Assembly: GCA_905221615.1 (NCBI GenBank)
Contig: CAJNDT010003435.1
Span: 484,875-548,874, forward strand
Direction of reading: 5' to 3'
Length of the DNA stretch: 64,000 nt
Origin: Symbiodinium sp. CCMP2592
Taxonomy: Eukaryota > Sar > Dinophyceae > Suessiales > Symbiodiniaceae
Every line of letters starts with the position of its first letter. Within the stretch, counting starts at the first letter, position 1. Positions 1 through 64,000 of the stretch are shown in pieces. A model generated the notes under the pieces. That model was not told the origin of the DNA. It saw only the letters and a list, made by a program, of their open reading frames with translations, and made no database searches. Both the position numbers and the translations under genes were made by a program.

Positions 1-429
1 TTAAAACATTAACAGTGACTAATGCATCACTATACAGTACATTAATCAATGATATGTAACATTGTGTTACTACTGTTACATCAGTATGAATGAATCACTT
101 GATTCCCTGGCCGGCAGACAGATGTCGATCATGTATGGTGCAAGGCAACTCACTTACAGACTATGCAGGCAGGCAGGCAGGCAGCCAGCCTCGGAGACAG
201 CAGGGTCCTGAGGACATCACTGCCACCCGGCACTGTGTAGTCAGCATGTCATGCTGGGTAACCGTTTTGAATCCAACTTGCGCACACTACCGCTGAGGTC
301 TCAAATCGGACAGTCTAGCTCTGCTAGCGAGATCGTCGAATTCAAAATCCTCTAAACACACGCAAACCCGGCACTCTGCCTTCCCCAACATCCGTAATAC
401 GGTCTCGGAGGCTGTACAAACACGACAAA

Positions 430-775
430 TCATTGAAGCAGTAACGCCAGAAATTCGTCTGACACATTGTAATATGAAATTCCTGGCACTCTGCCTTGCC
501 GAAAATCCCGCCGAAGTCTCGGAAAGAGTGTGAACATGATCTGCTCATTGACAGACCAGGCTACTTGCAAGACTTGCCCACGCTCTTGAGAATTCAGAAA
601 CATCCAGAATGTCGTAAAGCACTCCTCTAGCAGCTAGCATCGTGTCGAACGGAATCACAGAATCATCGTCGTCAAAACTGTCCGCGACCGAGCCCGCAGT
701 GCTTGCACCCTCATCGTCAACCAGAACCCAGTCCGAGCCCACAGACGCACTGTCACTCCACGACGTCGACGACAT
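430..775 (-). pseudogene. Broken copy of small acidic protein gene
   Basis: This is the third copy of the family seen at 44,862-45,215 and 45,743-46,081. It starts with MSSTSWSDS and keeps the acidic DSFDDDDSVIPFD segment. Around 628 it then carries about 7 extra bases (cagctag) relative to the 45,743 copy. That shifts the frame, so the downstream residues (FWMFLNSQERGQVLQ in the good copy) are lost and the protein ends early. It looks like a recent pseudogene, unless the extra bases are spliced out. Function is unknown. Confidence 0.7.
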
Positions 776-1251
776 CTGCCGGCTTGCAGGGGGGCCTACT
801 ACGACTTAGACTTGAGACAGAGCAGCTGTAACACGACTATAGTAGATTACGCAGGGCCACAGCGAGCACAACTGCTGCAGCGGCAAGTTGCGATACATGA
901 CACGCTCACTGACTATGCAAGGCAGCTTGTCCTCTGCGATGGCAGCATGTCCTCGGGATCCTCGTCATGAGCCTCGGTGCCAGGACTGTACCATAATCAT
1001 GGAAGTAGCTGAAGCAAGCTGATGCTGAGATCCCAGCAGTTGGCATCCACTTCTCGATGGGCTGGAAGCCGATGAAGACCGATGGGAGAGAAGGAAATGG
1101 AAGAGAAGGCGTTCACTAGGCTTGGATTCAAACCGAACACTTAGACCTGGCAAACGGTGTGGGGAGCAACCCCGATGGGGCAGGGACTTAAGTAAGGCAA
1201 CCTCGAGAGGCTCGACTGGCACTCTGCCTCTGTCGATCCAAGTCGCAAGGC

Positions 1252-1760
1252 TCCCTAACTAACGTGACAAGCATGGATGGCCTCCCCTCCTGGTTGGGAG
1301 AACAATAAAAAAGCCACAACCACTGGACCACCCCACCCGGCACTTTAGCCCATGTGCCCGGGTGTCATATGCCACTGCCCTGGCACGTTGGCCCCAAGGC
1401 GGTCCAGGTACCATCGACAACACCTGACACCCGGCCAACGGTGTCCACGAACCGAGATGGGCAGTCGATCCCTGTGGGTAAGGTGGCACTCTGCCTCTGT
1501 CGCTCCAAGTCGCAAGGCTCACTAACGTGACAAGCATGGATGGCCTCCCCTTCAGGGCTGTAAGCAGATTGCGAACAACACCCACTGGACCACCCCACCC
1601 GGCACTTTAGCCCATGTGCCCGGGTGTCATATGCCACTGCCCTGGCACGCTGGCCCCAAGGCGGTCCAGGTACCATCGACTCAACACCTGACACCCGGCC
1701 AACGGTGCCCACGAACCGAGAAGGGCAGTCGATCCGCGTGGGTAAGGGCAAGATCTCAAG
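1252..1760. repeat. Two-copy tandem repeat, ~265 bp period
   Basis: The block containing aacgtgacaagcatggatgg, the cacccggcactttagcccat stretch and the cagtcgatcc-gtgggtaagg end occurs twice, at about 1,258-1,490 and 1,523-1,750. The same pair recurs in the duplicated segment at about 46,562-47,050. Reading frames across it on the minus strand are low quality and I do not call a gene. Confidence 0.8.
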
Positions 1761-1789
1761 GCAAGTCAACATGTCACTACGGCCTCCCT

Positions 1790-2325
1790 TCTTATTCAAT
1801 CACAACCCAAAACTATTTAAAAAGATTAAATATTAAAAAATATTAACTTCAACAACAAATAAACAACAATTTTGTAGACATACAGCAGCAGGAAACCAGG
1901 TAGAACAACAGGAAGCCAATTGACTCACTCAGAAACAAAATTCACAAACATGTATTTTTTAGACCAAAAATAAAATAAAAGAATTTTAACAACTGTAAAA
2001 CACAAAAAAACCTATTTAAAAAACTTTTAAATACAAAACAATACTTTTAAATACAAAAAAACACTTTAAAACACAAATAAAGCCAACCACATACAAAAAT
2101 GAGATTTTGGGTTCCTTTCATATAAGCCTTGTTGATCTAAACCCTGTGGTTCTGGTTCGGCGCAAAGGGTTAAGGAGAACAGCTAAGCGCACAAGCCTCT
2201 CACCGCAAAAACAGCAGTTGAGAGCTTGCACTACCATGAAGCGGGTACTTGTGTTGTTCTGCCATCCAGCTGCATCCTAGACGAGGCAGGAAATACTAAT
2301 TGGACAGAGCTGATGGAGCGGCCAC
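1790..2325. other. A-rich intergenic DNA, no gene seen
   Basis: From about 1,795 to 2,100 the plus strand is strongly A-rich, with many cacaaaaaaa and tttaaatacaaaa words. This could be the decayed 3' part of a retroelement. From 2,100 to 2,325 the composition normalises and no open frame stands out. Confidence 0.5.
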
Positions 2326-2700
2326 CCCTGGAGGTGTTAGCAACTTGGTGTAGGCTTAAAGTTCAGGGTTAAGCTGCAATTCAAGACTGGAATCAGCTGG
2401 AGCCGGTGTACACACCAGCAGAGCTTGAACTGCACAGCAAGGCGACCGGGCAGCGCTTGAAGCTTCACATCAAGCTCAGAAACCCGAAGTTACAGGGCAA
2501 GCCTCACTCCAGTCGGCACTTGGAGGCTCAGCAAAAGGGTGCTCCGAGGCTGCGACTATTGTGATTATGACCGGATGACCGCAACCAATTAGGCCGCAGG
2601 CAATCTGGAAAGGGAGGGCAGTTCAAGCGCCATCCGCAATCAGCTATTTGAAAAGGACACAATCCAGCCAGCATCATCAAACTTTTCATGGAACTGCAGG
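2326..2700. repeat. Dispersed repeat, copy 1 (matches 4,495-4,985)
   Basis: The segment starting ggaggtgttagc and ending near catcatcaaacttttcatgg recurs at 4,495-4,985 with indels. Shared parts include the acaccagcagagcttga, gcttgaagcttcacatcaag and ggaaagggagggcagttcaa words. In both places it runs directly into the 65-bp minisatellite unit, so repeat plus minisatellite appear to have been duplicated together. Confidence 0.85.
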
Positions 2701-2744
2701 TTCCAAAAGGTGATAAATTTTGTACAAGCCAAGAAGCCAGTAGC

Positions 2745-3745
2745 CCAGCTGATGCTCATGATGCCGCCGGCCTTGCGGTGGCATTCCATGGGTGCCTTGG
2801 TGCAGGCTAGCCCAGCTGATGCGAATGATGCAGGCCTTGCGGTGGCATTCACAGCTGATGCTCATGATGCCGGCCTTTACGGTGGCATTCAATGGCTGCC
2901 TTAATAAAGCCTGGCCCAGCTGATGCGAATGATGCTGGCCTTGCGGTGGCATTCAATGGCTGCCTTGCTGGAGCCTCGCCCAACTGATGCTCATAATGCC
3001 GGCCTTTACGGCGGCATTCAATGGCCCAGCTGATGCGAATGATGCTGGCCTTGCGGTGGCATTCAATGGCTGCCTTGGTGGAGCCTCGCCCAGCTGATGC
3101 TCATGATGCCGGCCTTTACGGTGGCATTCAATGGCCCAGCTGATGCGAATGATGCTGGCCTTGCGGTGGCATTCAATGGCTGCCTTGGTGGAGCCTCGCC
3201 CAGCTGATGCTCATGATGCCGGCCTTTACGGTGGCATTCAATGGCCCAGCTGATGCTCATGATGCCGGCCTTGCGGTGGCATTCAATGGCTGCCTTGGTG
3301 GAGCCTCGCCCAGCTGATGCTCATGATGCCGGCCTTTACGGTGGCATTCGATGGATGCCTTAGTGGAGCCTGGCCCAGCTGATGCTCATGATGCCGGCCT
3401 TGCGGTGGCATTCAATGGCTGCCTTGGTGGAGCCTCGCCCAGCTGATGCTCATGATGCCCGGCCTTTACGGTGGCATTCGATGGATGCCTTAGTGGAGCC
3501 TGGCCCAGCTGATGCTCATGATGCCGGCCTTTACGGTGGCATTCAATGGCCCAGCTGATGCGAATGATGCTGGCCTTGCGGTGGCATTCAATGGCTGCCT
3601 TGGTGGAGCCTCGCCCAGCTGATGCTCATGATGCCGGCCTTTACGGTGGCATTCGATGGATGCCTTAGTGGAGCCTGGCCCAGCTGATGCGAATGATGCT
3701 GGCCTTGCGGTGGCATTCAATGGCTGCCTTGGTGGAGCCTAGCGC
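2745..3745. repeat. Minisatellite, ~65 bp unit
   Basis: This is a 1-kb tandem array. Units start at cccagctgatg, carry the core ggtggcattc and end in gccttggtggagcct or gccttagtggagcct. Two unit types alternate, differing at tcatgatgccggcctttacgg versus gaatgatgctggccttgcgg, so the higher-order period is about 120-130 bp in the middle. The minus strand stays open for up to 90 codons purely because the unit lacks stops; I do not call a protein. A worn copy of one or two units sits at about 4,980-5,090. Confidence 0.92.
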
Positions 3746-4330
3746 ACACTCATGGCAGCCAGTATCAGCCAATCAGCCAGTACTGCAGCCAGTCATAGCC
3801 CAGCTGCAGCCAGCCTGAGCCAGCGCAGTCTCAGCCGGTCTGAGCCAGTATCAGCCAGTAGCAACCAGTTTGCCGCCTTGGGTTGTGGCTGAATTGTTCT
3901 TCAAGGAGCATGGACGTACTGGCACAGTGGTCTGGCAGCGGCTTTTGAGTAGAAGAACCCTTGTTCAATCCCCGGAGGTTTCATTTGGCCCTTTCCCGAC
4001 TCGGAATCGAGATTTTGGGGTGACCATTGCGCGGAGTGCGTGGAAGTGTTGTAGTATCAGACAACATCATCCAGCATCAGCAAGTATCAGGCTCAGCCAC
4101 TATCACCCAGTTTCCACCAGTATCAATCAATATCAGGCAAACATCAGCCAGGATCAACCAATTTCAAAATCATCCAAGCTCAATACCATCAAGCAGCAGG
4201 TATCAGCCAGTTTCACAGCCATTCGCAGCCAGGATCAGCCATTTTCATCCAGCATCAGCAAGTATCAGCCAGTTTCGAATTTCAGAGCCCCATCGTGGTT
4301 CAGTGGTGCTGATCCTAGCTGATACTGGCT
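3746..4330. repeat. CAGCCAGTAT-type degenerate repeat, forward arm
   Basis: Variations of cagccagtatcagcc recur from 3,750 to 3,870 and 4,050 to 4,330, interrupted by unrelated DNA at 3,870-4,045. The reverse complement (ggctgatactggctg) fills 5,090-5,385, so the two arrays form an inverted pair around 4,330-5,090. Confidence 0.8.
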
Positions 4331-4333
4331 ATG

Positions 4334-4334
<1 letters not shown>

Positions 4335-4367
<33 letters not shown>
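4335..4367. repeat. (TG)n microsatellite
   Basis: About 16 uninterrupted tg dinucleotides sit at the inner edge of the forward CAGCCAGTAT array. Confidence 0.95.
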
Positions 4368-4368
<1 letters not shown>

Positions 4369-4494
4369 GTCAATCAGCAATTGGACACCCACACATAATT
4401 TTCTTTGGCAATGATCAACTGGTTTGTGTTCTGGCGATGAAAGCAAAACGATGGAGCACTTGTTGTGGAGCACCTCGCTGCCACCTGGTACACC

Positions 4495-5090
4495 ATTGGA
4501 GGTGTTAGCGCTGCTCCCTGCCATGGTTTTTACTGTAGGCTAATGTTCAGGGTGTAAGCCCCTACCCCTGCAATTCCCTCTGGAGCTGCCACTGGAAGAC
4601 TGGCATCGACTACTCAGCATGGGCCTGGAGCTGGGGCCGGTGTAGACACCAGCAGAGCTTGAGCTGCACAGCAAGGTGACCGGGCAGCGCTTGAAGCTTC
4701 ACATCAAGCTCAGAAACCTGAAGTTACAGGGCCAGCCTCACTGCAGTCGGCACTGGGAGGCTCAGCAAAAGGGGGTGGCGACTCGGAGCACTCACCGGAG
4801 ACCCCACCGGGCTGCGACTATTGTGATTATGACCGGGTGGTCGACCGACTCGTGATGATTACATGACTGAACAACCAACTCGGCCGCAGGCGATCTGGAA
4901 AGGGAGGGCAGTTCAAGCGCCATCCGTTTTCAGCTATTTGAAAAGGACACAATCCAGCCAGCATCATCAAACTTTTCATGGGCCGGCCTTGCGGTGGCAT
5001 TCCATGGGTGCCTTGGTGCAGGCTTGCCCAGCTGATGCGAATTGATGCCGGCCTTGGGGTGGCATTCAATGGCTGCCTTGGTGGAGCCTG
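4495..5090. repeat. Dispersed repeat copy 2 plus minisatellite remnant
   Basis: This is the second copy of the 2,326-2,700 repeat, with an extra ~60 bases around 4,560-4,620. It is followed from about 4,980 by one to two worn units of the 65-bp minisatellite (tgcggtggcattccatgg and a following gctgatgcgaat). Confidence 0.82.
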
Positions 5091-5385
5091 GCTATTTTGG
5101 CTGATACTGGCTTGAGACTGGATGATATTGCGATTCTGTGATACTGGCTGAAACTGGCTGACACTTGCTCATGCTGGATGATTGGCTGATCCTGGTACTG
5201 ACTGATCCTGGCTGATATTTGCTGATACTTGCTGATGCTGGATGTGTTGGCTCATTATGGCTGATATTATGGCTGAAACTGGCTGTAGTGTCGTTGCTCA
5301 GCTGGTGCCCTTGTCAGTCCACCCGACCACCCGGATCGCTTGCTGATGCTGGATGAAAGTGGCTGATACTGACTGAGCCACTGGA
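5090..5385. repeat. CAGCCAGTAT-type degenerate repeat, inverted arm
   Basis: Repeated ggctgatactggctga-like words form the reverse complement of the array at 3,746-4,330. A reversed piece of the dispersed repeat (gctaacacctccaatg at about 5,724) lies further right. This suggests the whole 3.7-5.75 kb block is a large imperfect inverted repeat. Confidence 0.75.
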
Positions 5386-5749
5386 ACTGGTGAAATTTTG
5401 CTGTACAAGTTGGTCTGCTTGGAGCGGGAAAGGGCTTGCTTGCTTGTGACCCCAGAGCAGTCCAACACAGAAGCACAGAACACAAGACGCAGCCCCGGCG
5501 GGAGTCCGGGTGAGTTGATGCAGTCTCCAGTCCCGTTACTTGGTGGCAGTCTCCAAGCGCAGTTCAAGCTTCAGATTCCATTCCAACTCCCCTGTCAAGT
5601 CAGCCATGCTGAGGGGATGAGTAGTCGGGAGTCTTCGAAGGGCAGATCCAGGCGGCGGCAGCTCCAGTGTTAAGTTTAGGGGTGCCCTGAACATTATCCT
5701 ATGCAAAAAAAAAGGGGCAGTGCTAACACCTCCAATGCTGCCACCCGAT

Positions 5750-6428
5750 GCAGCCACTCCATGCAGCTAGGGGAATCGAGCCCGTGCGGGAAGGGTGTGC
5801 ACACTCCAAGCCCTTGCACAAGCCACTGTGCCAAAAGATGACAGACTGCCTATTGTCTCATAAAATCACTCGACTTTGCATGACTTTTGGAGCCTTGGCT
5901 TGATTTCAAATTCTTAACTCTGCCGAAAAAGCAGATCCACGAAGTTTGCTTCACTGCAGTACAACAACACACAGCTGGCTGGATTTGTGATCACCGGCAG
6001 ATCGAAGTGCAATAGTCTTTGCACGGAGAGCCAGACCGCAAAAGCAAAACCAAACACCAAGCGACCAGTGAACACACAGCACACTTCTCAGGAACAAATC
6101 CGGAATCGTGCCGAATTGCTAGCTGTGCGTTTACTTCCAGCATGGGGCACCCTCTCGCCAGCAATTTCTCTCCATCTGGCAAGCCGCTGCGAAAGCCAGA
6201 GAGAGCCTGAGCATCGTGAAAACGCTGGGCCCTGCAAGCATCCATGGCAGGAACTGTTGATAGCTGCCGTCAAAAACAGTCGTCACCTTCGTCGACATTG
6301 ACTGGCTGACAGCCCAACGGCTTGAACCTTTGAGCCCTTTAGGGTAGTTCGGTAACCGCCTAAACCAGGGATGGGGAAAGTACTAAGGTAACCCAACAAC
6401 ACAACTAAATCACGTTGCACAGTGCGCC
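5750..6428. other. Gene-free stretch
   Basis: Open frames of 60-106 codons occur on both strands but overlap each other. None shows a recognisable motif, compositional bias or duplicate elsewhere. I call nothing here. Confidence 0.5.
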
Positions 6429-6533
6429 CGAGCACCGAAGGCTTTCTGCAATGTCGTGTTTCCTTTATCCGAAGCACTGAAGGAGTTCTGCAATGTCGTG
6501 ATCTTCTATGTCCGAAGCACTGAAGGATTTCTG
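6429..6533. repeat. Short tandem repeat, ~41 bp, three copies
   Basis: The phrase cgaagcactgaagga followed by tttctgcaatgtcgtg appears three times with slight changes, the third copy incomplete. Confidence 0.75.
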
Positions 6534-6900
6534 CTCTGTTCTCCTCTCGGCCTCTGCCGATGCACATGCACTCGGTCACGCAGGGTATTCGGGGTTGAGG
6601 CAAATGTTACACGAAGGCACTGCACAAGCTGAGCCAAGCGATCACCGACGAGACCCCGAATCCCTGAACTTCCAAAAACCCTTCCCCGGTCAGTGCCATT
6701 CGCAGTTTCGTCGTCTAACTGTTTCCACTGAGACATGTCAGGCTTGTGGCTTCAAACACTTGCAAACGCGTGAAACTCGTGAGACAGGACATCTACGGAT
6801 CTAGTTACCGTGCTGCCCCGAAGCACTCCTTCACTCTTGACTTTCTTTTTACGAGGTCTTGATTGTTCTTGTTCCGGGCCAGTGCCCATCACCTACCCAG

Positions 6901-6999
6901 AGAGCCCAACACCCCTTAATTAAGGAATATACCTTAAATTATAAGGGGACGCATGATATGATTTAAGCTGTATTCCTTAATTAAGGGGTGTTGGGCTCT
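6901..6999. repeat. Perfect 29-bp inverted repeat, MITE-like hairpin
   Basis: The arms at 6,901-6,929 and 6,971-6,999 are exact reverse complements, starting agagcccaacaccccttaat. About 41 bases of AT-rich spacer lie between them. The spacer side contains taaggaatatacc (6,921-6,933), which recurs in a hairpin at 58,491-58,503. This fits a very small non-autonomous element; I could not see a clear target-site duplication. Confidence 0.85.
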
Positions 7000-7164
7000 C
7001 TTCGTACCTCTACTCCTACACCGCACTTGCACTCGAACACGTACATGTGTCATGTGTGCATGTGCATTGTGTCTGTGCAGAGTAGCATACAAACAATTAG
7101 TTCGCAAAGAATGTTAATTAGAGGCACTGGCTCGAGAGCCTCGCCGAGAGATAAAAGCATAATA

Positions 7165-7455
7165 CCCTTGTCCTTGCTCATACTCTGCTCCGTGATCTGT
7201 CCCTGCTCATACTCAATACTCTGCTCCGTGATCTGAGCTCTGGTCCTTGCTCATACTCCGCTCCGTGATCTGTCCTTGCTCATATTCTGGTCCGTGATCT
7301 GAGCTGTGGTCCTTGCTCATACTCCGCTCCGTGATCTGAGCTCTGGTCCTTGCTCATACTCTGCTCTGTGATCTGAGCTCTGGTCCTTGCTCATACTCCG
7401 CTCCGTGATCTGAGCTGGTCCTTGCTCATACTCTGCTCCGGGATCTGAGCGATTT
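7165..7455. repeat. Minisatellite, ~45 bp unit
   Basis: Five to seven units of the type ccttgctcatactctgctcc followed by gtgatctgagctctggt are arranged head to tail, with unit length varying between about 35 and 48 bases. Confidence 0.85.
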
Positions 7456-7580
7456 ATGCTGCATGGCTGCTGCACTTTGCCCGTTCTGACTAGCTGCCTA
7501 GCTGCTCAGCTTGTGGCCCAGCGGTGCGCTAGAGTCTTGCTCTCTGGGAATAAGCAACCCCTCAAGAGTATAGGTAATTA

Positions 7581-7770
7581 TGTTTCCAAACACAAACCGT
7601 GCTCAAAGTTTCTCGCGCAGATATAAAATTACTTGCAATCGTATTTATGGCAAGCGTGATAATAATCACAATCGCAATCTGTGAGATCCAGAAGTCGCTC
7701 TTCTTTTTTCTTCACGCAAAAGCTTGGTTGCGAGAAGGGGAAACCTTCGTCGAGCCTCCCGGCCGCCTCA
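7581..7770 (-). repeat. Split repeat B2 of element A
   Basis: This 190-bp outer copy is nearly identical to 8,095-8,284. It differs in the length of a T-run and a few bases (for example cttcacgc against cttcacac). It starts tgtttccaaacacaaacc on the plus strand and ends cggccgcctca. It is separated from A2 by 100 bases (7,771-7,870) that are not present at A1. Confidence 0.93.
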
Positions 7771-7870
7771 AACGGCCGGGCTAGGCGAAGAAACGGCTCC
7801 ACGGTGCCCAAAGCACCATGCGAGCGCAACCCCACGACCTTCAAGAGGTCCAAAAGGGGCGGGAGGGCGG

Positions 7871-8094
7871 GCAAAAACTTCCCCCAGCGACGAGCCAGTG
7901 CTTCAGCGGCTCACAAATCAGAGGCAACTGCAAGCACTACTCTTACACATGTACTGTAAAATAAACGACATGTGAGAAAAGCGTGAAGTAGAAAAAGAGA
8001 AACTTTCGCAAGCACTATTTCAAAACCAAATGGTTCTTGAAATTTTGTGTTTGGAAAAATAAGGTGATTGTCACCTCCGGTGAAATAGCACTTA
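7871..8094 (-). repeat. Split repeat A2 of element A
   Basis: This 224-bp block is identical or nearly so to A1 at 18,247-18,470. It runs from gcaaaaacttcccccagc to gaaatagcactta on the plus strand and abuts B1 directly. Confidence 0.94.
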
Positions 8095-8110
8095 TGTTTC
8101 CAAACACAAA
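8044..8110. promoter_or_regulatory. Putative recombinase site at the A2/B1 junction of element A
   Basis: A perfect 14-bp inverted repeat (tttgtgtttggaaa at 8,044-8,057 and its reverse complement at 8,097-8,110) frames the A2/B1 junction at 8,094/8,095. Between the arms, GGTGA-TTG-TCACC-TCC-GGTGA (8,063-8,083) forms overlapping palindromes. The outer ends of A1 and B2 each keep only one half. This is what is expected if the circular extrachromosomal form joins A to B and the YR cuts there. The assignment is inferred from symmetry and position. Confidence 0.7.
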
Positions 8111-8284
8111 CCGTGCTCAAAGTTTCTCGCGCAGATATAAAATTACTTGCAATCGTATTTATGGCAAGCGTGATAATAATCACAATCGCAATCTGTGAGA
8201 TCCAGAAGTCGCTCTTTTTTTTTCTTCACACAAAAGCTTGGTTGCGAGAAGGGGAAACCTTCGTCGAGCCTCCCGGCCGCCTCA
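8095..8284 (-). repeat. Split repeat B1 of element A
   Basis: This is the inner copy of the B repeat, matching 7,581-7,770. On the coding strand it begins with TGA, and that TGA is the stop codon of pol (8,284-8,282). Confidence 0.94.
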
Positions 8285-11200
8285 CCCCGCTTCCAAAACG
8301 AGGCTCGCGACCCAGCTTTCGTCAAGCAGAACTCTCGCAGCACCGAGCTTGTGAAGTCGTTCAAAGTAAAAGCGACTTGGATCATCAGCGATGTTGGAAT
8401 GCGAAGGAACACGAGCGTACCAAGCGTGTTGGCCTAGCTCACATTCAAGTGCACTAGCTTTGGAAATGATAAGGTCCGCGATGGCAGTGCCACCCGCCCC
8501 CTTAATCATCCCGATTCGTGCAGGCTCGTTGTCAAGATAGTAAACTGTTTGCTGGTGAGAGGAGAGTTTCCCCCAAACCTGCATGGCGATAAGCACTGGC
8601 AGCAGCTCAAGCTCATAGATGGGATGAGTGGACGACGCGAGCAAATGATGCATCGCCTCACGACTCACTTCTCCCGCGAAATAAGAAACGCACCTGCCGT
8701 GAGGAGAGATCAGAACCCCTCCAAAAGAGCCTCGACCTTGCTCGAAAGCGCCGTCAGTGAAGACATAAGTGGTCTGCAGTGCCTTCGCCGATATAGTCAC
8801 TGGCAGGGCATGACAGATTCGAGTTTTAATCATACCCAAAGCCCACTTGACATCAGCAGATAACTTCACAGAGCCACTCGAGCCTTGAGCGTGGCGGCCC
8901 ACATGCTTGACAGCCACTTGAGCGACTCTACCGAAAGTGAATCCTTCAAAGAAAACGAGTCGTCCCCTCAGCTTCTCTGCTTCCTTCGAAGTCATGCTGC
9001 AATCAGCGAGAATGGAATCGATGCAAGCGGTCAGCTCCTCTTTCCGAGTGTCGGTGTGTCCGATAACAATCGAGCCAGACTGAGCTTGCTGCAGATCCAC
9101 CTGAACTCCAAGTGCCGCGAAACAGCTCGCAAACTGTGGAGCTTTCTTGCCCTCGGTAGCATAGTCAAGCCCGATGAGCCTGAACAAGCGGTCTACGCAC
9201 GAGCTCGTATTCTCAAGAAGCGGCTCACTGGTGACAGTCGGAAAGTCATCGTAGTAAGCAGACCAGCACAGCTCCAGCCCCACCAGGCCGAGAGTCCAGA
9301 TAGCCATAGACAGCCTGAGGAAGCCAGCAACCGAACCCACTGCACCGAACGGAAGACTGTTGGCACCAAGGAGGATGGGCTGTTCCGCCCCAGGCTTGTT
9401 GACGACAATCCTCAAGAGTTCCCGAGCAACAGAGCTTATGCCGAACTGACGATAGGCCGCCTGAAGATCGTATGTGCGGCCTAGCCAGCCACAAGTGGCC
9501 TTGCCGCCGCAAAGCTCCAGAGCGCGCCGCAACATAGATGCAAGAATATCTATAGAATGGACTCGCATCTTCTCCGGGAGACCAACAGTGCAGTTAAGAC
9601 CCCCAACACTGCAGTCGTCGATCGTGCGGAGTTTGAGTTTCTGAAGAAGGCCGAACCGGTGCGCAATGATCTTCCCTTCCCAGCAGCCTGACTCATCAAT
9701 CCAGAACCACCCCTTAGCAATCTCCTCCTCTGTCTCAAGCCAAGTCTTTTGCTCTACGTCCTGATCCTGCCTCTTGGAGAGGCGCCTTTTGACCAGAGCG
9801 TGAAAGCCCCTGTTCATAGCGACGACAGTATCAACAGACATTGTGGGCGCCCTCGGGTTGCTTGCGAAAACCTGTGACTCAGCCATCCACCCAGTGAGAG
9901 GCAGGCCCTGCTCAACCTCGTCGAGAATCTTGACATCGGGGTAGCCTATCTCGCTCAGGAGCTCTTTCCACAAGAGGATGCGCTTGCCCTTGAGCAGCGT
10001 CTGTATGTGGTGTGGCCTTCGGTTGTTCGCCTCCGCTTCGAGAGGATCCAGCACACTAGCCCGTTTCTCCCAGCGTTCAAGAGTGCTTAGCCGCCGCTGG
10101 ATGACTAATTCAGGAGGGTCGCAGAAGTTGGCCCTGATCGCCCGATCCACAGCTGGGCACACGTGCATGCCCATGTCCATTGGGTGCCCTGCTTCCACCG
10201 CTTTTCGTATGAACTCCTCGGGATCGCTCGGAACTCCAACAAAGACAGTTTCGGCAGAGGAAAGGTTCACTCCAGCGGCATCGTGTACATCATCCCCAGC
10301 AGCGCCGACGTCAAGCACAAATCCAAGCTCGGTGCATCTCCTCTGATCTGCGCAACTCATAGAAGTCGCGCCCTGAACATGAAAAGCAACAAGAAGAATC
10401 CGATCGCCAGACCAGTCGTCAGTAGAGTGCACCAGCGACGCATCAAGCTTCGCCGGGTGCTGCGACACTTCAAGCACAAGCTCCTGCTCCTGTGGATCCG
10501 CCGGGCGAACTCTGACGGCCCCTGCTTTAAAGTCGGAGCAAGGGATCAGCAGGTTGGGTACACCGGGAGTGTTATTGACATCGCGGTGGGGGCAGGTCTT
10601 AAGGTTCCTAAACAACCCAACCGAAGAAAAGGAACTCCTAGGGAAAACCGCCTTAACAACAGCCGCAAGCAAAGCAGTGGTCCTCGGATATGCCACAGTG
10701 TTGGACCTGAGGCCGGCTTGGCCGGAGAAGTGAAAGGCCCCTGAGGTCCATGTCTTAGTGGAATCGAGGCAATCGCCTCTGCTCTTTGCAAATTTTCGAT
10801 CAGTGGGCAATACGTCAAGCAGCATGCTCAGCTCAGACTTCGTGATGAAGCCTGTCTGGAAACACCGCTCGCTCAGGCACTCAGCTTTACAACCTTTGTG
10901 AAGAGGTGCATTGTCAGCAAATGGGCTACGGCCGAAACAGGCAAGCGAGACATCCTGAATGTCAAAAGATCCCTGCCTAAGCTGTGATGTGAGATCCACT
11001 GTATCGAGATAGCCGCCAACATGGGAGACTTCGCAGGCATTTGTTCCCCCACTCAGAAAACGCGAAGTGACCTTGGAACCCTTGGGAAGGCGTCGCATGA
11101 AGCGCAGCAAGGCACCTGTCTCAGGATACGTCAGCACTTTGAGGTAGCGACCGAACTCGGGCACAAGCGGCTTAAGAACCTTCCCGCGAGGAAGAGCGCC

Positions 11201-12109
11201 TAGCACAAGGCGAGATGCCTGGGTACATGGATCCTGCAGCTGAGAGCGTAAGCTAACATGTAACCGAGCTCCTTGCGCAGAGGCAAACAGCAACAAGCAG
11301 GAGACAGCCCTTTCGAGAAAGAGAGGAGGCAGCGAGACATCCTGGCGACTCTTGCGACGCAACTCTCCATCAGCAACCTTAGGGAGCCAAGCATCATGAA
11401 AATGACAACCATCGCACTCAAGCTGCAAGGATTGCATAATGTCATGAGACGAAAGAACAACGGTTCTTTTAGGAAGAGAGCCGCCATGCATGCATGCGTC
11501 GAAGCAAAAACGGAAAGCAAGGCAATCGGTGGCTTGCTTGATCACAGGTGCACTCCAAAGATGACTGTGGGCAGGGTTACACACGAAGCATGGAATCCCA
11601 TGCTCAGAGGCCCAGCGAGCAAGCTTAACAGTAGCCTCGATGGCCTGGTTGGCCAATTCAGTGCGACGTTTGAGGCCAAACGCCAAACCCGGAAGCCCCA
11701 TCGGATGATTGGCAGACCTAAGCTGTTTCGGCCCACCTGAGTGCAGCGCCTTGAGACGACGATCCCGAGCGCGAGAAGTGGTGCTGGCATCCGGCACAAT
11801 CCACAAGCAGAGTATTCGTTCTCGCACAGAATGCAAAAGTCGAAGGAAGTCTACGATCTGTGCTTCATCAGCAAGGTCAAGAGGGCAAGAATGCACACCT
11901 GAGGCCTTGCTAGCACGCGAGCCAACAGGCAAAATGCCTAAAGAATGTTTGCGAGCAACACCACAAAGCTGTGCTCCGTGTTCTGAAATTTCGACAACGA
12001 GAAGATCCGTTAAGCAAAATGGTTCAAAAAGACGCAAATTCGAGGCCTTCCGACAGGGGGCCTCCCATGCAGCTCCAACTTCTGAGGCATGAACGACTTC
12101 GGGCTCTAG
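8282..12109 (-). CDS. Pol of element A: MTase-like / 2OG-dioxygenase-like / RT / RNase H
   Basis: There is no ATG between the gag stop and the domains. The frame is the gag frame continued after a UGA; the first possible near-cognate start is a TTG at 12,037, and residues here are counted from it. Residues 10-250 align with the C5-methyltransferase region of element B, but PPCGT is replaced by VPDAST (81-86) and ENP by CNP (153-155), so it is probably catalytically dead. Residues 430-580 hold a 2OG/Fe(II) dioxygenase-like fold, with PHRDVNN (H484, D486), distal H537 and R546. A linker motif FIRKAVEAGHP follows near 610. RT spans about 700-1,060, with D857 in TYDLQAAY and YYDD at 928-931. RNase H spans about 1,088-1,225, with D1095, E1142, D1169 and D1218/1219. 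The product would copy RNA into circular DNA; the role of the dioxygenase is unknown. Confidence 0.87.
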   Translation of the reverse strand, partial: LEPEVVHASEVGAAWEAPCRKASNLRLFEPFCLTDLLVVEISEHGAQLCGVARKHSLGILPVGSRASKASGVHSCPLDLADEAQIVDFLRLLHSVRERILCLWIVPDASTTSRARDRRLKALHSGGPKQLRSANHPMGLPGLAFGLKRRTELANQAIEATVKLARWASEHGIPCFVCNPAHSHLWSAPVIKQATDCLAFRFCFDACMHGGSLPKRTVVLSSHDIMQSLQLECDGCHFHDAWLPKVADGELRRKSRQDVSLPPLFLERAVSCLLLFASAQGARLHVSLRSQLQDPCTQASRLVLGALPRGKVLKPLVPEFGRYLKVLTYPETGALLRFMRRLPKGSKVTSRFLSGGTNACEVSHVGGYLDTVDLTSQLRQGSFDIQDVSLACFGRSPFADNAPLHKGCKAECLSERCFQTGFITKSELSMLLDVLPTDRKFAKSRGDCLDSTKTWTSGAFHFSGQAGLRSNTVAYPRTTALLAAVVKAVFPRSSFSSVGLFRNLKTCPHRDVNNTPGVPNLLIPCSDFKAGAVRVRPADPQEQELVLEVSQHPAKLDASLVHSTDDWSGDRILLVAFHVQGATSMSCADQRRCTELGFVLDVGAAGDDVHDAAGVNLSSAETVFVGVPSDPEEFIRKAVEAGHPMDMGMHVCPAVDRAIRANFCDPPELVIQRRLSTLERWEKRASVLDPLEAEANNRRPHHIQTLLKGKRILLWKELLSEIGYPDVKILDEVEQGLPLTGWMAESQVFASNPRAPTMSVDTVVAMNRGFHALVKRRLSKRQDQDVEQKTWLETEEEIAKGWFWIDESGCWEGKIIAHRFGLLQKLKLRTIDDCSVGGLNCTVGLPEKMRVHSIDILASMLRRALELCGGKATCGWLGRTYDLQAAYRQFGISSVARELLRIVVNKPGAEQPILLGANSLPFGAVGSVAGFLRLSMAIWTLGLVGLELCWSAYYDDFPTVTSEPLLENTSSCVDRLFRLIGLDYATEGKKAPQFASCFAALGVQVDLQQAQSGSIVIGHTDTRKEELTACIDSILADCSMTSKEAEKLRGRLVFFEGFTFGRVAQVAVKHVGRHAQGSSGSVKLSADVKWALGMIKTRICHALPVTISAKALQTTYVFTDGAFEQGRGSFGGVLISPHGRCVSYFAGEVSREAMHHLLASSTHPIYELELLPVLIAMQVWGKLSSHQQTVYYLDNEPARIGMIKGAGGTAIADLIISKASALECELGQHAWYARVPSHSNIADDPSRFYFERLHKLGAARVLLDESWVASLVLEAG

Positions 12110-12112
12110 TCA
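12104..12112 (-). promoter_or_regulatory. Predicted gag-pol stop-codon readthrough signal (element A)
   Basis: On the coding strand the gag frame ends GAA-TGA-CTA-GAG, and the very same frame stays open from the next codon to the end of pol (over 1,270 codons). UGA-CUA-G is the context known to give efficient stop readthrough in alphaviruses and some animal genes. The same TGA-CTA-G lies at the gag/pol boundary of element B. Readthrough is inferred, not shown. Confidence 0.8.
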
Positions 12113-13351
12113 TTCCTTCGAACGACAAGAAGTCAAGCCGTGGTTAGCACGAAAGCATTTGCAACACACATGCAAGCCTTTGTTACATCCGGGGAGACCT
12201 GGAACAGCGTTGTTGTTGACATCTCGATTGCAGCCCTCGGAACAGTTGAAAGCCCAGCAAATCGGCTTGCCAGACGAATGCTTGCAAGAAAAATTCTTAA
12301 GCGAAGCGGGCTTGCTAGCTTTCTTAGGCTGCGGTTTGGCCTTCTTTTTGGGGCGAACAACCGGCTTCGAAGGGGCTCCACCCAGCTCAACCTGCAATGC
12401 ACCTGTCGAAGGACGAGACATGTCAGCTTTCGAACTGGATCCAGAACCTCGCAGCGGCAGCAAAAACTGAGCGATCCGAGGATGTGTAGTGAGGCGTTCG
12501 AACACCGCATCACATGGTGAGACACCCAAGGTATTGACCTTATAAGGCCCAGGGAAGTCCCGGGCCAATAAGGTCCACAGCTCCCGATCGGCTCTTACAA
12601 CCTGAGCAGCGCCAATGGCTGAATAGCCCGGGGGAGGCGCTTCGCACATGGCCTCCATGAGTGTGGTGACCCATTTCTGGTGGAAGTCCCATGACAACAA
12701 CCGACATTGATCAAAGGCGACTCCGCGCCTCATGAGCGCCCACTGCAAGCGAAGTTCAGTGCTAGTATCAGCTTTGGCAGGCTCATGCGGCACAACAACA
12801 AGAGACTGTTTCTCAAGCGATATAGCCGATTTGGCCTCGACCTTCGATACAGACTGAATCTCAGCATCACGCTTAGAGCACTTGCTGGGTGATATCCAAG
12901 TCATGACTGAAGTTTCATAGATTGTGCTCGCCATGTCGCACAGTGCATGGCTGGGGCACAACTCACCAGTCAGATCTAAACCCCTCAGACGCCTTTGTTG
13001 AGCTGACAACCGGGCCCGGCGCTCAGCCGGAGGAATTCGCTTGATGCTCTGTGCACCCTCAGGGCCCTCGGTCCCTGTGACATGCTCCTTAAGTACCGCA
13101 ACAACAAAAGCAGTGGCTTCGAAGTGCAAAGTGCGAAGATCTGCGACCTGAGACAGCGACGGCGCACCAACAAACACTTCTGAAGCAAAACCCTGAAAAT
13201 CAGCTTCACTCGGTGCAGTCTGCGGAGTGCCAATGGCGAAGGCGAGTTTGCGGAAAGATTTGATGTTCTTTGCCTCAAGAAGGGTCCGGAGACCAGGCGC
13301 GATTTCATCGCACCGCTGGAAAAAGGCAGCTTCAGACTCGACCAGCGACAT
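12110..13351 (-). CDS. Gag-like nucleocapsid protein of element A
   Basis: The start is taken as the ATG at 13,351 (MSLVESEAAFFQRC). The frame is open further up, but the residues before it do not match element B. The protein is homologous along its length to the ORF at 26,796-27,992. Shared features are the A(E/D)R..RL..QQ.RL.GL motif in the first third, the LALxRRGxAxDQ segment and an APP- or DPP-xxYxx block. It also shares a basic linker (KPVVRPKKKAKPQ) and a C-terminal Cys/His cluster ending GLHVCCKCFRANHGLTSC. The cluster is not a classical CCHC knuckle but is spaced like a zinc-binding nucleic-acid module. The likely role is packaging of element RNA. It ends at UGA, followed in frame by pol. 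Confidence 0.8.
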   Translation of the reverse strand: MSLVESEAAFFQRCDEIAPGLRTLLEAKNIKSFRKLAFAIGTPQTAPSEADFQGFASEVFVGAPSLSQVADLRTLHFEATAFVVAVLKEHVTGTEGPEGAQSIKRIPPAERRARLSAQQRRLRGLDLTGELCPSHALCDMASTIYETSVMTWISPSKCSKRDAEIQSVSKVEAKSAISLEKQSLVVVPHEPAKADTSTELRLQWALMRRGVAFDQCRLLSWDFHQKWVTTLMEAMCEAPPPGYSAIGAAQVVRADRELWTLLARDFPGPYKVNTLGVSPCDAVFERLTTHPRIAQFLLPLRGSGSSSKADMSRPSTGALQVELGGAPSKPVVRPKKKAKPQPKKASKPASLKNFSCKHSSGKPICWAFNCSEGCNRDVNNNAVPGLPGCNKGLHVCCKCFRANHGLTSCRSKE

Positions 13352-13417
13352 GATGCGGGTATATCGCTTCACTCTACTCGAGCCCAGGAGCTGAGAAACC
13401 AGCGCTCGCTCGAGCAT

Positions 13418-13949
13418 TCTTGCAGTCGCTATCCGTGCACTCCTGGTCCATCAATTCTTTTCCAAGCAGCCCGCCCAATACGCCTGTGCGCGACATTGGC
13501 AGCGCCAGAAGACTCGAACCGGTGGCAGCCGCACTCCCAAGGTCCGGATCCCGACGTGGGGCCCACCCTCGGGCCCAGCAGCTTTGCCAAGAAAAAACTC
13601 ACCACAGCTTGCGTTTGGCCTGCACTCCCGCTAAAGTGAATCCATACGCAAGCTCCAGGCAATCACAAGAAAAACGGCACGACTTGCTAAAGGGCCCACG
13701 CCTCTGACGAGGCGACTCCCTTTGCACGCCCTCTGCCTTGGACACAGAAGCCCCAGGCCTGTGATGCGTCAGACATCAGATCCGCAGGGCAACTCCTGTC
13801 CATCGCATCAATCACCTCCTGTGCGAGCCTCCTCTCCAGTGGTCCTTCGACACTGAGAGCAGACCGAGGTGTCGAAACGTACAGTCGTGGGCCTGATGTG
13901 CAAAGGTCCGACCATACGACCACATTCGAGCACTCGCTCGTTGCCCTCC
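13418..13949. other. Spacer between YR and gag of element A
   Basis: The part from 13,808 to 13,955 encodes, one frame over, the missing tail of the recombinase: LECGR, then a run ending SVCSQC. This corresponds to LRCGK...MCQNCF in element B and LFSCGR...CRFCF in the relic at 49.3 kb. The rest (13,418-13,800) has no convincing gene. Confidence 0.6.
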
Positions 13950-16085
13950 TTAATGATGCAACATGCGAGTCTTTTTATGCTGGAGAAAACGATAACCTTC
14001 AGGAGCACATGGAACTGTCAGCTTACGAACTCGAGGCACTTCCAAATCCGAAGATTCGCTACCGGAGCTGTCTGTGGTGACATGCTCGGAATCCGCAGCT
14101 CGCTCGGTAGCAGCTGCCTCCTGTTCGTCTTCTGATCCCAAGATCTCAACAGTTCCATCCCCGAGATCGCCGGTGAGCTCAGCCTTAACAGCCTCTGGCC
14201 CAACGCTAGCGCGAGAATCACCCGTCTCAGGCCGATTCTCTCCTGCGAGAGGTGCATGCTCAAGAATCTCACGTGCTGGACCCCTGAGACGCCCAGACCG
14301 CGTGCTGTCAGGGAGGTAAAAACCACTCCTGATTTCCTCAAGCATCACTTCTAGCAGTCGCAAGCTCCTTGCAGCACCATCCCGAGAGTACACAAGTGCC
14401 ATGCGACCCGGCACTGAATGGTACCCCATCTGGAGCCTGTCCTCAATCGAATATCCACGCTTAGCAGCCATAGAAAGCAGCGTTGCCTTGAAAGAGTGGC
14501 TTGTGATCCTGTTGGGGCAGCCTTCAGCAGGTTCACAATCCAGGAGGCGACGAACCCACTTCCCAGCCTCCGAAGATGATAGCGGTCTGCTGAGAGGTTT
14601 TCCCTCTTGATCCGGAGCAGGCATTAGACAGTGACCTGGCGGATTGTCTATGCCCAGCTGCTTCCGGACTCGCATCCAAGTGGAGACCCACTCTTTGTCA
14701 GCGACGCCCAAGGCAATGGACACCATTGGTAAAAACTGGAATCGGTGCTGAGATGAATGCATCGTCTTATGACTCGCCACTGTAATTTCCAAGTATGCGA
14801 TGTTTCCTAGGGTGTCATAATCCAGGGTCCACCTGCACACATGCTGTGCGTCGCCCCACCTACTGCGGGCGTAGGCCACACAAAGTGTGGCACCACAGAA
14901 CAATCTGTTCCACGGGTCCTCATCTTCGCTGTCAAGCCTCCTGTGGAGCTCCAACAGCTGCTGGACCGTAAGCGGTTGGGCCTGCTTCCTGTCCCTGGGC
15001 TCATCCGATTTAGTGGCGCCCAAACAACGACGGCTAGCAGTAGCAAGCTCAAGCCCTGCCACACCGAGCACGAACCTCGAAAAGACAATGGCTTCGTGAA
15101 AGCCTTTCAGCCTGGATGCAGGAGCTCCTAGGGCCCTTTCCGCTCGAAGGAATTCGTAGAAAAGCTTCTCACTGATAGGATAGGCTGGCGCGCCTTTCTC
15201 CTGCAACCAATTGGCAACTTTCGCCAAAGCCCGGGCCCTCTTGAGCAGCGTCGATGGTGCACGACCACGGAAGAAGTCTTCCAGCAGTCCAATCTGCCCT
15301 TGCACAGATTCTTCCTCGCACAGCATCTGCCTCACCTCGCAGTCGACATCCCAACGAAGAATCGTGTGGAGCCACAGCTTAACGGATCTGTCGAAATCAA
15401 GAGCCCTCTGCTCTTCCCAAGAGACATCCAAAGACTGCGACACGACAGCCATGAAGACTCTGTCTTGCCGAGGCTTCGAAGAAAGTGAAAATAAACCCGA
15501 AGAAGCAGGCACTAAGGACTCCTCTGGTTGGCCACTAGTCGGCTGCACAGGTCTGTTGAAAGCAGGTGTCACCTGCTGCAACCAGTCACCGGAAGCAGCA
15601 GCACCAAACAACGCACTCCAGACTCCTGATTCCCATGGAAGTGACAGCGTAGCCTTCGCCGGAACCGCATGAAAAGCAGCCGACAGAGCAGTCTGATACC
15701 CTTCAGCAGTAACCCGAGGCGGGGCTGCAGGTACTGAAGGATGCAGTTCAACAAGACTCCACTGGGATTGCTTATGATGGCTCTCAACATCGGATGACGG
15801 GAAGTCCTCGGCAACTTGCTGGTACCAATGCACCTCAGCACTGGCATCGTCCTCAGAAGCAGCAGCCTCAACTCCAAGTTGAGAAGCATCCTCAGACACT
15901 GCCTGGAAGTGCCCGCCCGAGTCCAGCAGAAGCCAAGGGTCGGGAGTCCGCCTTTCAGCCTCATCACAATCCTGATTGGCATGACTAAGCTGATCACCGA
16001 AGTCTCCCCCATCAATCTGAAGATCAGCGGGAAACTCGTGCTCCAAGGCAGCCAGGTCGGCATCCTCCAACACGGAGGGGTCCAT
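13950..16085 (-). CDS. Tyrosine recombinase of element A
   Basis: The likely start is the ATG at 16,085 (MDPSVLEDADL); residue numbers here count from the upstream Met at 16,139. The N-terminal ~240 residues are acidic and low in complexity. A core-binding, SAM-like domain follows at about 250-370 and the catalytic domain at about 385-600. Visible catalytic positions are R427 (AYARSRWGD), K458 (ASHKT), H548 with K551 (TSHSFKATLLS), H574 (MGYHSV) and the nucleophile Y584 (LVYSRD). This is the R-K-H-x-x-K/R-H-Y set of phage-integrase-fold recombinases. It should insert the circular DNA form of the element at TTA. The protein stops at MLHH-UAA; the conserved Cys tail of its relatives continues in the +1 frame. 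Confidence 0.87.
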   Translation of the reverse strand: MDPSVLEDADLAALEHEFPADLQIDGGDFGDQLSHANQDCDEAERRTPDPWLLLDSGGHFQAVSEDASQLGVEAAASEDDASAEVHWYQQVAEDFPSSDVESHHKQSQWSLVELHPSVPAAPPRVTAEGYQTALSAAFHAVPAKATLSLPWESGVWSALFGAAASGDWLQQVTPAFNRPVQPTSGQPEESLVPASSGLFSLSSKPRQDRVFMAVVSQSLDVSWEEQRALDFDRSVKLWLHTILRWDVDCEVRQMLCEEESVQGQIGLLEDFFRGRAPSTLLKRARALAKVANWLQEKGAPAYPISEKLFYEFLRAERALGAPASRLKGFHEAIVFSRFVLGVAGLELATASRRCLGATKSDEPRDRKQAQPLTVQQLLELHRRLDSEDEDPWNRLFCGATLCVAYARSRWGDAQHVCRWTLDYDTLGNIAYLEITVASHKTMHSSQHRFQFLPMVSIALGVADKEWVSTWMRVRKQLGIDNPPGHCLMPAPDQEGKPLSRPLSSSEAGKWVRRLLDCEPAEGCPNRITSHSFKATLLSMAAKRGYSIEDRLQMGYHSVPGRMALVYSRDGAARSLRLLEVMLEEIRSGFYLPDSTRSGRLRGPAREILEHAPLAGENRPETGDSRASVGPEAVKAELTGDLGDGTVEILGSEDEQEAAATERAADSEHVTTDSSGSESSDLEVPRVRKLTVPCAPEGYRFLQHKKTRMLHH

Positions 16086-16300
16086 GGTCGGGCAGGCAGA
16101 CACAAGAATGTCAGCAGTGGCACTGATACAATTGCACATAAGCCAAAGCAGAGCAAAAGGGCTTGTGGACGACCGTCACTGCACGAAGCATGAGCCTTGC
16201 AAGAACACAGAGTCCTGCAATTTCACGATGCACAGCAGACGTCTCAGGTGTGCGTCGACACAGCCCTACGGCGAGCAGCATGGCTGAAAATTGTGGAAAC

Positions 16301-16711
16301 TCAGCTGGCAGGGTCGATCCCTAAGAAGCGCTCAAGAGCGCCAACACGGCGCATGAGGCTTGTATGGAACCGAGGTCCCACAATGTGGCCAGTCGCATCC
16401 TCTAACATGTCGATTCTGCCACCAAGTGCCACACACGTAGACTCGAGGCTACGAAATCGTTTGGAAACAGAAAGAGCATCATCAGAAAAAGGAGCCTCAT
16501 GAGACAAAACAAGCTCCAAAGGCGTGAAAGCAAAAGCTCTGGTGGATGCATCAGCGCTGAATGGCCCACAGAGGGCACGCCGCTGGTTGGGAGTCAAAGA
16601 ATTGAAGACCTCCAACCACGGGCGCTCAACGCCTAAGTCGCCACTTGAGCTCCCCACGATGGAAATGTCCTCAGAGGAACCAGAGCGCTCCCACACCAAG
16701 CTAGTGGCCAA
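16301..16711 (-). CDS. Small ORF 3 of element A
   Basis: A 136-residue protein beginning MATSLVWERSG, with an acidic N-terminus and a C-terminal segment with heptad-like Leu/Val spacing (RFRSLESTCVALGGRIDMLEDA, then RRVGALERFLG). I recognise no family. It lies upstream of the recombinase, in the same orientation, between it and small ORFs 1 and 2. An overlapping frame at 16,899-16,633 (MATTSADLGG) is an alternative. It is probably an accessory protein of the element. Confidence 0.5.
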   Translation of the reverse strand: MATSLVWERSGSSEDISIVGSSSGDLGVERPWLEVFNSLTPNQRRALCGPFSADASTRAFAFTPLELVLSHEAPFSDDALSVSKRFRSLESTCVALGGRIDMLEDATGHIVGPRFHTSLMRRVGALERFLGIDPAS

Positions 16712-17103
16712 CTCTGCGTACGGTTCCTGACACCCATCATATCGCAGTCAAAGCGTGCTCGAGCATCGTGGTCAACAAGAGACCTGGTGCGATCAGCCTG
16801 AGGATGCAAAGCGGTATGCTTCCAGAGATTGGCCCGAGTCAGCTGACAAGAAGAATCAGCCACAGTAGCTCCACCGAGATCAGCAGAAGTGGTGGCCATT
16901 CTGATGTCGAAGGCACGAAGTGGCTTAGTGACTGCAAAAAAGGGCTCGAGAAAAAGAGCCAAATGTGAAGTTTTGCAAAGTCGGCATAAAGAGATCTGCA
17001 AAACTGGCCCTTCAATTTTAAGAAGTCGCAGCATTCTCAAGTCGACGTGTAAAGTCTGTGAGGCTTGACACTGTAATTGCCTAGCGACAGGGCAGAGCCG
17101 AGA

Positions 17104-17442
17104 TTATCGGTCTAGTCCTGCAAAGCAATTCCGAAGCGACCTAGCCAGCTCAGTGATACGGAGCTCCAGACTCGAGACTCGATCGGCAAGCCCGAAAAAG
17201 GCTCGAGAGATCCCTGTGATCTCGCGTTGAAGAGTTTCTCTGGGCACAGGATCAGCTGCAATCAGTCGTTGTTCCAGAACAGTCACACGCTGCTCTAACT
17301 CCCACACATGGTCAGAGAGCAGCAAGAAGGTATCATCAGTGCTAGCTCGCTCTGAAGACCCAGCAGCCGGCTCTTCATCAGGAGGCAGACTGCGAAGGTC
17401 AGCTCCGCGATCAGAAGAACTCTCAGGGGCAGACACATCCAT
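17104..17442 (-). CDS. Small coiled-coil ORF 2 of element A
   Basis: A 112-residue protein, MDVSAPESSSDRG at the start, with an acidic first 40 residues. A heptad-rich region follows (VWELEQRVTVLEQRLIAA and, later, ADRVSSLELRITELARSL), typical of a two-stranded coiled coil. The family is unknown. Its layout (acidic head, coiled tail) repeats that of small ORFs 1 and 3, suggesting an old duplication inside the element. Confidence 0.55.
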   Translation of the reverse strand: MDVSAPESSSDRGADLRSLPPDEEPAAGSSERASTDDTFLLLSDHVWELEQRVTVLEQRLIAADPVPRETLQREITGISRAFFGLADRVSSLELRITELARSLRNCFAGLDR

Positions 17443-17826
17443 TACCTAAGAAGGGAACGGACCTGTGCCGCTTACCGCAAAGACCCTCGTGACTTACAAG
17501 CTACACACTCAAAGCTTGGCATTCATGAGCGTGCACAGGAGTCAAAATGAGAGGTCGCTGGCACACTGCAAGCATTCACAATCTCGAAAGAAAGCACTCT
17601 GCAAAATGCGTTTTGCGCACAGTCTGAGCAATGCACGATCTCGCTGGGCATCGCCAGCTGCTACATCAGAGGTCTGCAAACGAGGCACCGGTACCAAGCA
17701 GGTGTCTATGCAAATGTCTGAGTCTCGCGCATTGAGGTTGCAAACTTGAAGCACAGGCTTGGAACGGCACGCAGACTCGAGCTAGGCACAGACAAAAGAA
17801 GCTGCAGAGTGCAGGGCCCATCGTTG

Positions 17827-18165
17827 TCAGTCAGATCGGTTGCGAACCTCCAGAGTGAGACAAGTTAAGGCATGACTCACTTCCGCCAGAGCATCTTGAG
17901 TGGCAGCCAACTCCCGGCGGAGCTCTGCATTCGCATCCTTGAGGGACTGCACTTGGAATTCCAAGGCAGCCACATCTTCAGACACGGAGTGGAACCTGCG
18001 AGACCACTCGACTTGAACCTTCTGCACATCAGCGACTGTGACCGCTTGTACGAGCACAGCATCACCAGTCGGCGCAGGATCCTCGACGAGGACCTCCTCT
18101 TGAGAAGACTCTGAAGCAGCGCGGGAAACAGCAGGCAACGATTCTTCGTCAGTGATCGCATCCAT
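17827..18165 (-). CDS. Small coiled-coil ORF 1 of element A
   Basis: I take the ATG at 18,165 (MDAITDEESLPA), because an upstream Met would draw its first residues from repeat A1 and a poly-G run. The protein has 112 residues: an acidic head, then VAALEFQVQSLKDANAELRR and a further heptad region, a clear coiled coil. It is the first gene behind A1, with about 80 bases of leader. No known family. Confidence 0.6.
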   Translation of the reverse strand: MDAITDEESLPAVSRAASESSQEEVLVEDPAPTGDAVLVQAVTVADVQKVQVEWSRRFHSVSEDVAALEFQVQSLKDANAELRRELAATQDALAEVSHALTCLTLEVRNRSD

Positions 18166-18225
18166 GCTGAGCACACAACACGAGCGGAAGCCAGTGCCGT
18201 TCCCCGAGGGTACTAAGCACCAGCG

Positions 18226-18237
18226 CCCCCCCCCCCC
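18226..18237 (-). other. Poly-G tract (12 G on the coding strand) next to A1
   Basis: Twelve uninterrupted C on the plus strand, just inside repeat A1 and upstream of small ORF 1. On the element RNA this is a G12 run in the leader. It could be functional (G-quadruplex or template switch) or a simple slippage tract. Confidence 0.6.
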
Positions 18238-18246
18238 GCTAGGCCC

Positions 18247-18470
18247 GCAAAAACTTCCCCCAGCGACGAGCCAGTGCTTCAGCGGCTCACAAATCAGAGG
18301 CAACTGCAAGCACTACTCTTACACATGTACTGTAAAATAAACGACATGTGAGAAAAGCGTGAAGTAGAAAAAGAGAAACTTTCGCAAGCACTATTTCAAA
18401 ACCAAATGGTTCTTGAAATTTTGTGTTTGGAAAAATAAGGTGATTGTCACCTCCGGTGAAATAGCACTTA
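18247..18470 (-). repeat. Split repeat A1 (5' terminus) of element A
   Basis: A copy of 7,871-8,094. Its outer end (gaaatagcactta) meets flanking DNA tttaagcccc. It carries the same GGTGA/TCACC palindrome (18,439-18,459) but lacks the second 14-bp arm, which in A2 is supplied by B1. Confidence 0.93.
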
Positions 18471-18543
18471 TTTAAGCCCCTAAATGGCCAAATGACCTCA
18501 CTTGCACACACAGCTTGAGCAACCAATTCTTTTGGCTCCTCCG

Positions 18544-20724
18544 TCAGCTGCTGCTGCTACTGCTACTGCTGCTGCTGCTGGCGCTGCCGTCACTTTGTGA
18601 CTGGCGCGCAAACACGACCTGTGCTCGCTTAGCCTTGACTTTTTTACGTGCTTGTTCCTTTTCGATGGCCAGAATCCTCTCCATCTCCGGTGTGTGCCGA
18701 AACGTAATGTCACTTGAACGGGCATGCCTTTGCTGCTCCAGGCGCCGACGCAGCAAATTCTCAGGCAGGCCTTCCTTTTCGGGCTCGTCCTTGCGATATG
18801 AGACCCGCCAAGCTTCAGCTGAATCTTTCACAATCAGAGAAGGTGCTCCGAGCTCTCGAGGCTTCTCGCGTGAAATGAAGCGGTCGCTGTACGTGTAGTC
18901 GTCCAGCAACACCGGGTAACGCTTATTCTTGGTCCTTCGGAAGCAAACAGAGTACGTGTACTCCACTTTCAAATCCATCGAACCTGCATCCAAGTAATTG
19001 AACTTTTTCGGTTTCGGAGGATGAAAGTGGACGATGTCATACTTGGGGCCTGCAGGTGGGGGGTCAGTTCGCATTGTGTGCGCGGCACCTTCTTGCAGAG
19101 CCTCAGTGAAGTGCTCCATCGTGGAAATGACTTTCCTGCTGGTAGCAGCCTCTAGCCATTTTCGCTGCAGGCCGAATTGTCCGTCATTCCTTCCTTTTCC
19201 ATGATGTTCGCCAAAAAAATTGAAGCTGATGGAACTCCAGCGGTGGGATTGCGCAAGCAACGGGACAGCTGTGGCCAAGAAGGCATATGCTCTGTAATGG
19301 GGTCCACAGTCAGTCCACACCATGATGTGTTCTATGCCTGTTAAGTCAGGCTTCAGGCGCTGAATGACGTCCTTCAATGCCTCAGACGCGTGCAAAGCTG
19401 TGTGGTCTAAGATCTGAGATACATAATGGAAGTATCGTTTATGGCTGGTTCCGGCTTGATCAAAGCGAGCATAGATGCCCAAGGTTGATATGCCCAATCT
19501 TGATGTAGCCCAAAACCAGGATTGCTCTTCGACAGGTCCCACAGGAATGGTGACGTTTTCAGCGTAATCGAGCTGAAGGAGCAAGGTTCCAGGGGACATC
19601 TCTACTTCCAGCTTCTCTCTGCAAGCGTGCTGGCGACGCACCGAGTGGAAGTGGTGCTCGCATCCTTCCAACGTTGCGAGTGTGCCTCTGAGGATCTTGA
19701 GTGCTTCCAGTTCCTTCTCTCTTAATTCATGCAACCGAATAAGATTCCCAGGCTCGCGAGAAGTTGGAGTCCGTTCTCGCTTGGCCATGTTCTTGTCAAT
19801 GTACTGAACCGCCCCCTTGACATACTGTGTGCTGCAAGTATCGTCCTGACAGACATTCCCGGAAACTGATGTGGTTCTAATGCTCAAAGCACCACTAATG
19901 TCAGCTAATTGCGGCCCAAGCGCTGGATCTGTCTTCCCGGAAGCCTTCATGCCAGCCCAGAAGCGGTCCAGGTTGTCGAAGTATGTGGGACTCTGGGAGC
20001 ACAGCAGGTTCCTGGTCTCATGAAGTTCGCGCTTCACACGCGGCACGGTCACAACATCGTACTTGTGGCATATTCCACAAACGTCCACTTTCTTCTTGTA
20101 CTTGACGTACTGCCGATGGTGCATTCGCAAGTGCCGTGTCCACGTTGACAAGGACATGAGTTTTTGCATCTCGGGGCTTAGCATCCACAACTTGCGTTTG
20201 GAGCGTTGCAGGGAGCGGCACTGTGTCATCTGGCCGGCAATCTTGATGTAATGCGAGTTGAGCGTAGAGTTCTGGTCGAGATACTTGCGTACTTCCATTT
20301 TCGTTTCGGCCTTATCCTTGATGTTGGGACGGCCTTTTTTGCTCCTGGGATTCTGATCTCGCCGTCGCCACACACGGCGTCCAAACGCGACGCCCAGAGC
20401 TCCTTCCGCAGCTTGCCTGCTACGGAACACCTTCTTGCTTGCTCGGGCAAGAACAGCTCGAGAACCCGTGGCCTCCTGCGAACTGCCCGCTGCCTCCAGT
20501 GCCAAAGCTTCTGCCACTGCAACCTTCGCCCGGTCCTCGCAGTCAACATCTGCACCCTCACACAGAAGACGCAAACCGCTTTTCTCGTCGTTGGACAACA
20601 CGGACCACAAAGTCTTTGCAACAAGCTGTGGCGAGCAGCGGCCGCGCAAGGTCACCAAGGCCTTACGCAAAACTGGCTTCTGTTTTGCGGCAACGCGCAG
20701 CTGGGGCGTTTTGATTATTGGCAT
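18544..20724 (-). CDS. DDE-type transposase-like protein
   Basis: A 726-residue protein. The N-terminus is basic, a short CGICH zinc-binding motif lies at 216-220, and an RNase-H-like catalytic region follows. Candidate acidic residues are D386 (LDYAEN), D472 (TDCGPHYR) and D514 in GEHHGKGRNDG. The combination of DYxEN, SDG/TDCGPxYK/R and HGKGxxDG is seen in a widespread group of uncharacterised transposase-derived proteins of animals and protists. The C-terminus is a Lys/Arg-rich helix followed by 12 serines encoded by an agc/agt run. It lies just outside element A, so A appears to have inserted next to its 3' end. I found no clear terminal inverted repeats; domestication is possible. Confidence 0.7.
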   Translation of the reverse strand: MPIIKTPQLRVAAKQKPVLRKALVTLRGRCSPQLVAKTLWSVLSNDEKSGLRLLCEGADVDCEDRAKVAVAEALALEAAGSSQEATGSRAVLARASKKVFRSRQAAEGALGVAFGRRVWRRRDQNPRSKKGRPNIKDKAETKMEVRKYLDQNSTLNSHYIKIAGQMTQCRSLQRSKRKLWMLSPEMQKLMSLSTWTRHLRMHHRQYVKYKKKVDVCGICHKYDVVTVPRVKRELHETRNLLCSQSPTYFDNLDRFWAGMKASGKTDPALGPQLADISGALSIRTTSVSGNVCQDDTCSTQYVKGAVQYIDKNMAKRERTPTSREPGNLIRLHELREKELEALKILRGTLATLEGCEHHFHSVRRQHACREKLEVEMSPGTLLLQLDYAENVTIPVGPVEEQSWFWATSRLGISTLGIYARFDQAGTSHKRYFHYVSQILDHTALHASEALKDVIQRLKPDLTGIEHIMVWTDCGPHYRAYAFLATAVPLLAQSHRWSSISFNFFGEHHGKGRNDGQFGLQRKWLEAATSRKVISTMEHFTEALQEGAAHTMRTDPPPAGPKYDIVHFHPPKPKKFNYLDAGSMDLKVEYTYSVCFRRTKNKRYPVLLDDYTYSDRFISREKPRELGAPSLIVKDSAEAWRVSYRKDEPEKEGLPENLLRRRLEQQRHARSSDITFRHTPEMERILAIEKEQARKKVKAKRAQVVFARQSQSDGSASSSSSSSSSSS
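18545..18592. repeat. CTG/CTA trinucleotide run encoding the poly-Ser tail
   Basis: Imperfect ctgctgctactgctactg repeats at the 3' end of the transposase gene, read as serine codons on the minus strand. Slippage here sets the length of the tail. Confidence 0.85.
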
Positions 20725-20889
20725 GGCGCCGGAACGGATGCGAGCTTAACCTTTCATGACTCCTGATATTTCCTATACAGAATTGTTCCACTCTGGTAGC
20801 CTTACTTAAGGAATGGATTGGCAAGTGGTGGGCTGAGCAACTTTGTGCCTTGTCGCGCCTATGTCGCGCCTTGTCGCTGACCTTGTCGC

Positions 20890-21500
20890 GCGACGGCTGA
20901 GAAAACCACGACAATGCACCGCTCTCACAACAAAGTTCAGGACACACGACCCAACCCTACAACACTCAACTCCAAGCTCAACGTTTGCAGCACTCGCGCA
21001 CGAGCGTGCCTTCAACCAAGGCAACAGAGCTCCACGCTTGCAAGACGCACAAGCAGCTGCTCTAAATCTGGAGCAGTCTCAACCCAACGCCAAGTTTGCA
21101 ACAGTCACGCTGGATGTCCACATCTGCAAACTCACTGCCGAACCTACGCACGACAAAAATTAACTCCAAGCTCCACGTCTGCAGCACTCCCAAGCAAGCT
21201 CGACTTCAACCAAGCCAACGACGCTCCCCGCTTGCAGCACGCGTCTCAACCCAACTCCAAGTCTGCAACAGTCACGCTGGATGTCCACATCTGCAAACTC
21301 ACTGCCGAACCTACGCACGACAAAGATCAACTCCAAGCTCCACTTCTGCAGCACTCCCAAGCAAGCTCGACTTCAACCAATGTCAACCAAGCCAACGAAT
21401 CGAAGCTCCCCGCTTGCAGCAGCGTCTCAACCCAACTCCAAGTCTGCAACAGTCACGCTGGATGTCCGAATCTGCAAACTCACTGCCGAATGCATGCTTG
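20890..21500. repeat. Tandem repeat, ~165-180 bp unit, about three copies
   Basis: Each unit contains caagtctgcaacagtcacgc, then catctgcaaactcactgccg and acctacgcacgacaaa, followed by aagctcgacttcaacca. The copies start near 21,080, 21,245 and 21,430. The plus strand stays open for 200 codons because the unit lacks stops in that frame; I see no protein family. Confidence 0.85.
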
Positions 21501-21517
21501 GCAGGATGCGCGGTTTC

Positions 21518-21556
21518 GGGTTTAGACTTTTGGGTTTAGGGCTTAGGGTTACGGGG
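21518..21556. repeat. Interstitial telomere-like repeat (TTTAGGG type)
   Basis: A short run of gggtttag, tttgggtttagggcttaggg and gttacgggg, i.e. about five degenerate units of the TTTAGGG telomere repeat known from dinoflagellates and plants. It sits right behind the tandem repeat, far from any chromosome end in this window. Confidence 0.65.
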
Positions 21557-21862
21557 TCTGCCCCATTTTCAAGCCTAGACCTTGCATCGAAGACTGCTCC
21601 TTCACACGGATGCACACTGTACTGGACATATTTCTGAGTGCAGAGACGAGGTTCTCGGACACAACTCCCCATGTGGAGAAAACACTCTTGCCTGCTACGC
21701 TCCAGTCACACCCTGCTGTACATAGCATTCACGCTTTGCGTGCTGCTTTGGATGCCTTCGACATAAGCGCCTTTTTCCTAAGGCGCCTCCCTCTAGCCGC
21801 CTTCTTCTGCACATTTTTCTTGCCTTTGGCTTTCTTCTTAGATTTACGACAAAATGCCGCAT

Positions 21863-22032
21863 TTTTCATAATCGGATTTTCAAACATATGCAAAGGGAAA
21901 AAGGACTCAAAGTCTATTTGCAAATGAATCCAATCACAAGCAACATAAAATTCCAAGTAATCCGGCATAAGATGCATCGCACTGTCCTTCATTTTGCACG
22001 GGGCGAAACACGGTCTGGCGACCGCCCCCTTC
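21863..22032 (-). repeat. Split repeat B2 of element B
   Basis: 170 bp, matching 22,585-22,755 with one missing g and an a/g difference. It begins ttttcataatcggattttca on the plus strand and ends accgcccccttc. Confidence 0.93.
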
Positions 22033-22584
22033 GGGGGCGTGGGCGAGGAGGGTGGGACTAGTGCAGTAGCACGTACGCCAGCTACGGACTACCACAAGTG
22101 AAACGGACTGTAAGAGTAGACAGATGCGGATCGCATCAAAGCGCAAGCAGCTGAGCACAGCGTACTTGGCACAGCCTACGGCTACAACTACGCAGCTACA
22201 CCTACGGCACTCACAGGTGGAACTCACAAGAGAGCTCAACACCGGCAGCACGCAAAGCGAGTGCGCCGGAACACAAGTTTGTCAGCGCATGGCAACATGA
22301 GAATTTGCAAGCTCAATGGCACGGAGAGCCAGAGCAGCACATAGGGAGTGGAGGGCGGGCAGAAAATTCTTTCACAACTCAGCTCGAGCACTGAGCTGCC
22401 GCATGCCAAGGTTGTGTCATCAAGACCAAAAGAGGCGATGCGCTGAAGTCAATGCAAAAATTGTCACGTGCAAAAACAAGCCATGCCAAGTTTTTGAAAC
22501 CAAGTTTGAAAATGCTCGCTTCAAGCTCGCGGTCCTTTTATGAAAAAGGGATCGCAGATGGCGCAGGCTTGTCTGCTGAGATCC
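22033..22584 (-). repeat. Putative A2 repeat of element B
   Basis: 552 bp between the two B copies. By analogy with element A this should be the A2 copy of a 5' terminal repeat, but the matching A1 is lost with the truncation, so the identity rests on position only. It contains no convincing gene. Confidence 0.6.
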
Positions 22585-22593
22585 TTTTCATAA
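22538..22593. promoter_or_regulatory. Putative recombinase site at the A2/B1 junction of element B
   Basis: Nested inverted repeats span the junction. The outer arms are ttatgaaaaagggatc (22,538-22,553) and gatccttttcataa (22,580-22,593), near-perfect complements. The inner arms are gcaga (22,554-22,558) and tctgc (22,572-22,576). The B1 repeat begins inside the right outer arm. The sequence is unrelated to the element A site but the geometry is the same. Confidence 0.62.
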
Positions 22594-22755
22594 TCGGATT
22601 TTCAAACATATGCAAAGGGAAAAAGGGACTCAAAGTCTATTTGCAAATGAATCCAATCACAAGCAACATAAGATTCCAAGTAATCCGGCATAAGATGCAT
22701 CGCACTGTCCTTCATTTTGCACGGGGCGAAACACGGTCTGGCGACCGCCCCCTTC
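22585..22755 (-). repeat. Split repeat B1 of element B
   Basis: The inner B copy. On the coding strand it starts GAAGGGGGCGG, and the preceding T makes the TGA that stops the RNase H frame, mirroring element A where B1 itself starts with the pol stop. Confidence 0.93.
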
Positions 22756-23359
22756 ACCCCTTCTTAGTAATCCCTGCGGGAGCCAGGAGGGCCTTAAGGT
22801 CACAACCCGACAAGGGGCACGAGGGACTAACCCTACGACACCCAGAATTAAGCAGATCAGCGAAGTCGCCACGCGACGGAGCATCCGCCACATTGCTCTG
22901 GCTGGCTACACGGGCGAACCAAGACCAAGAAGCACTGAGCTCTTCGGCCGCCTCGAAAGACAACAAGATGTCCCTGACATGATGATTTACAGAGGTGCCC
23001 TTGATAAAGGCGTCTTGCGCTGGCACATTGTCTATGTAGAAGATACATCTGTGTCCCGCGATGAATTGGTGCCAAGCCTTCCTCGCGACGGCAACAGCAT
23101 AGGCCTCAATGGGCCCGATGAAGTGACACATGGATTCAGCCCAACGCGAGACTAGGACATCAGGGACAGAGCAACCAAAGTAAGCGTGAACCTGATTCTG
23201 AATCATCAACACCCCGCCAACGGTGTGAGAGCTACCTTCGCTCGCTCCATCAGTGTAAATGTGCACAACATGATCGGCGACAGAGCAAGGGACATGGCGA
23301 GGCGTGCCACAACGAAGTCGTTTCAGCAACCGCTCAAGAGATCCGAACAAACTCATCAA
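22754..23359 (-). CDS. RNase H domain of element B pol (frameshifted)
   Basis: The frame holds an RNase H of the DIRS type: VVHIYTDGASEG (first Asp), EAYAVAVA (Glu), CIFYIDNVPAQ (Asp) and ASQSNVADAPSRG (last Asp). It overlaps the end of the RT frame by 26 bases and lies one base ahead of it. In elements A and C the RT and RNase H share a frame, so a single-base indel near 23,340 is the simplest explanation. Confidence 0.8.
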   Translation of the reverse strand: MMSLFGSLERLLKRLRCGTPRHVPCSVADHVVHIYTDGASEGSSHTVGGVLMIQNQVHAYFGCSVPDVLVSRWAESMCHFIGPIEAYAVAVARKAWHQFIAGHRCIFYIDNVPAQDAFIKGTSVNHHVRDILLSFEAAEELSASWSWFARVASQSNVADAPSRGDFADLLNSGCRRVSPSCPLSGCDLKALLAPAGITKKG

Positions 23360-26300
23360 GCTTCAACTCAGGTCCAGAATGCGACTTTGCCCACGACCTG
23401 ACCTCGGCCATGAAGAGCCGTCCAGCCTTGCCAAGGATGTACGAGTCGGTGTAATGCAAGCGACCCATTAAGCTAAGATACCGCTTCCGAGAAATCAAAC
23501 CTTCCTCAAGGACTTCGTCAAGAGAGGCAATGAGCTCTTCGGCCCGGCCAGGCTTGTTCCGGACTAGGACCAGGCCTTCGGAAAAGCGAGAGCAATCAAC
23601 CTCGACTCCAAGCATCGTGGCTTGGGCCTTAAAGGGGGAAAGCTTATCAGAGGCGAACCTAAACCCCAACAGGTTACACAGGGCAATCATGGTCTCCATG
23701 GTGTTGTCAGCAATGCCACTAGGAGACATGACAGGGAAGTCATCGTAAAAGTTGCACCAAGGCACACACAACTCCACGCCGATGCGCCAGAATAGGCGCG
23801 CAAGGCGATTGAAGTGAAGCACCGAAGCGGAACTCCCGAAAGGTAGGGCCTTCGACTCAAAGAGTCCAGGCTCAGCAGTCGAAGGGTCAAGCAATGCGAT
23901 TATTGCCAGGGCCCGCGACTTCGCAGAAACCGCAAATTGCTTATAAGCCGCTCGGAGGTCCAAGGTAGTGAGGAGAGGCTCGCACCCCACCTTCTTCCAG
24001 CCGTCATGCCGACGACCACTCAAGGATTCACCAGTTGAGAGAGGGATTGTGAAATCGGGCGGCCCGTTCAGAACCCGAATCCACAACCTGCTGATCCCAA
24101 TCAACTCGTCAAGCGCGTTAAGATCAAGCTTATCCATCGAGCCGAAAGCCAAATTGACCTTGTTCTCAGTGAAATCATCAACAGGTCTAAGTTTACGGCC
24201 GGCGGAGGAAGTCTGTTCAACGCCGAACCGGCGAGTAGGGAGCCAGCACGGCCCGTGTCGAGACAACAACTCCTCAGCAGAAAGCGGTCCCTCAAGAATG
24301 CCATCAGCCACCTCATCAAGAGTCTTGTCCCACAGCTCGCGAGCATTCGCATCGGATGCAGAAGCACGAATCTTTCCAAGTAAAGCGGGCTGCAGAAACT
24401 GTGCGGCACTAATGAAATCACTTTCAGCCAACTTAGGCGGCCTGGGCTCGTGAGCGAAAACTCCAGTGTGTTCATGATGGCCCACCAAGTCAAAACCATT
24501 GCGCAGTTCATCGAAAACCTTCATGTCAACCCAACCAAGGGAGCCGGCAATACGCTCCAGAAGCTTTAGCCTTTTTCCTTGCAAAACCTTGGCGACCTGA
24601 GGATCAAGCGCCTCCTTCAAAGCACGTTCCTCGCCTTCGAGGTCGGAGGCCCAGGACGTCCACTTCCTGAGTAGGGCCGCCCTCCGTTGCACAACCCAGG
24701 TCGGGCCATTGACCAACATGTCAAAAATGCATTGTTTGAGACGATCAGGAGCGGCATGCAGGTGATCGAAAGGATGAGTAACCTTTCTGCACCCATCAAG
24801 AAATTCATCGGGAGAGGCGTACACACCAAGGCGAACCTCAAAAGCTCTCGCATCGCAAGTAGGCTCCAAGGTCCGCGCACAGGAGGCATCGCTGTCAGAA
24901 CCGTGCACGGATTCGCAACTGCTGGCATCACTGCTAGAACTATCCGAGTGCACAACCTCATCCCGGGAAAACTTCAACGAAGACCCAGAACCACCCCCGC
25001 TTAGCAGTAAAGAGGTCGAAGAGAGAAGTTTGGACCCAGAAGGAGCATCGCGGAGGGGTTGCAAAATGCACCGCTTGGAATCAACAGGCGGCAGAGCATG
25101 AACTTGGTAGACAAGCACACGCTTGAACTCAGGCATAACAGGAGGCAGTTTACGCCCGCGAGGTTGCCGAGCAGAAGAAGTGGCAGCAGCGGCAGGCGTG
25201 GCCGCAGTAGGATGCACAGGCAAGGGACGACCCAAGTGCCTAAAGACCAACGCCACGAACTGTTGGCAAAAGGGCCTGGGGTAGGCTGCCTCCTGCGCGG
25301 TAGGAAAAGACATCGTGCCATCAGCGCGGCGCTGTGGCTTCCACGGAAGGTGGTCGTGCCCACCCGGACAGCGCTGGCGAAAATGTTCGATGGCATCACA
25401 AGAAGTAAGCAGCGTACGGTGAGTCAATCGTGCACCACCATAGCAACACATGTCGAAATTGACCCTCGGAAAATTCTTTACCAAATGAGCAAAACAGGGC
25501 AGCTGCCAAAGCATGCTTGACTCAGGATTCTCAACTGTCCATGGGATGTTGGACCTGCAAAGCAAATCAAGAAACTGGGCAAGGCCGACGTAAATTTTGT
25601 TTGCAGCCTTGACCTTGTCAAGGTTGACACCAGTCAGCGAAGGCAAACCCATGGGATGCTCAGGAGAGCGAAGCGGGGCCACGGACACCCCTTTTCGCTT
25701 GATGTTGCGCGCTGCGGAGCACGTGCCACAAGGCGGGGCAGCGTGCACGAAGAGTATAGGATGATCACGCACCAAATTGCGCAAGAAGACCCAAGTGGAC
25801 TCCTCGGTCAAGCTGAGATTGCAGACCTGCGCCAACGGATGATGGCGGTTGTGCTGGTGATCAATGGGCATGACAGGCACACCCGCTTCACGAAAGCAGC
25901 GAGAAAGCATGGCGCTGCCGGCACATAGCTCAAGAAAAAGTGGTTCTTTGGGAACCAACGCCGCGGTAACAGCCTTGGTTGCTGAAGCACTCGACAGCAG
26001 AGGGAAACGCGGCGGCCACGGCAGGCGAGCAGGCAGCTGTGGGTTCTCACGGAAGTGCTCGACCTCTGGCTCAGTTGGCAAGGCAAAATCAAGTGAAATC
26101 AAGCGTTGCGAAGCCTCGAGAGACAACTTATCAAAGGCCGAAATAGAGAAAGCAACCAAAATGACCCTCCTGCCCTGCCACGAATCAGTGAGGTGCATTT
26201 GCCTGCGTGCATCAAACAGGACAGGGCCATCTGACACAGGCAATGCCACCCCTTGAAGGGTCGCACCATCAACAGTCCGAGTGTGGGGACCCTTGCTGGA

Positions 26301-26795
26301 TTGCACCCAAATTGAACCTTTAGTAAAACTGGACAAGGGAATGGCCAAATTAGGCAAGAAGGAATTCTGCTGATCGCGATGCGGGGCCGTGCGAACACCA
26401 TCAAAAAGCACGACGGTTGTGAACTTGTGGGCAGGAGCAGACTGCCTTACAAAAGCAGCCAGCACCTGCGTGGACTTTGGAAAAACAACGACATTGCTCC
26501 TAAGGCCCACCTTGACCTTGGCAAAGGCCCCAGTGGTAAATGAAATGCCGCCACCGGAGCCGCGTTGCGGCGCAGCCTTCGGGAGGCAATCGAAAAGCTT
26601 CAAAACATCAGCCTGTTCAATCCACTTCCCAATCAGACTTGAAGCGAATTCTTCAGCGGAAGGCAACCCATTTGGACCTGCATGCAAAACTTCCCCTTCA
26701 GGGACACTGCATTCAGAAGAAGAGCGCACGAGTGGCTCACCGCTCGGCGCAGCATCTTTCTCGTCAGTCGTTTGGTCCATGGATTGCACACCTAG
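23334..26795 (-). CDS. Pol of element B: 2OG-dioxygenase-like / C5-MTase / RT
   Basis: This continues the gag frame past a UGA; residues are counted from a GTG two codons into it (26,789), and an ATG lies three codons later (26,780). Residues 80-230 are a 2OG/Fe(II) dioxygenase-like domain with PHRDQQN (H137, D139), distal H199 and R207/R208. Residues 280-520 are a C5-cytosine-methyltransferase-like domain: SAM motif LFLELCAGS (284-292), catalytic PPCGT (C354), ENP (420-422) and CYGG (449-452). A Ser/Asp-rich linker and the motif FLDGCRKVTHP follow. RT runs from about 745 to 1,140, with D944 (LDLRAAYKQF) and FYDDF (D1016, D1017). Dioxygenase before methyltransferase is the reverse of elements A and C. 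The active-site motifs look intact here. Confidence 0.87.
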   Translation of the reverse strand, partial: LGVQSMDQTTDEKDAAPSGEPLVRSSSECSVPEGEVLHAGPNGLPSAEEFASSLIGKWIEQADVLKLFDCLPKAAPQRGSGGGISFTTGAFAKVKVGLRSNVVVFPKSTQVLAAFVRQSAPAHKFTTVVLFDGVRTAPHRDQQNSFLPNLAIPLSSFTKGSIWVQSSKGPHTRTVDGATLQGVALPVSDGPVLFDARRQMHLTDSWQGRRVILVAFSISAFDKLSLEASQRLISLDFALPTEPEVEHFRENPQLPARLPWPPRFPLLSSASATKAVTAALVPKEPLFLELCAGSAMLSRCFREAGVPVMPIDHQHNRHHPLAQVCNLSLTEESTWVFLRNLVRDHPILFVHAAPPCGTCSAARNIKRKGVSVAPLRSPEHPMGLPSLTGVNLDKVKAANKIYVGLAQFLDLLCRSNIPWTVENPESSMLWQLPCFAHLVKNFPRVNFDMCCYGGARLTHRTLLTSCDAIEHFRQRCPGGHDHLPWKPQRRADGTMSFPTAQEAAYPRPFCQQFVALVFRHLGRPLPVHPTAATPAAAATSSARQPRGRKLPPVMPEFKRVLVYQVHALPPVDSKRCILQPLRDAPSGSKLLSSTSLLLSGGGSGSSLKFSRDEVVHSDSSSSDASSCESVHGSDSDASCARTLEPTCDARAFEVRLGVYASPDEFLDGCRKVTHPFDHLHAAPDRLKQCIFDMLVNGPTWVVQRRAALLRKWTSWASDLEGEERALKEALDPQVAKVLQGKRLKLLERIAGSLGWVDMKVFDELRNGFDLVGHHEHTGVFAHEPRPPKLAESDFISAAQFLQPALLGKIRASASDANARELWDKTLDEVADGILEGPLSAEELLSRHGPCWLPTRRFGVEQTSSAGRKLRPVDDFTENKVNLAFGSMDKLDLNALDELIGISRLWIRVLNGPPDFTIPLSTGESLSGRRHDGWKKVGCEPLLTTLDLRAAYKQFAVSAKSRALAIIALLDPSTAEPGLFESKALPFGSSASVLHFNRLARLFWRIGVELCVPWCNFYDDFPVMSPSGIADNTMETMIALCNLLGFRFASDKLSPFKAQATMLGVEVDCSRFSEGLVLVRNKPGRAEELIASLDEVLEEGLISRKRYLSLMGRLHYTDSYILGKAGRLFMAEVRSWAKSHSGPELKLDEFVRIS

Positions 26796-26798
26796 TCA
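26790..26798 (-). promoter_or_regulatory. Predicted gag-pol stop-codon readthrough signal (element B)
   Basis: On the coding strand gag ends GAG-TGA-CTA-GGT, and the frame continues open into pol. TGA-CTA-G is identical to the boundary in element A although the surrounding proteins have diverged widely, which points to selection on the recoding context. An ATG six codons downstream leaves reinitiation as an alternative. Confidence 0.78.
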
Positions 26799-27992
26799 CT
26801 CCTTCTTGCGTTTGGGACACGCCGTGTATCCATGATCTCTCTTCAAACATCCTTTGATGCAGCAGACATGGAGTCCTCGCTCGCACTTCCCATTGGATAC
26901 AGCTCTCTGGCAACGGCCTAAGTTAAAGTCGAAACAGATTGGCAATCCGCGAGTCGTGGATGGAACTCCGTCTGCAAGCTCAGCGGGCATACGGACATTG
27001 TTCTTGCTCTTTCCTTTACCCTTGCCTTTCCCCTTGCCTTTCCAGGGCCTGCGGTCATCGTACGGGCCAGGCCTGAAAGGAGCCGGAGGGGCTGCGACCA
27101 AAGGCTGCAAAAGGTGTGTTACATTATTGCAATTCATTGCCTCGCTCCAAATCTTATCAACAGGCTTGCCGTCAGAAACAAGTTGGATTCCATGCCGAGT
27201 GCGATCAGCTGCTTCAACAAACAGCTGCCGATCAGCCTGCATAAGCTGCTGCAGCGTCACACGTGCATAGTTATCAGGTGGATCCCTGAAACGCGCGGTA
27301 AAAAGTGCTTCCAACCACCGCTCGTGCTCCGAAAAGGTGACAATCCCTGCCTGGTCTAGGGCCAAACCTCGACGGGTCAATGCCAGCTTGAGGAGAAGGT
27401 CTGAGGACACATCAGCATCAACCTTTGCAACCTGGGTGCGTAGAGACACATGACCGGCACCATCAACGGACAACATCTTATCATCGCGATCCTTCTTGAA
27501 CTTGACCTCATCATCACGGCAAGGGCACGACTGAGGCGGTAAGTAATGAAGCACGTTATCCTCATACATCTGAACGCACTTATCGATCACGGCATGACCC
27601 GGAAGAGTCGGGCCGTGGATCGTCAAACCACTCAGCCGAACCTGCTGTCGCTGCAACCGGTCGGCCCGGTCGGGCGCTGCGAGCTTTCTCGGAGCAGAGT
27701 CATCAGTCCTTTCAACCTGTGATTGCAATTCAGACACAGTTAGGTTGTAGCTCTCATGCAGCAAGCGGCGAAGCACACTGAGCTCCGCAATCGAAGGGTC
27801 ACGCCCAAGCACTTTGACGATGGCAGCAGTGAATGGGCTCTCATCCGTGCTCCCGGGCACGTATGAGCTCAAGAAAGCATACTTGCTCATGCAATCAATG
27901 CCAGCGTCAACGAACTTCACCAGCACTGGATCCTCCAAACCAAGAGCCTTCGCCCTCGAAGAGAAGTTCGCCTTGCTCTCTGTGACGGCCAT
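26796..27992 (-). CDS. Gag-like nucleocapsid protein of element B
   Basis: The start is taken at the ATG at 27,992 (MAVTESKANF), matching the start of the element A homologue. It has the same segment order: RADRLQRQQVRLSGL, LALTRRGLALDQ and DPPDNYARV. A GKGKGKGKS-type basic linker comes next, then a C-terminal Cys/His cluster with CFDFNLGRC, GLHVCC and KRDHGYTACP. Presumed to bind element RNA. It ends at UGA with pol following in frame. Confidence 0.8.
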   Translation of the reverse strand: MAVTESKANFSSRAKALGLEDPVLVKFVDAGIDCMSKYAFLSSYVPGSTDESPFTAAIVKVLGRDPSIAELSVLRRLLHESYNLTVSELQSQVERTDDSAPRKLAAPDRADRLQRQQVRLSGLTIHGPTLPGHAVIDKCVQMYEDNVLHYLPPQSCPCRDDEVKFKKDRDDKMLSVDGAGHVSLRTQVAKVDADVSSDLLLKLALTRRGLALDQAGIVTFSEHERWLEALFTARFRDPPDNYARVTLQQLMQADRQLFVEAADRTRHGIQLVSDGKPVDKIWSEAMNCNNVTHLLQPLVAAPPAPFRPGPYDDRRPWKGKGKGKGKGKSKNNVRMPAELADGVPSTTRGLPICFDFNLGRCQRAVSNGKCERGLHVCCIKGCLKRDHGYTACPKRKKE

Positions 27993-28109
27993 GGCACAAA
28001 AACCTGTCAAGGCACTATGGGTCTCCAGCCAAAGTGCACACTCACCGCAAACGTCAATTGCACTTGCAAACCGCTGACTGTCGGACACAAGTTCAGCACG
28101 AACACACAT

Positions 28110-28435
28110 ACTTGACGGCGCCCGGCAAGTATTTCACACGACACTCGTGTTCAGCATGTTCTAAAAACTCGCATGACACCGGACAAGTAAGTCGGTGCCA
28201 CATCAAAACCAGGCCAGTGCCCGAAATTCGTACATGTGCCACCGCGTGGACCGGTGGCATCACGCACTCACGCACATCGTGAAACCCGCAAGGGTCAGAC
28301 AATTGAGCCGAGTGGGTCCAGCTCATCCAATTCCAAGCCGCGAAGTCCGGCAAACCACAAGTGCGCAAGCACATCAAACCATCACCGAGTGAGTCCGGTG
28401 AGCACCGCGTGTACCGGCTTCCACAAGTGCGCACA
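28110..28435. other. Spacer between YR and gag of element B
   Basis: 326 bases with no coding signal I trust. It corresponds in position to the 13.4-13.8 kb spacer of element A, but the sequences do not resemble each other by eye. Confidence 0.5.
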
Positions 28436-29112
28436 TCACGTGAAACAGTTTTGGCACATGTCTGCCATAAACCTAGGCCTCTCAGCAAGACGCTCGAACT
28501 TCTTTGAGCACCTCTTCCCACAGCGAAGCCGATTCCCGCCCTCATCAGCGAGACGGTGAAGCTTGCGGGAAGTAATGTGCCTGATGTACACATGGGCATC
28601 AGGGTCTCCCACAGCTAACTCGGCCCAAGGCGGTATGATCTCATCAGCCGCAGCCTCTTCAGCACGAAGGTCCTGAACGTTGTCCTCTTCGTCCAATGAC
28701 GCCTCCGAGGCCGACGGTTCATCATTGAACTCCGGACCTGGTTCGCGCTCAGGATCAGTTGGGAAATAGCCCGAACGCGTGGTGTCCGGGAGGAACTTGC
28801 CGATCCTTATATCGGCGAGCACGTACTCAAGAGACCTCAGAGCAGGCGCAACATTGTCACGCCCATAGATGTGCATCATCTCATCCTGCGGAGCCTTGTG
28901 ATATCCCAAAATCCTCCGGTGCAGCGCGTCAACACCATACTTTGACATCCAAGACAAAGTCGTAGCCTTACAGCTGTGAGTACCAAGCTTTGAGGCTTCA
29001 GGGAAACCTCTGGCAGACAAAATCCCGCGCAACCAACCAGCTGCTACAGTGGCCGTGGGCGGAACACCCGACCATCCGCCCTCCTGACCACGGCTGGGCA
29101 GGAGAGGAAAAT
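28436..29112 (-). pseudogene. Tyrosine recombinase of element B, N-terminally truncated
   Basis: Only the C-terminal part remains. An ATG at 29,032 opens 198 codons, and homology continues in frame up to about 29,110. Visible are THSCKATTLSWMSKYG (catalytic His and the following Lys), ILGYHKAP (second His) and HIYGRD (Tyr nucleophile). The tail contains LRCGK and ends MCQNCF. The Arg and first Lys positions are lost beyond the truncation point. Confidence 0.82.
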
Positions 29113-29402
29113 CTTATTTTCACTGGAAATGTTAAAAGCTCGAAACATAACCCCCGGGTGGGTGGGTGGGAGTTTTGAAAATCGCGTGCCCTACCTCAGA
29201 GCACGAACCTTGCGGCATCACATCGACTTGCTTCAAACAATCATGTCTGATGCTTTCAAGTGGCAAGGTAAAACTTAAATCGAGCAGGATTTTGAAGCGA
29301 AGCTACAAAATCCAAAAACCATTTCCGTGAAAATAATACCGTACGCAGGCCGGCTGCGAAGGTGGCTTATTTTCACTGGAAATGTTAAAAGCTCGAAACA
29401 TA
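29113..29402 (-). repeat. 37-bp direct repeat pair at the 3' edge of element C
   Basis: The string beginning cttattttcactggaaatg occurs at 29,113-29,149 and 29,366-29,402. The left copy starts exactly where element B's recombinase homology ends. By analogy these may be short B2 and B1 repeats of element C with an A2 block between them, or the ends of an unrelated insertion. The 254 bases from 29,403 to the stop of the C RT frame show no gene. Confidence 0.55.
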
Positions 29403-29656
29403 CTCAGAGATATGACGTATTTCGTAAACGATGAAATCTGGCTTGTTCCACTTCGAAATAAGTCCAATCATATAGAATATTCAAAAACTCAATCACTGTA
29501 ACATGTACTGTGGATCTCACTCGCGCACTCCACTGTTTTCCTTTAAGGTCGCATGGGGCATTCGAAAGATGTCTCAGGAAACACTTCACGACTTCAAGAC
29601 TTGACTTCCAAGTGAATGCGGCACATCCCGCAACCCCCTGAGCACCAGTGCCCCAT

Positions 29657-31192
29657 TCACTTGAAGACCAAAGGGAGAGCACGAGCGAGTAAAGCAGCTG
29701 ATAATTCGGTCCTGGGCACACCTGAGATCTGTTGTCCTCTGGACGGATTGTCCGCTGGGTTCGACAGCGATGGTACACGATCCAGCCAGCAAATTACTTC
29801 AAGATCCTCTTCACTGCAAGCGAAGAAGTCGATTAACGATGCGCAGACCGAATTGTCACTGTGTCCTCGAACAAAGCTTCCAAACACACCTTCGTTGTCA
29901 GTGAAAGCCACCACGCCTTTGCGCCCTACGAGCGGCCTGAAAACTTCCAAGGAAATGGCCAGAGCAAGCGCCTCAAGTTCGAAGATTACGGTTTCCTTTT
30001 CACGCTCCCCATCCTTGAGCAGCCTGTCCACATGACACTGTTGAAGCTTGTATCCAAACCAACTCAAGGCGGCTCCAGATGAGTTGAAAATCAATCCTCC
30101 TAACCCGCAGTAGCCACCGGGCTCGAAGGATGCATCCACGTAGATGTGCACATATTCATCCCTCCTAGCACGCACTGGCCTTGGCCTCGAAGTTTCAAGA
30201 AACTGCTTAAGCTGAGTTAACCCAAGACGGGCAAGAGGGCTGAGCTCCCACTTGCGTTGTCGAGAGTGCTGTCCTAAGAGCTTAAGCGCTGCCTTTGGGC
30301 GACGGCCGAAAACCTGGGAGCTTGCAAACTGAAGCCGACCACGTAGCTTCTCACATTCGCTAGGGTCGAGCTGGCCCGAAGCAAGGGCGCGATCGATATC
30401 CTTTAAGGCCTCCGACCGTCGCTTGGTAGTGTTTTCAAGGAAGATGAGACCAAGCTTAGCGTCTCTAAGAATGATCTGGACCCCAAGGACCACACACATG
30501 GAACTGTAACTCAGTTCCTTGTCCCGGGATACTTCCCAGCCGATCAACTTGAAAAACATCGTGATCACGAAATCACAATGCTTAGCGAAGGCTGCCCCAC
30601 AAACGTTCAAGTAGTCGTCGAAATACTCACTCCAAGCGAGCGTGAGGGCTACAGCCCCAAGCTTCCAAATCGCGTATGCTGCCCTGATGAAGCTGGTGAC
30701 GCTGGCGGTTGATCCGAACGGAAGAACTCGCTGTTTGTAGACCTCACCTTCGCCCCGCTCGACATTGAACAAGATGAAGTAGCTATCAAGCTCGTACGAA
30801 GAGTCGGATAGCGGGAGTTGTTTATAAGCGGTACGCAGATCCCATGCCTTGCACACAGGTGCCGCATGCTCGGAGCGACCACTACGGAACCACTCATTTA
30901 ACCAACACCCTAACATGCCAGCGACGATGTCAATCGTGTGGACACTTATCTGCTCAGTTTGCGAAACGGCAGAATTCACCTGCGACGACAGATAATTGTC
31001 GATAGGCCTAATCTTGGGCCCATCCTCGGATTCCCCTTGGCGCACACCAAACCTGTGCGTGAGCGATGCATTGGAGGGAACGTCACTCAAAGCAACGGGT
31101 CCTTCCACGAACCCTCGCTCAAGTTCTTTCTGAGTGGCCTTCAGGACCCCTTGGTCAATCACGGGATCGTCGGAGGCCTTGACAGTAGCCAC
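29657..31192 (-). CDS. RT-RNase H of element C
   Basis: 511 residues. The RT core has RPIDNYLSS (51-70), AWDLRTAYKQL (D118), VLPFGSTASV and YFDDY (190-194). The RNase H tail has HIYVDASFEPGG, ELEALALA, VAFTDNEGV and SLSNPADNPSRG, i.e. all four acidic positions are present. The start codon is arbitrary: the domain is really the continuation of the upstream frame, which overlaps by 34 bases in another phase, so a frameshift has split the polyprotein. Confidence 0.83.
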   Translation of the reverse strand: MATVKASDDPVIDQGVLKATQKELERGFVEGPVALSDVPSNASLTHRFGVRQGESEDGPKIRPIDNYLSSQVNSAVSQTEQISVHTIDIVAGMLGCWLNEWFRSGRSEHAAPVCKAWDLRTAYKQLPLSDSSYELDSYFILFNVERGEGEVYKQRVLPFGSTASVTSFIRAAYAIWKLGAVALTLAWSEYFDDYLNVCGAAFAKHCDFVITMFFKLIGWEVSRDKELSYSSMCVVLGVQIILRDAKLGLIFLENTTKRRSEALKDIDRALASGQLDPSECEKLRGRLQFASSQVFGRRPKAALKLLGQHSRQRKWELSPLARLGLTQLKQFLETSRPRPVRARRDEYVHIYVDASFEPGGYCGLGGLIFNSSGAALSWFGYKLQQCHVDRLLKDGEREKETVIFELEALALAISLEVFRPLVGRKGVVAFTDNEGVFGSFVRGHSDNSVCASLIDFFACSEEDLEVICWLDRVPSLSNPADNPSRGQQISGVPRTELSAALLARALPLVFK

Positions 31193-33354
31193 CAGCCGTC
31201 TCGCAACCGTTTGGCCCCAGACCTCAGTTGGTCCTCGGACTGCTCCGCTGGTTTGAACCTCCGGGTGAAGACATTGGACAAGGGCAGCTTACCAGTCAAA
31301 TCAGACCCCTTAAGGATGTCATCCACAAGCGTGACGTCCTCATGCTGAACCTCATTCAGGAGGGCTCGGAACAAAGCCAAACGCTTGGTCGAAAGAACTT
31401 CCTTCCGGAACTCAGGCAAATCAGCTTTCAAGGCCTTCTCAACTGGCTCAAGCTCGGACGCAAGAGCAATCCACCTACGAAGAGTTTCGGTCCTTTCCAA
31501 TGCAACGTTCGCCTCGCCTTGGCGATGGATTTTCTGAACAGCAGCCCTGATCTCGTGCGGGAGAAGAGAGGCCAGCTGAGTAGGATGGCCGATGAGCGCA
31601 GCTTGTTCAACGAACTGCTCAGGAGTCCGGTACACACCAATGACAGCCTTGGTAAGCCCATCACAAGACTCGGACGTGGCCGCTTTGGAGCGATCTAAGA
31701 CGAACCCTAAACCCTCCAGGAGCTTGACATGTTCAGACTTCAAGTTCTCCGGTCCTCGAGGCATGTATGCAACGATCACGTCTCTCCGGCCGTTCCAAGG
31801 CATTGTAGCGTGCAACCTCCTACCGTCAAACCGAAAGCCCTCCGGTGTTACAGGCAAACAAACCCCTTTGATCGACCGGCCACGGAACTCATGCTCAACA
31901 TCCCCATCTGGGTCTTCCATCCACAAGGATCCCCTCTCGAAGTCCGAAAGGGCTGCCAGTGCATTGTCCGTAAAGGACTCGTTGTTGGCATCTCTATGGG
32001 GCAAGGCGGCTAAGTCCCTGAACAGACCCACAGTGCCAAAAACCAATCCAGGAAAGAGGCCTCTTACATACGAGCACATAGCTTTGACCGACTCGGGATA
32101 TTGCTTGGTCACAGAGCGGACTCCATTCAGAGGTCCATGCACAAAGCTGCCGGCTTGGAATGACTTCGCTCCCGAGTCTCCCTCCCACCTCAAGGATTCT
32201 GATGGAAGCAAGTCAAGCAGCAGACACAGGTCCTTGCGATGAACACGATGTCCCTCGTTTATCAATCTTGCCACACTCTCAGCACAGCCGGACTTCATAG
32301 CTTCCCGAACTTTGGGCGCATCGGGATCTAAACCAAAGCGGCTGTGCGGATTGACACTGGAATCGTGCTGCCGCCTCTTTTTCGAGGTCCCAGAAGGCGG
32401 GGTAGGGCCTAAACCCAAACTAGGGGGGGCCCCGAGCTCAACCATACTAGCGGGCTTAGCGTCCTCCTCACACCCCTTGGGCAACACATGGGCGCGAAGA
32501 ACGCGGCTGCCGGCAGGAAATTTTTGCAGCGCTGGAGTGCAAGCAACTTGGGTGCCGGGGCACCAATCCGAGGCAAGCTTGTGGCCGGGACGAAGAAAGG
32601 AATTTGCGAGCCTGGAGGGCAAAACAACAGAATGCACGGAAGCAAATTCGCTGAGCAGCGGGGGCACCCGCTTGCGAGATTGGATACCTGTGAATGCTCG
32701 CGAAGCTTGCACTGCATTGGTTGTACCAGTAATGTCAGACGGGGGCGCAGCACACCCGAGAGTCAGGAAGTGCTCCTTGAGCAAACTGGCCATAAGCTTG
32801 CAGAGGCCCCACGGATAGGCAGTCTCACTTGCTGTGGCCCATTTGGGCCCGACCTTCCCCCAGCCCAAATGGACATGCTTTCCAGAACAAGTTCGCTGGA
32901 GCTCACGGAATTTGGGAACATTGTGCACAAGAAGTGTTTCTTTACGACGCATGCCACCATACTCACAGTGATGAAAAATAGTTTGGAAAATATCCCGTCG
33001 TTGAAGAAAGTGCTTCCAGTCTGGCAGGAGCCAGAGGTAACTCCGAGCGGGATTCTCACAAGAAAAATGTTTTCCATGCTCAACGCAAAAGATGCACAAC
33101 TCGAGGGTAAGGCGGTACAACTCGTTTGCCTTGGTCACCCTGATGGCGTCGAGGCCTTCAAGACCATCCACACCTTCCGGGCACAACTCGCTTCGGAGAA
33201 AACCAACACGGGGCTTGAGCACCAGCTGCTGCAGCTCCCGATTCACAGTTCCAACATACTCTGCAAGCTTTGCGACAATGAACATGCAGGCTTGCAAGCA
33301 TGAAAGCTGTGCTGGCACAAACGACATGATCCCAAAAAGACGTGGCAGCATCAC
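31159..33354 (-). CDS. MTase-like and 2OG-dioxygenase-like part of element C pol
   Basis: 731 residues. The first 200 resemble the C-terminal half of the methyltransferase domain (FSCENPARSYLW at 97-108, CEYGGMRRKET), but no PPC motif or SAM loop is visible. Residues 395-545 are the dioxygenase-like domain with PHRDANN (H453, D455), distal H515 and R523/R524. The linker motif FVEQAALIGHP follows, as in element A. The frame ends near the start of the RT. Probably a dead copy, useful as a third comparison for the dioxygenase motif. Confidence 0.78.
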   Translation of the reverse strand: MMLPRLFGIMSFVPAQLSCLQACMFIVAKLAEYVGTVNRELQQLVLKPRVGFLRSELCPEGVDGLEGLDAIRVTKANELYRLTLELCIFCVEHGKHFSCENPARSYLWLLPDWKHFLQRRDIFQTIFHHCEYGGMRRKETLLVHNVPKFRELQRTCSGKHVHLGWGKVGPKWATASETAYPWGLCKLMASLLKEHFLTLGCAAPPSDITGTTNAVQASRAFTGIQSRKRVPPLLSEFASVHSVVLPSRLANSFLRPGHKLASDWCPGTQVACTPALQKFPAGSRVLRAHVLPKGCEEDAKPASMVELGAPPSLGLGPTPPSGTSKKRRQHDSSVNPHSRFGLDPDAPKVREAMKSGCAESVARLINEGHRVHRKDLCLLLDLLPSESLRWEGDSGAKSFQAGSFVHGPLNGVRSVTKQYPESVKAMCSYVRGLFPGLVFGTVGLFRDLAALPHRDANNESFTDNALAALSDFERGSLWMEDPDGDVEHEFRGRSIKGVCLPVTPEGFRFDGRRLHATMPWNGRRDVIVAYMPRGPENLKSEHVKLLEGLGFVLDRSKAATSESCDGLTKAVIGVYRTPEQFVEQAALIGHPTQLASLLPHEIRAAVQKIHRQGEANVALERTETLRRWIALASELEPVEKALKADLPEFRKEVLSTKRLALFRALLNEVQHEDVTLVDDILKGSDLTGKLPLSNVFTRRFKPAEQSEDQLRSGAKRLRDGWWLLSRPPTIP

Positions 33355-33769
33355 CTGCAGGTAAAGCAGTCGTGCTGTCTGTGCTGGCAGACACGGTCCA
33401 CCTGCATTTTGAAAGGCTTTCTCAAACGTGGACCGTCTATGCTTGAGAACTTCAGGGAGCTATTAGGGGATGTCTGAAGCATGCTCTCTAGGACCGAGTT
33501 GCATGGTTAGCATATCAAGAGGCAAGGTCCCAGCCTGCAAGTCTTCAAGGTCTCTTCGTTCGTGGCCTTGGCATGTGGTTCTTAGCAGCCCTAGCAAGCG
33601 ACCGGATTGCCGGACTGATTGAGGCGATTGCCCACTTCCGTTCAGCACCCACCTTGCCAGACCTCACTGAGAAAAACGCCAGAAAGAAACTCGATCACAG
33701 AAAGTTGGGCTCATGAAGAAGCAGAAACGAACTTTTGTGCTCGTGGCTCTGGTCGTGACAGGTCGCAGC
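33355..33769. other. Gene-free stretch right of element C
   Basis: Short overlapping frames only. One (to 33,394) is an alternative phase of the methyltransferase-like region. No gene is supported. Confidence 0.45.
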
Positions 33770-34651
33770 CTACACGAAGCAACTCGGTGTGCAGATACTC
33801 CATCTACACTTGGAACAGCCTCCAGGTCTGAGCTTGGCTCGCTGCTCTTTCGACAAGGACTTGTAGTAGGAAGCTGGCTTCTTGAAGGCAAAGTTCTTTC
33901 GCTTTTTCTTTGGACCGGCGTTGGTTTTCATGGGTTTTGCGATGCTTTTCATGGGCTTCGTGGCTTTCTTCTTCATGGGTGTCTTCACCTCCGGCTGATC
34001 AATTCCAAGGCTCTGCTCAGCCATGCTTTGCTCATCCATCTCCTTGGCGTCCTGGGCAAAGAGACGAGGGAAGCCAGAACTGTCCACTGACAAGGCACTC
34101 TCGGCACTAGGCTGCGGTTTGAGACACCTTTTGGCAGGACTGAGCGAAGAAGAGGCAGGCTCTGGCTTGGGCTTGGAGCCCATGCTTTGGCTGCCAGGCC
34201 TCGAGGTTTTCGTCACCCTTGCAACAAGGGCTGTGAGCTCCTCTCGCTGCTCGCGGGCCAGTTTACTACAAGCTTCTTGGAGGCGAACTGCAGAACAGCT
34301 GAGGCGACGAACATGATTCAGCAAAGTCAGGACCCGCTCAACCATCCAGTTAGCCCAAAGGCCAGGCGACAGGGATCCACTCAAAGCGGGGTAGCTCGAA
34401 ACCAGCCCCAGCATCACGTCTTTCAAGAAGCTGATGTGCAGCTCTGCTGCCGGGACATGGTCCAAGAAGACACTGATCAGCATGGAGAGCTGCAACAAGC
34501 CTAGACCATTCGCTGCTTTCGATCGGGCCAGTTTCTCGTATGGCCCCAAAACAAAGGCATCTTTCGTGCCTTTCGCTTTGACGTACTCTGACAACGACTT
34601 CTTCAGGCCCTCCTTGTCATACTTCGGAATGCACGATCTTTTGGGGGCCAT
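33770..34651 (-). CDS. Dinoflagellate-type Lys-rich protein with GGCSKC/CTPSC tail
   Basis: The likely start is the ATG at 34,651 (MAPKRSCIPKYDKEG). About 293 residues: a helical N-terminal domain (LKKSLSEYVKAKGTKDAF..., with a hydrophobic stretch LGLLQLSMLISVFLDHV), then a basic low-complexity region rich in KPMK repeats. It ends in LRPGGCSKCRWSICTPSC, a Cys motif I associate with dinoflagellate proteins of unknown function. The lysine-rich part suggests binding to nucleic acid. It may be a host gene or a gene copied in by a retroelement; introns are absent in the part seen. Confidence 0.6.
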   Translation of the reverse strand: MAPKRSCIPKYDKEGLKKSLSEYVKAKGTKDAFVLGPYEKLARSKAANGLGLLQLSMLISVFLDHVPAAELHISFLKDVMLGLVSSYPALSGSLSPGLWANWMVERVLTLLNHVRRLSCSAVRLQEACSKLAREQREELTALVARVTKTSRPGSQSMGSKPKPEPASSSLSPAKRCLKPQPSAESALSVDSSGFPRLFAQDAKEMDEQSMAEQSLGIDQPEVKTPMKKKATKPMKSIAKPMKTNAGPKKKRKNFAFKKPASYYKSLSKEQRAKLRPGGCSKCRWSICTPSCFV

Positions 34652-34789
34652 GAAATCTACCTGGTTCCTCAGGAACACTCCGACCTCGACCCTTGAGCCA
34701 GGCAAAACCTGCATCGGTGTTTCAAGCTTGGCAGCAATGCTCCACAAAAAACAATGCCTTTCGAACAGAAGCTGGGGCAATGGCGGGCG

Positions 34790-35460
34790 ATTATGAGCGA
34801 AGCCAACCAGTCAGGCAAAGCCGGAAGAGCATTCCATCAGCTCAGAGAGCGGCGAAACAAAACATATCATATACTTTAAATGTGTGATCCCTTCATATGC
34901 TTCAAAAAGAAATCCTAAATCTGGGCATGCTTCCACTCGTGCTCACCAGGCATGCCTGCAAGCCCACCAAGACTTCATATCAAGATCCGGATGTTGGCCC
35001 AGTCAGCATGGATTTGTCCAACCCATGTATGACCCGGCAACCGGCGAATGTCCATCGAGCATCTACCGACTAGAGAATATCATCGATAGCTGTTTCTTGC
35101 AGTTTCCATCCTACACCCACCTTTAAAAACCTAGCGTTTGCCTTAATGAAAACCTAGCGGAGAACCTATAGGAGCATATAGCACCCCACCCGGTTTCTAG
35201 CGGGTCCACTAGGAACTACCAGGCGCACTTGGTAATTTCAAGCGCAGCAGATTCGATTGGCAGTTTCAAGCGGAATGCCTCGGTTTTTCAAGCGTTCGAT
35301 GGTTAGGGGTAGAATAAGTGCCTTCAGCACCTTCTCAAAATCGATTTGCAGCCAGGTGTGTCAGGAGCACTTTGCTCCTGCAGCAGTGCATGTCTAGGAT
35401 CGATGGATCATGCCGTTTTTTTATTTGCCGCAGCCGTATATCTCCAAATGCTATCCTTCC
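34790..35460. other. Intergenic region before the 35.5-kb gene
   Basis: No convincing frame. There are several ctagcg and tttcaagcg words (35,130-35,300) but no regular repeat. Confidence 0.45.
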
Positions 35461-35466
35461 GCAGCC

Positions 35467-35787
35467 ATGGCTAAAGTGGTGCTGCTGTCTAAGCTGGACC
35501 CCAAGGGCAACAAGGGTGCATGGCTTAGGCTGAAGGAGGACGAACCGGCGAGAACCAGAGAAGAACTCTTGTACCACTTCGGCTGCTCTGTGCTGGACGG
35601 TGTGCACGAGACCGGTAGCAGCTTCCACAAGTACGAGGAAGTTTGGTTCGTTGTGGAGAAACCGTTAGTCGGCCACGGCTTGGACAACAGTGCGGTAGCA
35701 CTACAGGTCTGGGATGTACAGATGCAAAAGCATGTCAGTTTCGCTTTCAAGTATGAGAGCTCCGCCGACCTTCATAGCTTGGACTAA
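35467..35787 (+). CDS. Small intronless gene of unknown function
   Basis: I choose the ATG at 35,467 (gcc-ATG-G context) giving MAKVVLLSKLDPKGNKG and 106 residues; an upstream ATG at 35,410 adds residues that look non-coding. The protein is evenly composed, with alternating charged and hydrophobic segments (EEVWFVVEKPLVGHG, ALQVWDVQMQKHVSFAF) like a small beta-rich domain. No signal peptide or membrane segment. The family is not recognised. It is the only compact non-mobile gene on this strand between 1 and 51 kb. Confidence 0.6.
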   Translation: MAKVVLLSKLDPKGNKGAWLRLKEDEPARTREELLYHFGCSVLDGVHETGSSFHKYEEVWFVVEKPLVGHGLDNSAVALQVWDVQMQKHVSFAFKYESSADLHSLD

Positions 35788-35903
35788 AAATGTGCCTTGC
35801 TATTAATGCATGCGTGTGCATGCTGCAGTCTTTGCATGTCTATTAATTCGGTGTATATAAGTTTATAATTCTATTTTTTGATGCACGTATTGCATAATCT
35901 CAT

Positions 35904-35904
<1 letters not shown>

Positions 35905-35942
<38 letters not shown>

Positions 35943-35998
35943 GACACAAAATCAAATACATATATATATATATGTATATATATATATGTTATATATAA

Positions 35999-36036
<38 letters not shown>

Positions 36037-36300
36037 CATACATCATGTACTGCATGCATATCTATGTTTATATACATGCATGTACATGTGCATACACATA
36101 TATATTAAACATATATGTATATATGCACACACACATGCATATATATATATATACACACACATGCATGCACATTTTTACATATATATACACATATACATAC
36201 ATACACAAACCCACACATATATATATATATATACATACATGCACACATGCCGGCATATGTATCCACATAAAAATAAAACTATATATATATATATATATAT
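35905..36300. repeat. (AT)n / (ATAC)n microsatellite block
   Basis: Nearly 400 bases of tatata, tacata and cacaca runs. Open frames of 60-90 codons in it are artefacts of composition. Confidence 0.9.
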
Positions 36301-36435
36301 TAAGTTTTGATAAATAGATAGATAGACCCCCGCTGGTAAGTACATTTTTTCGTCCGTTGAGGCGACCAAAGCGGTGTTATCAATTGTAAAGAGGGTTTCG
36401 AATCTGCCTGCTTAACACTGCGACTCCTGGAAGTG

Positions 36436-36644
36436 GGGACGAAAAGAGTCTTGTGTCTCACAGGACCGACAGTTCGAAGATTTCTGCCGTGTGCGGTACT
36501 TGCTACCCCACCGTGTGAAAATAGCGTCGAGCTTGAACTCTCTGCATGCGACATGTGCGAGTGCAAGCATTCATACCTGGAGGTTCGAACACAATTGACA
36601 TACAATCGACATCTCAATACAAAGCACGATCTTTGAACAATAAG
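36436..36644. repeat. 209-bp direct repeat, left copy
   Basis: Runs from gggacgaaaagagtcttgtg to atctttgaacaataag and matches 37,140-37,349 with one or two differences. The copies are separated by 495 bases. Two long direct repeats round a short non-coding centre are the shape of a TRIM-type or solo terminal-repeat element. Confidence 0.85.
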
Positions 36645-37082
36645 TTTCGTTCTTTGAACACTTGCAGAAGATAGAGCTTTATTGTTCAAAGAAAAACAAC
36701 ATGACAAAATGACTTAGACAACTAAGTCCAATTTTGATTTGTTGTTTTAGGGCTTTCCTTTTACACTGCCCATTTATTGAACTCATTTATACATGCTGTA
36801 AACCACCAGTTGAAGAATACATTCGTCCGTTGCAGCTTGACCTCTCGAAGGGGCAGGAAGCCCTGAATCGGGCGAGAGTTTTATTTGAAATACCCACCCT
36901 CTCCACCCTTACTGATTCGTGGAAAGTGCAGAGATTGCATCAGTGTTGTGCTACCTCAGGAAGCTTTGGACCTCAGTTTGAGGACACTCAGGTATGCTTT
37001 GTGCATAAGACCTGGTTCGGGTCTTGGCTCTCTGCTTCGCAGTTTGCTCGGTCTTGCTCGTCTTCGACTGGCAGGCCGTTCA

Positions 37083-38678
37083 CTAAGGTTCAGTTTGTGA
37101 GCCGTGCACGGCTTGAGAGTGGCTAGTTCTCCTTTCGGAGGGGACGAAAAGAGTCTTGTGTCTCACAGGACCGACAGTTCGAAGATTTCTGCCGTGTGCT
37201 GTACTTGCTACCCCACCGTGTGAAAATAGCGTCGAGCTTGAACTCTCTGCATGCGACATGTGCGAGTGCAAGCATTCATACCTGGAGGTTCGAACACAAT
37301 TGACATACAATCGACATCTCAATACAAAGCACGATCTTTGAACAATAAGGTCTGGAATGCATGGGTGCAAGCAACAAAGCCCCTGACGGTCCAGGCGTTC
37401 CAGCCCATTGACTTGGATCTGTCCCTCAATCAAGGCAGGCACGTCAGTTTGTCGACGACAACTCTTACAGTGTAACTGCCCAGGTGGAGCGAAGTTGGTG
37501 CAACCAGTGTCGAAGGTGACGCCCAAGGTAGCATACTGTTGTGTGCCGTGGAGACCGGCGCAAATCATGCGCCGAGCACCATGCTTGCCGTCAATGACCA
37601 GCAGCGGACTATTGCTGCAGTGGGGACACAGCTTCATATGTTCTGCCACACGATCCATGTGCACTCGATGTATGAGTGGCACGTGTGATTGCAAACACTC
37701 ATCAAAGCCAGACTGAAAGTTCCAGGTCAAGTGTCTCGGCACGGAGCCGGAAAGCTTCACTGCATTCCACGTGTACCAGGCCATGAGGATGTCATCTTCT
37801 ACGTGCGGCAACATAGTAAAATCTTCTCCGAATATCAAGCTGTGTTGAATATGCTCTGTGTGCCGCTTGGCCCAAAGCAAAACCGCAGAACGCAAAGAAA
37901 CATGCTGCAACAGCGTCACTTCGACTGCGAAGTAAGAGCGGTACTTGGGTATGACAAAGAATCCTGTGGAGAAAGCATCCTGGTAAAGGTACTGCACATC
38001 GGTTGCATGCCCAAATCGCCCTTGTCCCTTTCGAAAACACCAATCATTGATGTAAAAGCGGTTGCAAGATGGGCAGCTGGCTTCCTGAAAGGATGCGTAT
38101 TGCACACCAGCGGCTAAGGAATACACGCGAAAGCGATGTTCATGCAAAGACTTGTGCCCAGGCAGATTGTTGGGGACAATTGCCTGAGATACGCATTCTC
38201 GGGCCTTAAGCTGGGACTTGTCTGGACAGAACGCACACGTCTGCCTGCGGTTGTGCACTTCCACCAAAGTCGCAGAGGGTGCGACGCCTTGAAAGCTTTT
38301 CAGGAGCGGCGGCAACCCGGCAGAGACTGACGGTGCATTGAACAGTGCCGGCAAATAATGCTCAATCTTCCAAACGACATTGTTTGCGTTCTGAGAGGAC
38401 AGCTGCAGACCATAGTCTTTGAGGGCAACCTCTCGAAGCACTGGTGCGGCTAGACTGGCAGGAATGCAGGAGGCTAACTGAAAGACAGTCGCAGCAGCAT
38501 CAGTGGGCAAGGGCGAGAGCAAGAGCGAAAGAGAAAAGTCTTCTCCCAGCTGCATGTGCCATGAGGGCAGAAGATCGCATCCGTCTTTTAAGAGTTGCAG
38601 TCTGTTCGAGTTTGCTGCAACAGAAACAGGAAGATCCATGTTTGTTTTTCTATTGCTAATTTTTGGAGTTCTTACCAA
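37083..38678 (-). pseudogene. KDZ-transposon-type cysteine-cluster protein, C-terminus replaced
   Basis: 531 residues. An N-terminal helical part is followed by paired Cys knuckles at C148/C151 (TCAFCPDK) and C202/C205 (SCPSC), resembling the CxC5 cluster. A second module, CPHC (351-354), VIDGKHGARRMIC (361-373) and a TGC...HCKSC end (to 407), resembles the CxC6 cluster (VIDG-x-x-x-x-x-R-x-x-C). Both clusters are known from KDZ-superfamily transposons, where a transposase domain follows. Here, from about residue 445, the frame enters the 209-bp repeat and ends without a transposase domain. I therefore read it as a truncated KDZ gene; a host-adapted zinc protein is an alternative. Confidence 0.65.
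37140..37349. repeat. 209-bp direct repeat, right copy
   Basis: Second copy of 36,436-36,644. It lies inside the open frame of the KDZ-type protein and supplies about its last 70-90 residues, replacing the natural C-terminus. Confidence 0.85.
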
Positions 38679-38900
38679 CTTTAAGGAGTGTCACTGCCAA
38701 TGTGTTTCTTCGCTTCTTCCTGCCTGCATGCGACGTGCACTGAAGAAAGCTGCTGGGCATTGGCTGATGCTGATAGACATGCTCATGGCGATGCTCGTGT
38801 TCACGGTCATGGTGATGGTCAGGGCGGTGTTCAAGGTCATGATGTTGATGGATGACAAGGATGGTGATGACGAGGATGACGATGGTGATCGTGATGATGA

Positions 38901-39000
38901 NNNNNNNNNNNNNNNNNNNNNNNNNNNNNNNNNNNNNNNNNNNNNNNNNNNNNNNNNNNNNNNNNNNNNNNNNNNNNNNNNNNNNNNNNNNNNNNNNNNN
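38901..39000. other. Assembly gap (100 N)
   Basis: One hundred undetermined bases, probably of arbitrary length. They cut the C-terminal end of the kinase-like gene. The flank on the left is a gatgatgatg-type repeat, a likely reason for the gap. Confidence 1.
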
Positions 39001-40552
39001 GAGGCCTCGCCTTTTGCTGAGGCGGTTTATGCAAAGGCGGGCGGTCCCTCCCGGGAGGAGTCCCCTCAGGATGAAGTACTGTTTTGCCTTTGCCTGGCAC
39101 TCTGCCTTCTACTGGCACTCCTCCTTTCATCCCTTTGGCTTTTGCAGTCGCAGTTCCAGGGGGATCCCAGGGAGGTGTCGAATCCCAACACTGACATGGC
39201 GGAGGATTCGGCGGCGCAAGTGCCTGCGGCTGAACTCTGCTAATTACTGCCCTTGTTGCCTCGACCCTCATTTGCTGGCATTGTTGCATCAAGTCCAGAC
39301 CATGCTGGAACTTCTCTTCCAGATTCTTGCACAACTTGTACAGATCGCCCACCATTTCAGCAGTTCTCCACTTATTCGGTCCATAGTCAGATTTGAATTT
39401 TTCGCCAGCGGCAAGCATCTTCTTCCAGACCTCTGACGCGTACTCGGAGACGGTGGCGCTGTGGTTTGAGGGAATTTGCCACAAGCTCAGAAAGCAGTTG
39501 AGGTGACCCTTCATCTTTTTTGCGGGAACAGCCATAACTGGTAGGCAACCGGAGCAGTCCACCAAGGCAAACGTCAAATTCTCCGCCCCCACTGGCACTC
39601 TGCCTTTGTGGTCCGGCACTCTGCCTCCCATGACATTAATGTTATTCTCATGGAGGTCCCCCAGAAGACTCCCTTCCTGCCTAAGGGTATGCATTTGTAG
39701 CTTCAAGACAAACTTGAACAGCTTGAAGAGGATCAGCATGGTCTCTTTCTCTGGTAACTTGATTGGGTCGGAAAACCTCTGGTTGAGGAAGGCTCCCACA
39801 GTCGTCCCTTCGCCTTTGGCTTCTGTGACGAGCACCGATTTTCTCATCCGCGGTGCCACTACGCCCGAGGCATGGGTGACCAAGGTTTTCAAGTCGAAAG
39901 CGAGCGGGACAGGAAACGATTGCCAGTGGGTTGTGAACGTTCGAGATTTCAGAAAACGCCAGTCATATTGGTTTCCACACTCTTTTTCATCCTTTGCGAG
40001 TTTCCTGTGCAGCTTGACACAGAGGTGCACCTGATCTGTCGGATAATCGAAGTCCAGAGCATCTTCAGGAATAGAATCCACCAGTTTCAGGGCATCTGCT
40101 GCGACTTCCGAGGCTTTGAGGACTTCGGCACTCTGCCTTTCAGACCGAGGAATCCTGAGCTCGCGCAGAAGCTTCAGAATGTCGATGACCCACGGCTGTG
40201 GGATCTTCGCATTCATTGAGTCCCGATTCATTCCATGACCGACGTATTTCCATTCACACTTGCACTGTTTGAATCCTTGCCCGCCTCTCACGCGGAATTG
40301 CAGGCGGACCTCACCGAAGGCTGTGACATAGTATTCTAGAGGTTTTTTGTTCGGCAAGGGAAAATTCCCACCCATCTGCAAGGATCCATCCAGCTCTTGT
40401 TCGTAAAACTCAGAGGTGATGTTGCCGGCTCGCACATTGGCCCAACACAATTGACCAAGCGGACTCGTATGCACAGGCGCTGTCATCCTGCGGCACTCTG
40501 CCTTGTCCAGCCAGATTGCGGCACTCTGCCTTGTCCAGCCAGATGCAGGCAC
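39001..40552 (-). CDS. Protein-kinase-like protein (partial, into gap)
   Basis: About 517 residues before the gap. The middle carries LLGDLHENNINVM and, shortly after, FALVDCSG, which look like the catalytic (HRDxxxxN-type, here GDLHENN) and DFG-type (here VDCSG) loops of an atypical kinase. The upstream region has QFRVRGGQGFKQCKCEW and LPLAFDLKTLVTHASG; I see no clear glycine loop. A Pro/Gly-rich tail follows. Between the two catalytic-like loops is GGRVPDHKGRVPVG, which is entirely two copies of the 11-bp GGCACTCTGCC repeat; the first residues (MPASGWTRQSAAIWLDKAEC) are also repeat-derived, so the true start is uncertain. Possibly a lineage-specific pseudokinase. Confidence 0.5.
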
Positions 40553-40739
40553 TCAGCCTTCTCACTCCAGCTCAAGGCACTCTGCAAAGAATGGCGAGGC
40601 GGCACTCTGCCTTATAATGTCGAAATGATATACTACCTCTGACGTCAATGTGTTGTTAGATTATACTAGTATTTGACACAATTTAAATTATATCAACTAT
40701 ATTTTGATATTATGCTCACATTGACATTAAATATCATGC

Positions 40740-41100
40740 ATATGCCATCATTCAAGGACCACGACTCACTTCACTTTGAGCAACTCCATCGACAGAATAA
40801 TCATGACATGACACCTTTATTGAAGCAGCAGCTACACGGAGTTTAACTTAATTGAGGGGCCAGACAGACTCAGCATGATCGGGAGCTTAGCACACGAATG
40901 AAACCTAATTCAAGGGCTGTGTTGATATTCAAATCTGCCATATGCCATGATTCAAGGACCACTGCAGCAACATTTGAAACCTGAGCACCCATCATAAGCC
41001 ATAGGCAAAACAATCATGACATGACACTTCAGAAGCCCGAGAATGCTAAGTTGAATTTGGCAACGCAGAAGCAGCATGATCGGAAGCTAAGAACAGAACC
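40740..41100. repeat. Imperfect tandem duplication, ~200 bp
   Basis: The order tatgccat-attcaaggaccac, then atcatgacatgacac, then gcagcatgatcggaagct occurs twice (from about 40,740 and 40,942). The 40,620-41,470 interval as a whole is gene-free and AT-rich. Confidence 0.7.
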
Positions 41101-41628
41101 GATGACCAGCAATCCTGGGGTCTGGAGACGCCAGCTGACGGCCAAACCTTGCATGGTCACTTTCATTCATACTCAGACTCTCTCAGCACAGTCGCAAACC
41201 CAACACATCCAACAGAACTCAGAAGTGCTCGGTCTTCAGAAGTCTCAGCACTCACAGTTTTGCTTCTGCAGCAAGCAATGCTCTTCTTGAGGCACTACTC
41301 TGACAGCGACGAGGCCTTCTCCAAAACACTCACAACTTTGATCATGACTTGTTGGTTTGCCTGCACCACAAACAAATAACCTGTTGCTGTGCGAAAGGCA
41401 GGCAGAAGTCCACATGAGCAGACATCGGCACTGAAAAACTTGAGAAGAGTCAGTCGACGAAGCCTGACCCACCTGGCACTCTGCCTTCCTGGCACTCTGC
41501 CTTCGTCACTGTCCTGGCCTGAAAATTAAATTGATATTGGAATTTGGGCCAACCCACTCACTGAATGGTCCAATGGTGGGCACTCTGCCTTTGGCACTCT
41601 GCCTTTTAAGGCACTCTGCCCTTTTTTC

Positions 41629-41970
41629 TCACGGACACGGCAAGTGGACGACTTCAATGAATTCTCCGCCGTCTTCCATGGCAGCAGGCCTTTCTTCGAA
41701 GTCGTTGTAATCATCCTCATCTTCCACACGCTCTTCATTCCAGGCCTCCGGATCATCTTCGTCGTAAGCGAATCTCACCATGGTCGTGGTCCACAAGATT
41801 TGGTCACCGTCGGTGACTTCCCCGTCCCACAGCGTCAAATTCTCCACCCCCCGCGCCCAGCCCTCATTACAGGCATAGAGCCATCTTTTGTCCATCATCA
41901 CTTGCATGCCTGCACCGGTGAGTTCCAGCTTCAGGTAAGCTGGCGGTGCGTGTTGATCGATCCTGAACTG
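41629..41970 (-). CDS. C-terminal exon of an acidic-tailed protein
   Basis: Open from about 41,970 (DQHAPPAYLKLELTGAG) with an internal ATG at 41,907. Recognisable protein texture: MDKRWLYACNEGWARGVENL, then a strongly acidic tail (AYDEDDPEAWNEERVEDEDD). Probably an exon of the same gene as 42,274-42,810, spliced across 41,971-42,273, though I cannot fix the junctions. The region just downstream (41,579-41,620) holds three GGCACTCTGCC copies in a row, in three different phases. Confidence 0.45.
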   Translation of the reverse strand, partial: QFRIDQHAPPAYLKLELTGAGMQVMMDKRWLYACNEGWARGVENLTLWDGEVTDGDQILWTTTMVRFAYDEDDPEAWNEERVEDEDDYNDFEERPAAMEDGGEFIEVVHLPCP

Positions 41971-42273
41971 AGATCATGTTGAAGTTGCTACTTGATTCTA
42001 GTCAGTATTAAGATCCGTAGGTATAAGATAATAAATAAATGTAGCGTCGAAGCATTGCTTGAATCTGAGTGGCCATCTAATGCACTTTGGCCACCATTGG
42101 TAGCGTTGAAGGGCCGTCTGGGCCGTGGGGCGCAAGGACCAGTGCGGATAACCTTTGTGAGTGTTATCCTGCGTGGCACCGGGTTGCGCCCAAGCGGCGA
42201 TGCCGTTCGCTTTGAAGAATTCAAAGCGAACCTGCAGGGAGACATCCAGTCAAGCAGTAAGAAACACTCACAA

Positions 42274-42810
42274 TCAACACATGCTATGATTATCATCACA
42301 TACACTGCCCACTGCCTGCCAAACGTCCTCCACGCACATGAAGTATGTGTAAAGGATCTGGTTGGGGTCTTGCATCGGGATTTTGCCCTTCTTTCCCTTG
42401 CCCTTGCCAAGATCGCCCTTGCTCGCACTGGCACTCTGCCCTGGCCCTGGCTTTCCTCCTCCCTTCCCGATCGCACTTCCTCCCTTCCCGACCTGACTTG
42501 TTCTTTGGGATTGACCGGCGTTGCTCAAGTTGGCCATCTGCCAACTTGAAAACTCTTGCAGCCGAGTGCGCTGGCGAACTGCGCCCGTGTTTTCCATGGC
42601 GGATAATGACTTGCCCACTGCACAAATGGGACAAGGGCACTCTGCCTTACACCGGAACCCAGACTGCTGCAACAGCACAAGTAGGCAAAAATGAGCACTC
42701 ATTACAATCACCGGAGACTGACTGTTAAAGTCACACTTGCACCCACTGAGTCGCCGGCTGGATTCACTCATCCAATCGCCCCAGCGGCCCTGATCACCAT
42801 GTCGGCACAA
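42274..42810 (-). CDS. Protein with Cys pair and Gly/Lys linker (exon)
   Basis: 178 codons. It contains CKAECPCPICAVGKSLSAMEN, a possible zinc-binding Cys group whose first residues (KAEC) come from a GGCACTCTGCC copy. A GKGGGKPGPG and GKGKGKKGK linker follows, then NQILYTYFMCVEDVW. The last few codons probably read into an intron. Glycine/lysine linkers of this kind are common in dinoflagellate RNA-binding proteins. Function unknown. Confidence 0.45.
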   Translation of the reverse strand: MCRHGDQGRWGDWMSESSRRLSGCKCDFNSQSPVIVMSAHFCLLVLLQQSGFRCKAECPCPICAVGKSLSAMENTGAVRQRTRLQEFSSWQMANLSNAGQSQRTSQVGKGGSAIGKGGGKPGPGQSASASKGDLGKGKGKKGKIPMQDPNQILYTYFMCVEDVWQAVGSVCDDNHSMC

Positions 42811-43115
42811 CCGACAAAGGAACTGACAGTTTCCACAACCGAGACGGGCATGATCTCACTTTCTTTTTAAGCTCAGTCAGTAACACCGGCAGCCAGGTTT
42901 AAAAGCACGAATTAAGCTGTGACTGCCAGCTGAAAGTGGGAATGTAACTATTAGCCTTATCAAGGTAAGGACTGTGTTTCACTTCCAGCCAGCAGTCCAG
43001 TGTCGGGTCCAGGACTCTCTGGCTGGGCCAGTGTCGGGACACAAATTTCGACGGCTCAGAATCATTCATTGGAGCAGAACTGTTTGACCATGGACTTCGG
43101 GTTCAGTGTCGATGA
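42811..43115. other. Intergenic, nothing recognised
   Basis: 305 bases between two minus-strand genes. No frame or repeat stands out apart from two ccagtgtcgg words at about 42,998 and 43,030. Confidence 0.45.
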
Positions 43116-44414
43116 TCAACTGTACGTGTGCAGCTCATCCTGCATTTCCAGCAGTGCTTCAATCATGTACTCACGATCCCGGAATGGAGCATAGTAGGCT
43201 CGGTGGTTGATCCACCTGACAATGGCTTGTTCCATGGTCATCGAGGCAAAGGCCATGACTAGGACACAATAAGCAGCACAGGTCCTGTTAATGCCACCGT
43301 AGCAATGGACAAGCACACGAATTGGCCTCTTCTTGCCTCCACGCTTCCGACCACCTCCCTGAAGCTTCATCGCCTCCAACAAAGCAAGAGCATTACCGAG
43401 CTCACCAGGGAATGTCTCATCGGCCACCTTCAAGGCACTCTGCCTTCCATCGGCACTCTGCCTTCCATCAGCGGCTCTTCCGAACAGGCTGCCCATGTCA
43501 CTTCCCTTGCTGAAGCCCTTGTCATAGGAGCAGCCATAGCCAAATGAGCCCTTCGTCGATGCCTTCTGGCTTTGCATGTGATTGGAAACCTGACAGGGGC
43601 CGCTGTAGCCCTTGCTGATTGTCTTGCCCTTGCCCCTGCCGCCATTGGCCTTGCCCATCATTTTGCCCTTGATGGCACTCTGCCTTTGACTCTGGCTGAA
43701 CTCCTCTGCTGAGCGCTGCCAGCACATCATAATCTTTCTGAAATCTGAAATGAGGCGGCGCCAAATGCTCTTGAACTCATGACTTCTTTGTTCAGCATCA
43801 AAGTCATTGGCATGTGTTTGATCCCAGCCACCATACCGAAGATGTGCAGTGCCAAACGGTCCACAATTCGCCAAATACTGATACCAGTCCCATGGCTCAA
43901 AATTCCGAGGTCTGTCATCTGCATTCATAGAGATGACAATGTCAGGCTTGACCCGGAGCTGGTCATATCGGATCGGGCAACCAATACTGCCAACAAACAG
44001 TTGCCACTGGGGATGGTCGTAAATCAAAACATCATCCATGGGCCACGTCTCGACATCATGCTGGCATGGCCGAGGTGGCGGGATCGACCCAGGCAGCACA
44101 TCTGTCTGGCCGGTCCATGCTTTGTACAACTTCATATCCATATCTCCGAAATCTGAGATGGCCTCAACTGCCAATTTGATTCGTTGATCCAATTGTGCAG
44201 CCCTTTGGATCTTTCGGAGCCCGGTGGTATAGTCGGCAGCTGATCTGCCACAGTGTAAACAATTCCACCGAAGTTGTTGCACGGCTTCGTTCCAGTAATC
44301 ACTGCCAAGGTCAATGTGATTGGCCTGATTCTGATGGTCAGCAGCAGAAGTCTGGCACTCTGCCTCGGAACTCCCTGAGCACCTTGAAACGGTCGTCGGC
44401 ATCACTGCTTTCAT
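43116..44414 (-). CDS. Dual-specificity-phosphatase-like protein
   Basis: 432 residues. The phosphatase signature VLVHCYGGINRT (HCx5R plus Thr) lies near residue 370 and is followed by AAYCVLVMAF, the helix after the P-loop. A LFVGSIGCPIRYDQL segment near 165 resembles the start of the dual-specificity-phosphatase fold, and DWYQYLANCGPF / HLRYGGWDQ may be the general-acid region, although the usual Asp is not clear. A Gly/Lys-rich insertion of about 100 residues splits the domain and contains GRQSADGRQSALK, two tandem copies of the 11-bp repeat. It would act on phospho-Tyr/Ser/Thr or RNA 5' ends; the substrate is unknown. Confidence 0.65.
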   Translation of the reverse strand: MKAVMPTTVSRCSGSSEAECQTSAADHQNQANHIDLGSDYWNEAVQQLRWNCLHCGRSAADYTTGLRKIQRAAQLDQRIKLAVEAISDFGDMDMKLYKAWTGQTDVLPGSIPPPRPCQHDVETWPMDDVLIYDHPQWQLFVGSIGCPIRYDQLRVKPDIVISMNADDRPRNFEPWDWYQYLANCGPFGTAHLRYGGWDQTHANDFDAEQRSHEFKSIWRRLISDFRKIMMCWQRSAEEFSQSQRQSAIKGKMMGKANGGRGKGKTISKGYSGPCQVSNHMQSQKASTKGSFGYGCSYDKGFSKGSDMGSLFGRAADGRQSADGRQSALKVADETFPGELGNALALLEAMKLQGGGRKRGGKKRPIRVLVHCYGGINRTCAAYCVLVMAFASMTMEQAIVRWINHRAYYAPFRDREYMIEALLEMQDELHTYS

Positions 44415-44436
44415 CGAGCACCCAATTGTCCAACGA

Positions 44437-45313
44437 TTAAAACATTAACAGTGACTAATGCATCACTATACAGTACATTAACCAATGATATGTAACATTG
44501 TGTTACTACTGTTACATCAGTATGAATGAATCACTTGATTCCCTGGCCGGCAGATGTCGATCATGTATGGTGCAAGGCAACTCACTGACAGACTATGCAG
44601 GCAGGCAGGCAGGCAGCCAGCCTCGGAGACAGCAGGGTCCTGAGGACATCACTGCCACCCGGCACTGTGTAGTCAGCATGTCATGCTGGGTAACCTTTTT
44701 GAATCCAAGTTGCGCACACTACCGCTGAGGTCTCAAATCGGACAGTCTAGCTCTGCTGGCGAGATCGTCGAATTCAAAATCCTCTAAGCACACGCAAACC
44801 CGGCACTCTGCCTTCCCCAACATCCGTAATACGGTCTCGGAGGCTGTACAAACACGACAAATCATTGATTCAGTGACGACACAAATTCGTCTGACACATT
44901 GTAATGTAAAATTCCTGGCACTCTGCCTTGCCGCACAAATCTCGGAACGAGTACGCACAGGATCATGTCATTGATATGCCAGTCTACTTGCAAGACTTGC
45001 CCACGCTCTTCAGAATTCAGAAACATCCACAATGTCGAAAAGGACTCCTCTAGCAGCTCGTCGAAATAAATCACATAATCATCGTCGTCAAAACTGTCCG
45101 CGACCGAGCCCACAAACGAACCCCCAAACGCCGCAGTGCTTGCAAACTCGCCAACAGCCAATAAGTCCGAGACCGAGCCCAGAGACTCACTGTCACTCCA
45201 CGACATCGACCACATCTGCCGGCTTGCACGGAGGCCTACTACGACTTAGACTAGAGACAGAGCAGGTCGTCGGGATCACTGCTTTCATCGAGCACACTTC
45301 AATTGTCCAAAGA
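44437..45313. repeat. 877-bp tandem unit, left copy
   Basis: Starts attaaaacattaacagtgac and runs to the same words at 45,313, where the next copy (the start of the 2.17-kb duplicated block) begins. Each unit carries one small acidic protein gene on the minus strand. Confidence 0.88.
44862..45215 (-). CDS. Small acidic protein, copy 2
   Basis: 117 residues: MWSMSWSDSESLGS, then SVADSFDDDDYVIYFDELLEE, FLNSEERGQVLQVDWHIND and a C-terminal GRVPGILHYNVSDEF. GRVP is encoded by a GGCACTCTGCC copy. It aligns with 45,743-46,081 over its whole length and carries an extra GGSFVGS segment. Retained frame in two diverged copies argues for a real protein. No family recognised; no signal or membrane segment. 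Confidence 0.65.
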   Translation of the reverse strand: MWSMSWSDSESLGSVSDLLAVGEFASTAAFGGSFVGSVADSFDDDDYVIYFDELLEESFSTLWMFLNSEERGQVLQVDWHINDMILCVLVPRFVRQGRVPGILHYNVSDEFVSSLNQ

Positions 45314-47482
45314 TTAAAACATTAACAGTGACTAATGCATCACTATACAGTACATTAATCAATGATATGTAACATTGTGTTACTACTGTTACATCAGTAT
45401 GAATGAATCACTTGATTCCCTGGCCGGCAGACAGATGTCGATCATGTATGGTGCAAGGCAACTCACTGACAGACTATGCAGGCAGGCAGGCAGGCAGCCA
45501 GCCTCGGAGACAGCAGGGTCCTGAGGACATCACTGCCACCCGGCACTGTGTAGTCAGCATGTCATGCTGGGTAACCGTTTTGAATCCAAGTTGCGCACAC
45601 TACCGCTGAGGTCTCAAATCGGACAGTCTAGCTCTGCTGGCGAGATCGTCGAATTCAAAATCCTCTAAACACACGCAAACCCGGCACTCTGCCTTCCCCA
45701 ACATCCGTAATACGGTCTCGGAGGCTGTACAAACACGACAAATCATTGAAGCAGTAACGCCAGAAATTCGTCTGACACATTGTAATATAAAATTCCTGGC
45801 ACTCTGCCTTGCCGAAAATCCCGCCGAAGTCTCGGAAAGAGTGTGAACATGATCTGCTCATTGACAGACCAGGCTACTTGCAAGACTTGCCCACGCTCTT
45901 GAGAATTCAGAAACATCCAGAATGTCGTAAAGCACTCCTCTAGCATCGTGTCGAACGGAATCACAGAATCATCGTCGTCAAAACTGTCCGCGACCGAGCC
46001 CGCAGTGCTTGCACCCTCATCGTCAACCAGAACCCAGTCCGAGCCCAGAGACTCACTGTCACTCCACGACGTCGACGACATCTGCCGGCTTGCAGGGGGG
46101 CCTACTACGACTTAGACTTGAGACAGAGCAGCTGTAACACGACTATAGTAGATTACGCAGGGCAACAGCGAGCACAACTGCTGCAGCGGCAAGTTGCGAT
46201 ACATGACACGCTCACTGACTATGCAAGGCAGCTTGTCCTCTGCGATGGCAGCATGTCCTCAGGATCCTCGTCATGAGCCTCGGTGCCAGGACTGTACCAT
46301 AATAATGGAAGTAGCTGAAGCAAGCTGATGCTGAGATCCCAGCAGTTGGCATCCACTTCTCGATGGGCTGGAAGCCGATGAAGACCGATGGGAGAGAAGG
46401 AAATGGAAGAGAAGGCGTTCACTAGGCTTGGATTCAAACCGAACACTTAGACCTGGCCAACGGTGTGGGGAGCAACCCCGATGGGGCAGGGACTTAAGTA
46501 AGGCAACCTCGAGAGGCTCGACTGGCACTCTGCCTCTGTCGATCCAAGTCGCAAGGCTCCCTAACTAACGTGACAAGCATGGATGGCCTCCCCTCCTGGT
46601 TGGGAGAAAAATAAAAAAGCCACAACCACTGGACCACCCCACCCGGCACTTTAGCCCATGTGCCCGGGTGTCATATGCCACTGCCCTGGCACGTTGGCCC
46701 CAAGGCGGTCCAGGTACCATCGACAACACCTGACACCCGGCCAACGGTGTCCACGAACCGAGATGGGCAGTCGATCCGTGTGGGTAAGGTGGCACTCTGC
46801 CTCTGTCGCTCCAAGTCGCAAGGCTCACTAACGTGACAAGCATGGATGGCCTCCCCTTCAGGGCTGTAAGCAGATTGCGAACAACACCCACTGGACCACC
46901 CCACCCGGCACTTTAGCCCATGTGCCCGGGTGTCATATGCCACTGCCCTGGCACGTTGGCCCCAAGGCGGTCCAGGTACCATCGACTCAACACCTGACAC
47001 CCGGCCAACGGTGCCCACGAACCGAGAAGGGCAGTCGATCCGCGTGGGTAAGGGCAAGATCTCAAGGCAAGTCAACATGTCACTACGGCCTCCCTTCTTT
47101 GTTCAATCACAACCCAAAACTATTTAAAAAGATTAAATATTAAAAATTATTAACTTCAACAACAAATAAACAACAATTTTGTAGACATACAGCAGCAGGA
47201 AACCAGGTAGAACAACAGGAAGCCAATTGACTCACTCAGAAACAAAATTCACAAACATGTATTTTTTTACACCAAAAATAAAATAAAAGAATTTTAACAA
47301 CTGTAAAACACAAAAAAACCTATTTAAAAAACTTTTAAATACAAAACAATACTTTTGAATACAAAAAACACTTTTAAACACAAATAAAGCCAACCACATA
47401 CAAAAATGAGATTTTGGGTTCCTTTCATATAAGCCTTGTTGATCTAAACCCTGTGGTTCTGGTTCGGCGCAAAGGGTTAAGG
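45314..47482. repeat. Segmental duplication, copy 2 (matches 1-2,183)
   Basis: Nearly identical to the first 2.18 kb of the window, in the same orientation, about 45 kb apart. It includes the small acidic gene (intact here), the two-copy tandem repeat (46,562-47,050) and the A-rich tail (47,100-47,400). Confidence 0.93.
45743..46081 (-). CDS. Small acidic protein, copy 3
   Basis: 112 residues, MSSTSWSDSESLGSDWVLVD at the start, then SVADSFDDDDSVIPFDTMLEE, FLNSQERGQVLQVAWSVNE and GRVPGILYYNVSDEF near the end. It is the intact version of the frameshifted copy at 430-775 and a diverged duplicate of 44,862-45,215. Unknown function. Confidence 0.67.
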   Translation of the reverse strand: MSSTSWSDSESLGSDWVLVDDEGASTAGSVADSFDDDDSVIPFDTMLEECFTTFWMFLNSQERGQVLQVAWSVNEQIMFTLFPRLRRDFRQGRVPGILYYNVSDEFLALLLQ

Positions 47483-47483
47483 A

Positions 47484-48165
47484 TTTATACTGACCTACCT
47501 TTGACTTTGAGCGAGATACCACCCTTGATAAGACGATAGCGTGCATTTTTATGCTGGCTTTGTCTTTTGAGGGGGGTAGTCCGGCAGCCTGGGCTGACCG
47601 TATCGATGCTCAATCGGAGCCTGCGGGCTTCAGGGGATAATGCTCTCTTTCTGCAACGCGTTTTTACGCAAGTGATATTGTTTTCCAGCATTTCATTGTT
47701 TCATGCATGATCTGGTTTGCATGATCGGAATGCTTGTGATGTTGAGAATGGAGCTTAGAGTATTGTACTCCGCGCTCGCCCCTCAAGGTAGTTAACATCA
47801 CAACAGGTGGGAGCATGTTCCATGGAAACATGCTGACATGTTCAATCAGGACATGAACAAAATTTTTACCCACCCACCGCTCCCTGCGGTTTCTTACTGT
47901 CCCCCCCTATGGGGTGGGCCCGACGTTGTCGGGAGTAGCGTTCGTTGCACGGTTCGGGCCTAACCCTAGCCGTCGCAACGCACAGCGCGATTCCAGCCAC
48001 CCGAGTTGAAATTGAAACATTGGGCCTCTCGTTTCGGCATATCTTTGGATTGGACCGAAAATTTCCATAAATTATATCGGAGGTACGTCTCCGTATAATA
48101 TTCCGAAAGAGAGCTTTATACTGACCTACCTTTGACTTTGAGCGAGATACCACCCTTGATAAGAC
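47484..48165. repeat. 51-bp direct repeats 580 bp apart
   Basis: The 51-bp string starting tttatactgacctacctttg and ending cttgataagac is present at 47,484-47,534 and 48,115-48,165. The left copy begins exactly where the segmental duplication ends. The DNA between (47,535-48,114) holds no gene I recognise; the pair may mark the ends of an insertion. Confidence 0.75.
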
Positions 48166-48429
48166 AGGGAAAGCCCCGTCCAGTTTCTTGAAACGGGCAA
48201 GAACTTTGGTCTTGTTGCATGCTTTTGTCATGGGCAAGGGAGCACCCTTCCCGTGTGCAGATTCGCATGTATACAATTTCTTAGAGTCACTTCAGCGAGA
48301 CGGGGCACCCACTAGTCGCTTGTCATTAGGCGCTCAATTTCGCGCTACATGTTGTGGGGGTGTCTGAGCTGACGGAGGTTTGCAACAGTCGCCGTTGCAA
48401 GGGGTCTATGCACTTCGGAGTTTTTTAAG

Positions 48430-49480
48430 GAATCGAATCAGGCACCACCCTTGACAGTGCACCAGTTGCAGATGCTTCATGATGCTTTGGAGTTTCATCC
48501 AGATGTGTGGACCAGAGCGTTTGCAGGCGCCGCCTTGGTGTGTGCATACAGCAGGTGTAGGTGGAGCGATGTAACCGGGATGTAGGGTTTGAGTCCGGCC
48601 TTTGTTATATCGACTTGCGGATAGGTGTGCACAAGACTTGCCGACTGCAGAGCAAGCGTCCCAAATACTTGCACGCAGTGGCGCCCTCGCTTGGGCTTAG
48701 GCCTTACGGTGAGCTTTGGAGGGCTTGCAGAATGGATCAAGTGTCCTTCATGCCGGCTCAGATGCTCAAGGAAAACCTATGGTCAGAGCCCTTGACACGG
48801 ACGGGGCCACGGCTTGGCATAGGCTGCTGTTGCACGTTGGCGAAAGCTCGTCGGGGGCTCTTCGCTCTCTATTGAAGGCAACACTGATTTCTTGGGCGGC
48901 GAAGCGGGGTGTTGACCCCCTTACTCTACACACATTGGGGTATCACACTGCCGGAGGCATGGATCTTGTGTGTAGCCGTGATGCTCAGGCCCCTTTGCTG
49001 ACGGCGCCTTCCGTCCAGATGACACCAGGAGTGGTCGTCTGGTGGCAGAGCGCGCTCAGCCTTTGGTGAGCAGTTTGGTGCCGAGGTTGGCGGGGTTGGA
49101 GAGCATGCGGCCGATCAGGAGTCTTCGGCAGCACCCCGATCACAAGAGTGGGAGACTGAGCCTGGTGAACCGGGAGAGTGTGTTGATGTGATTGCGGTGG
49201 ACAGTGAGTCTGTCTCCCCGGGAGAATCCTCGAATGAGTCGGACAAGGGGACGAGGACGACGGGCAACCGATTGTGCATTGGTTGCGCAGGGCCTCGTTG
49301 TTCTTGTAGGGCCTGACCTTTGGAGGCACCATTCCGCGAAGGTAGCCCACCTTGCACCTAGAGTCCACTTTAAGAATCTTTTTTCCTGTGGGCGAAAGGT
49401 GGGTTCCCGACATTTTAGGCTTAACAACGATTCTCTGGGGCAAAACGATTTGCCCTGCAGATTTTGTTTTCGCAGATAGA
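48430..49480 (+). pseudogene. Relic of a DIRS-type tyrosine recombinase
   Basis: On the plus strand, broken by stops and frame changes. It reads LHDALEFHPDVWTRAF and AYSRCRWSDV (Arg region), then LLKATLISWAAKRGV, TLGYHTAGG and VCSRDAQAP, and finally LFSCGRKVGS with CRFCF at the tail. These parts match the recombinases of elements A and B in order. The catalytic His is Leu (RSLLKA against TSHSFKA) and the nucleophile Tyr is Cys (VCSRD against VYSRD), so this copy is dead. Confidence 0.75.
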
Positions 49481-49588
49481 CCTTCAACGGCAAGAGCGAA
49501 AGAGGCCTCCGTGGAGTCACAGTTCCCCAGTGGTCCTTTCCCTTCGTGGCGATTCCAAGAGGCTTGCCTCTGTGAGTCCACCAGGTGA

Positions 49589-49674
49589 GTGATTGCTGGA
49601 GGTTGAGACAGTCGCGAGCCGGGTTTGGTCATGTGATTGCTGGACGTTGAGACAGTCGCGAGCCGGGCTTGGTC
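49589..49674. repeat. 44-bp tandem repeat, two copies
   Basis: gtgattgctgga followed by gttgagacagtcgcgagccg is present twice, starting at 49,589 and 49,633. Confidence 0.85.
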
Positions 49675-49879
49675 TTGCAAGTTCCGAGGGGGTGGTGTTG
49701 TGGCCTGACCCTCGGATCACATGCATGACTTGTGACCGTTGTCTTGCGTCGGCTGCATTCCCCCGTGGGGTGAGCGGCTGGCGACGTGCGAGTTCACTGG
49801 TCGGTGCAAGCTTCTGGCTCGGGCCAGAGAGCGGTGTATGTTTGTTACATATGTTTAAACCAAGCTAAATTGAGACGGT

Positions 49880-50938
49880 GAACCAAAGTCTCCTTTGCCT
49901 TTACCACCCTTGTCCTTATACCTTTTCCTTTACCGTAGTAGCCGGAATCGGTTCGTTCATATACTTCCGCTTGGTTGACCTGAAGCGGCCTCTTGGTTTT
50001 CGCTTACCTCCTTTTGCTCTTCCCGGTGAACCCGGACGCATTCTAGGTCTAGGTCGTCTTCCTTATTTGAATCTCCTTGCAATAGAGGCCTCGTTGTCGT
50101 CGATCATCCAAAAGGTGGTCTCTTCCTCGTTGGCGAGGAAACCTTCATCTAAGGTATCCTCATCTTGCAGCCAGAAGCCATCGGCTCCATCGTATTCTCC
50201 TTGGTCAAGGACAATGAAATTGCGGCCTCCACCCTGCGGCGCTGATCCCTTCTTCCACGGCGGTCCTTCTTGTGAGAACAAAGCCGAATGCAGACTTCGT
50301 CGCAAATTGATACATGCAGGAAACTGCTTCATTGCATAGGTCGACTCCTCGGTCGCATCACGTAGTGACGTGAACGTTTGATCTCGTCCCAAGGCAGCGA
50401 GAAACTCGGGATCATCATCTTCCAGAGTTACCTCTGGTAAGAGGTCCATCCATGAGTTGCGAAGTCGCTGAAGGACGATTTCAAACTTGGCAATCCACGG
50501 CACCAAATCTTGTCTGCCCTTCCACGCTTTGAAGGGACCGAGAAATCGTCAAAGGAACACATATTATTCTCCCTTGACAAGGAATTGCCGCATTTTCTTA
50601 AATATTCTACTCCATCTTTGGAGGCACTTGATTCTATCTAAAGCTCCCTTTTGTATTGTCGCGATTCCGGAGAGCCTCGTCTTGAGCGACCGTCTTTTTC
50701 TCTTCGTGCAGCGTAATGTCGCACCAAACATCAACCAATTGTTCGTACTCAAACCACGAGGTGGTGCGTCGTAGGCTGGCGCAATCTTGGGCGTAATGCC
50801 TAGATGGCTGAGCATCTTGTCAGATGATGCATAGGATTGGGCAGCATACGACGCTGGTCCTTGAGAGGGCTCGTCTTCAGAGTCTCCTCCGGAGGAGTTG
50901 TTGCTGCCGTCATCTCCACTGTTGTGGGAAGATGACAT
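49880..50938 (-). pseudogene. Ty1/copia-like gag relic
   Basis: Two frames in succession: 50,938-50,564 (MSSSHNSGDDGSNNSSGG..., then LKTRLSGIATIQKGALDR) and 50,506-50,063 (VPWIAKFEIVLQRLRNSWMDLLP, later DDPEFLAALG). A third degraded part down to about 49,880 has a YYGKGKG-type tail. The WIAKF-EIVLQRLR-SWMDLLP run is what I would expect in dinoflagellate copia-type Gag proteins. No protease, integrase or RT follows. Broken frames indicate a relic. Confidence 0.55.
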
Positions 50939-50939
50939 T

Positions 50940-51780
50940 GTGCAACCTTGGCCCGCCCTGGGAAGCGAGTAGCCGGAGCTAACCGCTGTGGTTGTATATC
51001 GGGGGCCGAGCCCAACACGGGCCCTTCCTACCAGAAAACTGCCCTCACATAGGTATTCCCCACTCCTGAAGGAGTATCTGGGTTCTGCTAAGCCCTTAGT
51101 GACCTAATGACTTGCGTTTGCACGGACAGCAGGCTGTTTTCACTGCTACGCAGAGAGAGCTATGGTGTCTTGAGCCACGTGAGACAGAATGGGCAACGGA
51201 ATATATGCATGTGAGTATGCCACCATGCCATTGTTGTAAGTACCTAGCATATCGCTTGAGGGCGTATAGGATTTAAAGATGTGTAAAGCCCATAATAAGG
51301 ATTTAAGGAAGTATAGTTCCCTATTTAATATTCCGTAATTACCCCCCTCCCCCTTACCCCCCCTACATGTCCCTCTGAGGCAAGGTCACCCTGCCCGCGG
51401 GCACGGAGATGCTGCGGTTCGTGTGCAGATCCGATGGTTGGCCAGATGGCATTTTTGCCTTGGACTCCCTGGTCGCCTGGGCACCCGCAGGTTCAGGCGC
51501 CAGGCTTCCAAAGCCTTTCGGTTCCTTTTGCCGTATGTCAGAAGAGTTGCGCTTTATGCCAGGCCACCTACGTGATTAGTTTACGGCCGCACTCTCAAGT
51601 GAACACATCTGCTATGTTTTTCGTTCAGCTGGAGCGTTCATGCATCACTCACGCATGCCAAAGCCTTGAACAAGTACGGTAGGATGTACAATGTAGGGCA
51701 ATGTCGGATGTGTTTCAAAAAGCAAACTAGGCAGGATTTGGACATGCGAAAAGGAGAATCTTCAGAGACCATCCGCAGGT
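50940..51780. other. Gene-free stretch before the RCC1 gene
   Basis: Contains cccataataagga (51,289-51,301), which recurs in the intron hairpin at 58,484-58,496, and a C-rich run near 51,345-51,362. No coding signal is supported; the upstream exons of the RCC1 gene could begin here but I cannot define them. Confidence 0.45.
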
Positions 51781-53850
51781 CCTTTGCCTCCAGTTCCCTT
51801 CTCACTGTATTCAAGCCGCGCCCACAACTGTGCCGTTCACTTCACACGTGGCATGAAGTGTTGGGGACGTGGTGGCCGCATTGGCTCTGGTGACAGAAAC
51901 ACGATGGGTGACGAGCCCGGGGAGATGGGCGTCAACCTTCCCTTCGTGGATCTGGGTGGCCAAATCCCAATGCAAGTGGGTTGTGGCGACGAAAACTGTT
52001 GCGCCGTTTTCGATGGCGGGGCTTTGAGCTGCTGGGGAGGGGACCCAGGAACCCGTGGCGTGCTGGGGGGGGTGTCCGGAGTAGACATTGGCGACGACCC
52101 AATGGAGATGGGAATACATCTGCCCACGGTGGACTTGGGGACGGGAGCCTTCGCGCTCCAGGTCGCTGTCGAGACTTATCATGTTTGCGCGTTGTTGCGC
52201 GGTGGCTCCGTGAAGTGCTGGGGACGCGGATGGAGCCTCGGCTACGGGGACTCGTGCATGCCTCAGTTGTACCCGGCGCAGGCAAGTGCAGATTGTAGCC
52301 ATTCCTTGACATATCTTGACATCCCTGGACCCTGCGGGCACGCTAAGGATTAGTCGCGGCGTGAGCCAGGAGCACATGGGCGATAGGCTTCCCTTCGTCG
52401 ACCTCGGCACCGACTTCCACGCCGTGCAGATCACGGTGTCGGACCGTGCGAGCTGTGCATTGTCAAGCCAGGGCAAGGTCAAGTGCTGGGGCCTTGGTCC
52501 CGTCGTCGGCATGAACTTCTCAAGCCGAAATGTCGGTGTGGGGCTTTCGCCCAACGAAATGGGCGACCAGTTGCCCTTTTTGAATTTCGGCCTCGATGTT
52601 CTGCAGATCTCTGCAGCCTGGCACCACGCCTGCGCAGCCACTTGCATGCACCGCCCCAGTACTATCCCGCATCATCCTGCGCTGTAAGCCCATTGCTCGA
52701 GCTTGCAACTGGAAGCTGCAGGTGCTGGCGGATCGCTCTTTAAAGTGCTGGGGGGAGGACGAGAACAACGGCCAGCTGGGCCACGGTACCACCGACTCTG
52801 TACAGCCTCTGGTGGACGCAAACCTCCCCACGACTCTGCTGGGCAGCGGAGTGTCCGTCATGAAGGTGGTAGCAGGCGTCCAGCACACCTGTGTCATCCT
52901 GCAGGACGAGACCCTGAAGTGCTGGGGCCGAAATTCAGATGGACAGCCATGACCTCAGTGCAGATTGTAAGGGACCTTTACCTGCACCATTTTTGGCTTG
53001 GGGGTGCCGCCTTATTGTAGTTATAGCATCATGGGCCCCCTCAAGGCCCCTATGTTAAAGACCTCCGCACGCCTGATGAGGCTCGGACACGGAAGCATTG
53101 AGAACCTGGGCAGCAAGCCGGAACACATGGGCGATGCCCTGCGCCCCGTCGACCTGAACAATCTCGGAGTACACGAGGTGCATACACGTGAGATGCCTAT
53201 AATTAATGTTTGTATATACAAACCATAATGTCTGTATACACATGTAAACATACCTAAGAAACTTACCTGGGTCCTCTGTGGGCCTAAGAATCTCCATGTC
53301 GTTGCACGACCAATCACGACGATGATGTGATCTAGCCTCAAGTTCACTGGTCAAGACTGGAGCGGACAAAGAGGGCGTTGGGGAATATCTGGGTCGTTTC
53401 ACAAGGGACTCGATTTGGGTGCTCATCCCGCTATCTTCCTAATTACTGTATCCGCTGCTTCACTCCACAACTGCTTCGAATAGCTTGCAAGATTCTCGGA
53501 GTTGTTTTTGCCCTGTATTCCGTTTCTGCGATGCTGTGTGGTCAGGTCATCGTGGGTTTCCGACACACCTGCGTGCGACTGGAGGATGAGACCGCACGCT
53601 GCTGGGGCCTCAACAGCGATGGCCAGCTTGGCATTGGGAACACCGAAAACGTGGGTGATGAGCCGGGCGAGATGGGAAGAGCCCTCGTGCCCACTGAGCT
53701 CTTTGAAAAAGAAAAGCCTGATGCCGGCCAAGGCGGTGTAAGTATAAGCGAAGGCTCAAGCGGGGGCTGGTTGCTGCTCCAGCATAATGGCTCTCTTGGG
53801 CTGGTCTGCGACGACGGTTTCACGGATGCCACAGCGCAGGTGGGCTGACA
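51780..53850 (+). CDS. RCC1-repeat protein ending in an SRCR domain start (multi-exon)
   Basis: At least five coding blocks: about 51,790-52,260, 52,345-52,640, 52,715-52,955, 53,055-53,185 and 53,535-53,845. Each carries RCC1-type units: HNCAVHFTRGMKCWGRGG, CALLRGGSVKCWGRG, SCALSSQGKVKCWG, TCVILQDETLKCWGRNSDGQ and TCVRLEDETARCWGLNSDGQ, with MGDEPGEMG or similar after many of them. The last block then starts an SRCR domain (GWLLLQHNGSLGLVCDDGFT, then DATAQ) that is cut at a likely GT donor. RCC1 blades with CWG are typical of secreted or surface proteins in protists rather than of nuclear RCC1. No signal peptide exon was found. Confidence 0.75.
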
Positions 53851-53879
53851 GGACATGTCGTGAAGCACACTTCGCAGCT

Positions 53880-54170
53880 TTCATGCTAGAGACAATCATT
53901 GCTCTCATGCTACAGAGAGCAGACGAACAGATCAGAACAGGGCCGCTTTGTTAACTTCATGCCAGAGACCGCAAAACACAACACCAACATTAAGTGATGC
54001 TTGCATGCTAGAGACTGCACGCGAACAGATAACACGACATTATGGAGCTCCTTCCATGCTGCAGAGAGCTGAAACTAAGTAACATCATTCCATTGCCGTC
54101 ATGCCAGAGATAGCAAAAGAACAGATCAGCACAACTGCTTGCATGCTACAGATAACAATGGAACAGATCA
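53880..54170. repeat. Degenerate ~62-bp tandem repeat in intron or spacer
   Basis: catgctagagac or catgccagagac words recur about every 60 bases, each followed by gaacagat. Probably intronic or intergenic. Confidence 0.65.
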
Positions 54171-54465
54171 ACCAAAAAGCGCTTCACTGTCTTCAAGCCG
54201 GATACAGCAGACGGTGAGACCAGCCCAGGTGGCCTGCCGGGATATTGGCATGGCAGGCGGACGAGCCTTGTTCAGGGACCCCGCCTCCGACCCTTCGCTG
54301 GACGAGACGCTTGCAGCCTTTGAGATCGTGGCCGAGAGCCTCGTGTGTGAGGGCGCGGAAGTCTTCCTGCGAGACTGTAGCTTCCGAGGCAGAGGAGAAC
54401 CGGAGAGCAGCCGGATGGAGAGAGGATGAGAGATCGGGGTTCGCTCATGACAGTGGGGAGAAGCC

Positions 54466-56190
54466 TTGAGTTCGGTTCCCCACATGCGAGGTTGGCACGT
54501 CCACGACTGCTCTGCTCGGGAAGCTGTAGGCCCGCTGTCGCAACGCGTTGCTCCGACCATTTCTGAGAGCTGGGAATGGAGATTCAGAGCGGTTTTGTGG
54601 GGTGTTAATTTTGTGGTTTTTGTGCTCAGCGGAGGCGTGCGGTGCCAGCTGGATGCCTGGGGCGAGTACACGACGGCAACGGGCCCCGGGCCGCGCCAAG
54701 ACCACAGCATGGTCTGGGACCCGGACACCCAGTCTTCTCTGATGTTCGGAGGCCAGGCGGGGAACACCTTCCGGTACTTCAATGACCTTTGGCAGTTCCA
54801 CTGGCCTTCGCGAAGCTGGGCCGAGCTGCAGCCAGAGTTGCCAAGTCCGTCGCTTAGGTTCGGCCACAGCGCTGTTTGGGATGTCGTGTCACGCACCATG
54901 CTGATCTTGGGGGGCACTTACCTGAGCGAAACCTACAGCGAAGTGTGGGCCTACGAAAGCACCCGCAACCGGTGGACACTTTCGAGCGAAGGGCCCGGGC
55001 CACGTGTCTACCACACTGCGGTATGGGACCCGCTACGTCGAGCCATGCTGGCCTTCGGTGGAGAGTGTGGGGCCCAGTGCGGGGGAAACATCCTGGCAGA
55101 GCTCCACTACTTCAGCTTCGTGAGCCGAACATGGTGGCCTTTGACCACTGGCTTCGGGCCACGCAGCAAGCACACAGCCTCGTGGGATGCTGCTACCCGA
55201 AGCATGCTAGTCTTCGGGGGCTGGGACGGGCAAAGGTACCTCTCAAATCTGCACCGCTATGATGCCAACTCCGACAGTTGGGCCGAGATCACAGCGACCG
55301 GCACTGTGCCGTGGCCACGAGCTGGGCACGCCGCGGCTTGGGACCCAGACTCCGCCAGCCTCCATGTTCTCGGAGGAGTGCAGAACCGAAGCGGCACGCT
55401 GGGCTTCAGCGACGGCCTCTTCCGCTTCAGCCTTTTGACACTCTCTTGGACCGAGCTTGGAGCTCCCAACGATTCCGATGATTTACGGCCTAAGGGCCCC
55501 TCCGCGCGGAGCGAACTTCGGCAAGCCATGGTCTTTGACGCCGCCTCCCCAGCGTTGCTGTTCTTCGGCGGCTTCAACGGCTCCTACCTCGGTGACACCT
55601 GGAGGTACGTCATGAAGCCTACAGCTCCCACTCCCACTCTGCGCTGCCAGCTGGGCCAGCCTTGCTTCCCAGAAGCTACCACAGGTGCTGGCAACCTGAG
55701 CATTGGCAATCTGGATGTGAAGGCAAACTGCCAAGACTCCCATGGCTTGCCAGCTTTGGATGGCAGGCGCTGGTTTGTGGAGCCGGGCAGCTACCAACTA
55801 TGCTCCTGCCAGGGTCCAGACTGCACCCCAGCACAAGTTCATACGCTCCCCGTTGGCCGCTTCATCGCGGAAGGGCCTTACACCAACCAGTCTGCTGTCT
55901 GCTACATTGGCTGGCGGTGCACCGTCCCCATCTGGGCGGGCGTCGGCATCTCTACCAACGATTCCCTGATCGTGCAGAATGACTGCCAAAATGGGCTTGC
56001 ATCACCGTATAGCTTGGTTATCACCATACACGAATCTGCCAATGCTTTGCTCCTGGATGTGGGAATGATCGACTCGGCTGGAACACCAGAAGTTGTGGAG
56101 CTTTGCTGGTGCCCTTTCAGCCAGTCCTGCGACTCCGCCGAGGATGCGCTTGCTCGGTTTTGGCTTGTCATTGTTGGTTTGGTTACTGTC
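54466..56190 (+). CDS. Kelch-repeat protein, large first exon
   Basis: From the ATG at 54,466 the frame has a hydrophobic stretch (LWGVNFVVFVLSGG, about residue 46-59) that may be a signal anchor, then at least six kelch blades. Examples are HSMVWDPDTQSSLMFGG, HSAVWDVVSRTMLILGG, HTAVWDPLRRAMLAFGG, HTASWDAATRSMLVFGGW and HAAAWDPDSASLHVLGG. The last 190 residues are a Cys-rich, lumenal-looking domain (CQLGQPCFP..., CYIGWRCTVPIW, ELCWCPFSQSC). The frame beyond about 56,190 is probably intron. It may be the same gene as the RCC1 exons or a separate one beginning here; Cys-rich exons follow on the same strand. Confidence 0.78.
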
Positions 56191-56302
56191 GTTCTTCTTG
56201 TGATCCGTAGTAACAGCTCGTTTTCATCATCGTTTTCTGATAATTCGTGGCATGACCATTCTGATTATCATCCAAAAGGACTTCCAAGCAACGGCACTGC
56301 GC

Positions 56303-56388
56303 CTTCACATCCTATGCCCGCCGGGGCAATACGAGCTCGAGAGCACGTGCCATCTTTGCCCCGCAGACCAGTACTGCCCGGGAGGCTG
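56303..56388 (+). CDS. Cys-rich exon of the kelch/Cys-rich/TM gene
   Basis: Frame LCPPGQYELESTCHLCPADQ, then YCPGG; a GT follows at 56,389. The C-P-x-G-x-Y pattern is that of ephrin-receptor/TNFR-like Cys-rich modules (GCC2/GCC3 type). Too short and ATG-less to be found by simple frame search. Confidence 0.6.
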
Positions 56389-56751
56389 GTATCGCCTGCT
56401 GAAATACTAATAATAATAATTATAATACTAATAATAATCATAATCATAATAATAATAATAATAGTAATAAGGTCATGTCCTATTCTTATTGTTACCATCA
56501 CTGCTCTCATTGCCATTTGTTGAGCACAAGTTCCTGTTTAAGACTTGTTCTGTCTTCTCCGAAAGGTGAGCCGTTGAGAAGCTGCCCGCCTTTCAGCACA
56601 GCCCCGATCGGCTCCAGTCGACCACTGAGAAAGGGGCATGCTGTGTGTTTAATACCGGGCTGTAGCTAGTAGTTATTTGATTACATGTTGTTACTTGACC
56701 TTAAATGAATTTCCCCTAAACCCTAAATAAATAGGCATGTGATTGTAGCAT

Positions 56752-56881
56752 ACCTGGGCTCTGCCAAGGCGAGCTTTCGCACTGCGTCTGCGATGTCGGA
56801 CGCTACTGGGACGACGGCGCTTGCTCCATTTGCCCCTACGGCTCCACGACCGCGCAGAAGGGCGTGGCTCTTTCTGAAGTC
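56752..56881 (+). CDS. Cys-rich exon
   Basis: Frame PGLCQGELSHCVCDVGRYWD, then DGACSICPYGSTTAQKG. The pattern C-x-C-x-x-G-x-Y...C-x-x-C-P-x-G-x-x-T is that of an EGF/GCC2-type module. A GT donor is possible at 56,880-56,882. Confidence 0.62.
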
Positions 56882-57084
56882 GGTGCAAAATTTTGCAACA
56901 TTGTAGCCTTGCTAGAGTTCTTCCGGTGTCATTGCATTCTGATTTTCTCCTGGTATGGACAGAGTCTCAGGCGACCTCGGTCACATCTTGCACGTGTCTG
57001 TCGGACTTCGTCAACACGAATCCGGAGACTCCACACTATTCGTGCCAGCACTACTCATCTTGTTATTGGCAGCAGCGTGGTGTA

Positions 57085-57740
57085 GTGGCAATTATTATTG
57101 TTATTGTTATTATTATTATTATTGTTATTATTGTTATTACTCTTATTCTTATTCTTATTCTTATTCTTATTCTTATTCTTGTTCTTATTATGATTATGAT
57201 TATTATTATGATTATGATTATGATTATTATTATTATTTTATTTTATTTTTATTATCAGTATTATTAGTATTGTTATTATTATTGTTATTACTATTATTAT
57301 TGTTATTATTATTATTGTTAGTATTATTATTATTAGTATTGTTATAATTATTGTTATTATTATTATCATTCTTATTTTTATTGCTATTACTATTACTATT
57401 ATTATTATTACTATTATTATTACGATTATTATTATTATTACTCTTATTCTTATTCTTATTCTTATTCTTATTCTTATTCTTATTCTTGTCCTTGTTCTTG
57501 TTCTTGTTCTTGTTCTTGTTCTTATTCTTAGTCTTAGTCTTATTCTTATTCTTTTTCTTATTCTTATTCTTCTTATTATCATTATCATTATTATTATTTA
57601 TTATTGTTATTATTAGTAGTAGTAGTAGTGGTAGTAGTAGAACAAGCAGTAGTCGTGGTAGTGGTGGTGGTGGTGGTGCTGGCGGCTTAGTGGTGGTAGT
57701 AGTAGTGGTCGCAGTAGTAGCAGCAGTAGCAACAGCATAA
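57085..57740. repeat. Giant TTA/TTC/TTG trinucleotide-hexanucleotide microsatellite
   Basis: Over 600 bases of (ttattattg), (ttcttattc) and related words, turning purine-rich (gtagtag) at about 57,610. It lies in an intron of the Cys-rich gene. All long open frames here are low-complexity artefacts. Confidence 0.95.
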
Positions 57741-58202
57741 TAGTAATAGTAATGGTACTAGTGATGCTGAAAGTGATAGTAATAGTAATAATGACAGTGA
57801 TAGTAATAGTTTTAGGAATAGTATTAATAATGGTAATAGTAATAGGAATAGGAATCATAGTAGTAGGAATAGTAATAGCAATAGGGATAGTAATAGTAAT
57901 AGTAATAGGAATAGGAATAGGAATAGGAATAGGAATAGGAATGGAATAGGAATAGGAATAGGAATAGGAATAGGAATAGGAATAGGAATAGGAATAGGAA
58001 TAGGAATAGGAATAGGAATAGGAATAGTAGTAGTAGTAGTAGTAGTAGTAGTAGCAGTAGTAGTAGTAGTAGTAGGAGTAGGAGTAGGAGTAGGAGTAGG
58101 AGTAGGACTAGGAGTAGGAGTAGGAGTAGGAGTAGGAGTAGGAGTAGGAGTAGGAGTAGGAGTAGGAGTAGGAGTAGGAGTAGGAGTAGTAGTAGCAGTA
58201 GC

Positions 58203-58273
<71 letters not shown>

Positions 58274-58345
58274 GAACAGGAATAGCAATAGCAAGAGTAA
58301 TAGTAATAGTACTAGGAATGGTAATAGAAATAGGAATAGGATTTC
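57741..58345. repeat. (GGAATA)n, (AGT)n and (GGAGTA)n microsatellite blocks
   Basis: Successive homogeneous blocks: aggaat hexamers at about 57,905-58,025, agt at 58,026-58,070, aggagt hexamers at 58,071-58,190 and agt at 58,191-58,273. Sharp switches between related units suggest stepwise mutation of one expanding array. Confidence 0.95.
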
Positions 58346-58358
58346 CTGGACCCTCAGG

Positions 58359-58420
58359 AACCTACCTTTTTAGGGTTCCTTAATATGATTTCTTTATATA
58401 AGTCCTTAAAAAGGTAGGTT
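58359..58420. repeat. Small hairpin repeat 1 in intron
   Basis: Inverted arms aacctacctttttaggg (58,359-58,375) and ccttaaaaaggtaggtt (58,404-58,420), one mismatch or so. Confidence 0.75.
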
Positions 58421-58461
58421 ACGCTGGGTTAAGGTTGGAATAGGAATTGGAGCAGCACGGT

Positions 58462-58554
58462 TGATGATATAAATCCTGCATTACCCATAATAAGGAATAT
58501 ACCATAATTCCCATAATTTAGGGTCCTTAAGGTAATGCAGGATTTTTTTCATCA
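58462..58554. repeat. Small hairpin repeat 2 in intron
   Basis: Inverted arms around aaatcctgcattacc (58,471-58,485) and ggtaatgcaggattt (58,531-58,545), extending outward to tgatga/tcatca. The loop contains taaggaatatacc, shared with the 6.9-kb element. Confidence 0.82.
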
Positions 58555-58568
58555 GCCGCAGCAGCAGG

Positions 58569-58655
58569 AGACCCCTTGGATATGTGAGTGCGGGCCGGGC
58601 TCGGGCTTCGACGCAGCACGAGGAGTCTGCGAACCCTGTCCTGTTGGGTATCTTG
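58569..58655 (+). CDS. Cys-rich exon
   Basis: Frame ETPWICECGPGSGFDAARGV, then CEPCPVGYLG, directly after cagcag. The module has the CxCxxGxxF...C-x-x-CPxGYxG pattern and fits between the exons at 56.8 and 59.0 kb. Confidence 0.62.
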
Positions 58656-58669
58656 GCTAAACGGAAGCT

Positions 58670-58759
58670 TCCGAAAATTAGGGGTACCTTATCTTGGGGG
58701 TCCTTATAATGAGGATCCTACTATTTAGGGTACTACATCAGGGTCCCCTGTTTTCGGAA
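58670..58759. repeat. Small hairpin repeat 3 in intron
   Basis: Arms ttccgaaaattagggg (about 58,669-58,684) and cccctgttttcggaa (58,745-58,759) with AT-rich, taagg-type interior. Confidence 0.7.
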
Positions 58760-59033
58760 ACTCCCATATGTATCCTTAGGACCTTAATGACCCTAGACTA
58801 TAAGAATTTTCATATGCTCCTGATTATGGAGCCCTTCTTCTGAAGCTTCTGCCTTAGCGTCCCAGCGTCTATAGGCTCAACAGACTATGATTGGAACATG
58901 ATTATTGTCACATTCTTCTTGTGAAGTGTTTTCAAGAGTATAGAATGCTCTCAAACATCGGTACAAACGTGTTTGTATCTTCGCATTTTGTTTTTCCCGG
59001 ACTCTGGGCATGTTTTTTAGTTCGGGGTCTAGC

Positions 59034-59830
59034 AGGTCTTTCAAATCTGCTGGCGGCAACATGCTGTGTTCAACTTGCCCGGGTGACCGGTCCACCCTGC
59101 GAACGGAGACTAGATCTTTGACAGAATGCCTTTGCAGAGCAGGCCTCACCCAAGATGGGGAAGGTTGTGTGGACTGCCGACCCGGTTTCTTTTGCAATGG
59201 CACAGGTGTTGAGTTGCCATGTCTGGAGGGTGCTACCTCAAGCACGAGGTCAACGTCTCCTGAGGACTGTCTTTGTGGGCCAGGCCTTTTCAAGAACCAG
59301 ATTACGTGCGATCCTTGCCCACCAGGAAAGTTCAAGCAAGACAGTGGCAACGCAGACTTCTGCAATGGTGAGTGTCCATCAAACAGCCTTAGCAAGGAGG
59401 GATCCACAGGCCTGGCAAACTGCTCATGTACAGAAGGTTATTATGCAGAGCTTGATTCCGAAGGCAGGCTTTCCAGATGTGCCAGTTGCGCTGGCCTGAC
59501 TCATTTCCGCTGCGACGGTGGCTTCCGCGAGGAGAACGGCGTGGAATTGCACTCACTGCCGCTCGCCCGAGCTGGTTTCTACCAGACGGGCATCTTGACA
59601 GCCTACAAGTGCAGTGTTGTTGCGGAGGATGGCTTGAGCGCTTGTCTCGGTGGAGTGACTTGCTCAGACGATGACCAGCACGGCAAGTCCGACAGCCTTG
59701 AGCACTGCAGCGGCAATCTTTGCGCGCCTGGATCTACAGGCATGCTGTGTGGCGAGTGCCCTGTTGGCTGGGGCAGACACGGCCTCCATCAGCCCTGCAT
59801 TCCCTGCACCGGGGCCACGCTCTCGATGAC
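59034..59830 (+). CDS. Large Cys-rich exon (GCC2/GCC3-type modules)
   Basis: The frame follows a cag at 59,030-59,032 and reads SAGGNMLCSTCPGDRSTLRT, ECLCRAGLTQDGEGCVDCRP, FFCNGTGVELPC, DCLCGPGLFKNQITCDPCPP and further modules to GSTGMLCGECPVGWGR and PCIPCTGATLS. It carries about 30 cysteines in CxC...CxxC spacing. Codons beyond about 59,830 look intronic. An extracellular Cys-rich stalk ahead of the TM exons. Confidence 0.75.
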
Positions 59831-59899
59831 GTCGTCTATTGTGGCTGAAGTATCACTGAAGGCAGGAAACCCAACGAAGTTTACTATTTACAGAGTGGC

Positions 59900-61100
59900 A
59901 ATACAATATTTGTAGCAGGAGGTAACAGCGTCATTTACGAAAGATAATTAGGCAAAGCGCCAACCACCGACTTACACAATGCAGCCGGCTGGAACCAGCA
60001 GCCTCAACCATTTTTTCCTTGAGATTCCCCATGAAGCCCTTCCAGCTTTGAGTCTCGATGAAGGCCACGACCACCTTCATCGTGGCTTCCATGGCAGCCA
60101 CCGCTGCCATACGGGGCAGCGGCAAGCTCCATACCAGCATGCTGCTCGCTTCCATTTATCCCTCATAATCCGTCATTATAGTACCCTTGATAGCACAAGA
60201 CGTAGTCCAGCGTGAGCCCCATTGTATTCTTTCTTCTTAGCATACTACTATTCCTGCGACAACTACTAGACTCGACTATACCGTTACCGGGCCAGGCTAC
60301 GGATGGCCAGCCAGTGGGTCGCCGCTTGCTCTGTCCTTTTGATCTTTGACTTAGATGGTGTGCGCTCTCTTCTCGCAGACTCTGAGCCGAACCAGGCCCG
60401 CACCTTCGCACTTTCTTTTATTTCGAGATCGCAAGCTGTTATCTTCATCTCATTTTACATGGTGTATTTGGATGAGGATACTCTTGACATGAGTTATATG
60501 ATCAGGGCCATCCACAGAGTGCTTCCTTTGCATAAAAGGTTTCGGGCCCCTGAAGGCTTCAGGCCTTTGCGAGCCCGCAAGCTTAGCCCTATTGGGGGCC
60601 TCCAAGTCCTTTCATCATTGGGTTTTTGTAGGCCTGCTGGGGATAGCCCTTGGGAGAATCGAATGGTTGGGCTCTCCGCATAAGCGGTTCGCCCGGAACC
60701 CGACACTTGTGGCCTCGGGGCCATCCAGAGGATTAGAGTTAGTACTAGTATTAGTGTTAGTAAGAGTGTCACTTCTACTCGTATTTACAGAAATAGGTGG
60801 CAGTAGTCATGCCGCGGTTCTGGATAAGCAAAATTGCACAGAATGAGGCGACCCCCAAAAGAAAGGGAGTGGGGGGGGGTGGGGGGGTCTGAAAACAAAG
60901 CTATGCATAATGGGGCCGGGGGCGAAGCAGACTAGTCAGACCCTTGCGTTCAGTTATACGCCTGCTGCCATGTTATTGTGCTCTACTCTGCTGCCCCCTG
61001 TCAGTTTCTCAGAACACCAGAAACAGGCCTTCGCGCCACGCCTGGCATGGCCGCAAGAGGTCAGTTTGGCAATGGGCGGCGTGCCTAGGATTGCTCTTCA
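59900..61100. other. Intron-like stretch, no exon firmly identified
   Basis: Frames at 60,303-60,683 (plus) and 60,155-59,931 (minus) are open, but without clear motifs or splice context. A short G-run lies at about 60,868-60,888. Linker exons between the Cys-rich stalk and the TM exons are expected here but I cannot place them. Confidence 0.4.
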
Positions 61101-61104
61101 TATG

Positions 61105-61287
61105 TAGCAGTGAAAGTCGTCGTAGTAGTAGTCGTAGTAGTAGTAGTAGCAGCAGCAGCAGCAGTAGCAGCAACAGTCGATGTCGCAGTCGTAGTCATAA
61201 TCGTAGAAGTAGAAGTAGTAGCCGTGGTGGTCGTAGTAGTAGTAGTAGTAGTAGTAGTAGGAGTAGTAGTAGTAGTAGTAGTAGTAA

Positions 61288-61341
<54 letters not shown>

Positions 61342-61597
61342 TGGTAGTGGTAGTGGTAGTGGTAGTGGTAGTGGTAGTGGTAGTGGTAGTGGTAGCGGTA
61401 GCGGTAGTGGTAGTGGTAGTGGTGGTAGCAGTAGTAGTAGAAGTAGTAGTTGAGGAAGTACTAGTAGTAGTCACAGTTGCAGTCAGCAGCAGTAGCAGAA
61501 GCAGTAGCATAGTAGTAGTCGTAGCAGTAGTAGTCGTAGCAGTAGTAGTCGTAGCAGTAGCAGTAGCAGTAGCAGTAGCAGTAGCAGTAGCAGTAGC

Positions 61598-61639
<42 letters not shown>

Positions 61640-62137
61640 TGTAGTTGTAGTAGTAGTTGTAGCTGTAGTTGTAGTTGTAGTTGTAGATGTAGTAGTAGTG
61701 GTAGTGGTAGTGGCAGTGGCAGTAGCAGTAGCCGCAGCCGTATCCGTAGCAGGAGTAGTTGCAGTAGTAGGAGTGGCAGTAGCAGTAGTAGCAGTAGTCG
61801 TAGTAGTAGTTGTTGTTCTTCTTGTTGATGGTGATGGTGTTTCTGTTTGTTGCTGATGTTCATGTTGACATCGGTGTTGTAGTTGTAGTTGTAGTGGTTG
61901 CTGTTGTTGACGATGTTTTTGCTGATGTTGTTGATGTTGTTGGTGTTGTTGGTGTTGTTGCTGTTGTTGTTGATGCTGTTGTTGTGGCGGTGGTGGTGGT
62001 GGTGATTGTGGTCGTCGTCGTCATCGTCGTCGTCGTTGTCGTCGTCGTGGTTGTTGTTGTTGTTAGTAGTAGTAATAGTAGCAGTAGTAGTAGTAGTAGT
62101 AGTAGTAGTCGTAGTCGTAGTCGTAGTCGTAGTAGTC

Positions 62138-62195
<58 letters not shown>

Positions 62196-62530
62196 TACTA
62201 GTAGTAGTAGCAGTAGTAGTAGTAGTGGTAGTAGTGGTAGTAGTGGTAGTAGTGCTGGTAGTACTAGTAGTACTAGTAGTACTAGTAGTACTAGTAGTAC
62301 TAGTAGTACTAGTAGTACTAGTAGTACTAGTAGTACTAGTAGTACCTAGTAGTACTAGTAGTACCTAGTAGTACTAGTAGTACCTAGTAGTACTAGTAGT
62401 ACCTAGTAGTACTAGTAGTACTAGTAGTACTAGTAGTACTAGTAGTACTGGTAGTACCAGTAGTGGTCCTCGTCGTGGTAGTGGTAGAAGTAGAAGAAGT
62501 AGTAGTAGTGGTGGTGGTGTTAGTAGTATG
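61105..62530. repeat. Giant (GTA/AGT)n microsatellite with AGTACT palindromic block
   Basis: 1.4 kb of agt, ggtagt, gcagta, gttgtt and gtcgta blocks. From about 62,255 to 62,455 it becomes a homogeneous tagtagtac repeat (9 bp), which contains both agt and its complement act and so can fold on itself. Intronic. Frames coding long runs of Val, Ser or Thr are artefacts. Confidence 0.95.
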
Positions 62531-62852
62531 AGCAGTCGGAGGTAGTAGTTTGTAGTAGCAGTGGCAGTGGCATCGAGTGTGGGGTCTAAGGTTTTTGATT
62601 CCCATGTACTGCGCCTTCGATAACTAAGAAGATTATGATTTCATTTCCTGGCAAGCAACTGAGGTGTTTGACATTTTGTCATTTTCCCAGCCTTTGCTCT
62701 CCGTGAACTTTGGAGTCCAATGCTTTGCGCAGGAGCGTAAAAATCGTAACGGAGTACATCATGATCCGCCCAGGTGCACAGCCATAGCTTATCACTGAAC
62801 AAGCTGCACCAAGCCGTGAATCATTGGAGTGAGTTGTAGGAGCTCATGCGCA

Positions 62853-63010
62853 GGAGCTGTTCGCTGAGCCAGCTGCTCCAACGACTGCCTTGGGCATCTA
62901 CTACCTTTGCTTGCCGCTTCTGCTCATCCTTGGTATTCTACTGCTTTCCTCCGCCACCGTATACCTCCTGGTGCCTATCGCGACGCGATGCGGCTTCCAC
63001 TTCAATGAGG
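62853..63010 (+). CDS. Transmembrane exon of the kelch/Cys-rich/TM gene
   Basis: After gcgcag the frame reads ELFAEPAAPTTALGIYYLCL, then PLLLILGILLLSSATVYLLV and PIATRCGFHFNE, followed by gt (63,011). One strong membrane segment. It joins in phase to the next exon if the acceptor is the second cag at 63,363-63,365. Confidence 0.68.
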
Positions 63011-63365
63011 TGGGGTCTGTAGGTTCCGCATTGGTGTTTAGCACATCGTACTATGTTAGATGACGTGCCACATCTTTTGTAGGTGCATGGAAGCAGGATG
63101 AACTGAAAAGACGTAATTAGTGAGTAGTGAAGCGACGTGAAGTTCTGACACAAAGTATACCGACGTGACATAAGTGAAGTGAAGCCAATGAGGTCGCCAA
63201 GAGGCGCGAACAGCCAGGCATAGCGGTCCAGCAGACTGTTGCCGAACGTGCCACCAACCTTGAGGGGGAGACGCACGTGGCTGCGAGGCCGCGGTCCTAC
63301 GCTTTGTGTTGCAGCGCTCTGACTTTGTTCAGACTGTTGCGTGCCTTGTTTCGCAGGCAGAAAGC

Positions 63366-64000
63366 CGAAATCACCGAGGAGGATCATATCCTGCATGTGG
63401 ATGCTACAATGGACTCGCTGGACTTTGGTCTCTTTGAGTCGACGCCAGACTTGTTCTCCTTCGTGCAGCAGAGCATGCCTATCATATGGATTGGCCTCAT
63501 CTCTCTGTGGCCCGTTCTAATGGCTGCTTTCCTGCGCCTATTATGGTGCGTGCCCATCCCACAAGAGGGCAATGACGGTGTCAGCTTCACATACCGCTTG
63601 CTCCCCAGCCCTGACATCGAGTGCTGGGAACCCACACACGTCCCGGCTGCAAGCGTGGCCATTGTAGGCCTGCTTGTCTGGTGCGTTGGGGTTCCAACTG
63701 TACTGGCGGCACGCCTGTTCTTCATGGACAGGCATGCCCCAGAAAACTATAGAAGATACGGTTTTTTTCTCCAAGGCTATGAGCCGTCTTACTGGTGGTG
63801 GGACGTGATAGCCAAGCGAGTTGATGTGGGCTTGATGATGTTCATCGCCTACACGTCGCTGGTACCATCTCCGGAAGCGAAGCTCCTGCTTTACCCAACA
63901 GTTTCAGGTATTCAGCTCTTCCTTTCTGCTTGGATCCGGCCCTACACGAATCAACAAGCAGGGCTTTTGGATGTGTTGGAGATGCTGCTCCAGATGACCC
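63366..64000 (+). CDS. Multi-TM exon, continues past window end
   Basis: Open through the window end: KAEITEEDHILHVDATMDSL first, then hydrophobic segments SMPIIWIGLISLWPVLMAAF, AASVAIVGLLVWCVGVPTVL, VDVGLMMFIAYTSLV and LLLYPTVSGIQLFLSAW. Between them lies YRRYGFFLQGYEPSYWWWDV. The RYGFxxxGYxxxYWWW-type block is characteristic of the C-terminal membrane domain of large Cys-rich surface proteins in dinoflagellates and other protists, which look like channels or receptors. The function of this domain is not known. Confidence 0.72.

Follow-up and report, generated by a model that had tools for sequence, protein, structure and literature searches.

SymbioDIRS-Dnmt3, a DIRS-like element of Symbiodinium, has A-B-A-B repeats and a methyltransferase in its Pol, and occurs with two domain orders (PMC5890265). 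The elements analyzed here resemble it in all these respects; they differ in that its methyltransferase is a PF00145/Dnmt3 enzyme, whereas those here are unmatched by PF00145, and its main text nowhere mentions a dioxygenase by that word (PMC5890265). Mobile elements bearing a TET/JBP-type oxygenase are known from fungi; unlike ours, those covered in the accessible part of the source are DNA transposons and Helitrons (PMC12730594). Orchid Gypsy elements also carry a retrotransposon-borne 2OG oxygenase, and theirs acts on nucleic acid; it is, however, of the AlkB type and lies in a separate ORF of plant LTR elements, with no methyltransferase mentioned in the available part of the report (PMC9289625). 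In dinoflagellates, replacement of 12–68% of thymine by 5-hydroxymethyluracil has been reported, and in Breviolum certain repeats are enriched in this base (partial text of PMC11071213).

Here, we analyzed a 64,000-nt stretch of Symbiodinium DNA (the window) containing elements A, B, and C. We consider it fairly probable that element B represents one copy, now damaged, of a DIRS-like retrotransposon present in many copies, and that the Pol of this retrotransposon includes an Fe(II)/2-oxoglutarate dioxygenase of TET/JBP-like character, for which we propose base-methyl oxidation. If so, this would be, so far as the literature searched shows, the first TET/JBP-like dioxygenase reported in retrotransposons, and the capture of DNA-modifying enzymes by mobile elements would extend from writers to oxidizers, within one polyprotein. 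The pairing of a dioxygenase with a methyltransferase appears to be new and may bear on the marking of the unusual DNA of these algae; the enzymes would also provide expressible candidates for dinoflagellate base oxidation.

Organization of elements A, B, and C

Coordinates are positions in the whole window, all features lie on the minus strand, and pol residues are counted from stop to stop. The pol ORF of element B spans 23334–26795 (1153 aa); the preliminary description gave the same ORF with its end at 26789, two codons in, hence 2 must be added to its residue numbers to reach those used here. The analysis confirms a 2OG/Fe(II) dioxygenase, a methyltransferase-like domain, and a reverse transcriptase in this one ORF. 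The TET/JBP-like dioxygenase domain occupies 26073–26615 (residues 61–241; by profile range, conservation, model, and fold), and the methyltransferase-like domain 25245–25952 (residues 282–517; by motifs and profile range, with no C5 profile match). The reverse transcriptase core (23598–23987) matches RVT_1 with E 9.8e-6 and 25.8 bits, under the cut-off of 29.6. The motifs described earlier are read directly in pol: PHRDQQN (138–144), LELCAGS (288), PPCGT (354), and ENPESS (422); the second His (201) and the Arg (210) are taken from the alignment.

The window copy of element B is damaged, its RNase H part (22754–23362; tblastn of P0005 and P0008) being in a frame other than that of pol. Among the host-genome matches listed, 8 of 11 full-length copies have an open frame of 1334–1394 aa with no internal stop. 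Element B also has a gag-like ORF of 445 aa (26796–28133; from the ORF list, matching P0006 and P0007), a truncated tyrosine-recombinase-like ORF (28436–29113; tblastn to the element A ORF, E 2.7e-17), and two copies of repeat B (22585–22755 and 21863–22032, 98.8% identity).

Pol of element A (8282–12109, 1275 aa; by ORF, alignment, and profile) has the order methyltransferase, oxygenase, reverse transcriptase, RNase H. Its oxygenase domain (10307–10840, profile range) carries PHRDVNN, and its methyltransferase-like domain (11351–12007, alignment and profile range) has lost its sites, namely motifs I, IV, and VI. The element further contains a gag-like ORF of 446 aa (12110–13450; ORF, tblastn), a tyrosine-recombinase-like ORF of 741 aa (13950–16175; ORF), repeat A1 (18247–18471), identical to A2 (7871–8095) at 225 of 225 bases, and repeat B1 (8092–8284), with 99.0% identity to B2 (7578–7770). 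The tyrosine-recombinase-like ORFs of elements A and B have no Pfam match; we recognized in them what we take to be recombinase-like catalytic motifs. In element C, the oxygenase domain (31690–32256, PHRDANN) lies downstream of a partial methyltransferase in the ORF 31159–33459, coverage being absent at methyltransferase motifs I and IV, and the reverse transcriptase and RNase H (29657–31288) are in a frame different from that of the oxygenase ORF. The domain order varies between the pols compared.

These elements are DIRS-like by their split direct repeats, the A-coding-B-A-B arrangement being present in element A and the B pair only in element B. Both the reverse transcriptase and the RNase H of DIRS-like elements are found, the former by the sub-cut-off RVT_1 match, the latter by homology only.

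Active-site conservation and the methyltransferase-like domain

Conservation and dN/dS in element B were assessed on 15 of the 51 genome matches. Residues H139, D141, N144, H201, R210, C356, and E422 are unchanged in all 15 host-genome copies, and dN/dS is 0.13. The metal triad and the distal Arg are kept in 20 of 20 loci of family E, a family of homologous elements in the same genome (20 of 93 Tet_JBP matches; 16 once identical rows are removed), and in 7 of the 8 elements compared. In the alignment of 12 diverse homologs, full invariance is confined to five columns (H, D, G, G, and R), and the triad and the Arg are kept throughout, one second His excepted. P0018, with an intact-looking pol, has lost both sites, including the metal Asp of the oxygenase. 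P0007 (in which the motif region is missing), P0018, and P0019 were left out of some oxygenase alignments, and P0014 and P0019 (pattern not found) out of the reverse transcriptase tree.

Since the seven residues named above are invariant in the 15 copies, and the H, D, G, G, and R columns in the 12 homologs, the oxygenase and methyltransferase motifs are not due to chance. The predicted fold, active-site conservation, and purifying selection support assignment of the domain to the 2OG/Fe(II) dioxygenases and bear out that part of the preliminary description. The Arg proposed there, R207, corresponds to R209 here and varies (D, S, or Q in relatives); the conserved residue is R210. In TET2, the Asn following HxD contacts the base; no such role is claimed for N144.

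Motif I, PPC with the catalytic Cys, and EN(P) are read in the right order in the window copy and in families B and E. This order fits the C5-methyltransferase proposed earlier, which we take these motifs to signify; however, PF00145 and C5 profiles do not match the methyltransferase-like domains scanned (window, family E, and others), and the C5 type is unproven. The methyltransferase Cys is lost and the oxygenase site kept in families A, D, and F; family D has Tyr at the catalytic Cys position, with dN/dS of 0.10.

We propose that the oxygenase would oxidize a base methyl group on nucleic acid held by Pol, whether element cDNA or the DNA where copies of the element reside. The first choice of substrate would be host-laid 5-methylcytosine, the second thymine, yielding 5-hydroxymethyluracil; the effect may be altered host silencing or recognition of new copies. 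In families with the Cys, the methyltransferase probably marks a base; where the Cys is lost, it would be a non-methylating domain.

The preliminary description joined the two domains into a pair that writes and oxidizes a mark. In a strict form, the cDNA would receive 5mC from the methyltransferase, and the oxygenase of the same polyprotein would convert this 5mC to a self-mark, e.g., 5hmC. Such a cassette is consistent with families B and E, where both sites are intact and under selection; however, an obligatory pair is disfavored because families A, D, and F have retained the oxygenase after loss of the Cys, and the missing C5 profile match also argues against it. We hence regard it as unlikely. 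If base-methyl oxidation is right, the Cys-less families directly pose the question of whose mark is oxidized.

Fold, possible TET/JBP kinship, and distribution of the oxygenase

The structure prediction suggested earlier recovers the 2OG-oxygenase fold, a double-stranded beta-helix, with pLDDT 90. NgTet1 and TET2 are among the best solved structural neighbors of the model, and identity to the solved structures of NgTet1, human TET2, and CcTet is 11–17% over the aligned part. In the fold ranking, TET rows are tied with AlkB, FTO, and prolyl-hydroxylase (PHD) rows; a Burkholderia oxygenase occupies the top VIA row, and MncA, a cupin outside the 2OG oxygenases, is one of the 50 Foldseek matches listed. 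The predicted fold alone does not tell TET from AlkB or prolyl hydroxylases. PDB sequence searches with the oxygenase and methyltransferase profiles gave nothing meaningful.

Pol of family E matches Pfam Tet_JBP with E 7.6e-6 and 25.7 bits, other oxygenase families being absent at E<=1; the highest Tet_JBP score in the host genome is 29.6 bits, below the curated cut-off of 34.9 bits. The window, D, and F pols have no Tet_JBP match at E<=1; in the window group, 2 of 10 members match, at E 0.062; hand-made group sequences do not match, and the N-terminal half of the profile (before about position 73) is unmatched. NCBIfam and PHROGs gave chance-level matches only, phage records none, and viral contigs 13 pattern matches with no relatives among them. 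Because the fold is undiscriminating and the family E match is below the curated cut-off, the sequence comparison supports a TET/JBP-like oxygenase, not a formal member of the family; the closeness to TET proteins noted earlier gains support through family E, the window copy itself having no Tet_JBP match.

An AlkB/FTO-like demethylase, taking N-methyl groups off the RNA or cDNA of the element, would have a parallel in orchid Gypsy elements, whose AlkB domain removes m6A methyl groups, but is unlikely, as Pfam scans give Tet_JBP and nothing of AlkB type, both for A6 members (E<=10) and for family E (E<=1). A protein hydroxylase (prolyl-hydroxylase or 2OG-FeII_Oxy_3 type) with Gag, Pol, or a chromatin protein of the host as its substrate is improbable given the fusion to a reverse transcriptase and a methyltransferase-like domain and the Tet_JBP match of family E. 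A non-catalytic DSBH domain retained for nucleic-acid binding or structure, for which the selected Tyr-bearing methyltransferase of family D is a precedent and P0018 an example of a lost metal Asp, is very improbable in view of the triad and Arg kept in the 15 copies, the 20 loci, and, one second His excepted, the 12 diverse members.

A wider version of the base-oxidation reading, in which DIRS-like and copia-like elements of dinoflagellates would spread TET/JBP-like dioxygenases that hydroxylate thymine in DNA and are a source of the abundant 5-hydroxymethyluracil, amounting to mobile-element-driven genome-wide base substitution, is quite unlikely. Of 13 matches in frames above 2500 aa, 2 were examined. 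A stretch of the copia-like L047 (GGPPRHG...LEHPA) was considered as a methyltransferase and rejected, since the DIRS methyltransferase profile gives –4.8 bits. Several families of DIRS-like elements, as well as two copia-like polyproteins, are shown to contain homologous oxygenase domains; if the assignment is right, TET/JBP-like dioxygenases occur in two unrelated retrotransposon orders.

Oxygenase domain of Pol

The pol of element B (23334–26795, minus strand; 1153 aa, residues numbered from stop to stop) contains, together with RT, an oxygenase that is real and conserved. Residues H139, D141, N144, H201, and R210 are unchanged in all 15 genome copies that were compared, and the same five are kept in 7 of 8 elements, the exception being P0018, where D and N are lost; this relative has a 1236-aa open pol with neither the oxygenase metal Asp nor the methyltransferase Cys. 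The site Arg named in the preliminary description, R207 (R209 here), is variable, the conserved Arg being R210. An alignment of 12 diverse members, an Amphidinium transcript included, leaves just H, D, G, G, and R without any variation; one member has Arg in place of the second His. A 268-aa distant relative from Amphidinium carterae (P0051, EukProt), weakly similar to 2OG-FeII_Oxy_3 (E 0.087), is possibly a stand-alone host relative.

Pooled pairwise dN/dS values, which are descriptive because pairs share history, are for B (15 copies) 0.133 in the oxygenase, 0.110 in the methyltransferase, 0.187 in the linker, and 0.084 in RT. Of the further DIRS-like families of the host genome with a homologous oxygenase, D (five loci) shows 0.124, 0.100, and 0.062 for oxygenase, methyltransferase, and RT, respectively; F (two rows, few changes), 0.184, 0.137, and 0.061; and E (16 distinct rows), 0.142 for oxygenase, 0.097 for methyltransferase, and 0.479 for linker. 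The dioxygenase proposed earlier as part of the retroelement, located in Pol, is upheld by its conserved site and purifying selection.

No report of a dioxygenase in a dinoflagellate retrotransposon was found in the open-licence literature; most subscription papers lie outside it, and absence there is not proof. Orchid Gypsy elements have an active AlkB domain (PMC9289625). Retrotransposons with DNA-modifying enzymes are already known as a kind; the variant new here has a TET/JBP-like oxygenase.

Probable kinship with TET/JBP through family E

Within the window group, 2 of 10 members have a weak match to Tet_JBP (PF12851; best E 0.062), and P0023 has one at E 0.13. A six-frame PF12851 search of the host genome (1.098 Gb; E ≤ 1) yielded 93 matches, the best at 2.2e-4 and 29.6 bits, none above the 34.9-bit cut-off; 14 control genomes gave one match (E. 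coli), also below it. The best 20 of the 93 loci are related to one another and make up family E; all 20 carry HRDTHN and HATLPWSGRR. L043, a complete pol of family E with 1283 aa, hits Tet_JBP at E 7.6e-6; the match covers positions 73–162 of the 164 in the profile, leaving the initial part unmatched, and no other oxygenase family in Pfam is hit at E ≤ 1. For the pols L010 (family D) and L015 (family F), Tet_JBP gives no match at E ≤ 1. The window-group oxygenase profile, in turn, picks up all 20 of the family E loci (4.5e-41 to 7.5e-54). Since family E is matched from both sides, the profiles argue for a kinship of the window oxygenase with TET/JBP via this intermediate, not from the window sequence alone. 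The earlier assignment to TET/JBP-like dioxygenases therefore stands as a likeness through family E, but the Pfam cut-off is missed, and hence the oxygenase is not filed as a formal TET/JBP member. The likeliest reading of its predicted activity is that of a TET/JBP-like enzyme.

Thirteen of the 93 matches lie in open frames >2500 aa. Two of these polyproteins, L047 and L048 (C282 and C317 of the host genome), were fetched; they score 80.7 and 80.0 bits, respectively, with the window-group profile, against at most 2.6 bits for 200 shuffled versions of L047. L047 (2889 aa as cut) matches RVT_2 (E 1e-17), a Ty1/copia marker, and Tet_JBP (E 6.5e-4), and by the former match is copia-like, which puts the oxygenase into another order of retrotransposons besides the DIRS-like one. 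L048 has 2769 aa; both are very long polyproteins sharing the same oxygenase. L047 also has a candidate, unconfirmed methyltransferase-like stretch.

Methyltransferase-like domain and putative substrates

Motifs I (LELCAGS), IV (APPCGT), and VI (VENP) of B follow one another as in C5-methyltransferases. This order agrees with the C5-methyltransferase described initially, but the DNA_methylase profile does not match the domain; Methyltransf_25 matches weakly (E 0.18–0.19). The Cys is present in B, P0005, P0013, P0016, and 20 of 20 family E loci, and absent from A, P0008, and P0018. Family D (L010–L014) has PPYAT in 5 of 5 loci, Tyr replacing the catalytic Cys, and L015 and L016 have LPYAT. As dN/dS of this Cys-less domain in family D is still 0.10, indicating purifying selection, it is retained for some purpose; candidate readings are a pseudo-enzyme retained for another task, or different chemistry.

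Despite Cys loss, A, P0008, L010, L014, L015, and L016 each have a complete oxygenase site. Three families keep this site without the Cys, so a methyl mark set by the element itself is probably not the sole substrate. The Pol oxygenase would have nucleic acid as its target, either while reverse transcription proceeds or afterwards, candidate substrates being host CG methylation or thymine; we rank the putative substrates as 5mC first, thymine second, and N-methyl bases or RNA third. CG methylation in Symbiodinium has been called ubiquitous (PMC5890265), and in Breviolum certain repeats are reported to be enriched in 5-hydroxymethyluracil (PMC11071213).

Element structure, history, and neighbours

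The nearest named proteins come from Symbiodinium natans, Symbiodinium sp. CCMP2456, and Symbiodinium sp. CCMP2592, hence the host is a Symbiodinium-like dinoflagellate. The minus strand carries three related elements, of which A (7578–18471) is complete, whereas the copies B and C are damaged. In B, a truncated recombinase-like ORF (28436–29113) is followed by a gag-like ORF (26796–28133), pol, and, in a different frame, an RNase H part (22754–23362), all minus; its B repeat pair is present (98.8%). Recombinase-like ORFs are assigned by motifs only, and that of A had no match in a Pfam scan. The ORFs of A are open (741, 446, and 1275 aa) and its layout is A, ORFs, B, A, B; repeats A1 and A2 are equal at 225/225 bases, and B1 shares 99.0% of 193 bases with B2, this near-identity implying recent insertion. 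The same arrangement, and likewise two domain orders, are reported for SymbioDIRS-Dnmt3 (PMC5890265).

The domain order is oxygenase, methyltransferase, RT in B, D, E, and F, and methyltransferase, oxygenase, RT in A and C-type elements. A tree of RT (9 rows) and one of the oxygenase (17 rows) each split B-type from C-type elements; A, a long branch, changes sides between the two trees. These elements seem to have carried the oxygenase for a long time.

Directly upstream of A is a 733-aa ORF with no Pfam match (18544–20745, minus), and broken matches to the recombinase-like ORF of A in two frames (48167–49041, plus) mark another decayed element. An ORF at 37083–38690 (minus) weakly matches CxC5, the cysteine cluster of that name linked to KDZ transposases (E 0.0066, below cut-off). 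A 690-aa ORF with Kelch repeats (54451–56523, plus; E 1.2e-62) is likely a host gene, and a long simple-repeat tract at 61085–62364 keeps several frames open.
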